In this document: one piece after another, positions 1 through 64,000 of the stretch
Numbering within the stretch: position 1 is the first letter of the stretch
How the letters are laid out: every line of letters starts with the position of its first letter
Translations under genes and position numbers: made by a program
The notes under the pieces: generated by a model
The model's database searches: none
What the model was told of the DNA's origin: nothing
The model's input: only the letters and a program-made list of their open reading frames with translations
Source of the DNA: Marinomonas sp. UCMA 3892
GTDB taxonomy: Bacteria; Pseudomonadota; Gammaproteobacteria; Pseudomonadales; Marinomonadaceae
NCBI RefSeq assembly: GCF_012726345.1
Contig: NZ_PTXN01000005.1
Location: 124,001 to 188,000 of the forward strand
Direction: 5' to 3'
Length of the DNA: 64,000 bases

Positions 1-446
1 CTGTCTTGCAGGCAGCGCTGGCTTTTACTCATAAGATCTTCACCGAGTTCAAATTCGATCCGGCTAGCACAACCGTTGCCACGCCGCTTGAGCAAGTACT
101 AAAACAGCGTAGCGGTGTATGTCAGGATTTTGCTCATTTAGCCATTGGCTGCTTGCGTTCAGTTGGCATTCCAGCTCGTTATATGAGTGGCTACCTAGAA
201 ACCTTGCCTCCACCAGGACAAGAAAAATTGGTTGGTGCGGATGCATCCCACGCTTGGTTCGCGGTGTTTATCCCTGAATTAGGCTGGGTGGAATTTGATC
301 CAACCAATGACCTCATGCCAAGCGATCAGCATATCGTCACTGCATGGGGTCGAGATTATGCCGACGTTACACCGCTGCAAGGCGTTATCTTTGAAGGCGG
401 CGGCTCTCAGCAGCTTGCCGTTTCAGTGGATGTAAAACGAGTCTAA
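1..446 (+). CDS. Transglutaminase-like protein, C-terminal part (cut by window edge)
   Basis: The reading frame is open to the left edge, so the gene begins outside the window; the TTG at position 6 is not a credible start. The visible part carries the transglutaminase-core triad: Cys in SGVCQDFAH, His in DASHAW, and Asp in the following EFDPTN. Bacterial members of this family act as cysteine proteases or amidases, and many are encoded beside an alpha-E domain protein and a circularly permuted ATP-grasp protein. Those partners, if present, would lie upstream and cannot be seen. No terminator is obvious in the 200 bases before rhlE. The family call is firm; the substrate is unknown. Confidence 0.85.
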   Translation, partial: VLQAALAFTHKIFTEFKFDPASTTVATPLEQVLKQRSGVCQDFAHLAIGCLRSVGIPARYMSGYLETLPPPGQEKLVGADASHAWFAVFIPELGWVEFDPTNDLMPSDQHIVTAWGRDYADVTPLQGVIFEGGGSQQLAVSVDVKRV

Positions 447-666
447 ACAAAAAACTAGGGGAGATTCAAATAGTCTTTGCTCGACATGGTAAGCCGATGC
501 AAGGACCCTTTTCCCTCGTTTTTAACTGCAATTTGAGCCATGGCAATTATCACACAAAGATCATACTACATAGCATGTAGAGCCGATATAAGGTAAGCTT
601 CGCGAAATTCTTGCATAACCTGACCTTTCAGCTTTGCACCTGCCTTTATAAAACATGAGAACATCT

Positions 667-2046
667 ATGAGTTTCAACAAACTTGGGCTTTCTGCCCCCA
701 TCCTAAAAGCCATTGAAGATCAAGGCTATACTGAGCCGTCTGCAATTCAAGCTCAGGCAATACCAGCCATTCTTGAAGGCCAAGATGTGATGGCCGCAGC
801 CCAAACTGGGACAGGCAAAACAGCCGGTTTTACCTTACCCTTGCTTGAAATACTAAGTAAAGGCGAAAATGCACAAAGCAATCAAGTTCGCGCTTTGGTA
901 TTAACACCAACTCGTGAATTAGCAGCACAAGTCGCAGAAAGCGTCAAAAATTACGGTCAGCATTTGTCTCTTAAATCAACAGTCGTATTTGGTGGCGTCA
1001 AAATCAATCCTCAAATGATGGCACTACGTCGCGGCGCGGATATTTTGATCGCAACGCCTGGCCGCATGATGGATTTATACAATCAAAAAGCTGTACGTTT
1101 CGACAAGCTAGAAGTCCTAGTGTTAGACGAAGCCGACCGCATGCTGGACATGGGCTTTATCCATGACATCAAAAAAATCCTCGCTATCCTGCCGAAAAAA
1201 CGTCAGAACTTATTGTTCTCTGCGACTTTCTCCCCAGAAATTCGCCAGCTAGCAAAAGGCTTAGTAAACAACCCAATCGAAATTTCCGTTACGCCACGCA
1301 ATGCGACGGCGGTCTCTGTAGAGCAGTGGCTGCATCCGGTGGATAAGAAGCGCAAAACCGAGCTATTAATTCAACTTATCGCTGACGGTCGTTGGGATCA
1401 AGCATTGGTCTTTTCTCGCACCAAACACGGCGCTAACAAGATCACCAAACAATTAGAAGACGCAGGCATTCGTGCTAGCGCCATTCACGGTAACAAAAGC
1501 CAAGGCGCACGTACTCGCGCTCTAGCTGACTTTAAAGAAGGCCGTATACGTATTCTTGTTGCGACAGATATCGCGGCCCGTGGATTGGACATTGAACAGC
1601 TACCTCATGTAGTCAACTTTGACTTACCAGATGTAGCAGAAGATTATGTTCACCGTATCGGCCGTACTGGTCGCGCTGGTGCAACTGGCAAAGCAATTTC
1701 CTTGGTGGCAGCAGACGAGCTAGATCAATTACGCGCCATCGAGCGTTTGACTCAGAAGCTAATTGAACGTCGTTACGAAGATGATTTCATGCCAACGCAC
1801 ATGTTACCTGATACCACTCTAGATACACGTCCAATTAAGCCTAACAAGCCCAAAAGACCACGTGAGCAAACCAATGGTCCAAGACAAGGCAATGGAGCGA
1901 AACAAGGTGGTAATCCAGCGAAACAAGGCAATGCGCCTAAGTCTGGCAACCGTCGCCCTAGCGCACCAAAAGCTGAAATGACACCAGGCCAAGGCCTTCG
2001 AAGCAAGCCTTTAGCGCCAGCACGTCGAAATCGTAAACCAGATTAA
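667..2046 (+). CDS. rhlE: DEAD-box ATP-dependent RNA helicase RhlE
   Basis: All helicase motifs are present in order: AQTGTGKT (Walker A), [16 protein letters not shown] ([13 protein letters not shown]), SAT, then in the second RecA lobe [11 protein letters not shown] and [10 protein letters not shown]. RhlE-type enzymes unwind short RNA duplexes in ribosome assembly and mRNA decay. The protein begins MSFNKLGLS, the typical RhlE start, so I choose the ATG at 667 over the one at 655. The last 80 or so residues are a low-complexity tail rich in Lys, Arg, Gly, Asn and Pro, as expected for a nonspecific RNA-binding extension. A hairpin terminator follows at once. Product length is about 459 residues, normal for the family. 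Confidence 0.93.
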
Positions 2047-2077
2047 TTCTCGCCAACTAATCTGCTAGAATCAATAA

Positions 2078-2111
2078 AGCCATAGTGAGACTATCTCACT
2101 GTGGCTTTTTT
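2078..2111 (+). terminator. Rho-independent terminator after rhlE
   Basis: A 13-bp stem (AGCCATAGTGAGA pairing with TCTCACTGTGGCT, one G-T pair) with a 4-nt loop is followed by a run of T. It lies 32 bases after the rhlE stop. Confidence 0.85.
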
Positions 2112-2153
2112 GAAAAAATAATAAACGAAATTCACCAACATCAAGGACGTGTT

Positions 2154-2567
2154 ATGGGAATAGTAATCCTCCCTCTTTTTTTATTTTGGGTAATCTGCTT
2201 TCTTTTCTCGCTTCGAATCGGCTATGTCTTATTGAAAGAAGAGAAGCTATTTGTCTACAAGATACTGCCAACGATAGCCGCCATTCTTCTCGCTATTATG
2301 TATAAGACTCACACTATCAATCAGTTTGAAGGTAAAGAATCGCTCTGGGTATTTGAAATAATATTTTTCTTCTTATTTAACCTAGATGCCGCTCTTTTAT
2401 ACTGCGCTGCGTTGTTAGCCTACTTTTTTCTTAAAAAACGCATTAAAAACCCATCAATTAAATCTCTAATTTTCATTATCGCGTTATCTATTTCATTAGG
2501 AACACTGCTTGGCTCATTTAGTAGTGAAAGCTTCATGGAAAAACACAACATCGAGCAAACTTATTGA
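2154..2567 (+). CDS. Small integral membrane protein, first of a tandem paralogous pair
   Basis: I do not recognise this family. The ATG at 2154 is preceded by AAGGA at a 6-base spacing and gives a 137-residue protein starting MGIVILPLFLFW; an earlier in-frame start lies inside the terminator of rhlE and is unlikely. About four hydrophobic segments are visible, near residues 2-22, 36-52, 68-95 and 108-125. It is clearly related to the next gene: both share M-G-[IL]-[IL] at the start, a central [KE]-x-LW-[VA]-FEI-x-FFF segment and a closing G-[ST]-FS-x-[DE]-x-FM motif. Function unknown. Confidence 0.7.
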   Translation: MGIVILPLFLFWVICFLFSLRIGYVLLKEEKLFVYKILPTIAAILLAIMYKTHTINQFEGKESLWVFEIIFFFLFNLDAALLYCAALLAYFFLKKRIKNPSIKSLIFIIALSISLGTLLGSFSSESFMEKHNIEQTY

Positions 2568-2658
2568 GTTTGAATAAGCAGAAATAGAAGTAGAACACCG
2601 ACGAATAGATACAAAGTGAATATAGGTGAAAACCTATGAACTAAAGAAGGGTAAAATA

Positions 2659-3063
2659 ATGGGATTGATTTTAGGACCACTTTTAATTTTTTGGATTATT
2701 GCTGCTGGATTTTCCATTTATATGGGAAATACTCTATTAGAGGATGGTCAATCATTTATAGCCTATTTGATTGTGGTTATAACAACATTGGTTTATGTTT
2801 TGCTGAATTTAGTCATTCGATTTGGCAATAAAAAAGAGTTGTGGGCATTTGAGATTCCCTTCTTTTTCGTAACCAACAAAATTAGCTTGTTTCTATATGG
2901 ACTATCGCTTTGCCTTTACATTTTAAGAGGAGCTCCGCCAGACCAAGAATACGCCAACGGGTTGATCTTCATCATAAACGCTACCGTTACGTTTAGCGCG
3001 ATTATAGGCACATTTAGTAATGATGTTTTCATGAAGACCTTCGAAATAAAGCGCACTCATTAG
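2659..3063 (+). CDS. Small integral membrane protein, second of a tandem paralogous pair
   Basis: This is a 134-residue paralogue of the gene just upstream. The ATG at 2659 has AGAAGG eight bases before it, so I prefer it to the in-frame start 33 bases earlier. The protein starts MGLILGPLLIFW and has about four membrane segments; it shares the LWAFEIPFFF block and the GTFSNDVFM ending with its neighbour. The two genes are about 90 bases apart and probably arose by tandem duplication. Nothing in the sequence indicates a catalytic role. Confidence 0.7.
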   Translation: MGLILGPLLIFWIIAAGFSIYMGNTLLEDGQSFIAYLIVVITTLVYVLLNLVIRFGNKKELWAFEIPFFFVTNKISLFLYGLSLCLYILRGAPPDQEYANGLIFIINATVTFSAIIGTFSNDVFMKTFEIKRTH

Positions 3064-3067
3064 GTCT

Positions 3068-3105
3068 AAAAGCAGATCAAGCTCTTATCGTGAAAGCTTG
3101 ATCTG
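3068..3105 (-). terminator. Terminator of the chemotaxis receptor gene
   Basis: A perfect 11-bp inverted repeat (CAGATCAAGCT / AGCTTGATCTG, 3073-3083 and 3095-3105) has an A run on its left side, which is a T run when read on the minus strand. It sits just downstream of the stop of the minus-strand receptor and may also stop the plus-strand gene. Confidence 0.7.
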
Positions 3106-3113
3106 TTATGTAG

Positions 3114-5105
3114 CTAACTCAATTTATATGAGCTGATCTCTTTCAGCACATTTTCAAAACGCTGTTTGGCTTGAGTAGACCCTTCATCCGTTTTATTGAC
3201 CAAGTCCAAAATACGCTCTGAACGCTCGCTGACATTCTGAATGTTCTTATTAATTTCTTCAGATACTTGAGATTGCTCTTCTGAGGCTGTAGCAACTCGC
3301 TCTATAGTCTGAGTAAGCAACTCAATAGCATCAAATAAGCCTTGCATCATGGTGACATTTTCACCGACCACACTAGACGTTTGTGTTGCCATGCTGGAAC
3401 ATTTATCCATGGATTGTAGGGCACTCTTACCAGCCCCCACCAAGGCTTCAATCATAGAACGAATCTCTTCAGTCGAGTTTTGTGTACGCTGAGCAAGCGT
3501 TCTTACTTCATCGGCAACTACAGCAAAGCCTCGTCCTTGTTCACCGGCACGAGCTGCTTCTATCGCTGCGTTTAATGCCAATAAATTGGTCTGTTCAGCG
3601 ATAGATTCAATAGTTTGCAAGATAGTGCTAATTTGCTCTGTATGACCAGTAACCGACTGCACCGCTTTATATCCGCCATCCACTTCTGAAGATAAATTGG
3701 CGATAGACTGCAGAATAGTCTGCATCCGCGCTGAACCTTGAGTACTTTGCTCTCGAATATTCTCCGTCGCTTCTGCCGAGGACTGCATATCTTGGGAAAT
3801 GGTATTACTCGTTAAAGACATCTCTTCAACTGCCGACGCCATAAGATCGGTTTGATTAAACTGATCTTTAGTTTCTTGTAATGCACTTCTTGAATAGCCA
3901 CTCAGAACATTCATACTTTCTTTGGATTCAGACGCCATATCAACCATCAGATGGAAAGACTCACTCAAGTGGTCCAAATGAATATTTAAGTACTGAATAA
4001 TTTCACCCAACTCGTCTTTAGAAGTATTTTCAATTCTTCCGACCAAATTACGATCAGAAGACACGTTCGATAACGCTTCACTAATACGTTCAACACGTTT
4101 CGAAAGAGATCGAGTAAGAGAAAAAGCCAACCAAATAACAGGAGTAATTAATAGAATAAAACCAATAATCAAGCCATTACGATAAAGCTCGCTACGTGAG
4201 GTTAATGATGAACTAAGGACATTAATTTCGGAGCTAATTTTATCCGCAACACCTTTTATCAAGCCTATTTTTGCAGTGGCAAGTGCAAACCAATCAGCAG
4301 GACCACTCACTGATGAAACATCTTTCATCGCTAAAAAGACATCAGTCGCCTGAACAACCGCCTTCCATTTATCATCTTTCATGGCAGCATTCAGTAACGC
4401 TTCCTCTTTATCTGATGCCGTCACTGTAAAATGTTCTAGCTGATGACTCTCATCCTCGATAAATGCCGCAATTTGAGACTGACGTTTTAAGGTTGTAGAC
4501 TTAGCAACATATACACCGTTTAACGCACCGCGATACTGACCTACCCGTTCCTTCATCCACAATAAGCTTAAACGAGCCTCAAGTGCTTTAGCAATTTCTC
4601 GATTGCTAATATCTAGAATGACGCGTTGAATTGAATTTAGCGCTTGGCGATTTACCTCTGAATAAAAATCAAAAGCGCCATTATCAGCGGCTAAAACATC
4701 AATCTTTTGTCGAACTTTATTTTTGTCCTGTAACATTGTTAAAACAGGAGCTCGCAGGTTATCTAACCTATCCAGTGTTAACACCTCAAAAGCACTGCTA
4801 TCGATATTTTTAAGCGCCGCTTCTGCATTATCAGCGACTTTACGCTGCGCCAACAAGGCGTCTTTACCTATGCTTCCCTTACTACCAAGGAAACCAGCGC
4901 TTAAACCACGTTCAACCGCAAAGTTATGCGCTACACCATCTAAAATAGTCGACAACTTCACCATATCTTCGGCAATACGTCCCTCATGAACACGTGCATT
5001 TAAATCTTTAACTAAAAACGCCACAATAATAATGGCAAACAGAGATGGTAAAATGCCAACAATGGCCACCGATTGAGATACTTTAAGATTTGAAAATAAG
5101 GACAC
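3114..5105 (-). CDS. Methyl-accepting chemotaxis protein with NIT sensor domain
   Basis: The GTG at 5105 is preceded by AAGGAGAGG, so I place the start there (about 663 residues) rather than at the upstream TTG. Order of parts: N-terminal membrane segment (about residues 12-32); a helical periplasmic NIT domain with the [13 protein letters not shown] signature of nitrate- and nitrite-sensing receptors; a second membrane segment near residues 305-325; a HAMP linker; and a methyl-accepting signalling domain with the conserved hairpin tip [20 protein letters not shown]. It relays ligand binding to CheA/CheW. By family the likely ligand is nitrate or nitrite, but that is inference. It is a single gene with its own terminator. 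Confidence 0.9.
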
Positions 5106-5252
5106 GAGCCTCTCCTTGTCGTTGTTATTAAGCAAGCTTAGATCAAATTATGCATTTTGCATGCCCAGAACTTAATTTTTAAATTAACCAAATTTCGCTA
5201 CGTTCCCCTTAACCTCCTATACTTTCTTTCTTAGTTTATTTAATACGTTGCG

Positions 5253-5280
5253 AAAAAAAACCACCCGGAGGTGGTTTTCT
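5253..5280 (-). terminator. Terminator of tcyP
   Basis: A stem AAAACCACC / GGTGGTTTT (5257-5265 and 5270-5278) closes on the tetraloop CGGA. The flanking A run becomes the U tract on the minus strand, downstream of tcyP. Confidence 0.85.
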
Positions 5281-5308
5281 ATAAATAAGATGTTGTTACG
5301 CTTTGCTA

Positions 5309-6700
5309 TTAACTATTTTTCAGCTCAGCTTCTGGCACCTCATCCTGTTCAAACACACTCGAATCAGTATGACCAAGCCACTTCGAGGTAATACTACCGG
5401 CCGTCATCGCACCATTTACGTTAACAGCAGTGCGCCCCATATCGATCAAAGGTTCGATGGAAATCAACAAACCAGCTAATGCAACAGGCATATCTAAAGC
5501 AGACAATACAATCAAAGCCGCAAATGTCGCGCCACCACCGATGCCTGCGATACCAAATGAGCTAATGGTTACGATAGCAACCAGTGAAATAATAAAGCTT
5601 GGATCTAATGGATTAATGCCTACTGTTGGAGCAATCATCACTGCCAACATCGCAGGATATAAGCCAGCACAGCCATTTTGCCCCATCGTCGCACCAAAAG
5701 AAGCAGAGAAATTGGATTCACCTTCACCGTTACCTAGACGTTTAACCTGAGTATCGATATTCAGTGGAATCGTTCCTGCGCTTGAACGAGACGTAAAGGC
5801 AAACAACAATACAGGCAATACTTTCTTAAAGTAGCGAAGCGGTGAAATGCCATTAAATGCCAACAAACATAGATGCATAACAAGAATCAACGCCAAACCA
5901 ACATAAGACGCCACAACAAAGTTAAGCAAAGTCAAAATATCAGAAACATTTGATCCCGCAACAACCTTGGTCATCAACGCAAGGATACCGTATGGCGTAA
6001 GGCTTAACACCATACGAACTAAAGTTCTAACGATAGATTGAGCTACATCAATAAAATGCTCAAAACTTGCACCTAACTTTGGTTCAGTTCTAGCAACCGT
6101 CACGCCAGCAATGCCAACAAAAGCTGCAAAAATAACCACAGCAATAGTCGAGGTTGGACGACTACCTGTTAGATCGGCAAAAGGATTGCCAGGGAAGAAA
6201 GAGGTAATCATGTCAGCAAACGACACACTTGCTAGTCCATCAAGGCGTGTTTCCAATGCTGCACCACGCGCCATTTCGCGAGCGCCCTGTACGATACCGT
6301 CCGCAGACAAACCAAATAAGTTACTAACAAAAACACCGATCAAGGCAGAAACAGCTGTCGTTGCTAACAAAATCCCGATAATACCACCGGACATTTTGCC
6401 CAAAGAACCAGTATCCTTCACCTTAATAATAGCGCCGATAATAGACACCAGAATTAACGGCATAATGATCATCTTCAGCAAACTAACGTAACCATAACCA
6501 ACAATATTTACATACTCTAAGGTCTCATTAGCTTCAGCACTGCCAACACCATAGATAAACTGCAATGCAGCACCAAAAGCAACACCTAAGCCCAAACCAG
6601 TAAATACCTGTGTGGATAACGTCTTTTTCGCTTTTTGCTGTCTAAACAACAATGCGATCAACAAAGCGAAAACTGCTAAGTTAATAATGGGATACAACAT
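5309..6700 (-). CDS. tcyP: L-cystine/dicarboxylate:cation symporter, TcyP type
   Basis: The 463-residue protein has the length of E. coli TcyP (YdjN) and matches it through most of its span, including NIVGYGYV, LTPYGILALMTKVVAGSN, FAFTSRSSAGTIPLN, GQNGCAGLYPAMLAVMIAPTVGINPLDP and EPLIDMGRTAVNV-type blocks. It belongs to the dicarboxylate/amino acid:cation symporter (SLC1-like) family, with about eight membrane helices and two re-entrant loops; the serine-rich SRSSAG stretch is the family's substrate-site motif. It should import cystine as a sulfur source across the inner membrane. The gene is divergent from the HD-GYP sensor and has its own terminator. Control by CysB would be expected but no site was identified. 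Confidence 0.9.
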   Translation of the reverse strand: MLYPIINLAVFALLIALLFRQQKAKKTLSTQVFTGLGLGVAFGAALQFIYGVGSAEANETLEYVNIVGYGYVSLLKMIIMPLILVSIIGAIIKVKDTGSLGKMSGGIIGILLATTAVSALIGVFVSNLFGLSADGIVQGAREMARGAALETRLDGLASVSFADMITSFFPGNPFADLTGSRPTSTIAVVIFAAFVGIAGVTVARTEPKLGASFEHFIDVAQSIVRTLVRMVLSLTPYGILALMTKVVAGSNVSDILTLLNFVVASYVGLALILVMHLCLLAFNGISPLRYFKKVLPVLLFAFTSRSSAGTIPLNIDTQVKRLGNGEGESNFSASFGATMGQNGCAGLYPAMLAVMIAPTVGINPLDPSFIISLVAIVTISSFGIAGIGGGATFAALIVLSALDMPVALAGLLISIEPLIDMGRTAVNVNGAMTAGSITSKWLGHTDSSVFEQDEVPEAELKNS

Positions 6701-7008
6701 GGAAAGAAAACCTTAAAAAAACAAGTCATAGAACACCGACCTCCTGCCTACCTAAAAAACAATAAACAAGGCGAATCGATAAGTTGCCGTTATCTTAACA
6801 AAATGCTGACTAAATGGATAAGAAGGAAATATGATTAACTTATATAAGAAAAATGTATAAGGATGAAACTTGAACGCATTACAAAACCCGCAAAATCACA
6901 AATCATCACACATATTAATTTGCACAAATGAATGAATTCGGTTTGTATTAAAGAAAGTAGAAATCCCCATCCCTGACTCGGCATTCAAAACTTATTATAA
7001 GGATGTGA
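6701..7008. promoter_or_regulatory. Divergent promoter region tcyP / HD-GYP sensor
   Basis: This AT-rich 308-base gap lies between two divergently transcribed genes and must hold both promoters. I see no RNA gene, coding ORF or strong palindrome in it. Confidence 0.4.
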
Positions 7009-10000
7009 ATGGTGACTAGAAAAAAACGGATATTCAAACGCTTATCTATCAGGATTCTAGTCGCTAATATGTTCCTACTGGCAATTATTATTACAGCTTC
7101 TGTTGCTATTTCACTGCAGTACAGCGCCAACAAAAGAATCGCCGTCAGTCATATGCTATCTAGCATGAATTTACTTTCTGACCATATGAGCGACAGCGTT
7201 TATAGCCTAGAGAATGATGCAAAACAGACTGTCAGCTTACTTGCAGAATTAATCGACACGAATCTATCAGATGCTAGTATCGAACGTAAAAGCAGTTTAT
7301 TTGCTCAGTTCTTAAATAAACGCCCCGAGTTATACAGCCTTTACATTGGTGACAAACAAGAACATTTTTTTCAGCTCATCAACCTAGACTCAGCCAAAGA
7401 TATAAGACAACGAATGGGTGCTCAGCCAGATGATCGTTGGGCTGTTGTCGAAGTCTCAGGCAGTAATGAAAAACGTATACGACAAACCTACTTTTACACC
7501 TCTACTTTTCACCTTAATCACCAGCAAACGGAAAACAGCAATTTCTACCCAACTGAACGGCCATGGTTCGCAGCTTCAGCACAAAATGATATCTATAAAA
7601 CCCCGCCTTACCTTTTTCAGCATCTACAAATATCTGGGCAAACCTACGCTCAGCGAATACGTAATTCAGACCAAGTAGTTGGCTTAGACATTCTCTTATC
7701 GTCTTTATCCGATCAACTGTCGCAGTCTTCATCAAAATTAATTAATGGGCATGAACAAGCTTTTTTGTTTAGCCAAAATGGAGAAATTATTGCCTCGAAC
7801 ATCAATAGCACCCACTCTGTTATCACACCGGAAATACAGCCAATACTATTAAGTCAGCAACAAAAGGAAGCCATCACCAATCTAGGTCGCCTTAAAGTAT
7901 CTAATCAGAATGATTGGCGCCCTTTTGACTTCAGCGAATCAGGAGTGCCAAAAGGCTACTTTATCGAGTTGATGCAAATGATTAGCGCCATGACAGGCCT
8001 TAAGTTTGACTACATAAATGGCTTCAGCCGCGAACAACTTGTCCAAAAATACAAAGATGATGGGATTGATATTTTACTGTCTGTACAAAAAGCTCAACAC
8101 ACAGATATTGAAGGATTATACAGCGTTCCATTGCTAGATATTCCGTATGCCATTGCAACAAAGAATATCACGCCAGAACCAAAGTCATTAAGTGACTTAA
8201 ATGGAAAAAACGTCGGCTTTCTTGGCCGCTGGTCAGTCCTCCCAACGCTCAAAACACACTTTCCCAACATAAAATGGCAAGAGTCTATCACCGAACAAGA
8301 TCTCATTTCACGCCTACAATCCGGACAAAATGACGCCATTATAGGTGCATCACCTGTCCTAAAATCAACAATAAGCATAATGGAAGCTGAAGACTTACAA
8401 GTGTACGATGAATTAAAAGAAATCAACAATTTCGTACCCAATCACTTTTATTTAGTAACAAAAGAAAAGCAAAAATTTGCGCTCGATTTAATAAATCAGG
8501 CATTAAGTCAAATTACACCTGCTCAACGAGATGCTCTAGATGCTGCTTGGCTACAACAGCATACTCAATATATGCAGAATCATCTTGATATCCCCTTTAA
8601 AAAATTAATCAAAACTGCCGATGATTCAAACGCTAAACAACCCTTGATCATCAAAAAAAATGACGATACCCGCTACTATATTTTCATCAAAAATATAGGT
8701 AATGACATATTCACCAAACAATACTTTACCGCTGTCATAACAGAGGAAATGCTTTTCCAACAAGCAACTAAAGAAGCTTTTCACTCAGCATTATTAAGTG
8801 CTTTAGTAATGGTAATCCTATTACCGATTATCTGGCTTTTTAGTACACCAATAGTCCGTCCCATTCGACAATTACAGCGAGTAACAGAGAAAATCAAACT
8901 ACGTCAATTTGACGATGTAGCATTTGTCGATTCCAATATCAAAGAACTCTGGCAACTGTCCAACTCCTTTGTCTCCATGTCACAAGATATTAAACAGCAC
9001 GAAGCCAGCCAAAAAGGATTTATGGAGGCATTAATTCGTCTAATCGCAACGGCTATAGATGACAAGTCGGCACATACTGGCGGTCATTGCTATCGGGTTC
9101 CTGAGCTTGGGTTGATGCTTTCTGACGCTTTAGAAAAAGCCGAAGAAGGCCCTTATAAAAACTTCCAATTTGCCAATGACAATGAACGTCTAGAATTCCG
9201 CATTGCCGCTTGGTTACATGACTGCGGGAAAATCACTATGCCAGAACACATCATAGACAAAGGCTCAAAGCTCGAATGTACTTACAATCGCATTCATGAA
9301 ATTCGCACACGTTTCGAAGTCTTATGGCGTGATGCAGAAATAGATTACTTACATAAAGTACATATTGAAAAGCAAGATCCTACCATCGCCTTAACGACAT
9401 GGGAGGAACGCCAAACAATACTTCAAGAAGAATTCGCTTTAGTTGCCAAGGCAAACATCGGCAGTGAATTAATGAGCGAAAAAGACAGACAGAAAATAAA
9501 AGAAATTGGCGCGCAAAAATGGACACGGCATTTTAGTAATCGCTTAGGTTTATCCCCTGCAGAAGAAATGATGCTCGTCAAACAAGATCAAGCAGGCAAT
9601 CTAGAAAGTGAACAGCTAGGCCAACAAGCTGTGATAGAAACCTTACTGTCCGATAAACTAGAGCACATTATCCCACGAGTTAAAAACATCTATTATCCAC
9701 CTTCCTTGGGCATAAAAATGTCCATACCAAAACATCAATATAACCAAGGTGAAATCTACAACTTAACAATAAAAAAAGGCACGCTTACAAAAGAAGATAG
9801 ATTTAAAATAAATGAACACATCATTAGCACCATTACTATGCTGGAAAGCTTGCCATTCCCGCCTGAACTAAGCCGAGTCCCTCATTACGCTTCCACTCAC
9901 CATGAAAGAATGGACGGCCAAGGTTACCCACGAAAACTCAATGCAGAACAACTCAGTATTCCTGATAGAGTCCTCATGATCGCCGATGTATTCGAAGCTC

Positions 10001-10206
10001 TAACAGCCTCAGATCGACCTTATAAAAAAGCCAAACCAATAAGCATCGCTATCGATATCATGTTTAATATGTGCCAAGAGGGGCATCTCGATTTACAACT
10101 ATTCCGCTTTTTTTTAGAAAGTAATACCTACTTAAAATACGCCGAGAAATTCTTACCAGAAGAGCAAATAGATATAGTTAACATAAAACCTTACCTAGAA
10201 AACTAA
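7009..10206 (+). CDS. Membrane sensor with dCache-like, SBP, HAMP and HD-GYP domains
   Basis: The ATG follows AAGGA at a 5-base spacing; the product is 1065 residues. Order: membrane segment (about 14-38); a periplasmic Cache-like region (about 50-265) with a PTERPWFAA-type motif; a bacterial solute-binding family 3 domain (about 285-520, GYFIELMQMISAMTG to LSQITPAQRDALDAAWL); a second membrane segment near 598-618; HAMP; and a C-terminal HD-GYP phosphodiesterase. The HD pair is in WLHDCGKITMPEHI (about residue 737) and the second motif HHERMDGQGYP is near 964. That spacing is far longer than in canonical HD-GYP domains because of a helical insert starting YNRIHEIRTRFEVL. It probably hydrolyses cyclic di-GMP in response to a small extracellular ligand, perhaps an amino acid. 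The substrate is inferred. Confidence 0.88.
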   Translation: MVTRKKRIFKRLSIRILVANMFLLAIIITASVAISLQYSANKRIAVSHMLSSMNLLSDHMSDSVYSLENDAKQTVSLLAELIDTNLSDASIERKSSLFAQFLNKRPELYSLYIGDKQEHFFQLINLDSAKDIRQRMGAQPDDRWAVVEVSGSNEKRIRQTYFYTSTFHLNHQQTENSNFYPTERPWFAASAQNDIYKTPPYLFQHLQISGQTYAQRIRNSDQVVGLDILLSSLSDQLSQSSSKLINGHEQAFLFSQNGEIIASNINSTHSVITPEIQPILLSQQQKEAITNLGRLKVSNQNDWRPFDFSESGVPKGYFIELMQMISAMTGLKFDYINGFSREQLVQKYKDDGIDILLSVQKAQHTDIEGLYSVPLLDIPYAIATKNITPEPKSLSDLNGKNVGFLGRWSVLPTLKTHFPNIKWQESITEQDLISRLQSGQNDAIIGASPVLKSTISIMEAEDLQVYDELKEINNFVPNHFYLVTKEKQKFALDLINQALSQITPAQRDALDAAWLQQHTQYMQNHLDIPFKKLIKTADDSNAKQPLIIKKNDDTRYYIFIKNIGNDIFTKQYFTAVITEEMLFQQATKEAFHSALLSALVMVILLPIIWLFSTPIVRPIRQLQRVTEKIKLRQFDDVAFVDSNIKELWQLSNSFVSMSQDIKQHEASQKGFMEALIRLIATAIDDKSAHTGGHCYRVPELGLMLSDALEKAEEGPYKNFQFANDNERLEFRIAAWLHDCGKITMPEHIIDKGSKLECTYNRIHEIRTRFEVLWRDAEIDYLHKVHIEKQDPTIALTTWEERQTILQEEFALVAKANIGSELMSEKDRQKIKEIGAQKWTRHFSNRLGLSPAEEMMLVKQDQAGNLESEQLGQQAVIETLLSDKLEHIIPRVKNIYYPPSLGIKMSIPKHQYNQGEIYNLTIKKGTLTKEDRFKINEHIISTITMLESLPFPPELSRVPHYASTHHERMDGQGYPRKLNAEQLSIPDRVLMIADVFEALTASDRPYKKAKPISIAIDIMFNMCQEGHLDLQLFRFFLESNTYLKYAEKFLPEEQIDIVNIKPYLEN

Positions 10207-10254
10207 CCTAGAAAACTAACCTAGAACACATCTTAGAAGACTAACTTAAAACAC
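10191..10254 (+). repeat. Degenerate 13-bp tandem repeat at the 3' end of the HD-GYP gene
   Basis: About five units of the form TAACCTAGAAAAC run head to tail, with the first covering the stop codon. The first two units are near-identical and later ones decay. It looks like slippage-generated sequence. Confidence 0.7.
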
Positions 10255-10290
10255 ATCTTGTAAACAAATAGAGCAACACCGATCTCTTGC

Positions 10291-10328
10291 ATCAATTCGT
10301 TATATAGTTCAATATATAACGAATTGAT
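10291..10328 (+). promoter_or_regulatory. ModE operator upstream of modA
   Basis: A perfect 16-bp inverted repeat with a 6-base spacer contains CGTTATATA-N6-TATATAACG, which matches the known ModE-molybdate operator architecture. It lies about 40 bases before the modA start, and a ModE homologue is encoded at 13011-13823. Molybdate-loaded ModE should repress the operon here. Confidence 0.88.
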
Positions 10329-10368
10329 ATAAATCCTACTTTCAGACAACTCTATAAGGATAAAACTC

Positions 10369-11127
10369 ATGCGGTCATTCACCTCGCTAAGCATCATGCT
10401 ATTAAGCTTCTTGACACTTAACTCCTCAACTTACGCCGAAGAAATTCATGCGGCTGTAGCATCAAACTTCACTGCCCCTATGAAAGACATAGTCAAACAG
10501 TACGAAGAAGAATCGGGTAACAAAGTCATTCTATCTTTTGGTTCCTCAGGTAAATTCTTCGCCCAAATCCAAAATGGCGCTCCGTTTCAGATATTTCTAT
10601 CAGCTGATGAAAACAAACCTGATGCCTTAGAAAAAGCAGGATTAATCGTTACAGGTACTCGTTTCACCTATGCTATTGGTGCCCTAGCATTATGGTCAGT
10701 CAAGCCTGATTTTATCGATAACAATGATGCTCGTTTAAAAAGCGGTGATTTTAATAAATTGGCGTTAGCCAACCCAAAACTTGCGCCATATGGCATTGCC
10801 GCAACAGAAGTATTGGAGGGATTAGGGCTAACAGAATCAACTAAATCCAAATGGGTAATGGGTGAAAATATTTCACAAACCTATCAATTTGCAAGTACAG
10901 GCAATACAGACTTAGGATTCGTCGCGCTATCACAAATAATGAGCGAAGGACGAATTACAAAAGGCTCAAGTTGGATAATTCCCACTGATCAATACAGCCC
11001 TATACGCCAAGATGCCGTATTATTAAAAAGTGCAGAAAATAGCACTGCAGCAAAAGAACTTCTTAACTACCTCCGTAGTGATAAAGCTCGTAGCATCATT
11101 CATTCATACGGTTATAAAACGGAATAA
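10369..11127 (+). CDS. modA: Molybdate-binding periplasmic protein ModA
   Basis: The 252-residue product has a Sec signal peptide (about residues 1-23, ending STYAEE) and the ModA fold: HAAVASNF at the start of the mature protein, LSFGSSGKFFAQIQNGAPF with the oxyanion-binding serines, SADENKPDALEKAG, and NTDLGFVALSQI. It captures molybdate or tungstate in the periplasm and delivers it to ModBC. It is the first gene of modABC, preceded by TAAGGA and the ModE palindrome. The second gene starts 9 bases after its stop. Confidence 0.94.
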   Translation: MRSFTSLSIMLLSFLTLNSSTYAEEIHAAVASNFTAPMKDIVKQYEEESGNKVILSFGSSGKFFAQIQNGAPFQIFLSADENKPDALEKAGLIVTGTRFTYAIGALALWSVKPDFIDNNDARLKSGDFNKLALANPKLAPYGIAATEVLEGLGLTESTKSKWVMGENISQTYQFASTGNTDLGFVALSQIMSEGRITKGSSWIIPTDQYSPIRQDAVLLKSAENSTAAKELLNYLRSDKARSIIHSYGYKTE

Positions 11128-11136
11128 CACCACAAC

Positions 11137-11820
11137 ATGCTTTCTGCGTCAGACCTAGAAGCCATTTGGCTAACCTTTAAAGTAGCAACAACTGTTACTG
11201 TTATTTTACTGCTCATTGGAACCCCAATCGCATGGTGGTTGGCTCGTACCCGCTCTCGCCTAAAAGGCCCAGTCGGTGCCATAGTCGCATTGCCACTCGT
11301 TTTGCCACCCACTGTGCTGGGGTTTTATCTTTTGATAGCAATGGGACCCAATGGCTTTATTGGACAACTAACTCAAGAATTGGGGATAGGAACACTACCT
11401 TTTACTTTTTGGGGTCTGATAGTCGCATCAGTGTTTTATTCTCTGCCCTTTGTCGTACAACCCATACAAAACGCCATTGAAGCAATTGGAGAACGACCAT
11501 TAGAAGTAGCAGCCACTTTACGAGCTGGCAGCTGGGATCGCTTTTTCACTATTGTATTACCATTAGCAAAGCCCGGTTTTATTACTGCGGCGATTTTGGG
11601 TTTTACGCATACTGTCGGCGAATTTGGTGTTGTCTTAATGATTGGCGGCAATATTCCCGGACAGACTCGCGTTGTATCAGTGCAAATCTACGATCATGTT
11701 GAAGCACTGGAATATGACCAAGCCCATAAACTTGCCGCTATAATGGTGATTTTTTCATTTTTGGTGTTGCTCGGTCTGTATAGCTTTCAACGAAAAAATA
11801 CACTGTGGGGAGCGAAGTGA
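11137..11820 (+). CDS. modB: Molybdate ABC transporter permease ModB
   Basis: This 227-residue inner-membrane permease has about five membrane helices and the cytoplasmic EAA-type loop ([25 protein letters not shown]) that contacts the ATPase. Conserved stretches [14 protein letters not shown] and [20 protein letters not shown] are typical of ModB. It sits between modA and modC, and its stop overlaps or abuts the modC start, which suggests translational coupling. Confidence 0.94.
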
Positions 11821-11822
11821 GC

Positions 11823-12962
11823 ATGCCAACAAACAACACCACAACAGAGAATACAGAAAGCATAGAAACTACCGAAAAAGGCCTGTATGCCAAATTCCAC
11901 CTACAACACTCAAATACAAAATCATCAGGTTTTGCTTTAAATGTCGACCTTACTCTTCCGGAAAGTGGTGTAACAGCTATTTTTGGACAATCCGGTTCTG
12001 GGAAAACCACCCTACTACGCTGTATTGCAGGACTAGAGCGAGCACAACAAGGGCACTTCATGATGAAAGGGGAGATATGGCAAAACGATACTATTTTCCT
12101 ACCGACTCATAAACGGCCATTAGGCTATGTGTTTCAAGAATCTAGCCTCTTTACCCATCTAACCGCAAAAGGCAATTTAGATTACGCCATAAAACGCAGT
12201 GGCATTCCTTTACCACCCAATTTATACGAACAAGTTATTGACTTAATGGGCATTGAATCTGTACTGGCGCATAATTCACAGCAACTGTCTGGCGGTGAAA
12301 AACAACGTGTTGCCATCGCCCGAGCCTTATTGATTCAACCAAAAATATTACTCATGGATGAACCCTTAGCATCACTAGATAACGCAAGAAAACAAGAAAT
12401 CCTGCCCTACCTAGAAAAGCTTCGTTCTACCCTCAAAACCCCCATTTTATATGTCAGCCATTCGGTGGAAGAAGTCATGCGCCTGGCTGATCATGTGGTG
12501 CTGATGCAAGACGGCAAAGTGGCCACTCAAGGGCATGTAGAGGAGGTTTTTTCGCAGCTTAAATCACCTCTGCTGGTGAATAGTGACACTGGCGTCATCT
12601 GGCAAGGCAAGATTATTGAACAAGATGATAAGTGGCACTTATCAAAAGTATCTTGTGCAGGTAGCGACTTATGGATTCGTAACAACGGCGACACTCTCGG
12701 ACAAAATGTTCGTGTAAGAATACTCGCCACTGACGTAAGTTTAACGCTCACTTATCATGAAGATTCCAGCATATTAAATCGACTGCCAGTAAAAGTCCTC
12801 GAAATTGTTGCAGACAAGGACCCGGCCATGGCGCTAGTCCGATTACAAACAAAACAAAATACGCTTATAGCAAGATTGACCTATCGATCCGTTGAGCACC
12901 TAGCCTTAACAGAAGGAAAAGTACTATGGGCTCAAATTAAAAGTGTGGCTCTTGTAAGGTAA
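11823..12962 (+). CDS. modC: Molybdate ABC transporter ATPase ModC
   Basis: Walker A is FGQSGSGKTTLL, the signature LSGGEKQRVAIARAL and Walker B ILLMDEPLASLD are present, and the last 65 or so residues form a molybdate-binding TOBE/Mop-like domain. It energises molybdate import through ModB. Three starts are possible: GTG 11805, GTG 11817 (overlapping the modB stop as GTGA) and ATG 11823. I use 11823, which has GGGGAG about ten bases upstream, but 11817 is nearly as good. An unusual N-terminal stretch rich in Thr, Asn and Glu precedes the ABC fold. Confidence 0.93.
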   Translation: MPTNNTTTENTESIETTEKGLYAKFHLQHSNTKSSGFALNVDLTLPESGVTAIFGQSGSGKTTLLRCIAGLERAQQGHFMMKGEIWQNDTIFLPTHKRPLGYVFQESSLFTHLTAKGNLDYAIKRSGIPLPPNLYEQVIDLMGIESVLAHNSQQLSGGEKQRVAIARALLIQPKILLMDEPLASLDNARKQEILPYLEKLRSTLKTPILYVSHSVEEVMRLADHVVLMQDGKVATQGHVEEVFSQLKSPLLVNSDTGVIWQGKIIEQDDKWHLSKVSCAGSDLWIRNNGDTLGQNVRVRILATDVSLTLTYHEDSSILNRLPVKVLEIVADKDPAMALVRLQTKQNTLIARLTYRSVEHLALTEGKVLWAQIKSVALVR

Positions 12963-12991
12963 TCACATAAACAGAAAAAGAGATTAAAGAG

Positions 12992-13026
12992 ACTCAGAAG
13001 CGAAGAGAATCTATTCGTCTCTGAGT
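12992..13026. terminator. Possible bidirectional terminator between modC and modE
   Basis: An imperfect inverted repeat (ACTCAGA...CGAA and TTCG...TCTGAGT) lies between these convergent genes and overlaps the last codons of modE. There is no long T tract, so the call is tentative. Confidence 0.4.
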
Positions 13027-13823
13027 AATATCACGCTTGGAGCCTTAAATAACGCACAAGCTTTATTACCCACTTCTAGCGCTAATTCCGTTGCACTGAT
13101 GTTGGTAATAATCGCAGATACTGACTTTCCGCCCCCAATATCTAACGTCACGTCCGTATTGACTGCACCTGGTAACAAACGCGAGATCGTACCAACCAGC
13201 TTGTTTCGAGCACTGGTGATAACACCTGTATCAGTACTCAAAATCACTGAAGAAGCCTTGATCAAAGCCACTACGTCACAACCTTTATTCAGCGCAAGTA
13301 GCTCAACACTTTCCTGAGTAATCATCGCAATGATCGATTGATTAGTACCGATATCCAACTCAACCTCAGCATTCACCGCGCCAAAAGTAATATTACTAAC
13401 CGTACCTCGAAATTGATTTCTTGCACTAGTTTTCATACTCTCACTCCTCATAAAACCCGCGATATCATTCAAGGTATGCAGCTTATCACCTAAACGCTCA
13501 ATAAATTTCCGATGCTCTTCCTGTAGAGATTGAAAGCCCGAAATAACCCGATGGCCCAACTCAGTTAACAAAGTTCCGCCGCCTTGTGCGCCGCCGGTAG
13601 AACGAACTACCAAAGGCTGAGCCGACATATTATTCATCGCATCAATACGATCCCATGCAGTTTTATAACTGATTCCCACCTGCTTTGCCGCCTTAGAAAT
13701 CGAACCACAGTCATCAATAGCTGCCAACAACTCAATTTGCGCAGATGCAAAAGATTTATGCTGCTCGGTTAATAGGAAAACCTCCCCCTTCAACCCAGCC
13801 AACGCTGTTTTTGTATTATCCAT
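13011..13823 (-). CDS. modE: Molybdate-responsive transcriptional regulator ModE
   Basis: The 270-residue protein has an N-terminal LysR-like winged helix (IDDCGSISKAAKQVGISYKTAWDRIDAMN, about 34-62, followed by the VRSTGGAQGGGTLLTELG wing) and two C-terminal Mop domains (about 128-195 and 200-268; repeats begin SARNQFRGTVSNI and SARNKLVGTISRL). This is the full ModE layout. With bound molybdate it dimerises and binds the palindrome upstream of modA. It is convergent with modABC, so repressor and operon have separate promoters. Confidence 0.94.
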   Translation of the reverse strand: MDNTKTALAGLKGEVFLLTEQHKSFASAQIELLAAIDDCGSISKAAKQVGISYKTAWDRIDAMNNMSAQPLVVRSTGGAQGGGTLLTELGHRVISGFQSLQEEHRKFIERLGDKLHTLNDIAGFMRSESMKTSARNQFRGTVSNITFGAVNAEVELDIGTNQSIIAMITQESVELLALNKGCDVVALIKASSVILSTDTGVITSARNKLVGTISRLLPGAVNTDVTLDIGGGKSVSAIITNISATELALEVGNKACALFKAPSVILLRDE

Positions 13824-13892
13824 GGAGCGCTCACTTAGAAATAATAGCCAATTGTGCCCGTCAGTTTACAGGTATGCAGTCATTGCGGAACA

Positions 13893-14843
13893 CTAGGATT
13901 TACCATTTTTGGGGCTTGCCAGCTTCTGCCACCCATCTAGTACTGCCTCTAACTTAAGTAGCTGGGCTGCGTGTTTGTCTTGATTTTCAGCCAACTTAGC
14001 AATGTTTTGTAGTTTCCAACGTATGGCTGGTAATTCTGCTACTTCTGGAAAATCAAACAATGACCAATCAGGATTTCCTTGCTTAAAAGACAATAGAAAT
14101 GCGCGATCTTGTAGTGTGAAGTGTGTTTGTAGAGCTATCAACATAGCGGGTCTTACAGAAACTAAATCTTCAAGATCAACAGTTTTAAAAGTCATCCCAT
14201 CAAACTCTTTGTAAAATGTCTCATCAAGCGACTGCCAATTAGGCGCCATCACTTCACTTATGGGCCTTGGGTGACTTAAAACATAAGTAAGAAATCCTAC
14301 AAAGATTTCCCGAGAAATACCGCTCTCTTCAAGTAACATACGGACATCAAATAAATCTCGAGGATGCTGACGATCCATTGCAGCACATAGCTTACCGCCA
14401 TAAAGATCCGGAATACTAACAACCTGCACCTCGGCATAACCAAACTCGTCTTCTACTGAGGGCTGAACAGACATTGTCTCAGGTTGATGTAATGTACCTC
14501 TCGCAACAGGAGAAACCTCAATTTTGATTGTTGCATTTGGGCTTGTTACAACAATCCGAAGCTCGTCTATCTTTTGATCCTGTAATACGGCACGAATCAA
14601 AGGCTGAACATTGATTAAGTCTGTAATCCGTTGCAGAGCCGCTCTTACATTTGCTAATGCTTCATCTCTAGGTTCAAGTGGGAGATAAGCCAAATCAATA
14701 TCCACTGACAAGCGAGGAAAATTTCTCACAAATAAGTTAATAGCCGTACCACCCTTAAGTGCGAATACCGGCTCTGTTGCTACCACTGGCAACACCCTAA
14801 TAAGTAACGAAACCTGATTGTAATACGGACTATCCCTATCCAT
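13893..14843 (-). CDS. AbiEii-type nucleotidyltransferase toxin
   Basis: The ATG at 14843 follows an AGGAGAG ribosome site formed by the end of the antitoxin gene, giving 316 residues. The nucleotidyltransferase motifs are visible: LKGGTAINLF and SVDIDLAYLP (the G-G-T...L and D-x-D pair of the DUF1814/AbiEii family), then IKIEVSP and DLYGGKLCAAMDRQHPRDLFD. AbiEii toxins transfer nucleotides to tRNA or related targets and cause growth arrest or abortive infection in type IV toxin-antitoxin systems. Four bases separate it from the antitoxin gene upstream. Toxin activity here is inferred from family. Confidence 0.88.
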   Translation of the reverse strand: MDRDSPYYNQVSLLIRVLPVVATEPVFALKGGTAINLFVRNFPRLSVDIDLAYLPLEPRDEALANVRAALQRITDLINVQPLIRAVLQDQKIDELRIVVTSPNATIKIEVSPVARGTLHQPETMSVQPSVEDEFGYAEVQVVSIPDLYGGKLCAAMDRQHPRDLFDVRMLLEESGISREIFVGFLTYVLSHPRPISEVMAPNWQSLDETFYKEFDGMTFKTVDLEDLVSVRPAMLIALQTHFTLQDRAFLLSFKQGNPDWSLFDFPEVAELPAIRWKLQNIAKLAENQDKHAAQLLKLEAVLDGWQKLASPKNGKS

Positions 14844-14847
14844 TGCT

Positions 14848-15627
14848 CTACTCTCCTTTTTTGATACTAAACGTTTCTGGCACTGTGATTTGATAAGCCT
14901 CATCAAACCGCCCGTTTTCTACAACTTGTCGCTTACCAGAACCTAATTTGATCATTTTTTCATCAAGACGTTTAACCCACTGATGACCGTAATAATGGCT
15001 TAAAAACAAAAACACTCGGTTAGTTTGAACTGAACTACTTCGCTCAAGAAGAGATTGAACCTTCCTAGGACTAAGATTTACTAAACCTTGAAAAAGTTCT
15101 GCCGCATGCTCAAACGAAATTTGCTTGCCGATTGCATCAACCACTTCATAAGCAGCAAGCTCGGGACAACTCACAGGTAATTCTTTTCCTTTAACCACGA
15201 CTGTCTTCAAGTCTCTATCAGGAACGACTTGTAGTTTATAATTACCACAATAAAACCAATTCTGATTTTGAAACTCGCGAAACCATTTAGGCAACAATTG
15301 CTTATTTTTTACACCAATCCAAACCTGCTCTTTGCTCAGCTGTAAATAATGGCTTAGCCCTTGGTGAGTTAAGCTACTCAAACCAGCCAGATGAACAGGG
15401 AAATGCAACTGCCCATCAATAGCTTGTATGGCATCAACCCAGCTAGGCTTGAGTTCATCATTTCCATCAGGACGATAATAAACACCAGAACACAGCTTCT
15501 TCAGCCAACCACTCTGTGCATACTTCTGAGCTAAAGAGTAGCTAACGCCATTTTCAATCAGCCACTGCTGAAGAACAAGCGCCCCAGGAGCTGTATGGGT
15601 AACAAGCCAGTTTATTTTAGATGACAT
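14848..15627 (-). CDS. AbiEi-type antitoxin / transcriptional autoregulator
   Basis: About 259 residues from the ATG at 15627; a GTG two codons earlier is an alternative. The N-terminal part (ALVLQQWLIENGVSYSLAQKY, then SGWLKKLCSGVYYRP) is the winged-helix region of AbiEi family antitoxins, and the C-terminal half is the antitoxin domain. In known AbiE systems this protein neutralises AbiEii without stable contact and represses its own operon by binding inverted repeats. A palindrome that fits lies upstream. Gene order, antitoxin then toxin, is canonical. Confidence 0.86.
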   Translation of the reverse strand: MSSKINWLVTHTAPGALVLQQWLIENGVSYSLAQKYAQSGWLKKLCSGVYYRPDGNDELKPSWVDAIQAIDGQLHFPVHLAGLSSLTHQGLSHYLQLSKEQVWIGVKNKQLLPKWFREFQNQNWFYCGNYKLQVVPDRDLKTVVVKGKELPVSCPELAAYEVVDAIGKQISFEHAAELFQGLVNLSPRKVQSLLERSSSVQTNRVFLFLSHYYGHQWVKRLDEKMIKLGSGKRQVVENGRFDEAYQITVPETFSIKKGE

Positions 15628-15638
15628 TTTCACACTCT

Positions 15639-15710
15639 AAGTATCAAAATAATCTTTATATCAAACCATATTGTTTACTATAAACCAAATATTAATACTT
15701 AAAGTATTAA
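15639..15710 (-). promoter_or_regulatory. Candidate AbiEi operator
   Basis: A near-symmetric 19-bp site, TTAATACTT-A-AAGTATTAA (15692-15710), and a partial copy of the half-site (AAGTATCAA, 15639-15647) flank the AT-rich promoter of the toxin-antitoxin operon. This fits the inverted-repeat autoregulation known for AbiEi, but is inferred. Confidence 0.5.
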
Positions 15711-15924
15711 AATATATATTTTAATAAACTATTTATAAGTATTACATACCTTGCTTAACTAGATTTGAACTCTAGGGTGTCATCAAACAAGATCGAGTAA
15801 GGGAGGTCTGAGCTACTACACTTAGTAGCCATGTAGAAAATTTTTTTCAGAGAGATATGTATAAAATTTGACCTTAGCAATAGGCGGTAACCTATCTCTT
15901 ACTTGACTATATTTAACAGACAAT

Positions 15925-15970
15925 AAAAAAGCCCCGATATGTCAGTTTTCACTAACCTATCGGGGCTTAT
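15925..15970 (-). terminator. Terminator downstream of the CAT-anticodon tRNA
   Basis: An 11-bp stem AAGCCCCGATA / TATCGGGGCTT (15929-15939 and 15958-15968) is bordered on the left by an A run, which reads as a T tract on the minus strand. It lies 10 bases past the CCA end of the tRNA. Confidence 0.85.
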
Positions 15971-15976
15971 TTTATA

Positions 15977-16053
15977 TGGTGGGCCTGCCCAGACTTGAAC
16001 TGGGGACCTGCCGATTATGAGTCGGATGCTCTAACCAACTGAGCTACAGGCCC
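15977..16053 (-). tRNA. tRNA with CAT anticodon (Met elongator or Ile2)
   Basis: On the minus strand this 77-base gene starts GGGCCTGTAGCTCAGTTGG, has a D arm, an anticodon loop CTCATAA with CAT, a T arm with GTTCAAGTC, and an encoded CCA. The acceptor stem GGGCCTG pairs with CAGGCCC. CAT occurs in both elongator tRNA-Met and lysidine-modified tRNA-Ile2. The stem sequence leans towards Ile2 but I cannot settle it by eye. It is a single gene with its own terminator. Confidence 0.93.
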
Positions 16054-16228
16054 TAAAAGCGTTGCAGATTATATCGATATGCTTGCCGCTTGCCAAGAAG
16101 TGCATGCAAATTATATGTAATAAATCTTCGAAAGTGGTTGATTATCCGGCTATTTTTTAACCAAATAATTACTCAGCCCTCTAATTTTCTGCATTTTACT
16201 CGATTTTTATTTATTGTTAACGACTCAT

Positions 16229-16747
16229 TTAAACTCGCTCAAAAGCGTGTTGAATGTCGGTATAGGTAACTTTCGTCTTAATGGCTTCTAACGCGATCAG
16301 GTGTAAAAGCTGTTCACGAGTGGTACAAGCATCTGGCAAGATGCTGACTTGATAAAGATCGGCGGCATTAGAAATCGCAGTATGAGTCACGCAGTTTTGC
16401 GTCATCATGCCGCAGATCACTAGACGATCTACTGCTAGCTCTTCTAGCACTTGCGTTAGGTTTGTCTCTTGAAAAGCATCGGCGTGTTTTTTGGTGATCA
16501 CTGGCGCATCAGGTGCGGCGTCTAGAATCGCTTGGTGAAGTTTCACCCCTTCGGTACCTTCAACAAAAAATGGCGATTCGCCAGCTGCTACATGCTGTAC
16601 AAGTACAATGGCGGCATTTTGTTCTTTTGCTGCGTTAATGGCATTAAGAATTTCTTTTAACGTATTGTCAGTATTCCACAGTGGAAAATTACCTTTATCA
16701 AAATAATCGTTTTGTGGATCGATGACTAATAATGCAGTGCGGCTCAT
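16229..16747 (-). CDS. Isochorismatase-family cysteine hydrolase
   Basis: The ATG at 16747 follows AGGAG, giving 172 residues starting MSRTALLVIDPQNDYF. The catalytic set is visible: Asp in LLVIDPQNDY, a Lys in the TKKHADAFQ segment, and the nucleophile Cys in GMMTQNCVTHTA. The family includes nicotinamidases, ureido- and biuret-type amidohydrolases and isochorismatases. It is a cytoplasmic enzyme, and the sequence does not fix the substrate. It is divergent from a GlxA-type regulator 140 bases away, which probably controls it. Confidence 0.88.
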   Translation of the reverse strand: MSRTALLVIDPQNDYFDKGNFPLWNTDNTLKEILNAINAAKEQNAAIVLVQHVAAGESPFFVEGTEGVKLHQAILDAAPDAPVITKKHADAFQETNLTQVLEELAVDRLVICGMMTQNCVTHTAISNAADLYQVSILPDACTTREQLLHLIALEAIKTKVTYTDIQHAFERV

Positions 16748-16886
16748 AAATTGGCTCCTATTAAAAATAGTATTGGCAAGCACAGTCGTCGTGCAAAGGC
16801 CTCTATATAGAATCGCAAAACCATGCATTCCATTACAGTGTCAAATTTGACATATTAAGGGCTTAAAATGACAAACAGGTGATTCC

Positions 16887-17831
16887 TTGAAACATTATCA
16901 AATCGCTGTACTTGCTTACCCCCATTCTCTTTTATCCGCTGTTTATGGTTTTACCGAGACGTTCAAGCTTGCCAATGAAGCCTGTGAAGAAGCAGGCTTA
17001 GAAGTTCGTATCACCACCCATATTTTGCATGAAGCCGACCTTCTCAAAAACCAAGAGACTCAACAACCTTATCACGCGGTGCTATTGCCTCCCAGTTTAG
17101 AAAAAGCCAGTTACAGCGAGAGAAATACCTGCATCAATGATTTTTTAATCGCACAGCATCAACAAGGCTCCATACTTTGCAGTGCCTGCGCAGGCGCGTT
17201 TTTCTTAGCTTACACCGGCCTCACAGATAAACGCGTAATGACGACACATTGGGCGTTGGAAGGTTTGTTTAAAGAACGTTTTCCTCAGCAAGCCATGGAT
17301 ACTTCGAAGATATTGATTAATCAAGGCGATATAGTCAGTGCTGGCGGTATGATGTCTTGGGTAGATTTGGCCATGGAACTAGTACAAGTACTGACGAATG
17401 CTAATATCGTTCGTCAGTTAGGAAAAACATTAGTGATTGATACAGGTAAAAGAGAGCAACGCTACTACCAGCAGTTTCAACCTAATTTCGACCATGGTGA
17501 TGCGGCGATTCTGGCGGTTCAGCATTATTTACAAGGACATTATGCCGAACTGCAACGCACTGAAAGCATGGCCGCTCTTGCTAAATTAACGCCGAGAACC
17601 TTTTTAAGACGCTTCGCTAAATGCACTGGATTCAACCCAAATGAATATTTGCAACGTATCCGTATTCAAACGGCTTGCGATGCCTTAGAACAAACAACGC
17701 TGCCGTTCGAGAGCATCGCCCTGCAAGTAGGATATGAAGATGTTGGCAGTTGCCGTAAAGCCTTTCAGAAGATTATGGGATTAACTCCCAGTGCTTTTCG
17801 CCAACGTTTTGTATCTTCTATAACAAGCTAA
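16887..17831 (+). CDS. GlxA-type AraC regulator with DJ-1/PfpI-like domain
   Basis: The N-terminal half (about 1-190) is a class I glutamine amidotransferase/DJ-1-like domain with the nucleophile-elbow region ILCSACAGAFFLAYTG. The C-terminal 100 residues are an AraC DNA-binding domain with two helix-turn-helices (MAALAKLTPRTFLRRFAKCTGFNP and FESIALQVGYEDVGSCRKAFQKIMG). Such regulators usually control adjacent catabolic genes, here the divergent isochorismatase-like hydrolase. The start is TTG at 16887, supported by AGGTGA five bases upstream and by the usual N-terminal length. Confidence 0.88.
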   Translation: MKHYQIAVLAYPHSLLSAVYGFTETFKLANEACEEAGLEVRITTHILHEADLLKNQETQQPYHAVLLPPSLEKASYSERNTCINDFLIAQHQQGSILCSACAGAFFLAYTGLTDKRVMTTHWALEGLFKERFPQQAMDTSKILINQGDIVSAGGMMSWVDLAMELVQVLTNANIVRQLGKTLVIDTGKREQRYYQQFQPNFDHGDAAILAVQHYLQGHYAELQRTESMAALAKLTPRTFLRRFAKCTGFNPNEYLQRIRIQTACDALEQTTLPFESIALQVGYEDVGSCRKAFQKIMGLTPSAFRQRFVSSITS

Positions 17832-17856
17832 TCAAGCAATTATGTAGCACAAAATA

Positions 17857-17892
17857 AAAAAGCAAACCCTCAGGTGTGATTTTGCTTTTTCT
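17857..17892. terminator. Bidirectional terminator between GlxA-type regulator and cupin gene
   Basis: The stem AAAAAGCAAA / TTTGCTTTTT lies between two convergent genes and provides a T tract in either direction. Confidence 0.75.
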
Positions 17893-17938
17893 ATCTATTA
17901 TTAGCCATGTTCAATCTACAGCTCTCGATCAAAAACGC

Positions 17939-18268
17939 TCAATCTACAATAAATAGCGTTGCGCCTTCAGAGGTTGAAGAGCGATGTGGTTCGGCATCAT
18001 CAGCCACTTGGTAACTCATGCCTGCGGATAACACAAAAGTACGACCGTCTTTTAATACGGTTTTCAATTCGCCACTCATGCAAAACAGAATATGCCCTTT
18101 GGTGCACCAATGATCTGCCAGGTAGCCCGCAGAATAAGTAACTATTCGCACACGAATATCACCAAATTGTTTAGTCTGCCAATACGCGAATCCACTTTCG
18201 CCTTTGTGGGTCGTTTTTTCGACACCTTGCCAATCAGTAATGCCAAAGGGTAAATCTGTAATCTTCAT
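17939..18268 (-). CDS. DHCW-motif cupin-fold protein
   Basis: This 109-residue protein is one cupin barrel. It contains YLADHWCTKGHILFCMSGEL, which matches the DHCW-motif cupin family (here the residues read D-H-W-C), and a C-terminal LSAGMSYQVADDAEPHRSS strand with a second metal-binding His. Members are small cytoplasmic proteins of unknown function, probably metal-binding. It is convergent with the GlxA-type regulator and not in an obvious operon. Confidence 0.8.
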   Translation of the reverse strand: MKITDLPFGITDWQGVEKTTHKGESGFAYWQTKQFGDIRVRIVTYSAGYLADHWCTKGHILFCMSGELKTVLKDGRTFVLSAGMSYQVADDAEPHRSSTSEGATLFIVD

Positions 18269-18403
18269 AAAAACGCCTTAAAATCCTTCTATTAACAAGA
18301 CAATACCGCACCATTTGAGCGGCATAACATATTAAGTAGTAAGCGTTAGCAAAGAACTTTGGTCAAGCACTATATTAATAGATTAGAACAATATTTAAGA
18401 TGT

Positions 18404-19141
18404 TTAAGCTATCTCTATTTGGTAACAAAACGTCTCTGCAGCACCATGAGAAATACGGTATTCCAAAGGTTTTTTGTCATAACCATAAGCCACTCGCTCA
18501 ATGACGGCAACAGGGCTACCTTCTGTAATTTTCAATGCTTCAGCAATATATGTATTAGCAGATTTAATAGTTAGGGTTTCTTTCGCTGAAGCGACAAGCT
18601 GGCCACATTGCTGCTCATAAAATGGGTAAAGCAAGTTACCAAACTCAGATATTTCTATCTCGATAAGACGGGTAAAAAGTGGCGCTGGCAGCCAAATTTC
18701 TTCTGTTAATACCACTCGATCTTCCAAAAAGCGCAAACGCTCAAGACAAATAGCCTTGTCATTCACATCTATTTTTAACGCATCAGCAACTGGCTGTGGG
18801 GGCTTTTTAAGTGTTCTGGATAGCAACTGACTTTCAGGCATAACAAAACGCCCGTCAGAAGACATCTGACGGAAAAAGCGAAATAAAGAGGCATTAAAAT
18901 CGGGGCGACGCACAAAAGTGCCACGACCTTGACTACGGTAAAGTAAACCATCAGTAACTAAGGTGTCGACCGCTTTACGAATCGTTCCAATGGCAACACC
19001 ATAGGTTTTTGTCAGCTCACTTTCAGTAGGAATTGGGGCATCAGGTAGCCAAGTTCCTGCGCTAATATTTTCTAGCAACTCATCACGTACCTGTTGATAT
19101 AGCGGTAAACGTTGGTCTCGCCCCTGCTTAAATAACGCCAT
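18404..19141 (-). CDS. GntR-family regulator with UTRA ligand domain
   Basis: A 245-residue GntR/HutC-type protein. The winged helix is at about 12-76 (PLYQQVRDELLENISAGTW, PTESELTKTYGVAIGTIRKAVDTLVTDGLLYRSQGRGTFV). It is followed by a UTRA domain (about 95-240) ending in a typical VAVIERVAYGYDKKPLEYRISHG segment that binds small metabolites. It is divergent from an amidohydrolase-transporter operon, with a palindrome between them, and most likely represses that operon until an inducer binds. Confidence 0.9.
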   Translation of the reverse strand: MALFKQGRDQRLPLYQQVRDELLENISAGTWLPDAPIPTESELTKTYGVAIGTIRKAVDTLVTDGLLYRSQGRGTFVRRPDFNASLFRFFRQMSSDGRFVMPESQLLSRTLKKPPQPVADALKIDVNDKAICLERLRFLEDRVVLTEEIWLPAPLFTRLIEIEISEFGNLLYPFYEQQCGQLVASAKETLTIKSANTYIAEALKITEGSPVAVIERVAYGYDKKPLEYRISHGAAETFCYQIEIA

Positions 19142-19212
19142 TTTGATCCCTCATTTGTAAAGAACATTATTCTAATACCCATACTGTAAGGCGTCTACGA
19201 TTGTTGACTTAA

Positions 19213-19245
19213 TATTCATATAAACATATATTCATATATATGAAT
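19213..19245. promoter_or_regulatory. Candidate GntR operator in the divergent promoter
   Basis: A perfect 16-bp palindrome, ATTCATATATATGAAT (19230-19245), is preceded by a repeated half-site ATTCATATA at 19213. It lies between the GntR gene and the amidohydrolase gene and overlaps likely promoter sequence. Confidence 0.55.
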
Positions 19246-19309
19246 TACATAAATATACAATTTTCCTCATAATGAACGAACTTAACCGCATGAATGTAAA
19301 GGTTTCTTT

Positions 19310-20134
19310 ATGATTTCTGATACTAATTCGCCAGTAAAAGGTATAGACACCCACGCGCATATTTTTCGTACCGATCTGCCTATGACAGCAGAACGAAGGT
19401 ACGCTCCAGACTATAATGCGCTGCCTGAAGACTTTTTAATGCAGCTAGCAAATTACAACATATCGCATGGTGTTTTAGTTCAGCCTAGTTTTTTAGGTAC
19501 TGACAACAGTTTTATGCTGCAAGCTTTATGTCAATATCCTCAGAAACTTAAAGGCATTGCGGTCGTAGACCCTAGTATTAGCGATAACGAATTAGATGAG
19601 CTAGACGCTGCTGGCGTAGTAGGTATTCGCCTAAACTTGATAAATAAGCCACTGGAAAATTACACATCTCCTCTTTGGCAAACATTTTTAGCTAAATTAG
19701 CAAATCGTAAATGGGTTGTTGAAATTCAGCGCGAACTAGACGATTTGGCAAGCTTTTTACCCGCTATTTTAGAATCTGGTGTTGAGATCATTGTCGATCA
19801 TTTTGGCCGGACATTGGAGGGAATCCAACCAGCTAATCGAGCACACCAAGACTTTTTAGATTTACTAAGCAGCGGCGCTCCCATCTGGACAAAAATTTCA
19901 GCCGCATATCGCTGTAATGCCAATATTGAGCAAGCACAGGAAATGTTAGCTATTTTACGTTCAGCCTATAGTCACTCAGACTATTTATTGTGGGGCAGTG
20001 ATTGGCCAAACACACAATTTGAAATGCAAACAAATTACACAGAACAATACGGTTTTATGGAAGCCTTACTACCCAGCACGGATGAGCGGAATAAAGTACT
20101 AATTACCAATCCAAGCAAGCTGTTTAAGTTTTAA
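19310..20134 (+). CDS. Amidohydrolase-2 family metal-dependent hydrolase
   Basis: The 274-residue TIM-barrel protein starts with the metal-binding GIDTHAHIF and has IIVDHFGR and a closing LLWGSDWPN, the pattern of the amidohydrolase-2 group that includes 2-pyrone-4,6-dicarboxylate lactonase. It probably hydrolyses a lactone or decarboxylates a small acid in the cytoplasm. It is followed 38 bases later by a dicarboxylate-type transporter gene, so the two likely form a small catabolic operon controlled by the divergent GntR protein. The substrate is not determined. Confidence 0.85.
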   Translation: MISDTNSPVKGIDTHAHIFRTDLPMTAERRYAPDYNALPEDFLMQLANYNISHGVLVQPSFLGTDNSFMLQALCQYPQKLKGIAVVDPSISDNELDELDAAGVVGIRLNLINKPLENYTSPLWQTFLAKLANRKWVVEIQRELDDLASFLPAILESGVEIIVDHFGRTLEGIQPANRAHQDFLDLLSSGAPIWTKISAAYRCNANIEQAQEMLAILRSAYSHSDYLLWGSDWPNTQFEMQTNYTEQYGFMEALLPSTDERNKVLITNPSKLFKF

Positions 20135-20172
20135 CCGGCAACCAAATAAGAAATGTAAAAGAGAACTATAAA

Positions 20173-21471
20173 ATGAGTCTACTTGTTGTTGGAGCAATCC
20201 TACTATCTATCATCCTTGGTTATAAAACCCGTATTAATATCGGGCTTTTCGCCATCGCTTTCGCCTATTTAATTGGTAGTTTTGCGCTTGGATTAAGCCC
20301 TAACGACATCATCAAAATGTGGCCATTGAAGATTTTCTTTATCATCTTCTCTGTTTCCTTGTTTTATAGCTTTGCCATTATCAATGGCACGTTAGAAAAG
20401 CTGGCCGAGCATCTTATGTATCGTTGCCGCCGCTTTCCTCATCTATTGCCATACGCTATTTATATTACGACGACTATCATTTCAGCATTAGGCGCAGGTT
20501 ATTACACCGTTCTGGCCTTTATGGCACCTATTACTTTATTACTTTGCCAACGAACTGGCATGAGCATGGTGATTGGTTCTATGTCTGTAGGTTATGGCGC
20601 ACTGACTGGCGCAAACTTTATGTCTAGTCAAAGTGGTATTATTTTCCGCGGCATAATGGCAAACGCTGGCGTGACGGAAAACCAAGCATTCATTAACTCT
20701 ATTGGCATTTTCCTAAGTACCGCAGTTATTCCTTTAATCGTAATTACGGCATTGGTTTTCTTTACTAAGCATCGTAGCACCATTGCAAAAGGCGGCTACC
20801 AAGCAGACCTTCCTACAGCGTTTAATAAAGAACAACGCCAAACATTGACGTTAACGTTGATAATGATGGGCTTAGTCTTGCTTGCACCAATTTCACATCT
20901 GTTATTTCCAGACAATCAGACGATCACCTTCATTAATTCCAAAATGGATATTGGTTTGATTGCTAGCGTGTTCTCCGTGATCGCACTCTTGCTTAAGTTA
21001 GGTGACGAACGTAAAGCTATTGCTTCTGTGCCATGGTCAACGCTTATTATGATCTGTGGTGTGGGTATGTTGATTTCTGTAGCGATAAAAGCTGGAACCA
21101 TCAATGATCTAGCATCTTGGATCGGCACCTCAATCCCCGCAGCTTTAGTACCTGTTGTAATTGGTATTGTTGCTGCCTTTATGTCCCTATTTGCCAGTAC
21201 ATTGGGCGTAGTTACACCAGCACTTTTCCCAATCGTACCGTCAATTGCTCAAAGCTTGTCACTGGATCCGATGATGCTATTCATCTGTGTCGTAGTCGGT
21301 GCGCAAGCCACGGCAATATCACCTTTCTCTTCTGGAGGAAGTTTGATTCTAGGTGCCTGCCCAACAGAAGAAAGCCGAACAAAACTGTTCCCTCAACTTC
21401 TGTTTCGTGCAGCCCCACTGGGCTTTGCAGCAGCTCTAATCTTTAACTTGCTAATCACCTTCGTGCTTTAG
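20173..21471 (+). CDS. Dicarboxylate-type membrane transporter (MatC/SLC13-like)
   Basis: This 432-residue protein has about eleven membrane segments. Its N-terminal half resembles the MatC (malonate carrier) N-terminal domain, with a [24 protein letters not shown] block, and its C-terminal half has the repeated [20 protein letters not shown] and [22 protein letters not shown] segments typical of divalent-anion symporter permeases. It likely imports the substrate, or exports the product, of the upstream amidohydrolase. A strong terminator follows. Confidence 0.82.
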
Positions 21472-21488
21472 TACTCAAAAACCTCTTT

Positions 21489-21524
21489 GGGCGTATGCAT
21501 CGCTTGATGCTGCGCCCTTTTTTT
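21489..21524 (+). terminator. Terminator after the MatC-like transporter gene
   Basis: A two-part stem (GGGCG/CGCCC outside, GCATC/GATGC inside) is followed by seven T. Confidence 0.88.
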
Positions 21525-21539
21525 ATTGGAGATATCCAA

Positions 21540-23435
21540 ATGACTCTTTCATTGCGCGCTCGGATCCTGAGCGTCAGCATTCTCGCAGTCGTTATTACGA
21601 CAACTTACTTAGTCACAGAAACAACACTCTCTTTGACTCAGCAAATGCGCGATTCGTTATTAAAAGATGTTCGTCATTTTTCAAAAGCCTATGGCGATAA
21701 CGCCAGTGAGTGGCTAAACAGCCGAAAAGTCATCGCGGCCTCTCTTGCGACCACATTAGAACGAGCACCTGATCAATCACCTTATATTGCCATTAAACAA
21801 GCTTATGACAGCGGCCAATTTGCCCTAACCTATTACGGTAATAACGACGGCAAAATGTATCGTCAAGACCCAGATTTAGACGCAAAACGCCCAGGTTACG
21901 ATCCTCGTCAAAAAAGCTGGTATACAGAAGCCATGAGCATTGGTGAAGCCAGCACCCTTGGACCAAATCTAAGTTCCACCACAAAAGAACTGGTTATTAT
22001 CTTAACCAATCCTGTGACTAAAAATGGCCAAAAATTCGGTATGGTTGGTGCAAACCTAAGTTTGAATCAATTATCTAAACAGGTAGCAGAACTTGATATT
22101 CCAGGTTCGGGCTCTGCCATGATGGTGTCATCTAACAACGATATTATTGCGCATGCAGACAAAAATATGGTGATGACAAAGGCCGAAGCTATTTCGCCTA
22201 TTTTTGCGCCTAAACTCCTATCAAAGCTAGCAAGAGAAGATAAGCTGGTAGAAGAAACCTTAGATGGGAATGAAGTCTTTGCCTACGCTCAAAATATCCC
22301 CAACACGGATTGGACCTTAGTTTTCACCATGGATAAAAGTGAACTAATGGCCCCTGTTTATGCGGTATTAGTTCGTCAAACTATCACAGCCTTGGCTCTA
22401 TTGGCCGCCTTTAGTTGTTTCTTATATTGGTTGTTTAAAGTGCTTTTTAGCGACTTAATTCGAGTATCCAAAGCCTTGCAGGATATATCCAAGGGCAAAG
22501 GTGATTTACGTGCTCGTATAGAAGTAAAACGAGATGACGAAATTGGCATCCTGGCACAAGGTTTTAACGACTTTGTTAGCCATATGCACGGCGTTGTCGA
22601 ACGTCTAAAAGTACTGTCTAAAGATGTAGCGGACGAAGCGCATAACGTCTCGAATTCCTCTACTCAAAGCGCTTCTCGTGTAGCCACACAACAACAAGAA
22701 ATTGACATGGTTGCTTCTGCTGTCACTGAAATGGCGGCCGCAACTCACGAAATCGCAGGCAATGCAGAACAAACCGCAAAAGCCGCTAGCCACTCGGTGG
22801 AACTTGGTCAAAAAGGCAGCACACAAGTGCAAAAGAGCCGTAACTCAACTTACCAGCTGGCCAACGAAGTGAGCCTTGCCACTGAGCAAATTTCAGCTCT
22901 GGACCACCATGCTCAACAAATCAGCGGTATTTTATCAACCATTACAGGCATCGCAGAGCAGACCAACTTGCTGGCACTAAACGCCGCTATCGAAGCAGCT
23001 CGTGCTGGTGAACATGGTCGTGGGTTTGCCGTGGTTGCCGATGAAGTACGTACCTTGTCACAACGTACTCACTCTTCTACAGAAGAAATTCAAAAGATGA
23101 TTGAGTTATTACAAGAACAAACATCAAAAGCCGTTACCTCGATGCAAAACAGCAGCATTAAAGCCCAAACCAGTGTGGCCGATGCCGATGCTGCAACAGA
23201 AAGCCTTGAAGAGATTGCTAATGCCATCATCAGCATTTCAGACATGGCAACACAAATTGCCACCGCAGCAGAAGAGCAAACGGCTGTAACTAATGAAATT
23301 AGCCAAAACAGCGAGATCATTCGCCAAGTGGCAGCTGATTTAGCTGATGAAAGCAAAACAGGTGTAGAGCAATCGAAACGACTTAGCCAACTCGCTAAAC
23401 AAGTCGACACAGAAGTCGGCCAGTTCCAAATATAA
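21540..23435 (+). CDS. Methyl-accepting chemotaxis protein with dCache sensor
   Basis: The ATG at 21540 follows GGAG at an 8-base spacing; the in-frame ATG at 21495 lies in the preceding terminator and is rejected. The product is 631 residues: membrane segment (8-28); a periplasmic double-Cache domain with the [14 protein letters not shown] signature seen in amino-acid and amine sensors; a second membrane segment near 285-305; HAMP; and a signalling domain with [24 protein letters not shown]. The ligand is not known. It lies beside the catabolic cluster, so it may sense a related compound, but it has its own promoter region and terminator. Confidence 0.9.
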
Positions 23436-23501
23436 ATTCTAATCACTAAAAAAGCTGGACTGAACTATTTTCAGAAAGAGATAGTTCCAGATCAAAATAA
23501 C

Positions 23502-23532
23502 AAAAGCCCCGCTGCAAAACGGGGCTTTTTTA
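23502..23532 (+). terminator. Terminator after the dCache chemotaxis receptor
   Basis: A 10-bp stem AAAAGCCCCG / CGGGGCTTTT with an 8-base loop and a T tract. Confidence 0.88.
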
Positions 23533-24037
23533 CAACGAAAGCTCGCGATAATAGAAACATCATCAAGAACCTTTTAAAAATTTAAGCAAAAAAAAGTGAT
23601 GACTCAAAAATGAGACATCACCAAAAAAAGGGAAGTACAGAATGAATCTTTAGCGATTTAAAGAAACATCACCCTAAAAAAGGGCTACTGACGCTACTTA
23701 AAAAATAGAAAAAACTACAAAGTAAGATAGAGAACAGGTTCATTGTCGAGTCTGGTAAAGCTTTACCAAACTCGCGAAATCCAAAAGGTTTGAAGGGAGT
23801 CCATTCGATAGATTAGACGATATATTTAAGATCTAAAGGCCTTCAACAGGACCTCATAATAAAAAGAAAAATGACTCAAAACAATGCACACAAGGCATCA
23901 TGAACATTCTTATCTCGTTCAAGCGTTTGTGTGTAAATTGATGAAAATTTGCAAAAAACTGTCATTAAAACATAACAAAAGATCACATAAAGCATATCTT
24001 TTATTCTTTATGTAATTCAAGAACCTATCGATTATGT
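23533..24037. other. Gene-free stretch with two hairpins
   Basis: No convincing ORF was found in these 505 bases. An imperfect 10-bp hairpin (GTGATGACTC / GAGACATCAC) is near 23598-23623. A 28-base almost perfect inverted repeat is at 23747-23774, centred on AAGCTT, with one C-A mismatch. The region could hold a small RNA or a regulatory site, but nothing in the sequence decides this. Confidence 0.4.
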
Positions 24038-24475
24038 TTACTTTAAAGATTGGATATCCGTTAACACCCATGCACTGTTATGCTGGGTAAAACCAATTTT
24101 AGGGTAATAATCTACCGCCTGAGGAGCAGACAAAAGAATTAAAGAACACTTAGGCTGCAACGCTTCCTTGGTCATTCGCACCAAGGTTTTACCAATACCA
24201 GATGCCTGCACAGACTCATCCACCGCCAAGTCCGATAAATAACAACAAAAGGCAAAATCCGTCACCGAACGAGACACCCCCACCAGAGCTTCCCCCTGCC
24301 ATGCTGTAATCAACAAATTAGCATTTTCCAGCATCGCGTTTACGGTCTCTAAATTATCAATAGGACGACGCGCGCCCAGTGTAGTTTTCGACAGCAGCTC
24401 AATAAACTGAGCCGCCGTAATCGCCTGATTTACCTTATATGTAATAGCCAGTTCTGTGGATTGCTCAACGGACAT
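24038..24475 (-). CDS. GNAT-family N-acetyltransferase
   Basis: A 145-residue single-domain GNAT protein. The acetyl-CoA site is in the YLSDLAVDESVQASGIGKTLV segment (V-x-x-x-x-Q-x-x-G-I-G-x-x-L), followed by the YYPKIGFTQ motif of the last strands. The acceptor substrate cannot be told from sequence. It stands alone, divergent from the sulfate-uptake operon. Confidence 0.85.
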   Translation of the reverse strand: MSVEQSTELAITYKVNQAITAAQFIELLSKTTLGARRPIDNLETVNAMLENANLLITAWQGEALVGVSRSVTDFAFCCYLSDLAVDESVQASGIGKTLVRMTKEALQPKCSLILLSAPQAVDYYPKIGFTQHNSAWVLTDIQSLK

Positions 24476-24643
24476 TATTCAGACTCCTTTAAAGTTAGCT
24501 AGTGCTACGTCAAAGATATTATTTAGCATTTTTTCGTATAAACAATCCATTTTAAATTGGTTTTGTTTGTATAACTGTTTACTTAACCTTTCCTTGTCTT
24601 TAACACCTCAGGCTAGACCTCATTTCATCAAGGAAAACAGAAA

Positions 24644-25657
24644 ATGACTTTTAAAAAACGACTCAGTATATTGCCCTTAATTATTAGTGCTACGGTGGCT
24701 AGCCAACAGCTTATTGCAAAAGACATCACCTTGCTCAACGTGTCTTATGACCCAACACGGGAACTTTATCAGGCGTTTAACCCACTATTTATCGACTATT
24801 GGAAGCAGCGTACTGGTGATGACGTAACGATCAAACAATCCCATGGTGGCGCAGGCAAACAAGCTCGTGCAGTGATTGATGGCCTGCAAGCTGATGTAGT
24901 GACGTTAGCATTGGCCTACGACATCGACGCGATTGCCGAAAAAACTGGCAACATAGATCCAAATTGGGAGAAAAAACTCCCCAACAACAGCGCGCCTTAT
25001 ACATCAACCATCGTTTTCTTAGTTCGAAAAGGCAATCCTAAAAACATCCAAGACTGGGACGATTTGGTCAAACCCGGTATCCAAGTCATCACACCGAACC
25101 CGAAATCCTCTGGAGGTGCTCGTTGGAATTATTTAGCGGCATGGGGCTACGCAGAAGAAAAGTACGGCAGTGAGGAAAAAGCCAAAGATTATATTAAACA
25201 GCTGTTTAAAAATGTCCCTGTGTTGGACAGCGGTGCTCGTGGCGCAACCAATACCTTTGTTCAACGTGGCATAGGCGATGTATTGCTAGCTTGGGAAAAT
25301 GAAGCTTTTCTAGCCATTAATGAACTAGGCCCAGAACAATTTGAAATTATCGTGCCATCGGTATCTATCTTGGCGGAGCCGCCAGTTACTGTGGTAGATA
25401 AAATCGCTGAAAAACATGGCACAAAAGCCGTAGCAGAAGCTTATTTAGCCTATTTATATTCACCCAAAGCACAAGGTTTAGCGGCCAAACATTATTATCG
25501 TCCCGTCTTGCCAGCACTGGCAGATCCTGAGGACATCGCGCGTTTTCCAAACGTTAGAACGTTTACTATCAAAGAAAAATTCGGCAACTGGCAGCAAGCA
25601 CAGAAAACTCATTTTAGTGATGGTGGGGAGTTTGACCAGATCTATACCGTTAAATAA
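24644..25657 (+). CDS. sbp: Sulfate-binding periplasmic protein
   Basis: The 337-residue product has a signal peptide (about 1-25, ending QQLIAKD) and the sulfate-binding protein pattern: [38 protein letters not shown], and [19 protein letters not shown]. It could equally be called cysP; the two families differ mainly in partner. It binds sulfate or thiosulfate and feeds the CysTWA transporter encoded next. AAGGA lies 9 bases before the ATG. A strong hairpin separates it from cysT. Confidence 0.92.
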
Positions 25658-25695
25658 AAGCCAATCGCCTTCTAACTTCTTAATCTCGTAACCAT

Positions 25696-25736
25696 AAATG
25701 CAAAACGGACGCGTCATCAGCGTCCGTTTTGCATTT
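25696..25736 (+). terminator. Long hairpin between sbp and cysT (attenuator or partial terminator)
   Basis: A perfect 17-bp stem (25696-25712 with 25720-25736) closes on a 7-base loop and is followed by a mixed T-rich stretch. It can protect the sbp message and reduce read-through, as in other transporter operons where the binding protein is made in excess. Confidence 0.75.
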
Positions 25737-25870
25737 AACGTTTTACTTTTACGAGACCGTTGTACAAGAAAAGCTAAATCACTTTTCTTCATAAGCTTCC
25801 CATTTATTCTTAGTTCTGCTGCATAAACCATCTCCATAAACTACAGACTTTAGACATTCTGGAGTCAGTA

Positions 25871-26710
25871 ATGAACACGCTTCGTCAATTTTCGGTGTTA
25901 CCCGGATTTGGTTTATCTCTGGGTTACACCTTGGTGTATTTATCCCTCATTGTACTGGTTCCCATCAGCGCAATTTTTATCTTCACCAGTCAGTTAAGCC
26001 TGTCTGAATATTGGCAAGTCGTCACCTCACCTCGAGTGATGGCGTCGTATCAATTGTCATTTGGCACATCATTTTTAGCGGCTGCCATTAATGCCGTCTT
26101 CGGCGTGTTGCTGGCTTGGTGTTTAGTACGTTATTCCTTTCCCGGTAAACGCATCGTCGACGCCTTAATCGACTTGCCTTTTGCTTTGCCTACTGCGGTT
26201 GCTGGTATCGCCTTAACCGCTTTATACGCACAAAACGGTTGGCTTGGACAAATCATTGAAGGTTATTTTGGCATTAAGGTGGCTTTTACACCGATTGGTA
26301 TTTTGATTGCGTTGGTGTTTATCGGCCTGCCTTTTGTGGTGAGAACAGTACAGCCCGTGTTGGAAGAAATTGATACCGAATTGGAAGAAGCCGCGTCAAG
26401 CCTAGGTGCGAGTCGTTGGCAAGCTTGTCACTATGTAGTTCTACCAGTCTTGTTACCCGCCATCATGACGGGCTTTGCCCTAGCTTTTGCCCGTGCGGTG
26501 GGCGAATACGGCTCGGTTATTTTTATTGCCGGTAACATTCCTATGGTGTCCGAAATCACGCCCTTAATGATCATCAGCAAGCTAGAGCAATACGACTACA
26601 CAGGCGCGACAGCTATCGCTTCCGTCATGTTAATTGTGTCATTCATCTTATTGCTATTGATTAATTTATTGCAGTCATGGACAGCCAAACAAACAGGAAG
26701 GAACGCTTAA
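25871..26710 (+). CDS. cysT: Sulfate/thiosulfate ABC permease CysT
   Basis: The 279-residue inner-membrane permease (also named CysU) has about six helices and the EAA loop EEAASSLGASRWQACHYVVLPVLLPA. The LIDLPFALPTAVAGIALTALY and ARAVGEYGSVIFIAGN blocks are characteristic. It pairs with CysW to form the channel. GGAG lies just upstream of the ATG, and its stop directly abuts the cysW start. Confidence 0.94.
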   Translation: MNTLRQFSVLPGFGLSLGYTLVYLSLIVLVPISAIFIFTSQLSLSEYWQVVTSPRVMASYQLSFGTSFLAAAINAVFGVLLAWCLVRYSFPGKRIVDALIDLPFALPTAVAGIALTALYAQNGWLGQIIEGYFGIKVAFTPIGILIALVFIGLPFVVRTVQPVLEEIDTELEEAASSLGASRWQACHYVVLPVLLPAIMTGFALAFARAVGEYGSVIFIAGNIPMVSEITPLMIISKLEQYDYTGATAIASVMLIVSFILLLLINLLQSWTAKQTGRNA

Positions 26711-27589
26711 ATGAGCACACTTGCTATACAAACGCACGCTTCACAAACAACACGTTTTGAAAAGAACGCCGCAACACGTGAACCCAACTGGGTAAAATAC
26801 TTACTGCTAGGAATCTCATTAAGCTTCTTTGCGCTGTTTTTATTATTGCCGTTAATCGCTGTCTTCACTGAAGCCTTGCGCAAAGGATTAGAAACTTATT
26901 GGCTTGCATTTACGGATGCTGATGCCCTGTCCGCCATTGCTCTTACACTAACCGCCGCGCTGATATCAGTGCCGCTTAATCTGTTTTTTGGCGTGGCAGC
27001 CGCGTGGGCCATCACAAAATTTGAGTTTAGAGGTAAACAGATTTTAATCACCTTTATTGATCTGCCTTTTTCCATCTCGCCGGTCATTGTTGGTTTAAGT
27101 TTGGTATTGGTATTTGGTGTTCATGGTTGGTTTGGCGAATGGTTAATCGCCAACGACGTTAAGGTTATTTTCGCCTTACCGGGCATTGTGCTGGCCACCA
27201 TATTTGTGACCTTTCCATTTGTCGCGCGGGAACTGATTCCACTCATGCAAGCACAAGGCAAAGAGGAAGAAGAAGCAGCCATTGTGCTGGGTGCGAAAGG
27301 CTGGCAAACCTTTTGGTACGTGACCTTACCGAATATCAAATGGGGCCTGTTGTATGGCGTAATTCTCTGTAACGCCAGAGCCATGGGTGAGTTCGGCGCG
27401 GTATCCGTTGTGTCTGGTCATATTCGTGGCGAAACCAACACCCTGCCCTTACATGTGGAAATTCTTTACAACGAATACAACTTCTCGGCGGCTTTCGCAG
27501 TGGCGTCTTTATTGGCTTTATTAGCCTTGCTGACCTTGGTCATCAAAAGCTATGTCGAACATAAAATCAGCAAAAGAACGAATGGATAA
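26711..27589 (+). CDS. cysW: Sulfate/thiosulfate ABC permease CysW
   Basis: The 292-residue second permease subunit has six membrane helices, the LIDLPFS-like block TFIDLPFSISPVIVGLSLVL, and the EAA loop EEEAAIVLGAKGWQTFWYVTLPNI. It starts at the base following the cysT stop, so translation is probably coupled. The N-terminus is slightly longer than usual, with a polar 35-residue leader before the first helix. Confidence 0.94.
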   Translation: MSTLAIQTHASQTTRFEKNAATREPNWVKYLLLGISLSFFALFLLLPLIAVFTEALRKGLETYWLAFTDADALSAIALTLTAALISVPLNLFFGVAAAWAITKFEFRGKQILITFIDLPFSISPVIVGLSLVLVFGVHGWFGEWLIANDVKVIFALPGIVLATIFVTFPFVARELIPLMQAQGKEEEEAAIVLGAKGWQTFWYVTLPNIKWGLLYGVILCNARAMGEFGAVSVVSGHIRGETNTLPLHVEILYNEYNFSAAFAVASLLALLALLTLVIKSYVEHKISKRTNG

Positions 27590-27599
27590 TAGGTGATAT

Positions 27600-28709
27600 A
27601 TGAGCATCAACGTAAATAACATACACAAGCAATTTGGCGAATTTACCGCCCTTAACGATATATCACTGGACTTTCCATCAGGCGAATTAGTGGCGTTACT
27701 TGGGCCATCTGGCTGCGGCAAAACCACGTTATTACGAATAATTGCCGGATTAGAACAAGCCGATCATGGTGATATTATTTTGGACGGAGAAAACGCCTCA
27801 AACACGCATGTAAGAGATCGTCAGGTCGGTTTTGTTTTCCAGCATTATGCTTTATTCAAGCACATGACGATTTTCGACAATGTCGCCTTTGGTTTAAGAA
27901 TGAAGCCTAAAGCACAACGTCCGTCTGAGTCAAAAATACGCGAAAAAGTACTCAGCTTATTGCACCTTGTACAATTAGATTGGCTGGCTGACCGTTTCCC
28001 TGCACAACTATCTGGCGGCCAGCGTCAGCGTATCGCCTTGGCGAGAGCCTTAGCAGTAGAACCACGTGTATTGCTACTAGATGAACCCTTTGGCGCCTTA
28101 GATGCAAAAGTACGAAAAGAGCTACGCCGTTGGTTGCGAAAACTCCATGACGAGCTGCATATCACCTCTATTTTTGTCACCCATGACCAAGAAGAAGCCT
28201 TAGAAGTCGCTGATCGAGTGGTCTTAATGGATCACGGCAAAGTAGAACAAGTCGGCACACCAGAAGCGGTTTACAATCACCCACAGACGCCGTTTGTCTA
28301 CAGTTTTTTAGGTTCGGTGAACGTATTTCATGGCCGCGCAGAGCAAGAGCACTTACAAGTTGGTAATGAACAATTGCGCCACCATAATGAGCCTTATGGG
28401 TATGCCGAAGATGTATTTGCCTTTGCCAGACCCCATGAATTAAAAATCGTCGATAATAACCATCACGAAGGCGTATCTGCACGAATAAGCCGTGTATTAT
28501 CCTTTGGTATCGAAACCAAAGTAGAACTAGACGGTCTCAACGAAAGTTCGGGACAACATTACGAGGTACATTTGTCTCAGCAACAACGAAAAACTCAACC
28601 TCTACACATTGGACAAATGGTCAAATTGGTTCCCTCGGCTTTAGCGCTCTTCCCAAGAGAACTAGAAACATCAGCACAAGCCCAACGACTTAGCGAACAA
28701 CAAGGATAA
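27600..28709 (+). CDS. cysA: Sulfate/thiosulfate ABC transporter ATPase CysA
   Basis: Walker [12 protein letters not shown], signature [15 protein letters not shown] and Walker [13 protein letters not shown] are all intact in this 369-residue protein. The C-terminal part (about 240-355) is a TOBE-type regulatory domain. It hydrolyses ATP to drive sulfate import through CysTW. AGGTGA precedes the ATG, 10 bases after cysW. Confidence 0.95.
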
Positions 28710-28715
28710 CGACCA

Positions 28716-29642
28716 GTGAATTTTCAGCAATTACGTATTTTGCGAGAAACCGTCAGACAGGATTTCAATCTGACGGAGGCGGCCAACCACCTTTTCACGT
28801 CGCAATCGGGTGTTTCTAAACACATCAAAGATTTAGAAGACGAGCTAGGAGTTGAGCTGTTTGTTAGAAAAGGCAAACGACTGCTCGGACTCACCGAGCC
28901 GGGTAAAGAATTAATCAAAATTGCCGAGCGGATTCTGTTGGATGCCAACAACATCAAAAACTTAGCAGATCACTATCGCGACAACGACAGTGGCGAACTC
29001 ACCATCGCCACTACTCACACTCAAGCGCGATATATCCTACCTGCGGTAATCACCTTATTTAAGCAAAAGTACCCAAAAGTCCATTTGAAGTTACATCAAG
29101 GTAGTCCAAGCGAAATTGCCAAGCTGTTACTCGCCGGCGAAGCCGACATTGGCATTGCCACAGAGACACTGGGCGACATCGCCGAATTGGCGAGCTTCCC
29201 TTACTATCAATGGACGCACACCGTCGTCGTGCCCAAAGATCACCCATTGAATCAGCATCCACAACCACTGACATTAAAAGCCATCAACGCTTATCCGATA
29301 GTGACCTATCACGATGGGTTTACTGGTCGAGCCAATATCGAAAAAGCCTTTCGGCATGCGGGAGAAAAACCGAATATCGACATGTCAGCGTTAGATGCGG
29401 ACGTCATCAAATCGTATGTGGAATTGGGCATGGGCGTGGGGATTATTGCTTCCGTCGCCTACGATGAAAAACGCGATACAGATCTGGTTATATTACCATC
29501 ACAACATTTATTCGAACCGAGCTGGAGTAAAATTGGCTTACGCCGAGGGCATTATTTACGCCAATACGCCTATGACTTCATTCATTTATGCGCAGACAGC
29601 TTAACCACCGACGTGATAAATGCAGAGATAAAGCCCGAATAG
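28716..29642 (+). CDS. cysB: LysR-family sulfur regulator CysB
   Basis: A 308-residue LysR protein with an N-terminal winged helix (MNFQQLRILRETVRQDFNLT through LFTSQSGVSKHIKDLEDELG) and an effector domain with TTHTQARYILP and ADIGIATE motifs, as in CysB/Cbl. It activates sulfate assimilation genes with N-acetylserine as coinducer. The start is GTG, 6 bases after cysA, so it is translated with the transporter operon. Placing cysB at the operon's end creates a direct feedback loop and differs from E. coli, where it is separate. Confidence 0.9.
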   Translation: MNFQQLRILRETVRQDFNLTEAANHLFTSQSGVSKHIKDLEDELGVELFVRKGKRLLGLTEPGKELIKIAERILLDANNIKNLADHYRDNDSGELTIATTHTQARYILPAVITLFKQKYPKVHLKLHQGSPSEIAKLLLAGEADIGIATETLGDIAELASFPYYQWTHTVVVPKDHPLNQHPQPLTLKAINAYPIVTYHDGFTGRANIEKAFRHAGEKPNIDMSALDADVIKSYVELGMGVGIIASVAYDEKRDTDLVILPSQHLFEPSWSKIGLRRGHYLRQYAYDFIHLCADSLTTDVINAEIKPE

Positions 29643-29658
29643 CTAACGCCCCTTTAAA

Positions 29659-30573
29659 TTAGTGCTCAGCCGACAAGACTCGCAGCGCTACACCAGCGGC
29701 TGAAGTACGATTTTCGACACCAAGTTTTGGAAAAATTTGCTCTAGATGCTTGTTAACTGTACGCGGGCTCATTTCGAGAATTTCCGCGATTTCTCGGTTG
29801 GTTTTACCGTTGGCGATCCAATGCAAGACTTCTGACTCGCGATCAGTTAGATCCAGTTCTTTCTTTAGTAAAGCAGGGCCCGTCGGTTTATCGCCATCTT
29901 CCAACCTTAACAGCACTTCTTTTTGCTCGGTGACGCCCATCATTTTCAGTGCCAGAGGATATTCCAAACCGCTAAGTTTCAACAGGTTACCCACCACAGG
30001 TTGATGAGCTAACCAAAGACGTATTTGCAAGGCCAGTTCCGTAGCTTGCCATTCTGTGCTGGCGCGTGCTTTGGCAAGCAAGGCATAAGTTTGCGGCGTT
30101 GCCCAAGCAATTTCCCCTGCATAGGTTGTCGTCATTAAATACTGTCCCATACTATCAAGTGCTGATTGTGCATTGTTGCTCAAACGAGCATTAGACAAGT
30201 GCACACGCATGCGAGCAATAAGCTCATTAGGTTGAATTGGCTTAGTGAGATAATCCACTCCACCTGCTTCTAAACCGCGCACAATATCATCGGTATCACT
30301 CAAACCTGTCATAAAAATAACCGGAATCGACGCCAAGCTTTGGTCGGCTTTTAGCGCTCGACAGGTTTCAAAACCATCCATATTCGGCATGATGGCATCG
30401 AGCAAAATAATGTCAGGACGAATCCGTCGGGCGATGGTTAAGGCTTGTTTTCCTTCAAGGGCGACAAGCACATCCATATTAGCCGCTTCCAAGGTGTCAT
30501 GAATTAGGCTCAACGCATCTGGTGAGTCGTCGACCACTAATACAATGTCACTTTTATTGCTTGGGGTTATCAT
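29659..30573 (-). CDS. Response regulator with LuxR-type DNA-binding domain
   Basis: From the ATG at 30573 the product is 304 residues. The receiver (about 8-125) has VVDDSPD, the phosphoacceptor Asp in ILLDAIMPNMDGFE, and the FMTGLS and TKPI switch residues. A middle region of unknown type follows, then a LuxR helix-turn-helix (DLTDRESEVLHWIANGKTNREIAEILEMSPRTVNKHLEQIFPKLG). The frame is open up to 30636, but the region before 30573 overlaps the upstream gene. It lies 25 bases after the stump of a hybrid kinase and was probably its partner; the kinase is now broken. Confidence 0.88.
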   Translation of the reverse strand: MITPSNKSDIVLVVDDSPDALSLIHDTLEAANMDVLVALEGKQALTIARRIRPDIILLDAIMPNMDGFETCRALKADQSLASIPVIFMTGLSDTDDIVRGLEAGGVDYLTKPIQPNELIARMRVHLSNARLSNNAQSALDSMGQYLMTTTYAGEIAWATPQTYALLAKARASTEWQATELALQIRLWLAHQPVVGNLLKLSGLEYPLALKMMGVTEQKEVLLRLEDGDKPTGPALLKKELDLTDRESEVLHWIANGKTNREIAEILEMSPRTVNKHLEQIFPKLGVENRTSAAGVALRVLSAEH

Positions 30574-30598
30574 CACTGGTTCCACTTTATAGAGCTCA

Positions 30599-31310
30599 TT
30601 ATGAAGAATGTTGCTGTATATACTGAGCAATCGCATCGAACTGAAAACTTTGATACAAGCTCTCTAATTGCTGCAAATGCCTCGGAGCAATCACGTCTGT
30701 TTTAGCCAACTGGTCCAACACGCCACGCACGCCTTTTTTGTAACCCATTTCCGCGAACGCCATCAACTCGCGCACACTTTCATGGTCTGGAATGGCGACT
30801 GGTTGTTGCCCATCTAACACGATCTGATCCGTTTTTTCACTGCTGCTCGAAAGCTTCTCAATAGCAATCGGGACAACTAAATCAGAGTCTGTTTCTTGAT
30901 ACACCCAATCCAGCACCAGCCAGTTTTTAATCGCATCTAACAAAGCACTGTTGTTCACCGGTTTGACTAAATACTGATTAAACGCCGCTTGCTCGTCAGG
31001 CTTACGTTGATTTTCTTTGGCATCGGCAGACAACATAATAATCGGGGTGCTGTAAGCGCGATCTCGTAACAGCTTAGCCAAGCTCAAACCATCCATTCCG
31101 GGCATCGACACATCTAAGACAAATAAATCTGGTGAGCAGGACTCTAGCTCATCCAAGCAGCTTTCAGCATCGGCGGCTTCCAACACATTAAAACCAAGCG
31201 GCACGAGAATATCAGACAACAAACCACGCACCACAGGATCATCATCCACCACCATCAGAGTACGCTGATAGCCACGATAACTCACGATGCGTTTGTATTC
31301 ATAAGATAAT
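30599..31310 (-). pseudogene. C-terminal receiver-domain remnant of a hybrid histidine kinase, cut by an insertion sequence
   Basis: The frame carries a full receiver domain (LMVVDDDPVV, FVLDVSMPGMDGLSL, MLSAD, YLVKPV) followed by about 110 residues of unknown tail, but no sensor, histidine or ATPase domain. Just before the receiver it reads YKRIVSYRGYQRT, resembling the linker between an ATPase domain and a receiver in hybrid kinases. Upstream, the frame runs straight into the left inverted repeat of the IS1111-type element; the apparent start codons there are IS sequence. The kinase's 5' part is not found on the far side of the element. Expression of the remnant is doubtful. Confidence 0.8.
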
Positions 31311-31380
31311 TGGACTCCCCCAACTCCTAGAGCTGGGTTAATATTTTGGCTCTCACACACAAAATATTATGGAGTCCAAC

Positions 31381-32418
31381 ATGCACAATATAATCACAGG
31401 TGTTGATTTAGCAAAAGAAGAAATTCAAGTTTGCGTCTCTAAACGCAACAAGGTGCAGTCTAATCAGGCAATGACACCGTCACAATTTACTTCTTGGTTG
31501 GCTTCCTCAAAATCTATGACGATTGTATTTGAGGCATGCAGCACATCAAATTATTGGAAGCAATCTGCATTGAAATATGGGCATGACGCTCAAATTATTT
31601 CTGCCAAACTGGTTGCCACGGTGAGACAAAATCAAAAAACGGATAAAAATGATGCTTTGGCTGTTGCTCAGGCAGCTCAACTTTTAGACGTTTCATTTAT
31701 CAACGGTAAATCAAAAGAACAGCAAGAGCTGCAAACCTTAGTTCGATTACGAGAACTTGCTGTAAAACATAAAGTTGCCATGCAAAATCAAATTAAGTCA
31801 TTGTTATTAGAGTTTAATATTAGGGTATCACCCAGCCAAGGTGGCTTAAACGGCGTCGTTCAATCGGTTCTGGAAGATGCTGAAAATGGCTTTTCGATGG
31901 TTTTTCGCCAAGCATTACATATGGCGTGGCAACAACTTTTGCTCTGTATTGAATCGATACAGCAGTATGATTTGTGCCTAGAAAAAGCAGCAAACCAACA
32001 TCCAGCTTGTAAAGCGTTACAAGCTATCGAAGGTGTTGGCCCATTGAACGCCATTAATCTTTATATTGCTCTAGGCTGTGGGGAAATGGGGACCTTTAAT
32101 AAAGGTCGAGATGCTTCTGCTTGTATTGGCTTAACCCCCATCCAACATTCTTCAGGGGGAAAAGTGAAATTGGGCTCTATCGGTAAGCATGTTAAAAACA
32201 GTAGCATTCGAAGTTGCTTAGTCAGTGGTGCGATGGCGGCGGTTAATCAAGCGACTAAACGTCCTGCAAAAACGAAAAAAGACTTATGGATACAGCAAAT
32301 GGTTGAGCGCAAAGGAAAACGGTGTGCTGCTGTCGCGTTAGCCAACAAAACGGTACGAACGGCCTTTGCTATGTTGGCAAATGGTACAGAATATAAAGCA
32401 GAGCTTTTGGCTGTTTAA
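31381..32418 (+). CDS. IS110-family (IS1111 group) DEDD transposase
   Basis: The ATG at 31381 has GGAG 6 bases upstream, giving about 345 residues. The RuvC-like DEDD catalytic set is visible: Asp in ITGVDLAKEE, Glu in TIVFEACSTSNYW, and two Asp in NQKTDKNDALAV. The C-terminal transposase-20 domain (AIEGVGPLNAINLY, ACIGLTPIQHSSGGK, LGSIGKHVKNSSIRSCLV) contains the catalytic-Ser-type region. The gene is intact, so the element may still be active. Confidence 0.92.
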   Translation: MHNIITGVDLAKEEIQVCVSKRNKVQSNQAMTPSQFTSWLASSKSMTIVFEACSTSNYWKQSALKYGHDAQIISAKLVATVRQNQKTDKNDALAVAQAAQLLDVSFINGKSKEQQELQTLVRLRELAVKHKVAMQNQIKSLLLEFNIRVSPSQGGLNGVVQSVLEDAENGFSMVFRQALHMAWQQLLLCIESIQQYDLCLEKAANQHPACKALQAIEGVGPLNAINLYIALGCGEMGTFNKGRDASACIGLTPIQHSSGGKVKLGSIGKHVKNSSIRSCLVSGAMAAVNQATKRPAKTKKDLWIQQMVERKGKRCAAVALANKTVRTAFAMLANGTEYKAELLAV

Positions 32419-32621
32419 AAGAGTTGTTAAACAACAATAATGCTCAATAAAAGATGAAAATCAGCTTGTTTAGTCAGTGCTTCGCTTAGAGCCGTTAGCT
32501 CGTCCATGAGATTTGACAACAAGTTCGCGTAAATATCATAGAGCCTGGGATAGCTTCCCCAATTAGAGCTCGTACATAAGCACGCATTTATTCTTTAATT
32601 GATCTTTAATGTTGTTGACAA
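32419..32621 (+). ncRNA. Right-end noncoding region of the IS1111-type element, candidate guide RNA
   Basis: This 203-base stretch between the transposase stop and the right inverted repeat contains no ORF. In IS1111-group elements the equivalent region encodes a structured RNA (bridge or seeker RNA) that pairs with donor and target DNA and directs insertion. I have not folded it; the call rests on position and length only. Confidence 0.4.
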
Positions 32622-32660
32622 GGGGGAGTCCACATAAGCGAAGCGTGATGTGCCTAAACA

Positions 32661-32685
32661 TGTTTAATTTTTATCTGATCCTAAT
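32661..32685 (+). repeat. REP-like motif, copy 1
   Basis: Contains the block TTTAATTTT-[CT]-ATCTGA-[CT]-CCTAAT, which recurs at 32930-32954 with two differences. It shares TCTGACCCTA with the ends of the nearby REP-associated transposase unit. Confidence 0.6.
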
Positions 32686-32689
32686 TGTT

Positions 32690-32920
32690 AAAAATTGATT
32701 CTTTAAAGGTTTCCTTTCACCTTGGTGACTATAGCAAGTAGTCAAACAATTACGGTCGTTGCTTTCGCACATCATTCTAGAAAACCCGGCTACTGGCTCG
32801 ATAGACTCACCCCATAACCATGGCGAGAGCGTGAGCGTTATTTAAAGCAGTCAAACTTTATACTATTTCTCAATTTTGAAAATAAATGTATTAGCTTCTT
32901 TAAAGACAGCGCCAGCAAAT
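32690..32920 (+). repeat. 230-bp direct repeat, copy 1
   Basis: This block is near-identical to 36499-36728, with scattered substitutions and one single-base indel. It holds the last 40 codons of a ParE/RelE-type toxin gene and its 3' flank. Confidence 0.85.
32692..32817 (+). pseudogene. ParE/RelE-type toxin, 3' fragment (copy 1)
   Basis: The frame reads KLIL, a stop, then RFPFTLV and AFAHHSRKPGYWLDRLTP. The last motif (AHHxRKPGYWxxR) is the conserved C-terminus of ParE/RelE ribosome- or gyrase-targeting toxins. The 5' two-thirds are missing, and an in-frame TAA (32704-32706) interrupts what is left. Confidence 0.75.
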
Positions 32921-32929
32921 TGAGTAATG

Positions 32930-32954
32930 TGTTTAATTTTCATCTGACCCTAAT
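32930..32954 (+). repeat. REP-like motif, copy 2
   Basis: Second copy of the motif at 32661-32685, containing CATCTGACCCTAAT. The two lie in direct orientation on either side of the toxin fragment. Confidence 0.6.
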
Positions 32955-33007
32955 ATCCCAACATAAAACCCGTGAACAGGTTTTGTTGGATGGAGAGTAA
33001 AAGCGTA

Positions 33008-33036
33008 GGGCACCATGAGCGGAGTGTGATGCGCCG
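33008..33036. repeat. Imperfect intergenic palindrome
   Basis: GGGCACCATGAGCGG and TGTGATGCGCC form an imperfect dyad of the REP type common between genes in gammaproteobacteria. A decayed relative lies near 32630-32660. Confidence 0.45.
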
Positions 33037-33116
33037 TTGGGCATTATGGTCAGACAAATAAGTTTAATTATTATCTGGGGTAATTACTCCAAAAACTTCA
33101 AGGCTCACTTTTGATT

Positions 33117-33256
33117 TATAACGCCGCGTTAAACGGCAGACAAAGTTGTGATGCTTTTGTGCGATAATTTGCGAAGCAAATGCACAAAAGTAGCGCAGCT
33201 TTGGCTGTCCAGTGTAGGGCCGAAGGCCCGGAACGAGTTTGAACGCTTTGTTATGT
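33117..33256 (-). other. Integron attC-like recombination site 1 (140 bp)
   Basis: On the minus strand the site starts ACATAACAAAGCG and ends GCGGCGTTATAA, matching the outer core boxes and their neighbours in chromosomal-integron attC sites. Between them are dyads such as GGGCCTTCGGCCC. The stop codon of the adjacent small gene lies inside the first core box, as is typical of gene cassettes. Confidence 0.7.
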
Positions 33257-33493
33257 GTTTTTGACATAGCCGAAAACCCAAGACAGTACGAATATAACCA
33301 AAAACACTGGTAGAAAAGCAAACGCACCCAACGAAAACCAATAGCCCCAATACACTACGCCCTCACAATGTATTTCACATTGGGAGTTGTGCTGCCAAGA
33401 TACATACATTATTAAAGAGCCAGCAATAAGCCCAAATAGTGCACTGACAATGAGACGAGACTTATTTGCAGCTATGTGACTCTTTATACTCAT
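33251..33493 (-). CDS. Small two-TM membrane protein in an integron-type cassette
   Basis: An 80-residue protein with two membrane helices (about 14-32 and 50-72) separated by a short loop carrying two Cys (NSQCEIHCEG). I do not recognise a family. The gene ends inside an attC-like site, so it is a cassette gene. Its start codon abuts the inverted end of the transposase unit inserted upstream, and no ribosome site remains. It may be silent. Confidence 0.6.
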   Translation of the reverse strand: MSIKSHIAANKSRLIVSALFGLIAGSLIMYVSWQHNSQCEIHCEGVVYWGYWFSLGAFAFLPVFLVIFVLSWVFGYVKNT

Positions 33494-34307
33494 GAATCAA
33501 TAGGGTCAGAGTGTTTGATTTTTGGCCTGCTCACGAAATTTCTCCGATTTTCTGTCACCACCACGATTAGCTGGCTCTATTCGTCTATTAACCTGAGTTT
33601 CAATTTCTCGCTTAAAACGCTCACTACCCAAAACCCATGCTTTATTCGTTGCCGTTCTAATCAACTCTATAGTGTTGTCTGATAGATAGTCATCAAACAA
33701 TCTAACATACCGTTGAAGCCTTTTAGTATTGCTTTCACCTAATTTTATGTATCGTTCATGTGGCGTGAGCAACTCGATAACTTTCCCAACTCCATTAGCT
33801 TGATAACTCGACCAAGGGTATTCTGCTGGATGCTCTACCATGCCTGCTCTCACAGGATTCATCTCAATATAACGCATTACCGTTAATAAATAATTATCAC
33901 TATCGACAATGGTTGATCTATACCGTCCTTCCCATAAAGAGCCTGTTCGTTGATAGTTTTTATTGATGTATAAAACATAATAACGCCCTATCGATTGCAT
34001 CATCTTACTGATGGCACCCTCATGTTCGGTCGAAACTAATAAATGAACATGATTCGTCATCAAGACATACGCATGAACGCTTACTTCATATTGCTTGGAG
34101 AAGTCTTTGAGTTTAGCTAAATAAACGGTGTAATCTTCATCAGAAAAGAAAATAGCTTGACGATTGTTACCCCGTTGAATGAGATGCTGGGGACAACCTT
34201 TGATAAACAATCTTGGTAAACGTGCCATAAGCAATCCTTGCTAGAATAAATATCGAATTAATTTAATCCCTTTATTTAAAATCAAACACTCTGACCCTAT
34301 TGATTCA
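33493..34307 (-). mobile_element. REP-associated tyrosine transposase unit with 30-bp inverted ends
   Basis: The ends 33493-33522 and 34278-34307 are perfect inverted repeats of 30 bases, beginning TGAATCAATAGGGTCAGAG and running inward to TGTTTGATTTT. They enclose one HUH transposase gene, whose stop codon lies inside the left repeat. The whole unit is 815 bp. A 66-bp miniature derivative lies at 36280-36345. Confidence 0.8.
33506..34228 (-). CDS. REP-associated (HUH/Y1) transposase
   Basis: From the ATG at 34228, preceded by AAGGA, the product is 240 residues. It contains the HUH metal site in MTNHVHLLVS and the downstream tyrosine segment SIGRYYVLYINKNYQRTGSLWEGRY, then MRYIEMNPVRAGMV, all characteristic of the Y1 transposases associated with REP sequences (RAYT, TnpA_REP). 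Such enzymes nick single-stranded hairpin ends and mobilise small palindromic elements. The gene appears intact and its ends match the miniature element nearby. Confidence 0.9.
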   Translation of the reverse strand: MARLPRLFIKGCPQHLIQRGNNRQAIFFSDEDYTVYLAKLKDFSKQYEVSVHAYVLMTNHVHLLVSTEHEGAISKMMQSIGRYYVLYINKNYQRTGSLWEGRYRSTIVDSDNYLLTVMRYIEMNPVRAGMVEHPAEYPWSSYQANGVGKVIELLTPHERYIKLGESNTKRLQRYVRLFDDYLSDNTIELIRTATNKAWVLGSERFKREIETQVNRRIEPANRGGDRKSEKFREQAKNQTL

Positions 34308-34343
34308 GGCTTTAGCTGATTTCATCGCAGGCACTTTAGCGGC

Positions 34344-35234
34344 TTACTCATGGAGAATGCTGGACTTTAGCCGTTTGATATCTCGCCCCGGTGGAACGTT
34401 AAACATTCTTGCATATTCGCGTGTGAACTGCGAAATACTGCTATAACCAACAGCTGAAGCTGCGTGAGAGATAGTAACCCCTTTTGATAGCATCTGATTT
34501 CTGGCGTGGATGAGGCGGAGCTGTTTCTGAAACTGCAACGGGGTTAGCGTGGTGAATGTTCTAAAATGTTTATGGAATACAGACACACTCATGCCTGCTG
34601 TGCTGGCAAGTTCTCTGATTTTAATTGGGTGCATAAAGTCACGACGCAATATTGCTATCGCTCGATTGATTCGCGCTGCATGACTGTCTACCACGCCAAG
34701 GGCTCTGACCGCTTCCCCGTGCTCACTTCTAAGTAACCAGTAGTGCAACTCACGTAGAAGACCTTTGCCGAGGATGCTCAATGCTTCGCGTTCGTTGAAC
34801 AGCCTTACTAGTCGGCATGCGGTATCTGCCACATCGCTAAGGATAGGTTCCACGTGAATACTGTTTGCGGTGTCGTGAATTTCAACCGGCATCGCTGCCT
34901 GAAGTTCACGCAATGTCTCAATATCCAACTCCAGCACCAGTGAGTAGTACGGCGCGCCAGCGCTGGCTTTTGTTATCTGGCTAACGGTTGGAATATCCGC
35001 GGATATAATCATCGCTTCACCGGGGCCATATTCAAAATTGTTCAAACCGGTTGTGACGCGTTTGCACCCTTGAAGTAGTATGGCAACAAGTGGCTTGGAT
35101 ATCGCCACCTGTAATTCTCCCGGGCGCAAGGAGCGTACAATAGTTAGCCCAGCTACAGGCGAGGCAGCAACACCGTTATGATCTGCGTGAATATCGGCAT
35201 AACGTCGGCAAAGATTCAGAAGTTCGTTATTCAT
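34344..35234 (-). CDS. AraC-family transcriptional regulator
   Basis: A 296-residue protein with the AraC_N-type ligand domain (about 20-170: LRPGELQVAISKPLVAILLQGCKRV, FEYGPGEAMIISADIPTVSQI) and two C-terminal helix-turn-helices (IKIRELASTAGMSVSVFHKHF and ISHAASAVGYSSISQFTREYARMF). It is divergent from an SDR oxidoreductase gene 166 bases away. The regulator-next-to-SDR layout is common and suggests it controls that gene. The pair looks richer in GC than the surrounding AT-rich island, which suggests a separate origin. Confidence 0.9.
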   Translation of the reverse strand: MNNELLNLCRRYADIHADHNGVAASPVAGLTIVRSLRPGELQVAISKPLVAILLQGCKRVTTGLNNFEYGPGEAMIISADIPTVSQITKASAGAPYYSLVLELDIETLRELQAAMPVEIHDTANSIHVEPILSDVADTACRLVRLFNEREALSILGKGLLRELHYWLLRSEHGEAVRALGVVDSHAARINRAIAILRRDFMHPIKIRELASTAGMSVSVFHKHFRTFTTLTPLQFQKQLRLIHARNQMLSKGVTISHAASAVGYSSISQFTREYARMFNVPPGRDIKRLKSSILHE

Positions 35235-35400
35235 GTCACTTTTTTAGGCTAGAATTTTCAGCGCTATTTTGGCTTAATTCGCTATTTAAAACATCATAAA
35301 AATACTATTAGGCAAAAAATGCCTAATTTCAGGCAACGTAGCTCTCTAAGAATTCCCTACTATATGTGGACCGAAAATCAGTAACAGTAAGGAATATATA

Positions 35401-36156
35401 ATGAGCAAAATTACTCTCGTAACCGGTGCTAATCGTGGCCTGGGTCGCAATACCGCTATCTCCATCGCTGAACGTGGCGGGGACGTTATCGTGGCCTACA
35501 GAGGCAACGAAGCCCAGGCTAAAGAGGTTGTGACTAAAGTTCAGTCTCTGGGACGCAAAGCAGTTGCAGTGCAGCTGGACCTGGGCGACAGCGCAAGTTT
35601 CCCAGCATTTGCTAACGTGCTGCGCACCCAGCTTTCAGAAGTCTGGGGTCGCGACACATTCGACCATTTGGTAAATAATGCTGGCCATGGCGAGTTTGCT
35701 ATGCTGGCAGATACCACGGAAACACAATTTGACGGATTGTTTGATGTCCATGTTAAAGGGGTATTTTTTCTGGTGCAAACGCTTCTGCCGTTGCTGGCCA
35801 ATGACGGACGAATTATTAATTTCTCTTCAGGGCTGACACGCGTTTCTTATCCTGGGTTTTCAGCTTATTCTGCAGCAAAAGCGGCTGTAGAGATTCTGAG
35901 TATTTATATGGCCCGAGAACTTGGGCCACGTGGCATCACTGTCAATACCGTGGCTCCCGGTGCCATCGAAACCGATTTCGGTGGGGGGCTTGTACGGGAC
36001 AACAGAGAAGTGAATGCTCAGTTTGCTGATATGACTGCGCTTGGCCGTGTCGGGGTTCCTGATGATATTGGCCCGATGGTAGCTAGCCTGTTGCGCGAGG
36101 ATAATCGCTGGGTCACCGCGCAACGCATTGAAGTGTCAGGCGGCCAGACAATCTAA
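35401..36156 (+). CDS. SDR-family NAD(P)-dependent oxidoreductase
   Basis: A classical 251-residue short-chain dehydrogenase: cofactor motif TGANRGLG, the NNAG motif (HLVNNAGHG), catalytic Ser in INFSSG, and SAYSAAKAAVE with the Tyr-x-x-x-Lys pair, ending RIEVSGGQTI. NADP preference is plausible but not proven. The substrate is unknown. AAGGA lies upstream of the ATG. It is likely induced through the divergent AraC protein, as such pairs often respond to reactive electrophiles. Confidence 0.9.
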   Translation: MSKITLVTGANRGLGRNTAISIAERGGDVIVAYRGNEAQAKEVVTKVQSLGRKAVAVQLDLGDSASFPAFANVLRTQLSEVWGRDTFDHLVNNAGHGEFAMLADTTETQFDGLFDVHVKGVFFLVQTLLPLLANDGRIINFSSGLTRVSYPGFSAYSAAKAAVEILSIYMARELGPRGITVNTVAPGAIETDFGGGLVRDNREVNAQFADMTALGRVGVPDDIGPMVASLLREDNRWVTAQRIEVSGGQTI

Positions 36157-36181
36157 TAGTGACAACCATCCCGTCTTAGAA

Positions 36182-36216
36182 AAGAATACGTCATTCACTT
36201 ATGGCGTATTCTTATT
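36182..36216 (+). terminator. Terminator after the SDR gene
   Basis: A 13-bp stem AAGAATACGTCAT / ATGGCGTATTCTT (one G-T pair) with a 6-base loop, followed by a weak AT-rich tail. Confidence 0.7.
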
Positions 36217-36279
36217 AACTATGAGAAATAACAGTGAGACCTACCTGCCACAGAATATGACGACGTTGATGAAATCTGT

Positions 36280-36345
36280 ATCAATAGGGTCAGAGTGTTT
36301 GATTTCGTGAGCAGGCCAAAAATCAAACACTCTGACCCTATTGAT
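36280..36345. mobile_element. 66-bp miniature element (REPIN/MITE) derived from the HUH transposase unit
   Basis: It consists of the two inverted ends of the 33493-34307 unit joined by CGTGAGCAGGCC, which is the unit's own left-end inner sequence. Compared with the parent, everything between two AAAT microhomologies has been deleted. It can fold into one long hairpin and has no coding capacity, so any movement would need the transposase in trans. It interrupts the toxin remnant that follows. Confidence 0.85.
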
Positions 36346-36350
36346 TTGAA

Positions 36351-36626
36351 TTGACCGAAGCCGCTGCTTGGTAAGAACTTGAGATACCCGGTCTGGGAGA
36401 GCAGCTCATTACTAGTTTTGAGCAGGCTACGGCAAAGCTCAGCAAACTAAACCCACCGCTCGTACCGGTCATTGGTAAAGCTGCCAAGTTTGGAGCCAAA
36501 AAATTGATTCTTCAAAGGTTTCCTTTCTCCTTGGTGACTACAGCAAGTAGTCAAACAATTACGGTCGTTGCTTTCGCCCATCATTCTAGAAAACCCGGCT
36601 ACTGGCACGATAGACTCACCCCGTAA
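36351..36626 (+). pseudogene. ParE/RelE-type toxin gene, 5'-truncated (copy 2)
   Basis: The frame reads TEAAAW, a TAA stop in place of the expected Tyr codon, then ELEIPGLGEQLITSFEQATAKL and on to RFPFSLV and AFAHHSRKPGYWHDRLTP. This is the body of a ParE/RelE-type toxin lacking its N-terminus, which ends at the miniature element. No antitoxin gene is seen. The 3' half is duplicated at 32692-32817. Confidence 0.8.
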
Positions 36627-36728
36627 CCATGGCGAGAGAGTGAGCGTTTTTCAAACAGTCAAACTTTATACTATTTCTCAATTTTGAAAATAAATGTATT
36701 AGCTTCTTTAAAGACAGCGCTAGTAAAT
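36499..36728 (+). repeat. 230-bp direct repeat, copy 2
   Basis: Partner of 32690-32920. The two copies flank the AraC/SDR pair, the transposase unit and the first cassette in direct orientation, so recombination between them would delete about 3.8 kb. Confidence 0.85.
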
Positions 36729-36759
36729 GGTATCGCAATAAGTAATGAATTTAGTGAAT

Positions 36760-36800
36760 TTAGGGCCAGATGAAAGATACTATTTTTCATCTGGCCCTAA
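36760..36800. repeat. 16-bp perfect inverted repeat of the TCTGRCCCTAA type
   Basis: TTAGGGCCAGATGAAA (36760-36775) and its complement (36785-36800) form a hairpin with a 9-base loop. The arm resembles the REP-like motif at 32930-32954. It lies just downstream of the minus-strand membrane-protein gene and could also serve as its terminator. Confidence 0.65.
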
Positions 36801-36809
36801 TATCCACGA

Positions 36810-38492
36810 TTATGTGATGTTTTCTTTTATTTTCAATGAATTAGATATTTTTTGAAGATTCTCAAAATTGCCTTTTGAGAAGGGGTTGTCATATGGTTCT
36901 ATTCTATCGATAGAATTAGGATCCGTAAGGATGTTGTTCACAATTTCAAGTTGCTTTAGTATCTTATTTTTTAGCTCTTGCGTTTCTTCTTTGGAAATTT
37001 CTAGTTCTGCCTTGTCTTCTTCGATTTTAATAGCTATAGCTGATGTTTTGGACTCAAGTTCTCTAATGTCATTCCACTCTTTATTCTCTATTGTTTCATC
37101 TGATTTTTCTTTTAAAGGGATCTTATTTGCTATGTTGTGTAGAGCCCCTAATAAGGATTGATATCTAGTAATTGATTTTTCAAGATCTATATATTTTTCC
37201 GCTCTTTTAACAAGTTTAGCTAGGTCCTTACTGTTAATCCATTCAGGCTTCTCTCCTTTTAGAAAATGTTCGGCCTCGTAACTTGATGAAATATCGTCAA
37301 AATTAGTGAGTTGGATTTTATATGCCAGGTCATTTAAGCTATTTTGTTGTTCCTTCACCAAAATTGACAAATCGACTTCTCTTAAAAATACTATTGGTTC
37401 TCTTTCTCGAAGCATTTCTCGGTATATAATTTCATAGTATCTTTTTAATAAATATTCTTTGTAATTCGCACAATGCATAGGTGGCATACCATCGGGCATG
37501 CCAGTGTTTAATTCTTTGATAATGTCTTCAGAGCTTATGTAAAACCGCTCATTAAGTTTTTTTGAAACGATGAAACTTTTACTTATGTCCTCAGTAACTT
37601 CTTTCCATTGATTATCAGGGAAATTGACGGGTTTTTTTATTGTGAAATATTTTGAAAGGTTATCAAGATGGCTGCTTGTCTTAATGGAATATGATAAGAA
37701 ATCTACCAAGCATTTCGTAGTTTTCTCTTTTATTAGCTCCCATTCATCAGCAGATAAATAGTCTGGCTTATCTTGATTAAGGATTTTATAACTTTCGAGT
37801 TCTTCAATATCAGTTGAGTGGAAGTACTCAACTTTGCTCATTTTTTCTATATACTTTCTTCGAATGGAGTTCCATTTTTCCTGTGACACATAGAATGGTT
37901 TTGATTTGTTAAGATATTCATAAAAACCTGTATAACTCCCACGAGATTCAAGACGGTCAATTGCCATTGAGCGCACTTGAATAACCAAAAATGCGAAATA
38001 AAAAAATATTATAGCTAGAAGGCTAAAATAGCCAACTTTGCTTGCAGTGGAAACTACATCGCTTGATAGTGCTTCTGTCCCCTTACCTTTATTGTGTGTG
38101 ATTTCAATAAGGCTTTTGGTTAACCCCATTCCGTTTGTTTTAAATATGTAGGAGAATTGAGCGCCAGGTGGAAGAGACGGATATATAGCTTCAAAATGTC
38201 CATTTGAATAGTGCTCCGCAACGTTGTCAGAAACTGAGTTTTTAAGAATATCGTATTCTACAATTTCTCCCGTAATTTTTATTTGAATTTTTTCTGCAGG
38301 AATGTTTCCGTTGTTTTTTACAACTAGTTGTTGAACTGTTTCAGCTGTAGAGGATTCGATATATTTTGTGGGAATCTTTTCTGAAATTGTGTAACGCAGA
38401 TCAACGAATTCCTTATTTAAATTGAAAGCAAAGTACGTAATGATCAAGCCGATTGCTAATGGAATAAGCAACATGCTAATTATTTGTTTCAT
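36810..38492 (-). CDS. 560-residue membrane protein with repeated K-P...W motif (cassette gene, unknown function)
   Basis: I do not recognise the family. The ATG follows AAGGAA, and the gene begins about 30 bases after an attC-like site, so it occupies the next cassette position. Layout: membrane helix (5-25); an extracytoplasmic region of about 125 residues that looks beta-rich; a second helix (about 150-170); then a 390-residue cytoplasmic part. Four related segments recur in it: SKPFYVSQEKW, DKPDYLSADEW, KKPVNFPDNQW and EKPEWINSKDL. Residues about 430-520 look coiled-coil. The gene is AT-rich. No attC-like site is seen after its stop; a REP-like hairpin lies there instead. Confidence 0.7.
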   Translation of the reverse strand: MKQIISMLLIPLAIGLIITYFAFNLNKEFVDLRYTISEKIPTKYIESSTAETVQQLVVKNNGNIPAEKIQIKITGEIVEYDILKNSVSDNVAEHYSNGHFEAIYPSLPPGAQFSYIFKTNGMGLTKSLIEITHNKGKGTEALSSDVVSTASKVGYFSLLAIIFFYFAFLVIQVRSMAIDRLESRGSYTGFYEYLNKSKPFYVSQEKWNSIRRKYIEKMSKVEYFHSTDIEELESYKILNQDKPDYLSADEWELIKEKTTKCLVDFLSYSIKTSSHLDNLSKYFTIKKPVNFPDNQWKEVTEDISKSFIVSKKLNERFYISSEDIIKELNTGMPDGMPPMHCANYKEYLLKRYYEIIYREMLREREPIVFLREVDLSILVKEQQNSLNDLAYKIQLTNFDDISSSYEAEHFLKGEKPEWINSKDLAKLVKRAEKYIDLEKSITRYQSLLGALHNIANKIPLKEKSDETIENKEWNDIRELESKTSAIAIKIEEDKAELEISKEETQELKNKILKQLEIVNNILTDPNSIDRIEPYDNPFSKGNFENLQKISNSLKIKENIT

Positions 38493-38519
38493 TCAAGTAA
38501 TTCCTTTATTTTTTCGACC

Positions 38520-38590
38520 ACATAGCGCCGCGCTCTGCGGCAAGTTTATAGCGCCGCGAAAACTTGTCCGACAGCTGCGCTTTGTTAGGC
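38520..38590 (-). other. Integron attC-like recombination site 2 (71 bp)
   Basis: On the minus strand it opens with a perfect core box GCCTAAC followed by AAAGCGCAGCTG and closes with GCGGCGCTATGT. Internal complementary arms CAAGTTT and AAACTTG give the usual folded structure. It begins 10 bases after the stop of the PIN-domain gene. Confidence 0.78.
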
Positions 38591-38600
38591 ATTTTGGGTT

Positions 38601-39443
38601 CTAGAACAACTTTTTCCAAAGAGTCTCAAGTCTCGTACCACTTACACCTTTGCCAACATTATCTAACCCGCGAACCATTACATACAAACCGCCCAATATT
38701 TGGATTCCTTCAGTGACTCCTAAACCGGAATAGCTAAATGTCGGAAAGAAGACATAATAGGACATGATTAAACCGACGCAGAGTTCGAAGGCACCGTACG
38801 AAAGACGGAAATTTTCTCTATACCAGAATAACGCCAAGCCCAGAATAGGCAATCCGACCATCGTTCCCCAAACAGTGATTGTGGATACCAACAGGTCTAT
38901 ATTCGAGTAAACAGTGTTTCCGGCTACAGAAGCGAGCACACCAAGAAAAAAGCTTATAAAGATGTAACGTCTCTGAGATGAAACAACTTTCTCTGCTTTG
39001 TCCTCGATGTCTTTATTTAAAGAATCCCCTTTACTCGCACCAATAAATTCAGAGCCGGTAATAGACATAATATTGCGACTAGATAGAAAATAGGCCAAAG
39101 CTTTATCGTTTGTTACTACGCACGGAGTATCAATCCTTTGCTCCTCGGCATAAGCGATCGCTATCCGAGCAATGTCAAAATCAGCTCCGCTTAGACGCTG
39201 GGCATTTCTATCAGATTGGATAAGATCGTTTTTTAGCTTTTCAGGCGCATCAGCAATTTTTACACCTGTAGGAACAGAAGACGTGACTAGCTCCGCGATA
39301 TCAGCCCATTTGCTCCCTTTCCCCCTTTGAGAGAGCTCTTCCATTACAGCTCTTGGAATAACAAGTTTCCGATTGCCAGCTCTAGACAATATTTGTGGGT
39401 GCTGAAGCAAAACACTTGTATCGATAATGTATCTAGTTGGCAT
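38601..39443 (-). CDS. PIN-domain nuclease fused to a C-terminal membrane domain (cassette gene)
   Basis: The 280-residue protein starts 14 bases inside its cassette, with GGAAGG before the ATG. Residues 1-140 or so form a PIN domain with acidic residues in RYIIDTSVLL, AVMEEL, GADFDIARIAIAYA and VVTNDKALA, the layout of Mg-dependent ribonucleases. Residues about 165-265 hold three to four membrane helices. PIN toxins are normally soluble, so this is a membrane-tethered form. No antitoxin gene is adjacent. Its attC-like sites upstream (39457-39526) and downstream (38520-38590) define a cassette of about 937 bp. A role in defence or stress is possible but unproven. Confidence 0.78.
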   Translation of the reverse strand: MPTRYIIDTSVLLQHPQILSRAGNRKLVIPRAVMEELSQRGKGSKWADIAELVTSSVPTGVKIADAPEKLKNDLIQSDRNAQRLSGADFDIARIAIAYAEEQRIDTPCVVTNDKALAYFLSSRNIMSITGSEFIGASKGDSLNKDIEDKAEKVVSSQRRYIFISFFLGVLASVAGNTVYSNIDLLVSTITVWGTMVGLPILGLALFWYRENFRLSYGAFELCVGLIMSYYVFFPTFSYSGLGVTEGIQILGGLYVMVRGLDNVGKGVSGTRLETLWKKLF

Positions 39444-39456
39444 AAACCTTCCTGAT

Positions 39457-39526
39457 GCCTAACAATTAAGGGTTATACAGCCGCGTAGCTGCGACTATAA
39501 CCCACTGTTGAACTGCTGCGTTGTCT
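39457..39526 (-). other. Integron attC-like recombination site 3 (70 bp)
   Basis: On the minus strand the right core box is GTTAGGC, a perfect match, and the left end reads AGACAACGCAG. Internal arms GGGTTATA and TATAACCC pair. It would belong to a cassette further upstream, but no minus-strand gene is visible there, so that cassette has decayed or been lost. Confidence 0.7.
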
Positions 39527-39873
39527 ATATATGGGATTTGCTTTTTTTATCATCTGACTTCCCTGTTGGTTTTTGGTGTATTACTGTCATTTTCTGGTTG
39601 CTGGCAGCTTTAATACGTTATCTTTACTTTGTTTCTTGTCTCTTTTTACTTTGGCTTAACGCAGTTGGCAAGCCTTATTTCTTCGCTTCTTTGATCTGAC
39701 TCACCGTTTTTTTGAAAAACAGTGGCGCCTTCTTTACGAATTAAAAGCGTTTGAATGGAACATGAATTGCGCGTCGGGCTAAAGCCGCGACCTACAGTGA
39801 AAGCTTCGCTTTCAGCGGCGGATTACGGTCGTGCCTCCCTTATCACGCCCTACGAAAGAGCTGATTCAGCCAA

Positions 39874-40423
39874 GAAGTCAGTTCGACGCGACGAAGTTGC
39901 GCGACTCTATGGAGTTTCAGAGCCAGTTAAAAATATCTTCTCTCAATCCTGTAAAAACAATCTATGCCTTACGATGTAAATCGTCTTGCCAAACTTAATA
40001 ATAAACAAAGTGAATCAGACGTTTGGGCGATAGCCCGATAAAGAGACCTTTTGGTTACTTTTGCGGATCTGGGCAAAAGTTACCCGCCCAGCAGGGCGGA
40101 ATAAAAGGTTGGGAATGCAAAGTGTTTGAATGGAACCAAAAGTACGAAATAGCGGTATCACCGATGAAGTCAGTTCGACGCGACGAAGTTGCGCGACCCT
40201 ATGGCGTTTCAGAGTCCGTTAAAAATACCCTTCCTTAAGTCTGCAAAACAATCTATGCCTTACGATAAAAATCGTCATGCTAAACCAATCTTAAAAAAGT
40301 GAATGAGACGTTTGGGCGATAGCCCGACAAAGCGACCTTTTGGTTACTTTTGTGTCGCTAGACAAAAGTTACCCGCCCAGCAGGGCGGAATAAAGGTTGG
40401 GAATGCAAAGTGTTTGAATGGAA
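39874..40423 (+). repeat. Two tandem copies of a 260-bp intergenic repeat
   Basis: Copy A (39874-40135) and copy B (40166-40423) both run from GAAGTCAGTTCGACGCGACG to AAAGTGTTTGAATGGAA and include GTTTGGGCGATAGCCCGA and CCCGCCCAGCAGGGCGGAATA. A third copy's end may be present near 39746. Each contains inverted repeats, such as the CTTTTGGTTACTTTTG / CAAAAGTTACCCG pair. No coding sense is apparent. Confidence 0.8.
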
Positions 40424-40452
40424 GCTGCTGTGTCTAGATTTGTTTTGGGGTT

Positions 40453-40476
40453 GTTGGGCTAAAGCCCAACCTACAG
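40453..40476. repeat. Small palindromic repeat, GTTGGGCTaaAGCCCAAC
   Basis: A perfect 8-bp stem with a 2-base centre, of the GTAGGTTGGGC type found between genes in many gammaproteobacteria. A related degenerate copy is near 39773-39798. Confidence 0.6.
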
Positions 40477-40493
40477 GAAAGGGGAAGGGATTC

Positions 40494-40520
40494 AAAAAAA
40501 AGCCCCGCAGAGCGGGGCTA
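40494..40520 (-). terminator. Terminator on the ppsA side of the island
   Basis: A stem AGCCCCGC / GCGGGGCT with a 3-base loop is bordered by seven A on the left, which become the T tract on the minus strand. It lies about 150 bases past the ppsA stop. Confidence 0.8.
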
Positions 40521-40668
40521 TAAAACTAGGGAGTGACTACGATAAGGTCACGTGCTGCTTTTACACAGCATTCTGATCTGGTGCTGCATTAAAAACACAA
40601 CACCAAACGCAGACTGTTTTCCCGATACGCCATGTCTGGTATTACTGCGACGTAACGGGAATATTTCT

Positions 40669-43065
40669 TTAAATGGCTTTGTTGTTCAATTCGGTATTTT
40701 TCAATACTTCATCAAGGTGTAGCCAAGTTTCAATTACAGTGTCTGGGTTAAGAGACATGCTTTCGATGCCTTGCGCTACGAGCCAGTCGGCGAAGTCGGC
40801 GTGGTCGGATGGGCCTTGGCCACAGATGCCGACGTATTTGCCTTGTTCGCGACAGGCGGTGATCGCCATTTTTAGCAGTTTTTTGACGGCTGGATTACGT
40901 TCGTCGAATTTGTCGGCGATCAACCCAGAGTCGCGGTCAAGTCCGAGTGTTAGCTGAGTTAAGTCGTTCGAGCCGATGGAGAAGCCATCGAAGTATTCTA
41001 GGAACTCGTCAGCCAGTAGGGCGTTAGACGGTAGTTCGCACATCATGATGACTTTCAGGCCGTTTTGACCGCGAGCCAAGCCTTGTTCCGCAAGCAGTTC
41101 GGTAACTTGTTGTGCTTCTTCCAAGGTACGAACAAATGGGATCATGATTTGTACGTTGGTTAAGCCCATTTCATTACGAACTCGGCGGATGGCTTCACAT
41201 TCTAGAGCGAAGCAATCGCGGAACGAGGCGTCGATGTAACGCGCGGCGCCACGGAAGCCAAGCATTGGGTTTTCTTCGTCTGGTTCAAACAACGGACCAC
41301 CAACAAGGTTGTGGTATTCGTTTGATTTGAAGTCGGACAAGCGCACGATGACTGGTTTTTTAGAGAAAGAGCAAGCCAGCGTTGCGACGCCTTCGACCAG
41401 TTTGTCGACGTAGAATTCCACTGGGCTGTTGTAGCCGGCGATGCGGTGGTTGATTTCTTCTTGCAGCGCTGGTGTCATTTCTGCGTAGTTCAGCAAGGCT
41501 TTCGGGTGAATGCCGATCATGCGGTTGATGATGAATTCTAATCGCGCCAAGCCAATACCTGCGTTTGGTAGCATGGCAAAGTCGAAGGCGCGGTTTGGGT
41601 TGCCCACGTTCATCATGATTTTTACTGGCAATTCTGGCATGTTGCCGACTTCAGAGGTGATGATGTCGAATGGCAGTTCGCCTTGGTAAACAAAGCCCAT
41701 GTCGCCTTGCGAGCAAGAGACTGTGACGATTTGGCCATCTTTCAATACATCTGTTGCGTCGCCACAACCAACGACTGCTGGAATACCTAGTTCACGTGCG
41801 ATGATCGCCGCGTGACAAGTACGACCGCCACGGTTGGTCACAATCGCAGAAGCACGCTTCATGATAGGTTCCCAATCTGGATCGGTAATGTCGGTAACCA
41901 GAACGTCGCCCGGTTGGATGCGATCCATTTCGGTAATAGAGGACAATACTTTCACGGCGCCTGTGCCGATTTTGTGACCAATGGCGCGGCCGGTGATCAT
42001 GACCTGAGAGGTTTTCTTTAGATTGTAACGTTCCATGCTTTGGGCATTGGCTTGGCTACGAACGGTTTCTGGACGCGCTTGAACAATATAGATTTTGCCG
42101 TCGATGCCGTCTTTCGCCCACTCAATGTCCATAGGACGTTTGTAGTGTTTTTCAATGATGCAGGCTTGGCGAGCAAGATCTTGAATCTCGTCGTTAGTCA
42201 GTGCAAAACGGTTTTGGTCATCCAAAGCGACTGGAACGATTTTAACGAATTCTTCGCTGCCCGCTTCGGCGTATTCCATTTTTTGTGCTTTGCTGCCTAG
42301 GCTCTTACGAACAACAGAAGGGCGGTTTGCAGCCAGTGTTGGTTTGTGTACGTAGTATTCATCAGGGTTGACGGTGCCTTGTACAACCATTTCACCAAGG
42401 CCATAAGCGGCAGTTATGAAAACCACTTCGTCAAAGCCAGATTCCGTGTCTAGAGTGAACAGCACGCCAGAAGCGCCGATGTCACTGCGTACCATTTTTT
42501 GAATACCTGCGGACAAAGACACTCCTTGGTGTTCAAAGCCTTGGTGAACGCGGTAAGAAATCGCACGGTCGTTAAATAGGGAAGCAAAAACGCGTTTGAT
42601 AGAGGCTTTGATGTCTGCCAAGCCTTTCACGTTTAGGAAAGTTTCTTGTTGGCCTGCAAAAGACGCATCTGGCAAATCTTCTGCTGTAGCAGAAGAGCGC
42701 ACTGCAAATGATGTATCGTCTGCGTTGTCGTCACAAAGTGTTGCGAAAGCTGCTTCGATTTCTTGGTCAAATTCTGCTGAGAAAGTGGCGTCTTCAATCC
42801 ATTGGCGAATCTTTACGCCAGTTTCAGCAAGGGCGTGAACATCGTCCACATCCAATGCGTCTAGTGCTTGATGGATTTTTTCGTCAAGGCCGCTTTCTGT
42901 GATGAAGCTTTGATAAGCATAGGAAGTAGTTGCGAAACCGTTAGGTACTTGAATACCAAGGTCTGTCAGGTTGGAAATCATTTCACCTAAAGAGGCGTTT
43001 TTCCCGCCTACTTCACCGACATCTTCCATATGAAGATCTTTAAACCACTTAATAAATTTGCTCAC
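40669..43065 (-). CDS. ppsA: Phosphoenolpyruvate synthase
   Basis: The GTG at 43065 is preceded by GGAG at a 6-base spacing, giving 798 residues; an upstream in-frame TTG is less likely. It aligns with E. coli PpsA throughout: [12 protein letters not shown] and [24 protein letters not shown] in the ATP-grasp part, the catalytic His region [21 protein letters not shown], and the C-terminal PEP-binding barrel ([50 protein letters not shown]). It converts pyruvate, ATP and water to PEP, AMP and phosphate for gluconeogenesis. It is divergent from its regulator gene ppsR. Confidence 0.96.
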
Positions 43066-43304
43066 AAGAGACTCCAATTATTTTTTTCTTATTAAAAGAA
43101 TTTGGCTGGTTGGCCAAAAGATGGCTGGTTTGCCAAGTGGACTTCAGACGCTCATCAAATTGCTGTGTGCTCTTGTCAAAGCGCTTGGTCTGAGTTCATT
43201 GTATGTAGGGTAGTTGCTTTGAATAAAATCGATTATTCGATGTAGTTTTATTTCAATCGAAAAAACGAATGTCGTTAGATAACAACAAAAATGGGAAAAA
43301 ACGC

Positions 43305-44108
43305 ATGAAAGTGTATTTTGTATCAGACGGGACAGCGATCACGGCTGAGGTATTTGGGTCAGCAATGTTGTCGTTTTTTGATGTGGCGGTAGAGACCAAA
43401 AGTGTGCCTTTCTTGGGCACCAAAGATCGGGCAGAAGGCTTGAAGCAACAGATCAATTTGGAAGTGCAGCAAGGTGTTGCTTTGCTGGTATTTTATACTA
43501 TTTCCGATGTGGCAATCCGCGAGATTATCGATTCTTGTAATTGCCATTGTTACAATTTGTTTGGTGATTTGTTGTCGCCGATTGAGCAAGCCTTAGGTGT
43601 CAAGGCTCAGCCGACAGCACAAAAAGCTCATGGTATGAAAGAGGGCGTTTACGATGGTCGAATAGACGCTATTAACTATGCTTTGGCGAATGATGACGGG
43701 GCTTCAGTGAAGAATTTTGCCGAGGCAGATATTATCTTGCTGGGAGTGTCTCGCTCTGGCAAAACGCCAACCAGTTTGTATTTGGCGATGCAGTACGGTA
43801 TCAAGGCAGCAAACTATCCGATCACTGAAGATGATTTTTCCACGCCCGGTTTGCCTAAGGTGTTAAAGGATCATAAGAAGAAGCTGTTTGGTTTAACCAT
43901 AGAAGCTCAGCGCTTACATGAGATTCGTACTGGTCGAATGGCGGCAAGTAAGTATGCCTCGGCTCGTCAATGTCGCTATGAAGTAGACGAAGTGGAGTCT
44001 TTATATCGCCAAGAACGCATTCCTTTTTTGAATTCGACAAAACTGTCTGTGGAAGAAATTTCCACCAAAGTGATGGCTGAAATGAATTTGGTGCGTCATA
44101 GGCAATAA
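43305..44108 (+). CDS. ppsR: PEP synthase regulatory protein (bifunctional kinase/pyrophosphorylase)
   Basis: From the ATG at 43305, with GGGA eight bases upstream, the product is 267 residues and begins MKVYFVSDGTAITAE. The nucleotide-binding GVSRSGKTPTSLYLAMQYG and the C-terminal QCRYEVDEVESLYRQERIPFLNSTKLSVEEI are diagnostic of the DUF299 family. It uses ADP to phosphorylate and so inactivate PEP synthase, and phosphate to restore it. A start 36 bases earlier is possible. Divergence from ppsA is the standard arrangement. Confidence 0.93.
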   Translation: MKVYFVSDGTAITAEVFGSAMLSFFDVAVETKSVPFLGTKDRAEGLKQQINLEVQQGVALLVFYTISDVAIREIIDSCNCHCYNLFGDLLSPIEQALGVKAQPTAQKAHGMKEGVYDGRIDAINYALANDDGASVKNFAEADIILLGVSRSGKTPTSLYLAMQYGIKAANYPITEDDFSTPGLPKVLKDHKKKLFGLTIEAQRLHEIRTGRMAASKYASARQCRYEVDEVESLYRQERIPFLNSTKLSVEEISTKVMAEMNLVRHRQ

Positions 44109-44528
44109 AAATGCTTGGCGGAATGATCAGATAATTCGATGGGTTCATTGTTTTTGCTTGAAATTTAGACAATTAAGTAATGAAAATATTTCGCTTAGGC
44201 TAAAATGGCATTACAAATGCTTGTAAAAGACAGACAAATATCGAGTCATAAGGGCTATTTGTTGTGTAATTACCAAATTAACTCGAAGAGAGTGTGCAGA
44301 TAATGCTAAGAGCTACGCTAACTTCGAGAGTATTTGGTGAATATGCTCTATAATGATGATTAATTGAGCGCGACAGTGACTCGGCAAAAGTGGCTTATTA
44401 GAAGTGACTTGTCAGAAATGGCTTATCAGAAGTGATAGCGAGTACTGCAAATGTTCTAAATAGTGAGATGTTCATATTTCTATTTTATAAAAGGGCGTCT
44501 TATTGAAAAAACCAAGGATAAAAATACA
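44109..44528 (+). promoter_or_regulatory. Promoter region of rnr with a degenerate 14-bp tandem repeat
   Basis: This 420-base gap holds no convincing gene. Near 44386-44440 a 14-base unit like AAGTGGCTTATCAG is repeated three to four times with changes. The rest is AT-rich leader sequence. Confidence 0.45.
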
Positions 44529-47105
44529 TTGAGTAATAAAAAAATTAACGATCCACACATGCAGCGAGAAGCGTCTAAGTACGATAACCCCGTACCAAGC
44601 CGTGAATTCATTCTAGAGTTTCTTGCCACCCAAAATAAAAGCATGGGTCATTTAGATTTATGCAAAGAGTTTTCGCTGACTGGCGAAGACGAAATCGAAG
44701 CCCTCCGTCGTCGTCTCATCGCTATGTGTCGAGACAATCAAATGACCAGCAACCAAAATGACGAATACTCGCCGATTTTAGAAAGTGACCTAATTGAAGG
44801 TTACGTTCAAGGCAATAAAGAAGGTCATGGTTTCTTGTTGCGTCAAAGTGATGACGATATTTTTCTATCTGCCCGTCAAATGCAGAACGTGATGGATGGC
44901 GATAAAGTAAAAGTACGTCTTTCTGGACGTAGTGTTAAAGGTCGCTTAGATGGTGTGGTTGTTGAAGTCATAGAGCGAAAGCACAGCCAATTGGTTGGCC
45001 GCTACTATGAAGAAAGCCGCACTGCTTTCGTTACACCAGAAAATCCACGTATCGCGCAAGACATTCTGATTACCACTGACTCTGGTTTAACACCAAAACA
45101 TGGTCAATATGTATTAGCAGAAATCGTGTCTTATGCCGAGCGCGGCAAACCAGCCCAAGGCTTGGTGAAAAAAATCCTTGGCGACTTTATGGCGCCAGGT
45201 GTGGAAATTGAAGTGGCGATGCATCGTTATGAAATTCCTAACGAGTGGCCAGCAGCGGTTGAAAAGCAAATTAAAAACTTCAGTACCGAAGTGGCGGAAG
45301 AAGATAAAGCTCACCGTGTTGATTTACGCGATACGCCATTTGTTACTATTGATGGTGAAGACGCGCGTGATTTTGATGATGCCGTATATTGTGAAAAAAC
45401 GCCGGGTGGCTGGAAGTTATTTGTTGCCATTGCTGATGTCTCTCATTATGTGAAAAAAGACACAGCGTTAGATGAAGAAGCTATCGTACGTGGTAACTCT
45501 GTCTATTTCCCTGGTCGCGTTATTCCTATGTTGCCGGAAGTATTGTCGAACGGCTTGTGTTCACTTAATCCAGACGTAGATCGTTTGGCGATGGTAGCCG
45601 AAGTATCCTTGACTACGAAAGGCAAGATGCGCGGCTTCAAGTTTTATGAAGGGATTATTCGTTCTCATGCTCGTTTAACCTACAGCAAAGTCGCTAAGAT
45701 GATCGATGACGAGCCAGAAGAGCAAGGTATTGAGCTGCGTGAGCGTTATGCGTCTATTGTGTCGCACATTGACGACTTAAAAGGTTTGTATCATGTATTA
45801 AAAGGCGCTCGTGATGAACGTGGTGCGATGGAGTTTGATACGATCGAAACCCGCATGGTATTCGACGAGAATTCTAAGATTGAACACATTATTCCGGTTG
45901 AACGTAATGACGCTCATAAACTGATTGAAGAATGTATGTTGTGTGCCAACGTGGCGGCGGCTGAATTGTTGATTAGTGCAGATTTACCTGCATTGTATCG
46001 TGTCCATGAAGGACCAAAAGACGATCGCTTGTTAACCTTACGTACTTACCTTGGTTTGCTGGGTTTAGAATTAACGGGTGGCACAAAACCTACCCCAGCA
46101 GATTACGCGGCATTGTCTGAAAGCATTAAAGAGCGTGCAGACGCTCGTAGTATTCAAACAATGATGCTGCGTTCTATGTCGCAGGCAGTATATCAAGCGG
46201 ATAACTTGGGCCACTTTGGTTTGAATTATGAAGCTTATACTCACTTTACGTCGCCAATTCGTCGTTACCCAGATTTGTTGGTTCATCGCGCGATTCGTTA
46301 TTTGATTCGTGGTGAAGGCCGCCCAACTGTGCGTCAGGCGCATCGTGTGGCAGGCAGCCCAGAACTAAAAGAACGTAAAATCTACGGTTACACCCATGCG
46401 GATATGGATGGTTTAGGGGATTCTTGTTCTTTGACTGAACGCCGCGCTGACGAAGCGACTCGTGATGTAGAAGCGTGGTTGAAATGCCAGTATGTTGAAC
46501 AGCACTTGGGCGAACCGTTTGACGGTGTTGTTACCGCAGTGACTTCATTTGGTTTGTTTGTTGAGCTGCAAGGTTTGTTTGTTGATGGTTTGGTGCATAT
46601 TTCAGGGCTTGGGCAAGATTATTTTGTTCATGACATGGAGCATCAGGCAATTATTGGTGAGCGAACTGGTCGAGTATTCCGCCTTGGCGATACGTTGAAA
46701 GTTCGAGTGTCTAATGTGAACTTGGAGCAACGCAAGATTGATTTGAGTTTGGATGAAAGTGCTGCGCGTCAACCACGTAAGAAAGTGGAGCGCAATGACA
46801 TGTCTGAACTTGAAATGCAATTAGCTCAGTTGCCGCCAATTGAATTGGGTGGTCGTCCTAAGCCGAAGTCTGCTGAAAAAATAGAAGGTGACAAGTCGAA
46901 AGACGCTAAGTCATCGAAAGATGGTAAAGAGTCGGATGGTAAGGCGAAGAAAAAACGTCGTTCGCCTGCGTCTAAGGGTAAACGTATCAGACAGAAAAAG
47001 TCGGGTACTGTTTCGGCAAATGGTAAGCCAACGGCAGCGGCTAAAAAACCAAAAAAGCCTAAGAAGCCCAAAAAGAGCAATGCTAAGCCAAAAGCAAAAG
47101 ACTGA
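44529..47105 (+). CDS. rnr: Ribonuclease R
   Basis: The TTG at 44529, with AAGGA ten bases upstream, starts MSNKKINDPHMQREASKYDN, close to the usual RNase R N-terminus; longer frames begin in the leader. The product is 858 residues: a helix-turn-helix region, cold-shock domains, the catalytic RNB domain with TIDGEDARDFDDAVYCEK (Mg-binding Asp residues) and HFTSPIRRYPDLLVHRAI, an S1 domain (GVVTAVTSFGLFVELQGLFVDGLVH), and a highly basic Lys-rich tail. It degrades structured RNA 3' to 5'. It is followed 88 bases later by rlmB, a common pairing. Confidence 0.95.
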   Translation: MSNKKINDPHMQREASKYDNPVPSREFILEFLATQNKSMGHLDLCKEFSLTGEDEIEALRRRLIAMCRDNQMTSNQNDEYSPILESDLIEGYVQGNKEGHGFLLRQSDDDIFLSARQMQNVMDGDKVKVRLSGRSVKGRLDGVVVEVIERKHSQLVGRYYEESRTAFVTPENPRIAQDILITTDSGLTPKHGQYVLAEIVSYAERGKPAQGLVKKILGDFMAPGVEIEVAMHRYEIPNEWPAAVEKQIKNFSTEVAEEDKAHRVDLRDTPFVTIDGEDARDFDDAVYCEKTPGGWKLFVAIADVSHYVKKDTALDEEAIVRGNSVYFPGRVIPMLPEVLSNGLCSLNPDVDRLAMVAEVSLTTKGKMRGFKFYEGIIRSHARLTYSKVAKMIDDEPEEQGIELRERYASIVSHIDDLKGLYHVLKGARDERGAMEFDTIETRMVFDENSKIEHIIPVERNDAHKLIEECMLCANVAAAELLISADLPALYRVHEGPKDDRLLTLRTYLGLLGLELTGGTKPTPADYAALSESIKERADARSIQTMMLRSMSQAVYQADNLGHFGLNYEAYTHFTSPIRRYPDLLVHRAIRYLIRGEGRPTVRQAHRVAGSPELKERKIYGYTHADMDGLGDSCSLTERRADEATRDVEAWLKCQYVEQHLGEPFDGVVTAVTSFGLFVELQGLFVDGLVHISGLGQDYFVHDMEHQAIIGERTGRVFRLGDTLKVRVSNVNLEQRKIDLSLDESAARQPRKKVERNDMSELEMQLAQLPPIELGGRPKPKSAEKIEGDKSKDAKSSKDGKESDGKAKKKRRSPASKGKRIRQKKSGTVSANGKPTAAAKKPKKPKKPKKSNAKPKAKD

Positions 47106-47193
47106 TCTGAAGTCTTGAAGCAAGCTTGCTAGATGAATAACTTTTTCGATGAGTAAAGGGGGGCGTATGCCCCCCAAATTAATAGAGTAGATA

Positions 47194-47961
47194 ATGTCAG
47201 ATTTAGAATGGATATACGGCATTCATGCCGTGGAAAATGCCTTAAACCAACAGCCAGAACGTATTAAAGAAGTACGTTTTCAAGAAGGCCGTGACGATAA
47301 GAAAACTCAGCGTTTAATGCAGCTTTGTAAAGCCAATAAAGTACGCCATAGCGTGGTCGCTCGCCGTGATCTTGATCAGTTATTTACGTCAAATAAAGAT
47401 CGTGTGGTTCACCAAGGCGTGGTTGCTTATACCGCGATGAGCAAAGCGGGTAACGAAGCCGACTTGCATACTTTGGTAGCTGGTTTAGATGAAACGCCGC
47501 TGATCATTATTTTGGATGGCGTGACCGATCCTCACAATCTAGGTGCTTGTTTACGAAGTGCCGATGCCGCTGGTGCCCATGCTGTTGTGATGCCTAAAGA
47601 TAATTCTGCTCCGCTAAATGCTACTGTAAGTAAAGTAGCTTGTGGTGCCGCTGAAAGCATTCCTGTGTACGCGGTGACAAACCTTGCTCGCACCATGAAG
47701 AAGTTGCAGGACCAAGGTGTGTGGATCTTTGGCACTGCTGGTGAAGCGACACAAACCATTTATGAGCAAGATTTAACCATTCCGACGGCCATTGTTATGG
47801 GCGCAGAAGGTGACGGTATGCGTCGCTTGACTCGTGAGCAATGTGATTATCTTGTGAAACTGCCTATGGCTGGTGTGGTTTCTAGTTTGAATGTGTCTGT
47901 AGCGACAGGTGTTTGTCTCTACGAAGTGGTGCGTCAGCGCGCTGTTAAGGCCAAAGGTTAA
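47194..47961 (+). CDS. rlmB: 23S rRNA (guanosine-2'-O-)-methyltransferase RlmB
   Basis: The 255-residue SpoU/TrmH-type enzyme has an N-terminal L30e-like RNA-binding domain starting WIYGIHAVENAL. Its SPOUT knot motifs are ILDGVTDPHNLGACLRSADAAG, IVMGAEGDGMRRLTREQCD, and LPMAGVVSSLNVSVATGVCLYEVVRQR. It methylates G2251 of 23S rRNA. It lies directly after rnr, as in many gammaproteobacteria. Confidence 0.95.
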   Translation: MSDLEWIYGIHAVENALNQQPERIKEVRFQEGRDDKKTQRLMQLCKANKVRHSVVARRDLDQLFTSNKDRVVHQGVVAYTAMSKAGNEADLHTLVAGLDETPLIIILDGVTDPHNLGACLRSADAAGAHAVVMPKDNSAPLNATVSKVACGAAESIPVYAVTNLARTMKKLQDQGVWIFGTAGEATQTIYEQDLTIPTAIVMGAEGDGMRRLTREQCDYLVKLPMAGVVSSLNVSVATGVCLYEVVRQRAVKAKG

Positions 47962-47974
47962 GGGGCATCAAGCC

Positions 47975-49036
47975 TTGTTTGAGCAGTTTAATATTCAAGC
48001 TCCTTCAGCTGATATTGCCGAAGAGTTGCAACGCAAAATAGATAACAAAACTAAGCCCTTAGGTGCCTTAGGCGAGTTGGAAGGCATTGCTTTTCAGCTG
48101 GGTAAGATTCAGCAAACGTTAACACCTGATACCTCAAAAGCTAAGATGATCATCTTTGCTGCTGATCATGGTGTTGTTGCTCAGGGCATTAGTTTATTTC
48201 CTCAAGAAGTCACACCGCAAATGGTGATGAACTTCTTGATGGGTGGTGCCGCCGTGAGTGTTTTTTGTGAGCAACATAATGTGCCGCTGCGAATTGTTGA
48301 TGTGGGAGTGAATGCAGAACTCGCTGCTCATCCTTTATTAGGTGCGCGCAAAGTAGCATTTTCATCTCAGGACTTTAGTCAACAAGCCGCAATGACGACA
48401 CAGCAACTTGAACAAGCGATTCAAGCGGGTGTTGACGAAGCCAATTTTGCTATTGATGATGGCGTGAACTTGTTGATGTTTGGTGAAATGGGCATTGGCA
48501 ATACCTGTGTATCTTCTTGCATGATGACTGCGTTAATTGGTGTGAGCGCTGCCGACAGTGCTGGACGCGGAACAGGATTGGATCAGGCTGGTGTTTCTCA
48601 TAAAGCTCAGGTGATTGAGCAATCATTAAAACGTGCCGAGCAAGAAACCGGACAGCCAATGGCAAATTGGAGCGCCCAAACCCTTGCTGAGCAGGTAGGG
48701 GGCTTTGAAATTTTGGCGATGGCAGGTGCGATGTTGCAGTCTGCACAGCGCCAGACGGCCTTCGTGGTGGATGGTTTTATCTGTTCAGTGGCTTTGCTGT
48801 TTGCACAAAAAGTTGCCCCGAATGTGCGTGAATATGCGATTTTTGCTCATCAATCAAATGAAAAAGCTCATAAGTTGCTACTTGATCATTTAAATGCGGA
48901 ACCTATTTTGTCTTTGGACCTGCGTTTGGGCGAAGGTTCTGGTGCTATTTTAGCTTATCCATTAATCAACAGTGCGTGTCTGTTTTTGAATAAGATGGCG
49001 AGCTTTGAAAGTGCTGGTGTGAGTGATTCTAAATAG
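47975..49036 (+). CDS. cobT: Nicotinate-nucleotide--dimethylbenzimidazole phosphoribosyltransferase
   Basis: I place the start at TTG 47975, 13 bases after rlmB with AAGGGG upstream; an earlier frame would overlap rlmB. The 353-residue product has KTKPLGALGELE, IFAADHGVVAQGIS, GEMGIGNT and the catalytic Glu in RLGEGSGA. It activates dimethylbenzimidazole to alpha-ribazole phosphate for the lower loop of cobalamin. It opens a cobT-cobS-cobC cluster. Confidence 0.92.
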   Translation: MFEQFNIQAPSADIAEELQRKIDNKTKPLGALGELEGIAFQLGKIQQTLTPDTSKAKMIIFAADHGVVAQGISLFPQEVTPQMVMNFLMGGAAVSVFCEQHNVPLRIVDVGVNAELAAHPLLGARKVAFSSQDFSQQAAMTTQQLEQAIQAGVDEANFAIDDGVNLLMFGEMGIGNTCVSSCMMTALIGVSAADSAGRGTGLDQAGVSHKAQVIEQSLKRAEQETGQPMANWSAQTLAEQVGGFEILAMAGAMLQSAQRQTAFVVDGFICSVALLFAQKVAPNVREYAIFAHQSNEKAHKLLLDHLNAEPILSLDLRLGEGSGAILAYPLINSACLFLNKMASFESAGVSDSK

Positions 49037-49079
49037 CTTTCGATTTGCCAATAGAAATAACTAGACAAGCAGAAATAGA

Positions 49080-49865
49080 ATGAAAGGCATGATTATCGGC
49101 ACTTATTGGCAAGGTTTTAAACGTAGCCTTGCCACTTATACTCGAATCCCTTTGAAGGTGGATTGGAGTGATGAGATAGAGCACATCCCCGCGGTGTGCT
49201 TTTTGCCATGGATTGGTTTGGTGGTGGGCTTATTGAGTGCTTGGCCATTATGGTTTGATTGGTCGACCTCTTTGCAAGCGTTGGTGATGTTGTTGAGTGC
49301 TGTGTTATTAACCGGTGGATTTCATGAAGATGGTATGATGGACAGTTGCGATGGTTTGGTTGGCGGCTGGAATAAAGAGCAACGCTTGTCGATCATGAAA
49401 GATTCGCGCATTGGCAGTTATGCTGCCTTGTCTATTTGGTTTTCTTTGACACTCAAATGGTTATTGTTGAGTGAATTATTGCAGGTGATTCCAGACTCGT
49501 TTCTAGGTTTTGTTTATACCTTAAGTGGTTGGTGTGTTGTGCATATTGTTGCGAGATTCATACCTCTGGTTTTAATGAATACGCTTGATTATGTGACCAT
49601 GGGACAAAGCAAAGCATCTAGTATGATTGCTAAGTTGAATCCTAGTCAGTGGTTAGTGGCATTGGCGCCATGTTTGCTGGTTGGTGTGTTGGCGTTTAAT
49701 TTGTTCGATTTGATCCTCACCTTTATTTTGGCCGCCGTTTTAGTTTTTTTGATACGCCTTTATTTACGTAAAAAAATTGATGGTTTTAATGGTGATACCT
49801 TAGGAGCGAGCGAGCAGATAGGTGAAATATTGGTTGTTATGTGTCTGTTGGTATCTTATTCATGA
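49080..49865 (+). CDS. cobS: Adenosylcobinamide-GDP ribazoletransferase (cobalamin synthase)
   Basis: The 261-residue polytopic membrane protein carries the CobS signature GGFHEDGMMDSCDGLVGG and KDSRIGSYA. It joins alpha-ribazole (or its phosphate) to adenosylcobinamide-GDP, the last assembly step of the cofactor, in the inner membrane. It starts 43 bases after cobT, and its stop overlaps the cobC start as ATGA. Confidence 0.93.
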   Translation: MKGMIIGTYWQGFKRSLATYTRIPLKVDWSDEIEHIPAVCFLPWIGLVVGLLSAWPLWFDWSTSLQALVMLLSAVLLTGGFHEDGMMDSCDGLVGGWNKEQRLSIMKDSRIGSYAALSIWFSLTLKWLLLSELLQVIPDSFLGFVYTLSGWCVVHIVARFIPLVLMNTLDYVTMGQSKASSMIAKLNPSQWLVALAPCLLVGVLAFNLFDLILTFILAAVLVFLIRLYLRKKIDGFNGDTLGASEQIGEILVVMCLLVSYS

Positions 49866-50455
49866 AGCTTTATTTGATTCGACATCCAAGGCCAGAGGTT
49901 AAAAAAGGTCTTTGTTACGGGGATATGGATGTACCACTTGCCGAAGGTTGGGAGGAGGGAGCACAAGCATTAAAAAATGCTCTATCGATCGAATTTGATG
50001 GCGAGTCGAACGTATGTTTTCATAGCCCGTTAAGCCGAGCAGCACGATTAGCTGAACATATCGGTGATGGCAAATCACAAGTTGTTGATGCGCTAAAAGA
50101 GTTAGACTTTGGTGATTGGGAAGGGTTGTGTTGGCAAGATATTCCAAAGCAAGAAATAGATCTGTGGGCTGACGACATTGTGCGCTCAGCACCTTATAAT
50201 GGTGAGTCTCTACAAGTTGTAGCAGATCGTGTTTGGCAATGGTGGCTTTCTGTGAAAGATATGCCGATGGAGAATTGCGTATTGGTTGCCCATTCTGGTG
50301 TTATCAAGGTATTTGTCAGCATGCTCTGTCAGTGGCCTTTGGATCAATGTCACCGAATAGATGTGGGTTTCAGTAGTTTGACGGAGTTTTCCATTCAGGA
50401 AGATTTTGTCATGCTAAAGCGTTTGGGTGCTGGTGATTGGGTATCTATTCAGTAG
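49862..50455 (+). CDS. cobC: Alpha-ribazole phosphatase / histidine phosphatase
   Basis: The ATG overlaps the cobS stop by four bases. The 197-residue product has the phosphoglycerate-mutase-type motif LIRHPRPEV with the catalytic His, and a second His in VLVAHSGVIKV. It removes phosphate from alpha-ribazole phosphate or cobalamin phosphate. The cobTSC position supports this over other histidine phosphatases. Confidence 0.88.
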   Translation: MKLYLIRHPRPEVKKGLCYGDMDVPLAEGWEEGAQALKNALSIEFDGESNVCFHSPLSRAARLAEHIGDGKSQVVDALKELDFGDWEGLCWQDIPKQEIDLWADDIVRSAPYNGESLQVVADRVWQWWLSVKDMPMENCVLVAHSGVIKVFVSMLCQWPLDQCHRIDVGFSSLTEFSIQEDFVMLKRLGAGDWVSIQ

Positions 50456-50524
50456 CGAGTACCTTTTAATGTTGGGCTTGGTATTCGCTAGGTCTTCTTA
50501 AGTTCGATTGAGAATCAATAAAAA

Positions 50525-51139
50525 ATGTTGCTATATCTTTTGGGTATGTTTGGGATTGCTGCGTTTGCAATCACAGGGGTTATTTCGTCTGCTAAAAAAG
50601 ACATGGATCTTTTTAGTGTCGTGTTTCTTGGTATGGTTACGTCATTGGGAGGCGGAACTATCCGAGACACTATTTTATCCGTGGAAACAGTTTATTGGGT
50701 AAAAGACACATCTTATCTGTGGGTAGCGTTTTTATTTTCGGCGTTGGCATTTTTTACTGTACGCTTTATTGAAGATAGACAAACGGTTTTTCATTATGCA
50801 GACTCATTTGGTTTGGCTTTGTTTACAGTTGTAGCGACAGAAAAGGTGTTGAGTTTAGGTTTTCCGCCAACCATTGCTATTACTATGGGGATTATTACCG
50901 GTGTGGCTGGTGGTGTTATTCGCGATATTTTGAGCTATCGTCCTCCCTTGGTTTTAGGGCGAGAGTTTTACGCAACTCCAGCATTTTTAGGTGCCTTGTT
51001 ATTGGTGCTACTTGAAAAAAACGTCCCGACACATGAGTTTAACTCGATTTACGCTGTGGCTTTAGTCTTTATACTAAGGGTGTTTGCGATACATAAAGAT
51101 TTGTATTACCCAAGTTGGTTGTTGTACAAGAAAAAGTAG
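50525..51139 (+). CDS. TRIC-type cation channel / UPF0126 membrane protein
   Basis: A 204-residue protein with seven membrane helices made of two related halves, each carrying a glycine-rich kink: SLGGGTIRDTIL and GVAGGVIRDILSYRPP. This duplicated G-G-G/V-x-IRD pattern marks the bacterial relatives of trimeric intracellular cation channels (YicG/YadS group), which conduct monovalent cations. It lies between cobC and cobO, but no direct role in cobalamin synthesis is known. Confidence 0.86.
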   Translation: MLLYLLGMFGIAAFAITGVISSAKKDMDLFSVVFLGMVTSLGGGTIRDTILSVETVYWVKDTSYLWVAFLFSALAFFTVRFIEDRQTVFHYADSFGLALFTVVATEKVLSLGFPPTIAITMGIITGVAGGVIRDILSYRPPLVLGREFYATPAFLGALLLVLLEKNVPTHEFNSIYAVALVFILRVFAIHKDLYYPSWLLYKKK

Positions 51140-51178
51140 TACAAGAAAAAATACAAGATGACATCAAAGAGACAAATT

Positions 51179-51802
51179 ATGACGGATCTTTCTCCAGAGC
51201 AAAATGCAGAACAAGCAGAAAAGAACGAAGCGCGCTTGTTGAAGAAGAAGGCGGTTGTTGACGAGCGTATCGCTGCTGCGACGCAAGAACGTGGTGTCAC
51301 CATCTTGCTAACCGGAAATGGCAAGGGCAAAAGCTCTAGCGCTTTTGGCACCATGGCTCGTGCTTTAGGGCATGGGCAAAAATGTGCGGTGATTCAGTTT
51401 ATAAAAGGGCGTAAGGCTACCGGGGAACAATTGTTTTTTGGTTCTCATCCATTAGTCGATTTTCACGTTATGGGACATGGCTTTACGTGGGAAACACGTA
51501 ATCCAGAGTTGGAAAAAGAAGCCGCAGAACAAGCGTGGGCCTTGGCTAAGAGTGTTTTGTCTGATCCCAGTGTACATTTTGTCTTGTTGGATGAAATTAC
51601 CTACATGTATAAATACGGCTATTTAAACGAAGACGATTTGATTACCACATTAGCAGCGCGTCCAGCTCACCAAAACGTCATGATGACAGGTCGTACAGCG
51701 CCACGTGTCTTGTTAGACAGTGTTGATACGCACAGTAAAATTGGCAATGAACGTCACGCGTTTGCAAATGGTGTAAAAGCTCAAGTCGGAATCGAATGGT
51801 AG
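51179..51802 (+). CDS. cobO: Corrinoid adenosyltransferase
   Basis: The ATG at 51179 is preceded by AAAGAG at a good spacing; an ATG 21 bases earlier is possible. The 207-residue product has the Walker A TGNGKGKSSSAFG, VIQFIKGR, HVMGHGFTWET, and FVLLDEITYMYKYGY, as in CobO/BtuR. It adenosylates cob(I)yrinic acid derivatives and also salvaged corrinoids. It closes the cobalamin gene cluster and has a strong terminator overlapping its stop codon. Confidence 0.94.
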   Translation: MTDLSPEQNAEQAEKNEARLLKKKAVVDERIAAATQERGVTILLTGNGKGKSSSAFGTMARALGHGQKCAVIQFIKGRKATGEQLFFGSHPLVDFHVMGHGFTWETRNPELEKEAAEQAWALAKSVLSDPSVHFVLLDEITYMYKYGYLNEDDLITTLAARPAHQNVMMTGRTAPRVLLDSVDTHSKIGNERHAFANGVKAQVGIEW

Positions 51803-51824
51803 TTCGCATCGCGAGCTACTTTTT
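51799..51824 (+). terminator. Terminator after cobO
   Basis: A 9-bp stem GTAGTTCGC / GCGAGCTAC (one T-G pair) with loop ATC and five T. The stem includes the cobO stop codon. Confidence 0.88.
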
Positions 51825-51961
51825 CTGATTCATTTTATTTCCCTCTCTTTAACTATCCTTTCTATCTACTGCTTTGATCCAAGCGGATTCTTCATAATGT
51901 AAAAAATACATAAAAATGAGATTTATTCTCAAATTATCTGGATTTTTCTAAATTCTTACGT

Positions 51962-51980
51962 GATAATGATTCTCATTAAG
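51962..51980 (+). promoter_or_regulatory. Fur box upstream of the Ni-SOD operon
   Basis: GATAATGATTCTCATTAAG matches the 19-bp Fur consensus at 15 positions. It lies 37 bases before the first gene's start, so iron-loaded Fur would repress the operon. This fits the logic of using nickel SOD when iron is scarce. Confidence 0.8.
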
Positions 51981-52016
51981 TTTTATTTGGCATCATGACA
52001 TATCGTGGAGAAAACA

Positions 52017-52460
52017 ATGCAAGACTGGGAGCGTTTAACGAGACAAGCTAATCGAGCTTATTCAAACCATGCTTTTACTGATGCTGTCGATTTAAATCGA
52101 CAAGCATTGATGCAAGCTGAGCGTTCATTCGATGAAGATTTCTATCGAGATGCTGAATCTGCTGTGGCGGCCGCAGCTGTGAGTTTTTTGAATATTGCCG
52201 AATCTTATACCGCTCTGGGTGACTTTATTTCTGCCAATACTCAATTTGAAAGCGCGGTAAATTTCTTACAAACCATTATTGCCCGACCTGATATGGATGA
52301 TGAACAGCGTGATCTCATTATGAGAACGGCAACTCATATTCGTTTTGAGTGGGATTTGTTTACTCAAAGTTATAACAAAGAGATGTCTGCGCAAAGTAGA
52401 GTCTTGATGCAGTCTTTGTCTAACGTGGTGGCTATGCCTGCTTCTATGATTCACCATTAA
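52017..52460 (+). CDS. TPR-like soluble protein, first gene of the Ni-SOD operon
   Basis: The ATG at 52017 follows GGAG at a 6-base spacing, giving 147 residues. The sequence is all-helical and shows two TPR-like pairs: LTRQANRAYSNHAFTDAVDLNRQALMQAE, and VSFLNIAESYTALGDFISANTQFESAVNFLQ. There is no signal peptide or catalytic motif. It has the first place behind a Fur box and precedes a His-rich membrane protein, sodN and sodX, so it may help Ni-SOD maturation or respond to the same stress. The function is not established. Confidence 0.75.
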   Translation: MQDWERLTRQANRAYSNHAFTDAVDLNRQALMQAERSFDEDFYRDAESAVAAAAVSFLNIAESYTALGDFISANTQFESAVNFLQTIIARPDMDDEQRDLIMRTATHIRFEWDLFTQSYNKEMSAQSRVLMQSLSNVVAMPASMIHH

Positions 52461-52490
52461 TTTTCAGTTATTAAAGCAAGGAGTGATGAT

Positions 52491-52712
52491 ATGAAATTGA
52501 TTATTGCAGCTATGTTGTCAGGTACTTTGCTTTTTATAAGTCAAATTGTACGGGCGCATCCTGGCCATGATCATACTCACTGGTCGAGTGAGTTAATTCA
52601 TACGCTAACGATATTTGCAGTGGGGGGAATTATTGTCGGTGGTTTTGTTTATAAGCAATTACTACGTCGTTGCAAACAACTTGAGAAAGAGGATATTGGT
52701 CATGATGCATAG
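52491..52712 (+). CDS. Small His-rich exported membrane protein in the Ni-SOD operon
   Basis: The 73-residue product has a signal peptide (about 1-22, IVRA) after which the mature chain would start HPGHDHTHW, a likely metal-binding tag. One membrane helix follows (about 38-56), then a basic, charged tail ending GHDA. AAGGAG precedes the ATG. The HPGHDH motif resembles the N-terminus of HupE/UreJ-type nickel permeases, though the protein is far too short to be one. A nickel-handling role is plausible from its place before sodN but is inference. Confidence 0.72.
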   Translation: MKLIIAAMLSGTLLFISQIVRAHPGHDHTHWSSELIHTLTIFAVGGIIVGGFVYKQLLRRCKQLEKEDIGHDA

Positions 52713-53217
52713 TGTGATAAAAACATTAGATAAAGTGATCGGATTTAAAACCGCACAGGCCCATTGTGATATTCCGTGTAAAATTTATGATCCTTCTGCT
52801 GCTCAATTAGCGGCGCTGAGCTGTGTTCGTCTTATGGACCTAATTAAAGAAGTAGAGGAAAAAGCGTCTTTAGGTGTGGCTGATTTTGCCCAGATCTCTC
52901 GTTTGGTAAGCGAAAAAGAGTCAGCTTGTGCAGAAGTGAAAGAAGCTGTTCGAATTATTTGGGGAGATTATTTTAAAGCGCCGCAATTTGAGCAAGTTCC
53001 TAATGTCCATGACTTAGTTCATTCCATCATGTTGCAAGCTTCAAAGTGCAAACAGGGAATTGATCGCGTAGAAGGGGAGAAGTTGGTTACTTTGGTGAAT
53101 AACTTTGCAGAAGCCTTTTGGTTTACGAAAGACGTTCTAACTTATCGAGCACCTTGTCCTTATCCACCTATGTTAGATGTGATTTATCCAGATTTGAAAA
53201 TTAAAAACCGCGCTTGA
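52702..53217 (+). CDS. sodN: Nickel superoxide dismutase precursor
   Basis: The start at 52702 overlaps the preceding gene and has AGAGGA upstream; 171 residues. A short leader (about 20 residues, ending FKTAQA) precedes HCDIPCKIYDP, the nickel hook of SodN, with His1, Cys2 and Cys6 as ligands after cleavage. The body carries WGDYFKAPQFEQVP, VHDLVHSIMLQASKCKQGID and FAEAFWFTK, matching the four-helix Ni-SOD fold. It converts superoxide to hydrogen peroxide and oxygen. The leader must be removed by the protease encoded next. Extra cysteines occur in the body (for example LSCVRL, ESACAE and SKCKQ), which is notable. Confidence 0.93.
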   Translation: MMHSVIKTLDKVIGFKTAQAHCDIPCKIYDPSAAQLAALSCVRLMDLIKEVEEKASLGVADFAQISRLVSEKESACAEVKEAVRIIWGDYFKAPQFEQVPNVHDLVHSIMLQASKCKQGIDRVEGEKLVTLVNNFAEAFWFTKDVLTYRAPCPYPPMLDVIYPDLKIKNRA

Positions 53218-53257
53218 AAAAATTAATCTAATAAAGAAATTGCATAAGGGAGGGATC

Positions 53258-53542
53258 ATGCTTCACTTAATTAAGGTGCAAGGCGAGAGTATGGCTCCAT
53301 TTTTAAATGATGGGGATTTTGTATTTACCAGCCGTTGGCATAAAAAACTCAAAATAGGCCATCTTGTTGTAGTTGATCATGCTTTGTACGGTTTTATTAT
53401 CAAAAAAGTATTGCACATAGCCCCAGATGGTCAGCTTTGGCTAGGGGGTGAAAGCAATAAAAGTCTGCAATCAGAACGGATTGGGTGGGTGTCTCCAAGG
53501 CGTGTTGTGGGAAAGGTCATTCACCGAATTTGTGCCACATAA
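53258..53542 (+). CDS. sodX: Nickel-type SOD maturation protease
   Basis: From the ATG at 53258, preceded by AAGGGAGGG, the product is 94 residues. It is a small S26/S24-type peptidase: nucleophile Ser in VQGESMAPFLNDGDFV and general-base Lys in GFIIKKVLHI, with no membrane anchor. By family it cleaves the SodN leader in the cytoplasm so that His1 can bind nickel. It lies 40 bases after sodN, the standard arrangement. Confidence 0.9.
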   Translation: MLHLIKVQGESMAPFLNDGDFVFTSRWHKKLKIGHLVVVDHALYGFIIKKVLHIAPDGQLWLGGESNKSLQSERIGWVSPRRVVGKVIHRICAT

Positions 53543-53680
53543 TTAGGTGTACATAAAATAAGACAGTTTTAGAAAACTAGCTAAAAATTGCTTTCTGTTT
53601 TGATATTGGTCTTAGACCTGTTTTTCTCTAAAATCCACGCCCCTGAAATACCAATAATTGATTTACCCAAAGAGAAATAC

Positions 53681-54301
53681 ATGTCGATAGCAGAACTACC
53701 AAAAATGAAAAAACATACTCGTCTTGAGGATGTTCAAGCAGTAATTCTTGGCACCTTGATCATTGCATTAGGTGTGAACCTTTTCACTCATGCCGGTTTG
53801 TTAACGGGTGGTTCTGCTGGGTTGGCTTTCTTGATGAAGTATTCAACTCCTTTGACTTTTGGTCAGGCTTTTTTCTTGATAAACCTTCCTTTCTATATTT
53901 TGGCGATCCTACATTTTGGTTGGGAATTCACCATTAAAACTTTCCTTTCAGTATTTTGTTTGTCGGTTTTTGCTGATATCACGCCTATGCTAGTTACTTT
54001 TGATAAGGTTAACCCATTTTATGCCAGTATTGCAGGTGGCTTTTTGATGGGGGTAGGCTTTTTAATGCTATTCCGCCACAATGCTAGTTTAGGTGGCATG
54101 AATATTTTGGCGCGTTATTTAGCTGAAAAATATGGTATTTCCATGGGGAAATTCCAGATGGCTGTTGATTGTATGATTGTGATGTTGTCTGTTTTTGTGG
54201 TGGATTACACCTTAATCATTATCTCGTTTGTCGGCGCCATTGCTTTAAATATGATTATCGCAGTAAACCATAAACCAGGGCGTTACATGGGGAATGTTTA
54301 A
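53681..54301 (+). CDS. YitT-family membrane protein
   Basis: The ATG at 53681 gives 206 residues; an upstream extension to 53588 lacks a ribosome site. The five- to six-helix protein has THAGLLTGGSAGLAFLMKY and FRHNASLGGMNILARYLAEKYGISMGKFQM, hallmarks of YitT (DUF161) proteins. The family is widespread and of unknown transport or sensing function. It is the last plus-strand gene before a convergent pair. Confidence 0.85.
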   Translation: MSIAELPKMKKHTRLEDVQAVILGTLIIALGVNLFTHAGLLTGGSAGLAFLMKYSTPLTFGQAFFLINLPFYILAILHFGWEFTIKTFLSVFCLSVFADITPMLVTFDKVNPFYASIAGGFLMGVGFLMLFRHNASLGGMNILARYLAEKYGISMGKFQMAVDCMIVMLSVFVVDYTLIIISFVGAIALNMIIAVNHKPGRYMGNV

Positions 54302-54465
54302 GCCGTTTCATAAACATCTATTTAAGAGTAGTTTTTATTGTAGTGGCATAGTGTAGTGGTCAAGTAAAACTGGCCATCGCTTTGTATAATGCAACTTGGC
54401 AAAATTACCTTCTTTTTTTTCAAAGAGTTGGTAGTGTATTAATGCTATTGCTGACTGTGTCTTTT

Positions 54466-55521
54466 TCAAGGACGTTTACCGTAGAAGGCATTACTTAGTA
54501 GATTATGTATAGCATTTGCTTCTATAGGTCGAGGATTCCAATAAGGCGAGGCGCAGGCTATTTCGACAGCTAAATTTATATCAGAAGCATTCATTCCTAT
54601 TTCTTTGAGAGATGTTGGAGCGCCATGTTGAGCTGCTAGATCGTAAAGACCTTGTGCAGCATTACTAACCCCTAATGCTTTGGCGACTTTTGCCATTACT
54701 TCAGTTGTAGCGCTCTCGTTGTAGGCTACTGCATGGGGAAGAATTACAGTGTGCGTTTCGGCATGAGGAAGGCCAAAACTACCGCCTAGTGTATGACAAA
54801 GCTTATGATGAATAGACATCCCTACTGCCCCAAGACACGTACCACAAGCCCATGCACCGAATAAAGCATCAGAGCGAGCTGAGTTATCTAGTGGAGAATG
54901 GTAGATAACCGGAATTGCATGTGCCAAAGCTTCTATTCCTTGTTCGGCTAACATAGAGATAAGAGGATTGGCGTCTTTAGAATAAAGGGCTTCGATAGCA
55001 TGAGCTATCGCATTCATTGCTGATGTGATTGTTATAGCTACCGGTAGCGTTTTAGTTAACTCTACATCATAGATAATGACTTCAGGTAATACCTTAAGGG
55101 TGCGCTGAGTTGTTTTCACTCCATTTTCAGTTTGACCAATGATTGGAGTCGCCTCTGAACCTGCGTAGGTCGTTGGAATAACTATTTGTGGTAGGTTTGT
55201 ATGAAGAGCTATTGCCTTTGCTAAACCTATAGTGGAACCGCCACCGATGGCAATTATACAATCGGCTTTAGTTTCCATTACTATTTTCAGTGCGTCATTT
55301 GTTACTGTGGTAGGAGTGTGCATCGCTGCACCATTAAAGCAACCTACGGAAAACTCTCCTAGTAGATTAGAAACTTGACTGGCTGCCTTATGTTGGCCTG
55401 CTGTAGATAAGACTAGTCCGCGATTTTTTCCTAGCAGTCTTAGTTCGTCTTTAATTTGATATAAAGTATTGGAGCCAAAAATCACGCGTGATGGAAGAGC
55501 GTTGTAAACAAAAGGTTTCAT
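54466..55521 (-). CDS. Maleylacetate reductase (iron-containing alcohol dehydrogenase family)
   Basis: The 351-residue protein has the cofactor site CIIAIGGGSTIGLAKAIAL, IPTTYAGSEATPI, and the metal region with SIHHKLCHTLGGSFGLPHAETHTVILPHAV. These match maleylacetate reductases, which reduce maleylacetate to 3-oxoadipate at the end of hydroxyquinol and chloroaromatic degradation. No ring-cleaving dioxygenase gene is next to it here; a short-chain fatty acid transporter gene lies upstream on the same strand. The exact substrate is therefore uncertain. Confidence 0.86.
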   Translation of the reverse strand: MKPFVYNALPSRVIFGSNTLYQIKDELRLLGKNRGLVLSTAGQHKAASQVSNLLGEFSVGCFNGAAMHTPTTVTNDALKIVMETKADCIIAIGGGSTIGLAKAIALHTNLPQIVIPTTYAGSEATPIIGQTENGVKTTQRTLKVLPEVIIYDVELTKTLPVAITITSAMNAIAHAIEALYSKDANPLISMLAEQGIEALAHAIPVIYHSPLDNSARSDALFGAWACGTCLGAVGMSIHHKLCHTLGGSFGLPHAETHTVILPHAVAYNESATTEVMAKVAKALGVSNAAQGLYDLAAQHGAPTSLKEIGMNASDINLAVEIACASPYWNPRPIEANAIHNLLSNAFYGKRP

Positions 55522-55546
55522 GAATTATATATCTCTATATAGTTGA

Positions 55547-55686
55547 AATAAGTCAGGAGAGACTACTCTTATTGCTCTAAATCTAATGCTTGGTCTTCTA
55601 GTCTATCTATTTGGGGCATTGCCTCTGATATGGAAAAAATTTGAAGGTTCAACCGGTAAGGACTTAATTGAAACCGTAATGGGGCA
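55547..55686 (+). pseudogene. Possible remnant of a membrane-protein C-terminus
   Basis: A frame reads IALNLMLGLLVYLFGALPLI, then WKKFEGSTGKDLIETVMGQK, and ends VFNE before TAA, resembling the last helix and tail of a transporter. There is no ribosome site or plausible start, and it is antisense to nothing coding. I cannot name the family. Confidence 0.3.
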
Positions 55687-55705
55687 AAAAGTATTTAATG
55701 AATAA

Positions 55706-55766
55706 ATAAAAAAGTGCCTATTTATGAAGCGGCAGAAGTGACCCCATAAAGTTAGGCACTTTTTTA
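55706..55766 (-). terminator. Terminator after the short-chain fatty acid transporter gene
   Basis: A 13-bp stem AAAAAAGTGCCTA / TAGGCACTTTTTT (55708-55720 and 55753-55765) with a long loop. The A-rich left arm is the T tract on the minus strand, just downstream of the transporter stop. Confidence 0.75.
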
Positions 55767-55778
55767 TCAAGAAAATAC

Positions 55779-57083
55779 TTACATCAGTATCATAAAGGTT
55801 CCAGCAATCGCAATACCGGAAATCCCTAGCCAAATAACTAAATACCCCATTATGTCACGTGCAGAAAGCCCTGCTACACCTAATAATGGTAACGCCCAAA
55901 ATGGTTGAATTTGATTTGTCCAACCGTCTCCCCAAGTAAAGGCCATAATGGTTAGGGCCGGATCTGCTCCCAATTCATAGGCCGCTTGCATCATAATTGG
56001 ACCTTGAATCGCCCATTGGCCACCACCTGATGGAATAAAGAAGTTCACAATACCTGCGCATAAGAAGGTAAGTACTGGAAATGTCTTGACTGTTGCGACC
56101 GATATAATGGCATTGGAAAAAATGGTGACTAATCCGGCTTTGGTCATCATGCCTGCTATGCCTGCATAAAGTGGGAACTGAACGATGATGCCTCGCCCAG
56201 CTTTTACCGCTAATTCAGCTGCATGAAGGTAAGATGCGGAGTTTCTATGAAGTATTAATCCAAGCGCCAGAAAGATTAAAATCATGCTGTTTAGATTAAG
56301 ACTAAAGCTGCCGTTTATGATCTTAGCGATTAAATAACTTGCGGCTAATAAACCTAAAAACAAAGTGGGTAGTCGGCTGTGCTCGATCCAGTCAGAAAAG
56401 CACATTTTTCCCTCAAATGCTTTTATTTCAACATCTTCATCTTCCTTATCGTCCAGCAAAATGATCTCTTTTGGTTGCTTCTGTAGCATAAAAAAGGCAA
56501 TCAATAAGACTAAAAGGATGATGGTTAGCACTATATTCCAGCTTGAATATAGCGTTTGTGATACAGGAACAATCCCGATTGATTTCTCCATAAAGTGGCC
56601 AGGAGTAGCAATAACTAAAGGGATGGAAGAAGAGGGGCCACGTACTAACTCGCCACCATAAGCTGCGGCGACAATAAGAGGGAAATGTACTTTTACACTA
56701 CGTCCCATTGCTCTTGCTAAAATGGCACCTGCCACCATACCAAAGCCCCAGTTTAGGTAATAGCAAACGAAGCTAACTAAGATGGTAAGGGCTAAGGCTT
56801 GTTTGGGGGTGCTGGCCTGTTTTGCCAAAGTATTGAGGGCTTTTTTTACAATTGGCGTCATTGCTAGAACATAGCCAGTTAATAAGACTAGAACCATTTG
56901 CATACCGAAGGTAAATAATTTGGAAAATCCATCTCCCCAATAACCAACCATAGCCATGGGGCTTTGGCCAGCAATAGCAATTCCTAATACGAAGGTGATA
57001 GCTGTGAGTATGACAGCGAGTACAAAAGCACTTGGCAAGTATCGCTGTACAATACGCACGGAAAAATTGGTTATTGCTTCCAT
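55779..57083 (-). CDS. Short-chain fatty acid transporter, AtoE family
   Basis: A 434-residue protein with about twelve membrane segments. Signature blocks NWGFGMVAGAILARAMGR, AAYGGELVRGPSSSIPLVIATPGH, FFIPSGGGQWAIQGPIMMQAA and TWGDGWTNQIQPFWALPLLG define the AtoE family, which carries short-chain fatty acids such as butyrate or acetoacetate. It lies upstream of maleylacetate reductase on the same strand, but a terminator separates them, so they need not be one operon. About 360 bases of promoter region precede it. Confidence 0.9.
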   Translation of the reverse strand: MEAITNFSVRIVQRYLPSAFVLAVILTAITFVLGIAIAGQSPMAMVGYWGDGFSKLFTFGMQMVLVLLTGYVLAMTPIVKKALNTLAKQASTPKQALALTILVSFVCYYLNWGFGMVAGAILARAMGRSVKVHFPLIVAAAYGGELVRGPSSSIPLVIATPGHFMEKSIGIVPVSQTLYSSWNIVLTIILLVLLIAFFMLQKQPKEIILLDDKEDEDVEIKAFEGKMCFSDWIEHSRLPTLFLGLLAASYLIAKIINGSFSLNLNSMILIFLALGLILHRNSASYLHAAELAVKAGRGIIVQFPLYAGIAGMMTKAGLVTIFSNAIISVATVKTFPVLTFLCAGIVNFFIPSGGGQWAIQGPIMMQAAYELGADPALTIMAFTWGDGWTNQIQPFWALPLLGVAGLSARDIMGYLVIWLGISGIAIAGTFMILM

Positions 57084-57520
57084 AATATTATTCTCTTTTT
57101 ATTAGATGGTTATGTATCAATAAAAGTGATGGCTATAGTAATTTGTGTTCGCAATGCGAATTTATCTTTGTTATGCGAACAAATTTAATCAATGTAACGG
57201 TTTTGATCAAGGTTAAAAGTAAATTAATTTAAAATAACTTTTTGTCAGTAGCTCACTTTGGTTGTATTTCTTGTTTTTTTGTATGGAAGCTCCTTCGTTT
57301 TATGGTGCCTTAAAGTAATAAAAATGGTGAAGCTCAGCCTCTTAGTGTTCTTTATGCTCCACAGGTTGCTCTTAAGGGACTATCAGAGTCGAAACCAATA
57401 GTTAATGTTCTGTATTTTTATCATTTTTGTGTCTTCTGGTTGCTTAACTCATGCTGGCGTTTCCTAACTGAGCCTCGCTCAGGTATTATTACGCCAATCA
57501 AAAAGACAGAGGAAAAGAGT
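57084..57520. promoter_or_regulatory. Divergent intergenic region upstream of atoE-like and GNAT genes
   Basis: About 440 AT-rich bases between two divergent genes. I see no RNA gene or clear operator in it. Confidence 0.35.
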
Positions 57521-58051
57521 TTGGAATTACTCAAAGTAGACAACCTTAACCCCTACCTAGATGATCTTGTCGAGTTGTTATGCGATGCCGTCGATTCAGG
57601 TGCGCCAATTGGTTTTTTACCGCCAATGAGTGAATCCGAAGCTAAAGCTTATTGGTTATCTATTAACGATGATTTGCAAGCCAATGCCCGCCAAGTTTTA
57701 TTGATCCGTGAAGACGATAAAGTAGTTGGTAGTGTGCAAATTGCCATGTCACCAAAAGCCAATGCATTACATCGTTGTGATGTGGAAAAGCTAATGGTTC
57801 ACACTCAAGCAAGAGAACATGGCTTGGGTGGTATGCTGATGCAAGGTGTTGAGCGCGTTGCAGCATCGATGCAGCGACAGTTACTAATGCTTGAAGTTAG
57901 AAGCGATGACATAGCTCACGACATGTATGTCAATATGGGCTATATTCCGTTTGGTGAAGTGCCTGGTTACACTCGTAGTGCAAACGGTATGTTGTATAAT
58001 GCGACGTTTTTCTACAAAGAAATTGAAACCACCCACGAAGTATTCTCTTAA
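57521..58051 (+). CDS. GNAT-family N-acetyltransferase
   Basis: The TTG at 57521, with AGAGGAAAAGAG upstream, is the likely start; a longer frame to 57440 lacks support. The 176-residue product has the acetyl-CoA motif VEKLMVHTQAREHGLGGMLMQGVE, and then MLEVRSDDIAHDMYVNMGYIPFGEVPGY, as in a group of GNAT enzymes that acetylate small substrates. It is followed 30 bases later by rsuA, with which it may be cotranscribed. The substrate is unknown. Confidence 0.85.
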   Translation: MELLKVDNLNPYLDDLVELLCDAVDSGAPIGFLPPMSESEAKAYWLSINDDLQANARQVLLIREDDKVVGSVQIAMSPKANALHRCDVEKLMVHTQAREHGLGGMLMQGVERVAASMQRQLLMLEVRSDDIAHDMYVNMGYIPFGEVPGYTRSANGMLYNATFFYKEIETTHEVFS

Positions 58052-58081
58052 ATTTAATTAACAAAGCCATAGGCGATACCC

Positions 58082-58771
58082 TTGAGACTTGATTTTTATT
58101 TATCCCACGTGACCGAATTGGCACGTAAAGCTGCAAAAATTGCAGCATCAAAAGGCCGTGTAACTGTAAATGGTGAAGTGGTTAAAAAAGCCAATTACAC
58201 CGTACAAGAAGGGGATCAGATTTGCCTAGATGATATCCTTTTGGCATGGCCATCTGAGGGATACTATTTACTGCATAAACCTGCGGGTTATGTGTGTGCA
58301 ACCCAAGATCCAGATCATCCAACGGTGTTGGATCTTTTACCTTCGCATCTAGGGCAAGAATTGAAAATCGTTGGTCGTTTGGATAAAGACACCACTGGTT
58401 TACTGCTTCTAACCACAGATGGTCAATGGCTGCATCGAATTACCTCACCGCGTAATGCTTGTAACAAACGCTACCGTATGATGTTAGCGGATCCAATTAG
58501 TGATGAAGATTTGAAGCAATTGGAAGAAGGTGTGATGTTGAACGGCGAGTCACAACCAACACTACCTGCGATCGCAGAACGTATTAGCGATTGTGATATT
58601 TACTTGACGATTCAAGAAGGCAAATATCATCAAGTAAAACGCATGCTGGCTGCCGTTGGTAATAAAGTGGAAGAGCTTCACCGCGATCAAATTGGTCTGT
58701 TGTCACTGGATGCAGATATTCAAGCTGGTGAGTTTCGCGAATTAACCGAAGAAGAAGTTGCTTACTTTTAA
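58082..58771 (+). CDS. rsuA: 16S rRNA pseudouridine(516) synthase RsuA
   Basis: The 229-residue protein has an N-terminal S4 RNA-binding domain (MRLDFYLSHVTELARKAAKI, ASKGRVTVNGEVVKKANYTV) and the pseudouridine synthase core with catalytic Asp in IVGRLDKDTTGLLLLTTDG, followed by NKRYRMML and EGKYHQVKRMLAAVGNKVEELHR. It isomerises U516 in the small-subunit rRNA. The start is TTG; the S4 domain would be broken by any later start. A DUF2750 gene follows after 12 bases. Confidence 0.92.
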   Translation: MRLDFYLSHVTELARKAAKIAASKGRVTVNGEVVKKANYTVQEGDQICLDDILLAWPSEGYYLLHKPAGYVCATQDPDHPTVLDLLPSHLGQELKIVGRLDKDTTGLLLLTTDGQWLHRITSPRNACNKRYRMMLADPISDEDLKQLEEGVMLNGESQPTLPAIAERISDCDIYLTIQEGKYHQVKRMLAAVGNKVEELHRDQIGLLSLDADIQAGEFRELTEEEVAYF

Positions 58772-58783
58772 TAAAGAGATTAA

Positions 58784-59155
58784 ATGATGAAAGAATTATC
58801 AATGGAAGAACGCGTTCAACTGTTAGTTGCGCCTGACAGCGAACGTTTAGCGTATTTTGTTGAGCAAGCAAAAGCCACAGAGCTAGTCTGGAGTTTAAGC
58901 AACGAAGAAGGTTTCGTCATGGTTGAAACTGACGATGGCGATTGTGTGATGGTTTGGCCAGATGCAGAATTTGCCAGCCAGTGGGCTATTGAAGATTGGG
59001 ACGACTGTGAGCCTGTGTCTGTTTCCCTTGAGACGTTTAAAACAGAATGGCTACCAAGTCTTGCGGCAGACAAGATTACTGTAGCTGTTTTTCCAAATAT
59101 TGAAGACGAGGGTAAGCTATCGACAGCGGAAGAGTTAACTGCGCTGTTGGCTTAA
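58784..59155 (+). CDS. DUF2750 family protein
   Basis: A 123-residue acidic protein with the DUF2750 pattern: RLAYFVEQAKATELVWSLSNEEGFVM, VMVWPDAEFASQWA, and SLETFKTEWLPSLAADKITVAVFPN. Members are small cytoplasmic proteins of unknown function, often encoded in housekeeping contexts. It lies 12 bases after rsuA and is probably cotranscribed. No catalytic motif is apparent. Confidence 0.8.
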   Translation: MMKELSMEERVQLLVAPDSERLAYFVEQAKATELVWSLSNEEGFVMVETDDGDCVMVWPDAEFASQWAIEDWDDCEPVSVSLETFKTEWLPSLAADKITVAVFPNIEDEGKLSTAEELTALLA

Positions 59156-59349
59156 TCCATTAGAAATTAAAACAGCTCCTCTCCAGACCTCTTTTTGAAG
59201 ATAAAGGGAGGGAACTTAATCGCTCACTAATTTGAAGCAAAGGGATAGAGCTTCAAAGAGAGGGTTAATTTCTTTCTTCTATATTAGGAAGATAGAGAGG
59301 GAATGTCTGGTTATTAGAATATCTTTCCAAATTAGGACTTAACTCCCCC
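59156..59349. promoter_or_regulatory. Intergenic region before the TetR gene
   Basis: The only notable structure is a perfect 8-bp hairpin, TTTGAAGC (59231-59238) and GCTTCAAA (59250-59257). No T tract follows. The rest is polypurine-rich and unremarkable. Confidence 0.35.
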
Positions 59350-59979
59350 ATGAGCAAACGTCAAAATCACCGTGAAGAAGTCTTTGTTAAAATATTAGAA
59401 GCCGCTGAAATTGAATTCGGCTTAAAAGGCTATAACGGTGCCAGCCTTCAGCACATAGCTGAACGCGCAGGTTTACCCAAGCCAAATATTATTTATTACT
59501 TTCAATCTAAAGCTAACTTGTACAAGCAAGTACTTGATCAGACCTTGATGGGTTGGAATGATTTGTTTGATAAGGCGACTATCAACGATGATCCAGCCGC
59601 TGTATTGGACAGTTTTATCCGCGTTAAACTTAAGCAAAGCTTTGATAAAGGGGTTGCTTCTCGTTTGTTCGCTATGGAAGTGATTGGTGGAGCACTGCAC
59701 ATTGGCGACTACCTAAAAGAAGAGTTACAGCCATGGTTTAAATCTCGCGTGGCTTTGCTGCAATCTTGGATGGATGCAGGAAAAATGCGCCAATGCGATC
59801 CCGCTAGTGTCATCTACATGATTTGGGCAACCACTCAGCATTATGCAGATTTTGAAGCGCAAGTCTTAGCCTTAAGTGGAATTAAGTCTTTGGGAGATGA
59901 AGACCTACAACGCATCGGTGATACCGTGAGCGGTATTATTCTAGCCGGTTGTGGTCTAAGTCTACCTAAAACGAATTAA
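59350..59979 (+). CDS. TetR-family transcriptional regulator (RutR-like)
   Basis: The 209-residue protein has a TetR helix-turn-helix (ILEAAEIEFGLKGYNGASLQ through HIAERAGLPKPNIIYYFQSK, about 15-58) and a C-terminal helical domain ending GIILAGCGLSL. The second half resembles RutR/YcdC, whose members sense pyrimidines, but that ligand is not assured here. No adjacent target gene is obvious; it is convergent with the large SSS-kinase gene, with 6 bases between stops. Confidence 0.85.
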   Translation: MSKRQNHREEVFVKILEAAEIEFGLKGYNGASLQHIAERAGLPKPNIIYYFQSKANLYKQVLDQTLMGWNDLFDKATINDDPAAVLDSFIRVKLKQSFDKGVASRLFAMEVIGGALHIGDYLKEELQPWFKSRVALLQSWMDAGKMRQCDPASVIYMIWATTQHYADFEAQVLALSGIKSLGDEDLQRIGDTVSGIILAGCGLSLPKTN

Positions 59980-59985
59980 AACCTG

Positions 59986-62900
59986 CTATTTCGCGTCTTC
60001 TCTCAATTGATGAATATGTTGAACCAAAGCCCGTAATTTTGCGGGCTTTGCAGGTTTCGCCATGTAGGTAATGTTCTGTTGCTTACATTGCTCAACTAAT
60101 TCAGGATCGCGTAGGGCGGTGATCAATACAGCTGGAATGTTTTTTCCAACACGAGCTCGAAGTGCTTTAATCAAAGATAAGCCATCTTTATCCCCATCAA
60201 GATGATAATCCACTAATAGTAACTCTGCTTCTCCTTCTGCCTCTAAGGCATCATTAAAGCGGTTAAAGGTTCGACAATCACATTGCCAATGAGTTAATAG
60301 AGTATTCATGGCGTTGAGGTTATTTTTATCGTCGTCAATACACCAAACATAGCAATGAGCCAGTTTTTCTTGCGGTGTAATTGTGACTTGGGAAGTTGAG
60401 AAATCAATAATGTGATCACTTTGAGCCAAAGGAATACCGATGCTAAAACAGCTACCTTTGCCAGGTATAGAATGTATTTCGGTACCTAAGCCTAGTTGTT
60501 TCTGCATCCGACGAACTAACCCTAGTCCTAATCCCATGCCGGGCTCTTGGGTATTTTCCCAGCGATAGAAGTCATCAAATATATTCTTTTGCTCGGTGGC
60601 TGGTATGCCAACACCCGTGTCCCATACTTGTAAATACACGACGCCAGCACGTGGTCTTACGCTTATTAATACGCGTCCTTTTTGCGTGTACTTCACCGCG
60701 TTAGAGACAAAATTTTGAATGATTCGGCGTAAGTAAATAGGATCTGTATGAACTCTAAAAGGCCTTAAATGTGTGGTTAAACGGATGTTTTTACTGTCTG
60801 CGATAACTCCAAATTCAGCAACAATAGGCGCGAGAATATCTTGCAGATTACAATCCACTAACTTGGGTTGAATGGCACCTTGGTCTAGGCGGGCGATCTC
60901 TAGTAGGGTTGAGATAAGTGCTTCGGTTGATTCTAGTGAATCGGATAATTTTTCAATGACTTGGTTGGTGTTGTCTGGCAGCTCTGTGGATTGCAAAATC
61001 CCCATATAGAGCTTGGCGGCGTTTAATGGCTGTAAAATGTCATGGCTGGCTAAGGCGAGGAATTCTGTCTTTGACGCATTGGCTTGCTCGGCTTCTGCTT
61101 TGGCGCTGATCAGGGCTTTTTCAGCCTGATTTCGTCGTTCTATCTCTTGCATGAGTTCGTGGTTAACGCCTTGCACTTCTACCGTACGAGCTTCGACACG
61201 CTTTTCTAAGTCTATGTTGGCTTCTTTTAAGGCCTGCTGGCTCTCTATGTGCTCTGTAACATCTGTAAAGCTGGTTACAAAGCCTCCGTCAGGTAGAGGA
61301 TTACCCACCATTTCGATGACACGACCACTTGCTCGACGACGTAAGAATCGGTGCGTGCTACCTTTTTTAAGATGCTCTAAACGCTTGTTAACCAGTTCTT
61401 CTATGTCACCTACGCCACACTCTCCGCGTTCAGCATTAAAGCGGATTAGCTCTTCCACAGGCAACCCAACAGTTAACATGCCTTCTGGATAAGGATAAAG
61501 AGACAGGTAAGTTTTGTTCCAAGCCACAATGCGCAGGTCTTTATCGACCACACTAATGCCTTGGTCTAGATTATCCATGGAAACGAAAAGTAAGTTTTGG
61601 CTGAACTGGATGGCTTGGGTGGTTTCATCTAAGTAAGTTACCATTTCTTCTACCTTGATTTGTTTATCAATCAAGATGGAATTAATGATGGTACGAGCCG
61701 AAGAACCGCCTAATACACCACCTAAAATGCGTTCGCAGTAGTCAACAAATAAACGATTTGGAGATGCATTTGGTGGGATGGTTTGGCTGTAATCTTGTTC
61801 AAAATTCGACAGAACTTGCTGGCTCTTTTGTTTACCTAAAAAAGTTTCCAGCAAAACAAAAAAATCGCCATTAGTGGCCTTGCTTTTGGGTTTGAAAAAG
61901 CCTTTTTCCAGCTCTGTGGTTGGGCTAACAAAGGCGGTGGCTTGGATTCGGTCAATTAAGCGCTCGGTGGATAATAAAGAGCCGACCACATAGCCAAAAA
62001 TATTCGCTAGTAAACTGATAAAAGCGCCATAGCTAATAAGTTCTGAGCGCGATTGGGCACTCTCTAAGTCCCAATCCATATTGCCTGTTAGAGGCAGCAT
62101 CATGAGTAATACCCAACACAAAAAACCGAAGGTTAAGCCGGTATAAACTCCGTGGGCATGGGCGCGCTTCCAATAAAGACCACCTAGTACCGCAGGCATA
62201 AGCTGTAACACGAGAGAGAAAGCCAATATGCCTGTGTTTGCTAATGACTCAGCATTGGCCATTTTTTGATAATACAAAAACGATAACAACAATATCCCCA
62301 TCATGGCTAAGCGGCGAATCAACAATATTCGACGACGATATAGAGGTAAGGCTTGTTGCTGCGCGCTGGCTCGCGCCAACATCAGAGGTAAGATTACGTC
62401 GTTACTGATCATGATGCTTAGGGCAAAAGTAGCGATGATAATCATCGCGGTAGTAGCCGACATTCCACCTAGGAAAATTAACATTTGTAAGGGAAGGCTG
62501 TCAGACGTTAAGGCGAACTGAATGACATAGGTATCAGGGTTTATATCAGCAGAGAAAAGATTTTGACCTGCAATGGCTATTGGTGGGATGAGGACTGCAA
62601 AAATCAGTAAATATAAAGGGAATAACCAACGCGCCATGTTGGATTGACGATTATTTTGATGGTCAACTACGGTGACATGGAACTGGCGAGGCAAGCAAAT
62701 CACCGCCGCTGCCGACATGAAGGTTTGCATTAGAAATGTGAAGGATAAAAACTGCTCTGGGTTCCATACCGTGAAATCGACATTTTTGCTGAGTTTGTTT
62801 ATATCAAACTCTTGAGTCATAAGAACCGCAACAATACCTACTGCGACAATGGAAATCAGTTTAAATAAGGATTCAGCCCCAATTGCTAGCATCATACCTG

Positions 62901-63444
62901 AACGATATTCAGTAACTTCGACTTTTCGAGTGCCAAATAGCATGGCGAAAATACCAATTAAAATAGTCGCCACTAAGACAACAAGACTGGTTGAAGACTC
63001 ATCCTGATTGACAAAAAGTGCAAAGTTCGAGCCGATGGCTTTTAGCTGTAAGGCAATGTAAGGAATCACCGCGAGCATACTAATCAGTATGACCAAAGGT
63101 GCGGTCATTGGGCGTTTGCCATATCGAGAAGAGATAAAGTCAGCAATAGAAGTAATATTTTGTTTACGGCTAACCGTAATCATTTTTCTGAGTACAGGAA
63201 AGGCAAATAAATACAGTAAAATTGGACCAAGAAGAATAGGTAAATAACTCCAGCCTGATCGTGAAGCCTCACCAATCGAACCGTAAAACGTCCAGGCTGT
63301 ACAATATATAGCCAGAGATAAACTGTAGACGAGCGGATGACGAGTCAGTTTTTTTGCTGTTGGACTTTCTTTGTCGCCCCAAATGGCGATCCAGAATAGA
63401 CCGAGAACATACAGAATGGCTAACAGAATCCAGAAAACAGTCAT
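59986..63444 (-). CDS. Hybrid sensor histidine kinase with sodium/solute symporter domain
   Basis: From the ATG at 63444, preceded by AGGTGA, the protein is 1152 residues. It begins with a 13-helix sodium:solute symporter (SSS) module (about 1-480), followed by a helical linker, a PAS domain (about 635-755), a coiled coil, a HisKA domain with phosphorylated His in ALASHDILQPLNAAKLYMG, the HATPase with NFVSNAVKYT, DTGVGIP and MGLGLGL, and a C-terminal receiver with Asp in ELLLVDYHLDGDKDGLSL. This is the CbrA-type plan, in which a transporter-like domain feeds a kinase controlling carbon or amino-acid use. No separate CbrB-like gene is next to it. Confidence 0.93.
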   Translation of the reverse strand: MTVFWILLAILYVLGLFWIAIWGDKESPTAKKLTRHPLVYSLSLAIYCTAWTFYGSIGEASRSGWSYLPILLGPILLYLFAFPVLRKMITVSRKQNITSIADFISSRYGKRPMTAPLVILISMLAVIPYIALQLKAIGSNFALFVNQDESSTSLVVLVATILIGIFAMLFGTRKVEVTEYRSGMMLAIGAESLFKLISIVAVGIVAVLMTQEFDINKLSKNVDFTVWNPEQFLSFTFLMQTFMSAAAVICLPRQFHVTVVDHQNNRQSNMARWLFPLYLLIFAVLIPPIAIAGQNLFSADINPDTYVIQFALTSDSLPLQMLIFLGGMSATTAMIIIATFALSIMISNDVILPLMLARASAQQQALPLYRRRILLIRRLAMMGILLLSFLYYQKMANAESLANTGILAFSLVLQLMPAVLGGLYWKRAHAHGVYTGLTFGFLCWVLLMMLPLTGNMDWDLESAQSRSELISYGAFISLLANIFGYVVGSLLSTERLIDRIQATAFVSPTTELEKGFFKPKSKATNGDFFVLLETFLGKQKSQQVLSNFEQDYSQTIPPNASPNRLFVDYCERILGGVLGGSSARTIINSILIDKQIKVEEMVTYLDETTQAIQFSQNLLFVSMDNLDQGISVVDKDLRIVAWNKTYLSLYPYPEGMLTVGLPVEELIRFNAERGECGVGDIEELVNKRLEHLKKGSTHRFLRRRASGRVIEMVGNPLPDGGFVTSFTDVTEHIESQQALKEANIDLEKRVEARTVEVQGVNHELMQEIERRNQAEKALISAKAEAEQANASKTEFLALASHDILQPLNAAKLYMGILQSTELPDNTNQVIEKLSDSLESTEALISTLLEIARLDQGAIQPKLVDCNLQDILAPIVAEFGVIADSKNIRLTTHLRPFRVHTDPIYLRRIIQNFVSNAVKYTQKGRVLISVRPRAGVVYLQVWDTGVGIPATEQKNIFDDFYRWENTQEPGMGLGLGLVRRMQKQLGLGTEIHSIPGKGSCFSIGIPLAQSDHIIDFSTSQVTITPQEKLAHCYVWCIDDDKNNLNAMNTLLTHWQCDCRTFNRFNDALEAEGEAELLLVDYHLDGDKDGLSLIKALRARVGKNIPAVLITALRDPELVEQCKQQNITYMAKPAKPAKLRALVQHIHQLREDAK

Positions 63445-63668
63445 TGAATAAATCACCTGAACTTAGGCTGATACGTCATTATTGTTTGTCTTAAGACTTT
63501 TGGGTCTTATTTTTATATAAATGTAACATAGCCGATACAACAATCCTCTACGACTTAGGTCGTGTAATTCATTAGGAAGGTTGTTTTGCTAAGAGACTCT
63601 TGCAGACTAGAAACTAATGCTAAACTTGTTTTTCTTCAGTTGACTACTTATTAACGTTAGGCGGTACG

Positions 63669-64000
63669 ATGACCCAACTTCCTTTAAATGACGATATCAA
63701 AGCGTTCCATGCGCATCTCTATTACACAGACGAAGCGGGTGTTGAAATGGCCAAGGACGTGGCAAAGAAAGCTAGTGAGCTGTTCGAAATTCGTGTTGGG
63801 CGTTTCCATCAAAAGCCAGTAGGGCCACATCCAGTTTGGAGCTGTCAGCTTTCATTCGCTACAGAAACCTTTGGTAAGATCGTTCCATGGTTGATGTTAA
63901 ATCGCCAATCATTGGACGTGTTTGTGCATCCACTTACAGGCAATGAGTATGTCGATCATACTCAAGGTATTAGCTGGCTGGGTAAATCTTATGAGCTGGA
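63669..64000 (+). CDS. DOPA 4,5-dioxygenase family protein (3' end beyond window)
   Basis: The frame begins MTQLPLNDDIKAFHAHLYYTD and continues with FEIRVGRFHQKPVGPHPVWS, LMLNRQSLDVFVHPLTGNEY and DHTQGISWLG. The FHAH start, the PVGPHP block and the VHP-x-TG-x-x-x-x-DH pattern match the DOPA dioxygenase family, extradiol-type proteins with His ligands. The gene runs off the right edge. Many bacterial members have not been shown to act on DOPA. Confidence 0.85.
   Translation, partial: MTQLPLNDDIKAFHAHLYYTDEAGVEMAKDVAKKASELFEIRVGRFHQKPVGPHPVWSCQLSFATETFGKIVPWLMLNRQSLDVFVHPLTGNEYVDHTQGISWLGKSYEL

Follow-up and report, generated by a model that had tools for sequence, protein, structure and literature searches.

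The available text on SNIPE (PD-lambda-1) describes a nuclease bound to the membrane that cleaves phage DNA as it is injected, and indicates that membrane location can make a nuclease both safe and phage-specific (PMC13190303). Two systems from DefensePredictor, DS-3 and DS-5, require catalytic PIN residues for defence, and DS-3 is a single gene without an antitoxin, according to the portion available of the report on them (PMC13092281). Integron-borne defence cassettes are also in print (Kieffer 2025 and Darracq 2025, as cited in the passages available from PMC13092281 and PMC12409362). RNases have been placed in similar settings: Anantharaman et al. (2013), in the sections available, propose that integron cassettes carry RNases for dormancy and that there are HEPN RNases associated with the membrane and dependent on a stimulus (PMC3710099).

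Here we analysed a gene for a PIN-membrane protein located in a 64-kb stretch of DNA, hereafter the window. Among the matches listed in the literature searched, the available text of the sources held no description of this protein. In the excerpted text of PMC13092281, Kieffer is one of four sources given for a PIN domain or HipA kinase that has been validated, so the PIN-membrane cassette or a similar one may already be described.

A PIN domain joined to a membrane module

The cassette encodes a single protein, in which a PIN-type domain that keeps its acidic residues is joined to a conserved membrane module with three clear helices and one weaker helix. As shown in Table 1, the gene and its flanking sites are all on the minus strand. 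In the protein, the PIN domain (residues 1-135) is followed by a linker (136-158), the membrane helices and a short tail. Residues 5-117 aligned with positions 1-118 of the 132 in the Pfam profile PIN_4 (PF13638; E 4e-11, 43.8 bits against a cut-off of 21.9), and a match to PIN_9 was sub-threshold (Pfam, E <= 1). The AF2 models were middling (mean pLDDT 62.7 and 66.7), and at that confidence the structural matches support a PIN fold; the top matches include SMG6, HARP RNase P and Nob1, and VapC structures are also present. A search of the PDB by sequence with the single protein gave no match at E <= 1. The profile gave three, at E 1-2.1, which were taken as chance. Labelling the protein an RNase goes by inference; PIN-fold enzymes are able to cut DNA too.

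Table 1. Positions of the features discussed (in the window unless a locus is named)
Feature	Position	Strand	Basis or remarks
PIN-membrane gene, 280 aa	38601..39443	(-)	ORF, Pfam PIN_4, hydropathy, AF2 helices, omega
PIN domain region, residues 1-130, with D8, E36, D88, D90, D113	39054..39443	(-)	
Membrane module, residues 154-280	38604..38984	(-)	Alignments
Putative cassette between two G|TTRRRY cut points, 937 bp	38526..39462	(-)	Inferred from junctions
attC of preceding cassette; R'' GTTCAAC, R' GTTAGGC	39457..39513	(-)	Boundary GTTAGGCATCAGGAAGG common to L014 and L015
attC of PIN cassette; R'' GCCTAAC intact, R' degenerate (GCTATGT)	38520..38590	(-)	Alignment to L015 attC
Neighbouring 560-aa protein	36810..38492	(-)	33% GC, no family (Pfam)
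SIR2-domain protein beside E. coli copy	L012:2785-3693		SIR2_2 2.8e-10; ThsA-like PADLOC matches
166-aa module-only protein	L075:1453-1953 (= L076:8615-9115)		Beside IS-type transposase
Viral-contig relative, one ORF	L079:4386-5384		
Viral-contig relative, two ORFs	L078:1238-2239		

Hydropathy peaks were found at about residues 160-178, 188-206, 218-236 and 239-257, and AF2 places helices, with low to middling confidence, at 144-180, 189-212, 216-232 and 243-267. The 19-residue hydropathy maximum of the fourth helix was 1.22 in the window copy and 0.90-1.57 across six copies, falling below the threshold of 1.1 in two of the six. Because this helix is weak, the three to four helices of the preliminary description are a fair count. 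No Pfam family matched the membrane module above its cut-off; the core motif of the module is R...YG..E ... G..Y..VRG.DN...G.

Full-length relatives define six distinct loci: the window, Escherichia coli (L012), a Sulfuricurvum plasmid, Pseudomonas (L014), Paraglaciecola (L015) and Gallionella (L016). The Pseudomonas and Paraglaciecola proteins, from two other genera, were 85-87% identical to that of the window. A 76% relative lies in a P2-like prophage of one of 5,426 E. coli genomes (megablast), and a 46% relative on a plasmid of Sulfuricurvum kujiense, one of 72,556 plasmid records. The full-length query also matched one viral contig. This contig and the E. coli genome carry the same allele (99.9% identity, with flanks identical at 238/240 and 1469/1470 positions), and the two were therefore counted once. 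Three of the loci came from a pattern scan of a species-genome collection, a kind of scan that misses relatives. No match was found in the 389 other genomes of the order sample, in the 397 others of the phylum sample (which overlaps it) or, for the whole protein, in the phage collection.

The preliminary description had proposed a comparison of the PIN active site, and this revealed no loss of acidic residues: D8, E36, D90 and D113 are invariant in all six full-length copies. From known PIN motifs, we take these four to be the catalytic set. The best-conserved stretch of the protein is residues 189-267 (helices 2-4), with a mean pairwise identity of 0.76 and 39 of 79 positions invariant, compared to 0.64 and 46 of 135 for the PIN domain; helix 1 (0.54) and the linker (0.48) were weakly conserved. 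Omega for six pairs of four copies was 0.035-0.144 overall and 0.027-0.146 for the PIN domain, and purifying selection was detected on both halves of the protein. Values of dS between the window and L014 (1.9) or L015 (1.7) were high; together with the low omega they mark the gene as old and constrained, in unrelated hosts. Since helices 2-4 are more conserved than the PIN domain, the module is probably more than an anchor.

The module also occurs apart from an intact PIN domain. A whole-protein profile matched a 166-aa protein over residues 133-269 only (E 3.9e-9), in one of 397 other genomes of a Pseudomonas genus sample. The GajB (4.5e-180) and GajA (6.1e-217) genes of Gabija lie 1.6 kb from it, with the transposase between. 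Its other side is flanked by a HEPN match resembling Swt1, which is weak and below cut-off (E 0.0014). The module motif is also present in a Rhizobium etli plasmid protein of 151 aa, whose first match was weak (E 0.01). In two IMG/VR contigs (L078 and L079) the module follows a PIN-like part that lacks D8 and has no Pfam PIN match. The L079 protein has Thr at position 8 and aligns with E36, D90 and D113, the last within a gapped stretch; its gene lies next to a D12 methylase and to a Phage_GPD match that was near the threshold. The first ORF of L078 lacks D8 and, as its alignment to L079 shows, E36 as well. With the module as query, all matches in the phage collection were to virion RNA polymerase (E 0.3), and the class sample yielded three matches (E 0.004-0.007) with internal stops; all were taken as chance. 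The strong constraint on the module and its occurrence without an intact PIN domain make a passive anchor unlikely, and the PIN-like relatives without D8 suggest that the module may do more than tether. Nuclease activity may not be its general output, given that both viral-contig relatives lack D8.

These arrangements bear on the main rival to a nuclease reading, in which the membrane module would be the effector, opening or disrupting the membrane on infection, and the PIN-like domain would sense or regulate by binding RNA or a phage product and be catalytic in some members only. The conservation of helices 2-4 fits this alternative, as do the module-only proteins, the viral-contig forms without D8 and three residues at the end of helix 4 (R258, D261 and N262) that are invariant in all eight aligned modules. 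However, a mere sensor would not need the acidic residues kept in six full-length copies, or the constraint seen in the omega of the PIN domain, and even L079 has residues aligned with the other three acidic positions. We consider an effector role for the module unlikely.

Cassette boundaries and attC sites

Judged from its boundaries, the PIN-membrane gene is an integron cassette. On the gene strand, GTTAGGC starts 20 bases 5' of the start codon and GCCTAAC starts 10 bases 3' of the stop, and the two attC sites share one orientation, which is the correct one (ORF, then attC). This exact complementary R'/R'' pair flanks the gene at four of the six distinct loci (window, Pseudomonas, Paraglaciecola and Gallionella); neither box is present at the E. 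coli or Sulfuricurvum copy. Such a pair arose by chance in 86 of 200,000 trials with random 840-base stretches of the window.

Both attC-like sites of the preliminary description, and the cassette carriage read from them, were borne out. The upstream site was the sole match, on both strands of the window, to a filter that combined RYYYAAC...GTTRRRY with folding; this filter is insensitive, having missed all 12 real attC sites in L014. The downstream site, with its degenerate R', aligned with the Paraglaciecola attC at a score of 56, compared to 15.5 for the best of 2000 mononucleotide shuffles. Folding energy gave no evidence for either site (z about -1). Regular expressions with a strict inverted repeat or a fold filter recovered no L014 site, and homology and box pairs were therefore used for attC calls. 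In the window from 34000 to 46000, Rfam gave no match at gathering scores. The preceding cassette has no remaining minus-strand ORF of at least 60 aa.

Around the 85-87% identical copies of Pseudomonas and Paraglaciecola, the boundary GTTAGGCATCAGGAAGG is found again together with the R'' box GCCTAAC; the Gallionella copy (59% identical) has only the two boxes in common with the window. In the 24 bases before the ATG, 22 are identical to the window in L014 and 21 in L015, and in the 16 bases preceding that stretch only 3 are identical in each. This sharp break is that expected at a G|TTRRRY cut. The same 24 bases showed 6 identities in L016, 10 in L012 and 8 in L013, and in these three there was no similarity outside the box. 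A putative decayed attC behind the E. coli copy scored 18 against the L015 attC, which none of 2000 shuffles reached, and 13 against the window attC, which 3 of 2000 reached. The score rose to 20.5 with slightly shifted windows, and one unrelated place in L012 also reached 18; the site is suggestive only.

Genomic contexts and the state of the cassette in its host

In distant bacteria, relatives of the gene are found on cassettes, in a prophage and on a plasmid, that is, in mobile rather than the housekeeping contexts that the preliminary description had named as evidence against its reading. In E. coli the copy is bordered by the tail fibre assembly gene (G) and by FI of the P2-like prophage, and the flanking proteins are 90% identical to P2 G (90 residues compared) and 98% to P2 FI. 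A SIR2 gene is located 556 bases downstream. In P2 itself the interval between G and FI holds fun(Z), which is annotated as blocking T5 growth when cloned. According to Vassallo et al., in the text available, P2-like phages have a second locus enriched in defence genes, where fun and three of the systems from that study are found (PMC9519451).

In Pseudomonas sp. R-28-1W-6 (L014) the gene is within an array of 12 attC sites, as found by pattern search, and the integron integrase (504 bits) is on another contig than the array. AbiV (HEPN, 1.1e-44) was one of ten cassette proteins scanned in the array. Neighbours in L015 and L016 were toxin-antitoxin genes, unknowns and a patatin, and the near neighbours on the Sulfuricurvum plasmid were metabolic or hypothetical. 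A reverse transcriptase ORF, group II intron-like by eye, lies upstream of the Paraglaciecola cassette (L015:1546-2835). As the preliminary description had observed for the window, no antitoxin accompanies the gene: among 13 neighbour proteins at six loci, the best mutual match was E 0.29, and no antitoxin recurred.

The prophage, array and Gabija contexts lend circumstantial support to the defence role put forward in the preliminary description, with fun(Z), SIR2, AbiV and Gabija contributing one instance each, without statistics; the role itself is one that the protein may have. Against it, few of the neighbours are defence genes, and PADLOC-DB gave no family for the window protein (E <= 1) or for L013 (E <= 0.01). 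The contexts also bear on a second alternative, that the protein is a membrane-tethered RNase which would tune RNA turnover under stress, as a general adaptive cassette gene comparable to the integron HEPN RNases. RNA-processing PIN proteins are prominent among the structural matches of the model (SMG6, HARP RNase P and Nob1), and the proposals of Anantharaman et al. on integron-borne and membrane-associated RNases, as far as the text available goes, point the same way (PMC3710099). Yet carriage on a prophage and a plasmid and rarity in the genome samples fit conflict better than housekeeping, and we regard a stress function as distinctly unlikely.

The sedentary integron setting of the preliminary description did not hold for this genome, which has no integron integrase (TIGR02249) above cut-off. 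Of the 48 genomes in the genus sample, this one among them, 18 had an integrase above cut-off, as did two of the three genomes of L014-L016. A search of the own genome for copies of the attC gave one full match and six others of 14-22 bases (E 0.1-4.6). With no integrase above cut-off, the cassette is stranded. Cassettes can be stranded without an integrase, as in CALINs, and the missing integrase therefore lowers the case for "in an integron" and not that for "a cassette". No promoter match was found on the strand of the gene in the 357 bases upstream, and together with the missing integrase this makes expression in the host doubtful. Among congener integrons, single attC-like candidates were present in L030, L034 and L041 and weaker filter matches in L035, L037 and L038; with these insensitive filters no attC array was found in 14 stretches beside 14 of the 20 integrase matches listed.

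An empty insertion site was sought in the 11-12 kb downstream of ppsA in four relatives. Of the window stretch compared (30001-41200), only the part from 39747 onwards had matches there, in repeats and the ppsA end, and no insertion point emerged. The repeats, at 39747-40423 between the cassette and ppsA, were also seen downstream of ppsA in L067, L068 and partly L069. In L023, similar repeats follow an integrase (by eye). The neighbouring 560-aa protein had no match in the 46 other genomes of the genus sample and none in PADLOC at E <= 1, and by eye its gene is followed by no attC. A palindrome of the type TTAGGGCCAGATGAAA...TTTCATCTGGCCCTAA at 36760-36800, after this gene, is a probable terminator (by eye).

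That the cassette has some other function, or none in this strain, where it would be silent and stranded, is consistent with the missing integrase and promoter match, the degenerate R' and the lack of a second full attC copy in the genome. The ORF is nevertheless intact and constrained between species, and we think this alternative very improbable. Least probable of all is a VapC-like type II toxin whose antitoxin was lost and which persists as a selfish or addiction cassette: the structural matches do include VapC, but no partner recurs at the six loci, and the lone gene is under purifying selection and fused to a conserved membrane module.

Proposed mode of action and comparison with known systems

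We give a probability of about one half to the reading that the gene is a mobile, one-gene anti-phage candidate in which a membrane sensor or positioning module is coupled to a PIN nuclease, with defence, substrate and trigger as its conjectural parts. Both ends of the protein are predicted to be cytoplasmic, from the basic residues that its linker, middle loop and tail contain. The module would keep the PIN domain quiet at the inner membrane and would respond there to infection, whether to phage injection, a phage membrane protein or lost membrane integrity. The PIN domain, released or locally concentrated, would then cut nucleic acid, which may be cellular RNA or the phage genome as it enters, and the infection would fail or abort. 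Since no antitoxin is present, the protein must inhibit itself or be kept inactive by where it sits. The most economical reading, and the most likely one, is a device for sensing or positioning at the inner membrane to which a silent PIN domain is coupled.

A broader and tentative version of this proposal, which we hold to be improbable, takes the YG..E/VRGLDN module as an infection sensor with different outputs (an active PIN domain, a PIN-like domain without D8, or the module alone) in bacteria and phages. The PIN form would cut at phage entry, as an independent SNIPE-like invention, and integron cassettes would have fed the second defence locus of P2-like phages. If the anti-phage reading is correct, one small gene connects three reservoirs of immunity in bacteria: integron cassettes, plasmids and, in P2-like prophages, the second defence locus. 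It would also provide a second architecture of membrane-bound nuclease in phage defence and define a compact membrane module that has gone without a Pfam match above cut-off.

VapC of VapBC is soluble and controlled by an antitoxin. The PIN-membrane protein shares with it the PIN fold and acidic residues; unlike VapC, it has no adjacent antitoxin and is fused to a membrane module. The closest likeness in mode of action is to SNIPE. As the passages available describe that system, it is a single protein with an inner-membrane anchor, a cytoplasmic nuclease and no second gene (PMC13190303), and the same would apply to the PIN-membrane protein. In the account available, SNIPE consists of an N-terminal helix, DUF4041 and GIY-YIG, with little conservation in the membrane region (PMC13190303). 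In contrast, the window protein has a PIN nuclease domain and no DUF4041 or GIY-YIG (Pfam, E <= 1), and its C-terminal helices 2-4 are its best-conserved part. It may work like SNIPE, by analogy, without being a member of that system.

As with Kiwa (KwaA/KwaB), membrane-embedded sensing of phage would be coupled to a part that binds nucleic acid. Kiwa comprises two genes, however, and KwaB binds DNA without cleaving it, as stated in the portion available (PMC12904381); neither the window protein nor the 560-aa neighbour had a PADLOC match (E <= 1), and no KwaA and KwaB pair was found in them. Like DS-3 in the available text, the PIN-membrane gene stands alone without an antitoxin. In DS-3 the PIN domain is split between the two ends of the protein and DS-5 needs a second protein, a comparison made by description, not sequence, from the excerpts of PMC13092281. 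With the integron-borne defence cassettes cited there the gene has in common that a small function, which here may be defence, is carried as an attC cassette. The PIN-membrane gene extends a known class, that of single-gene, mobile nuclease defence candidates.
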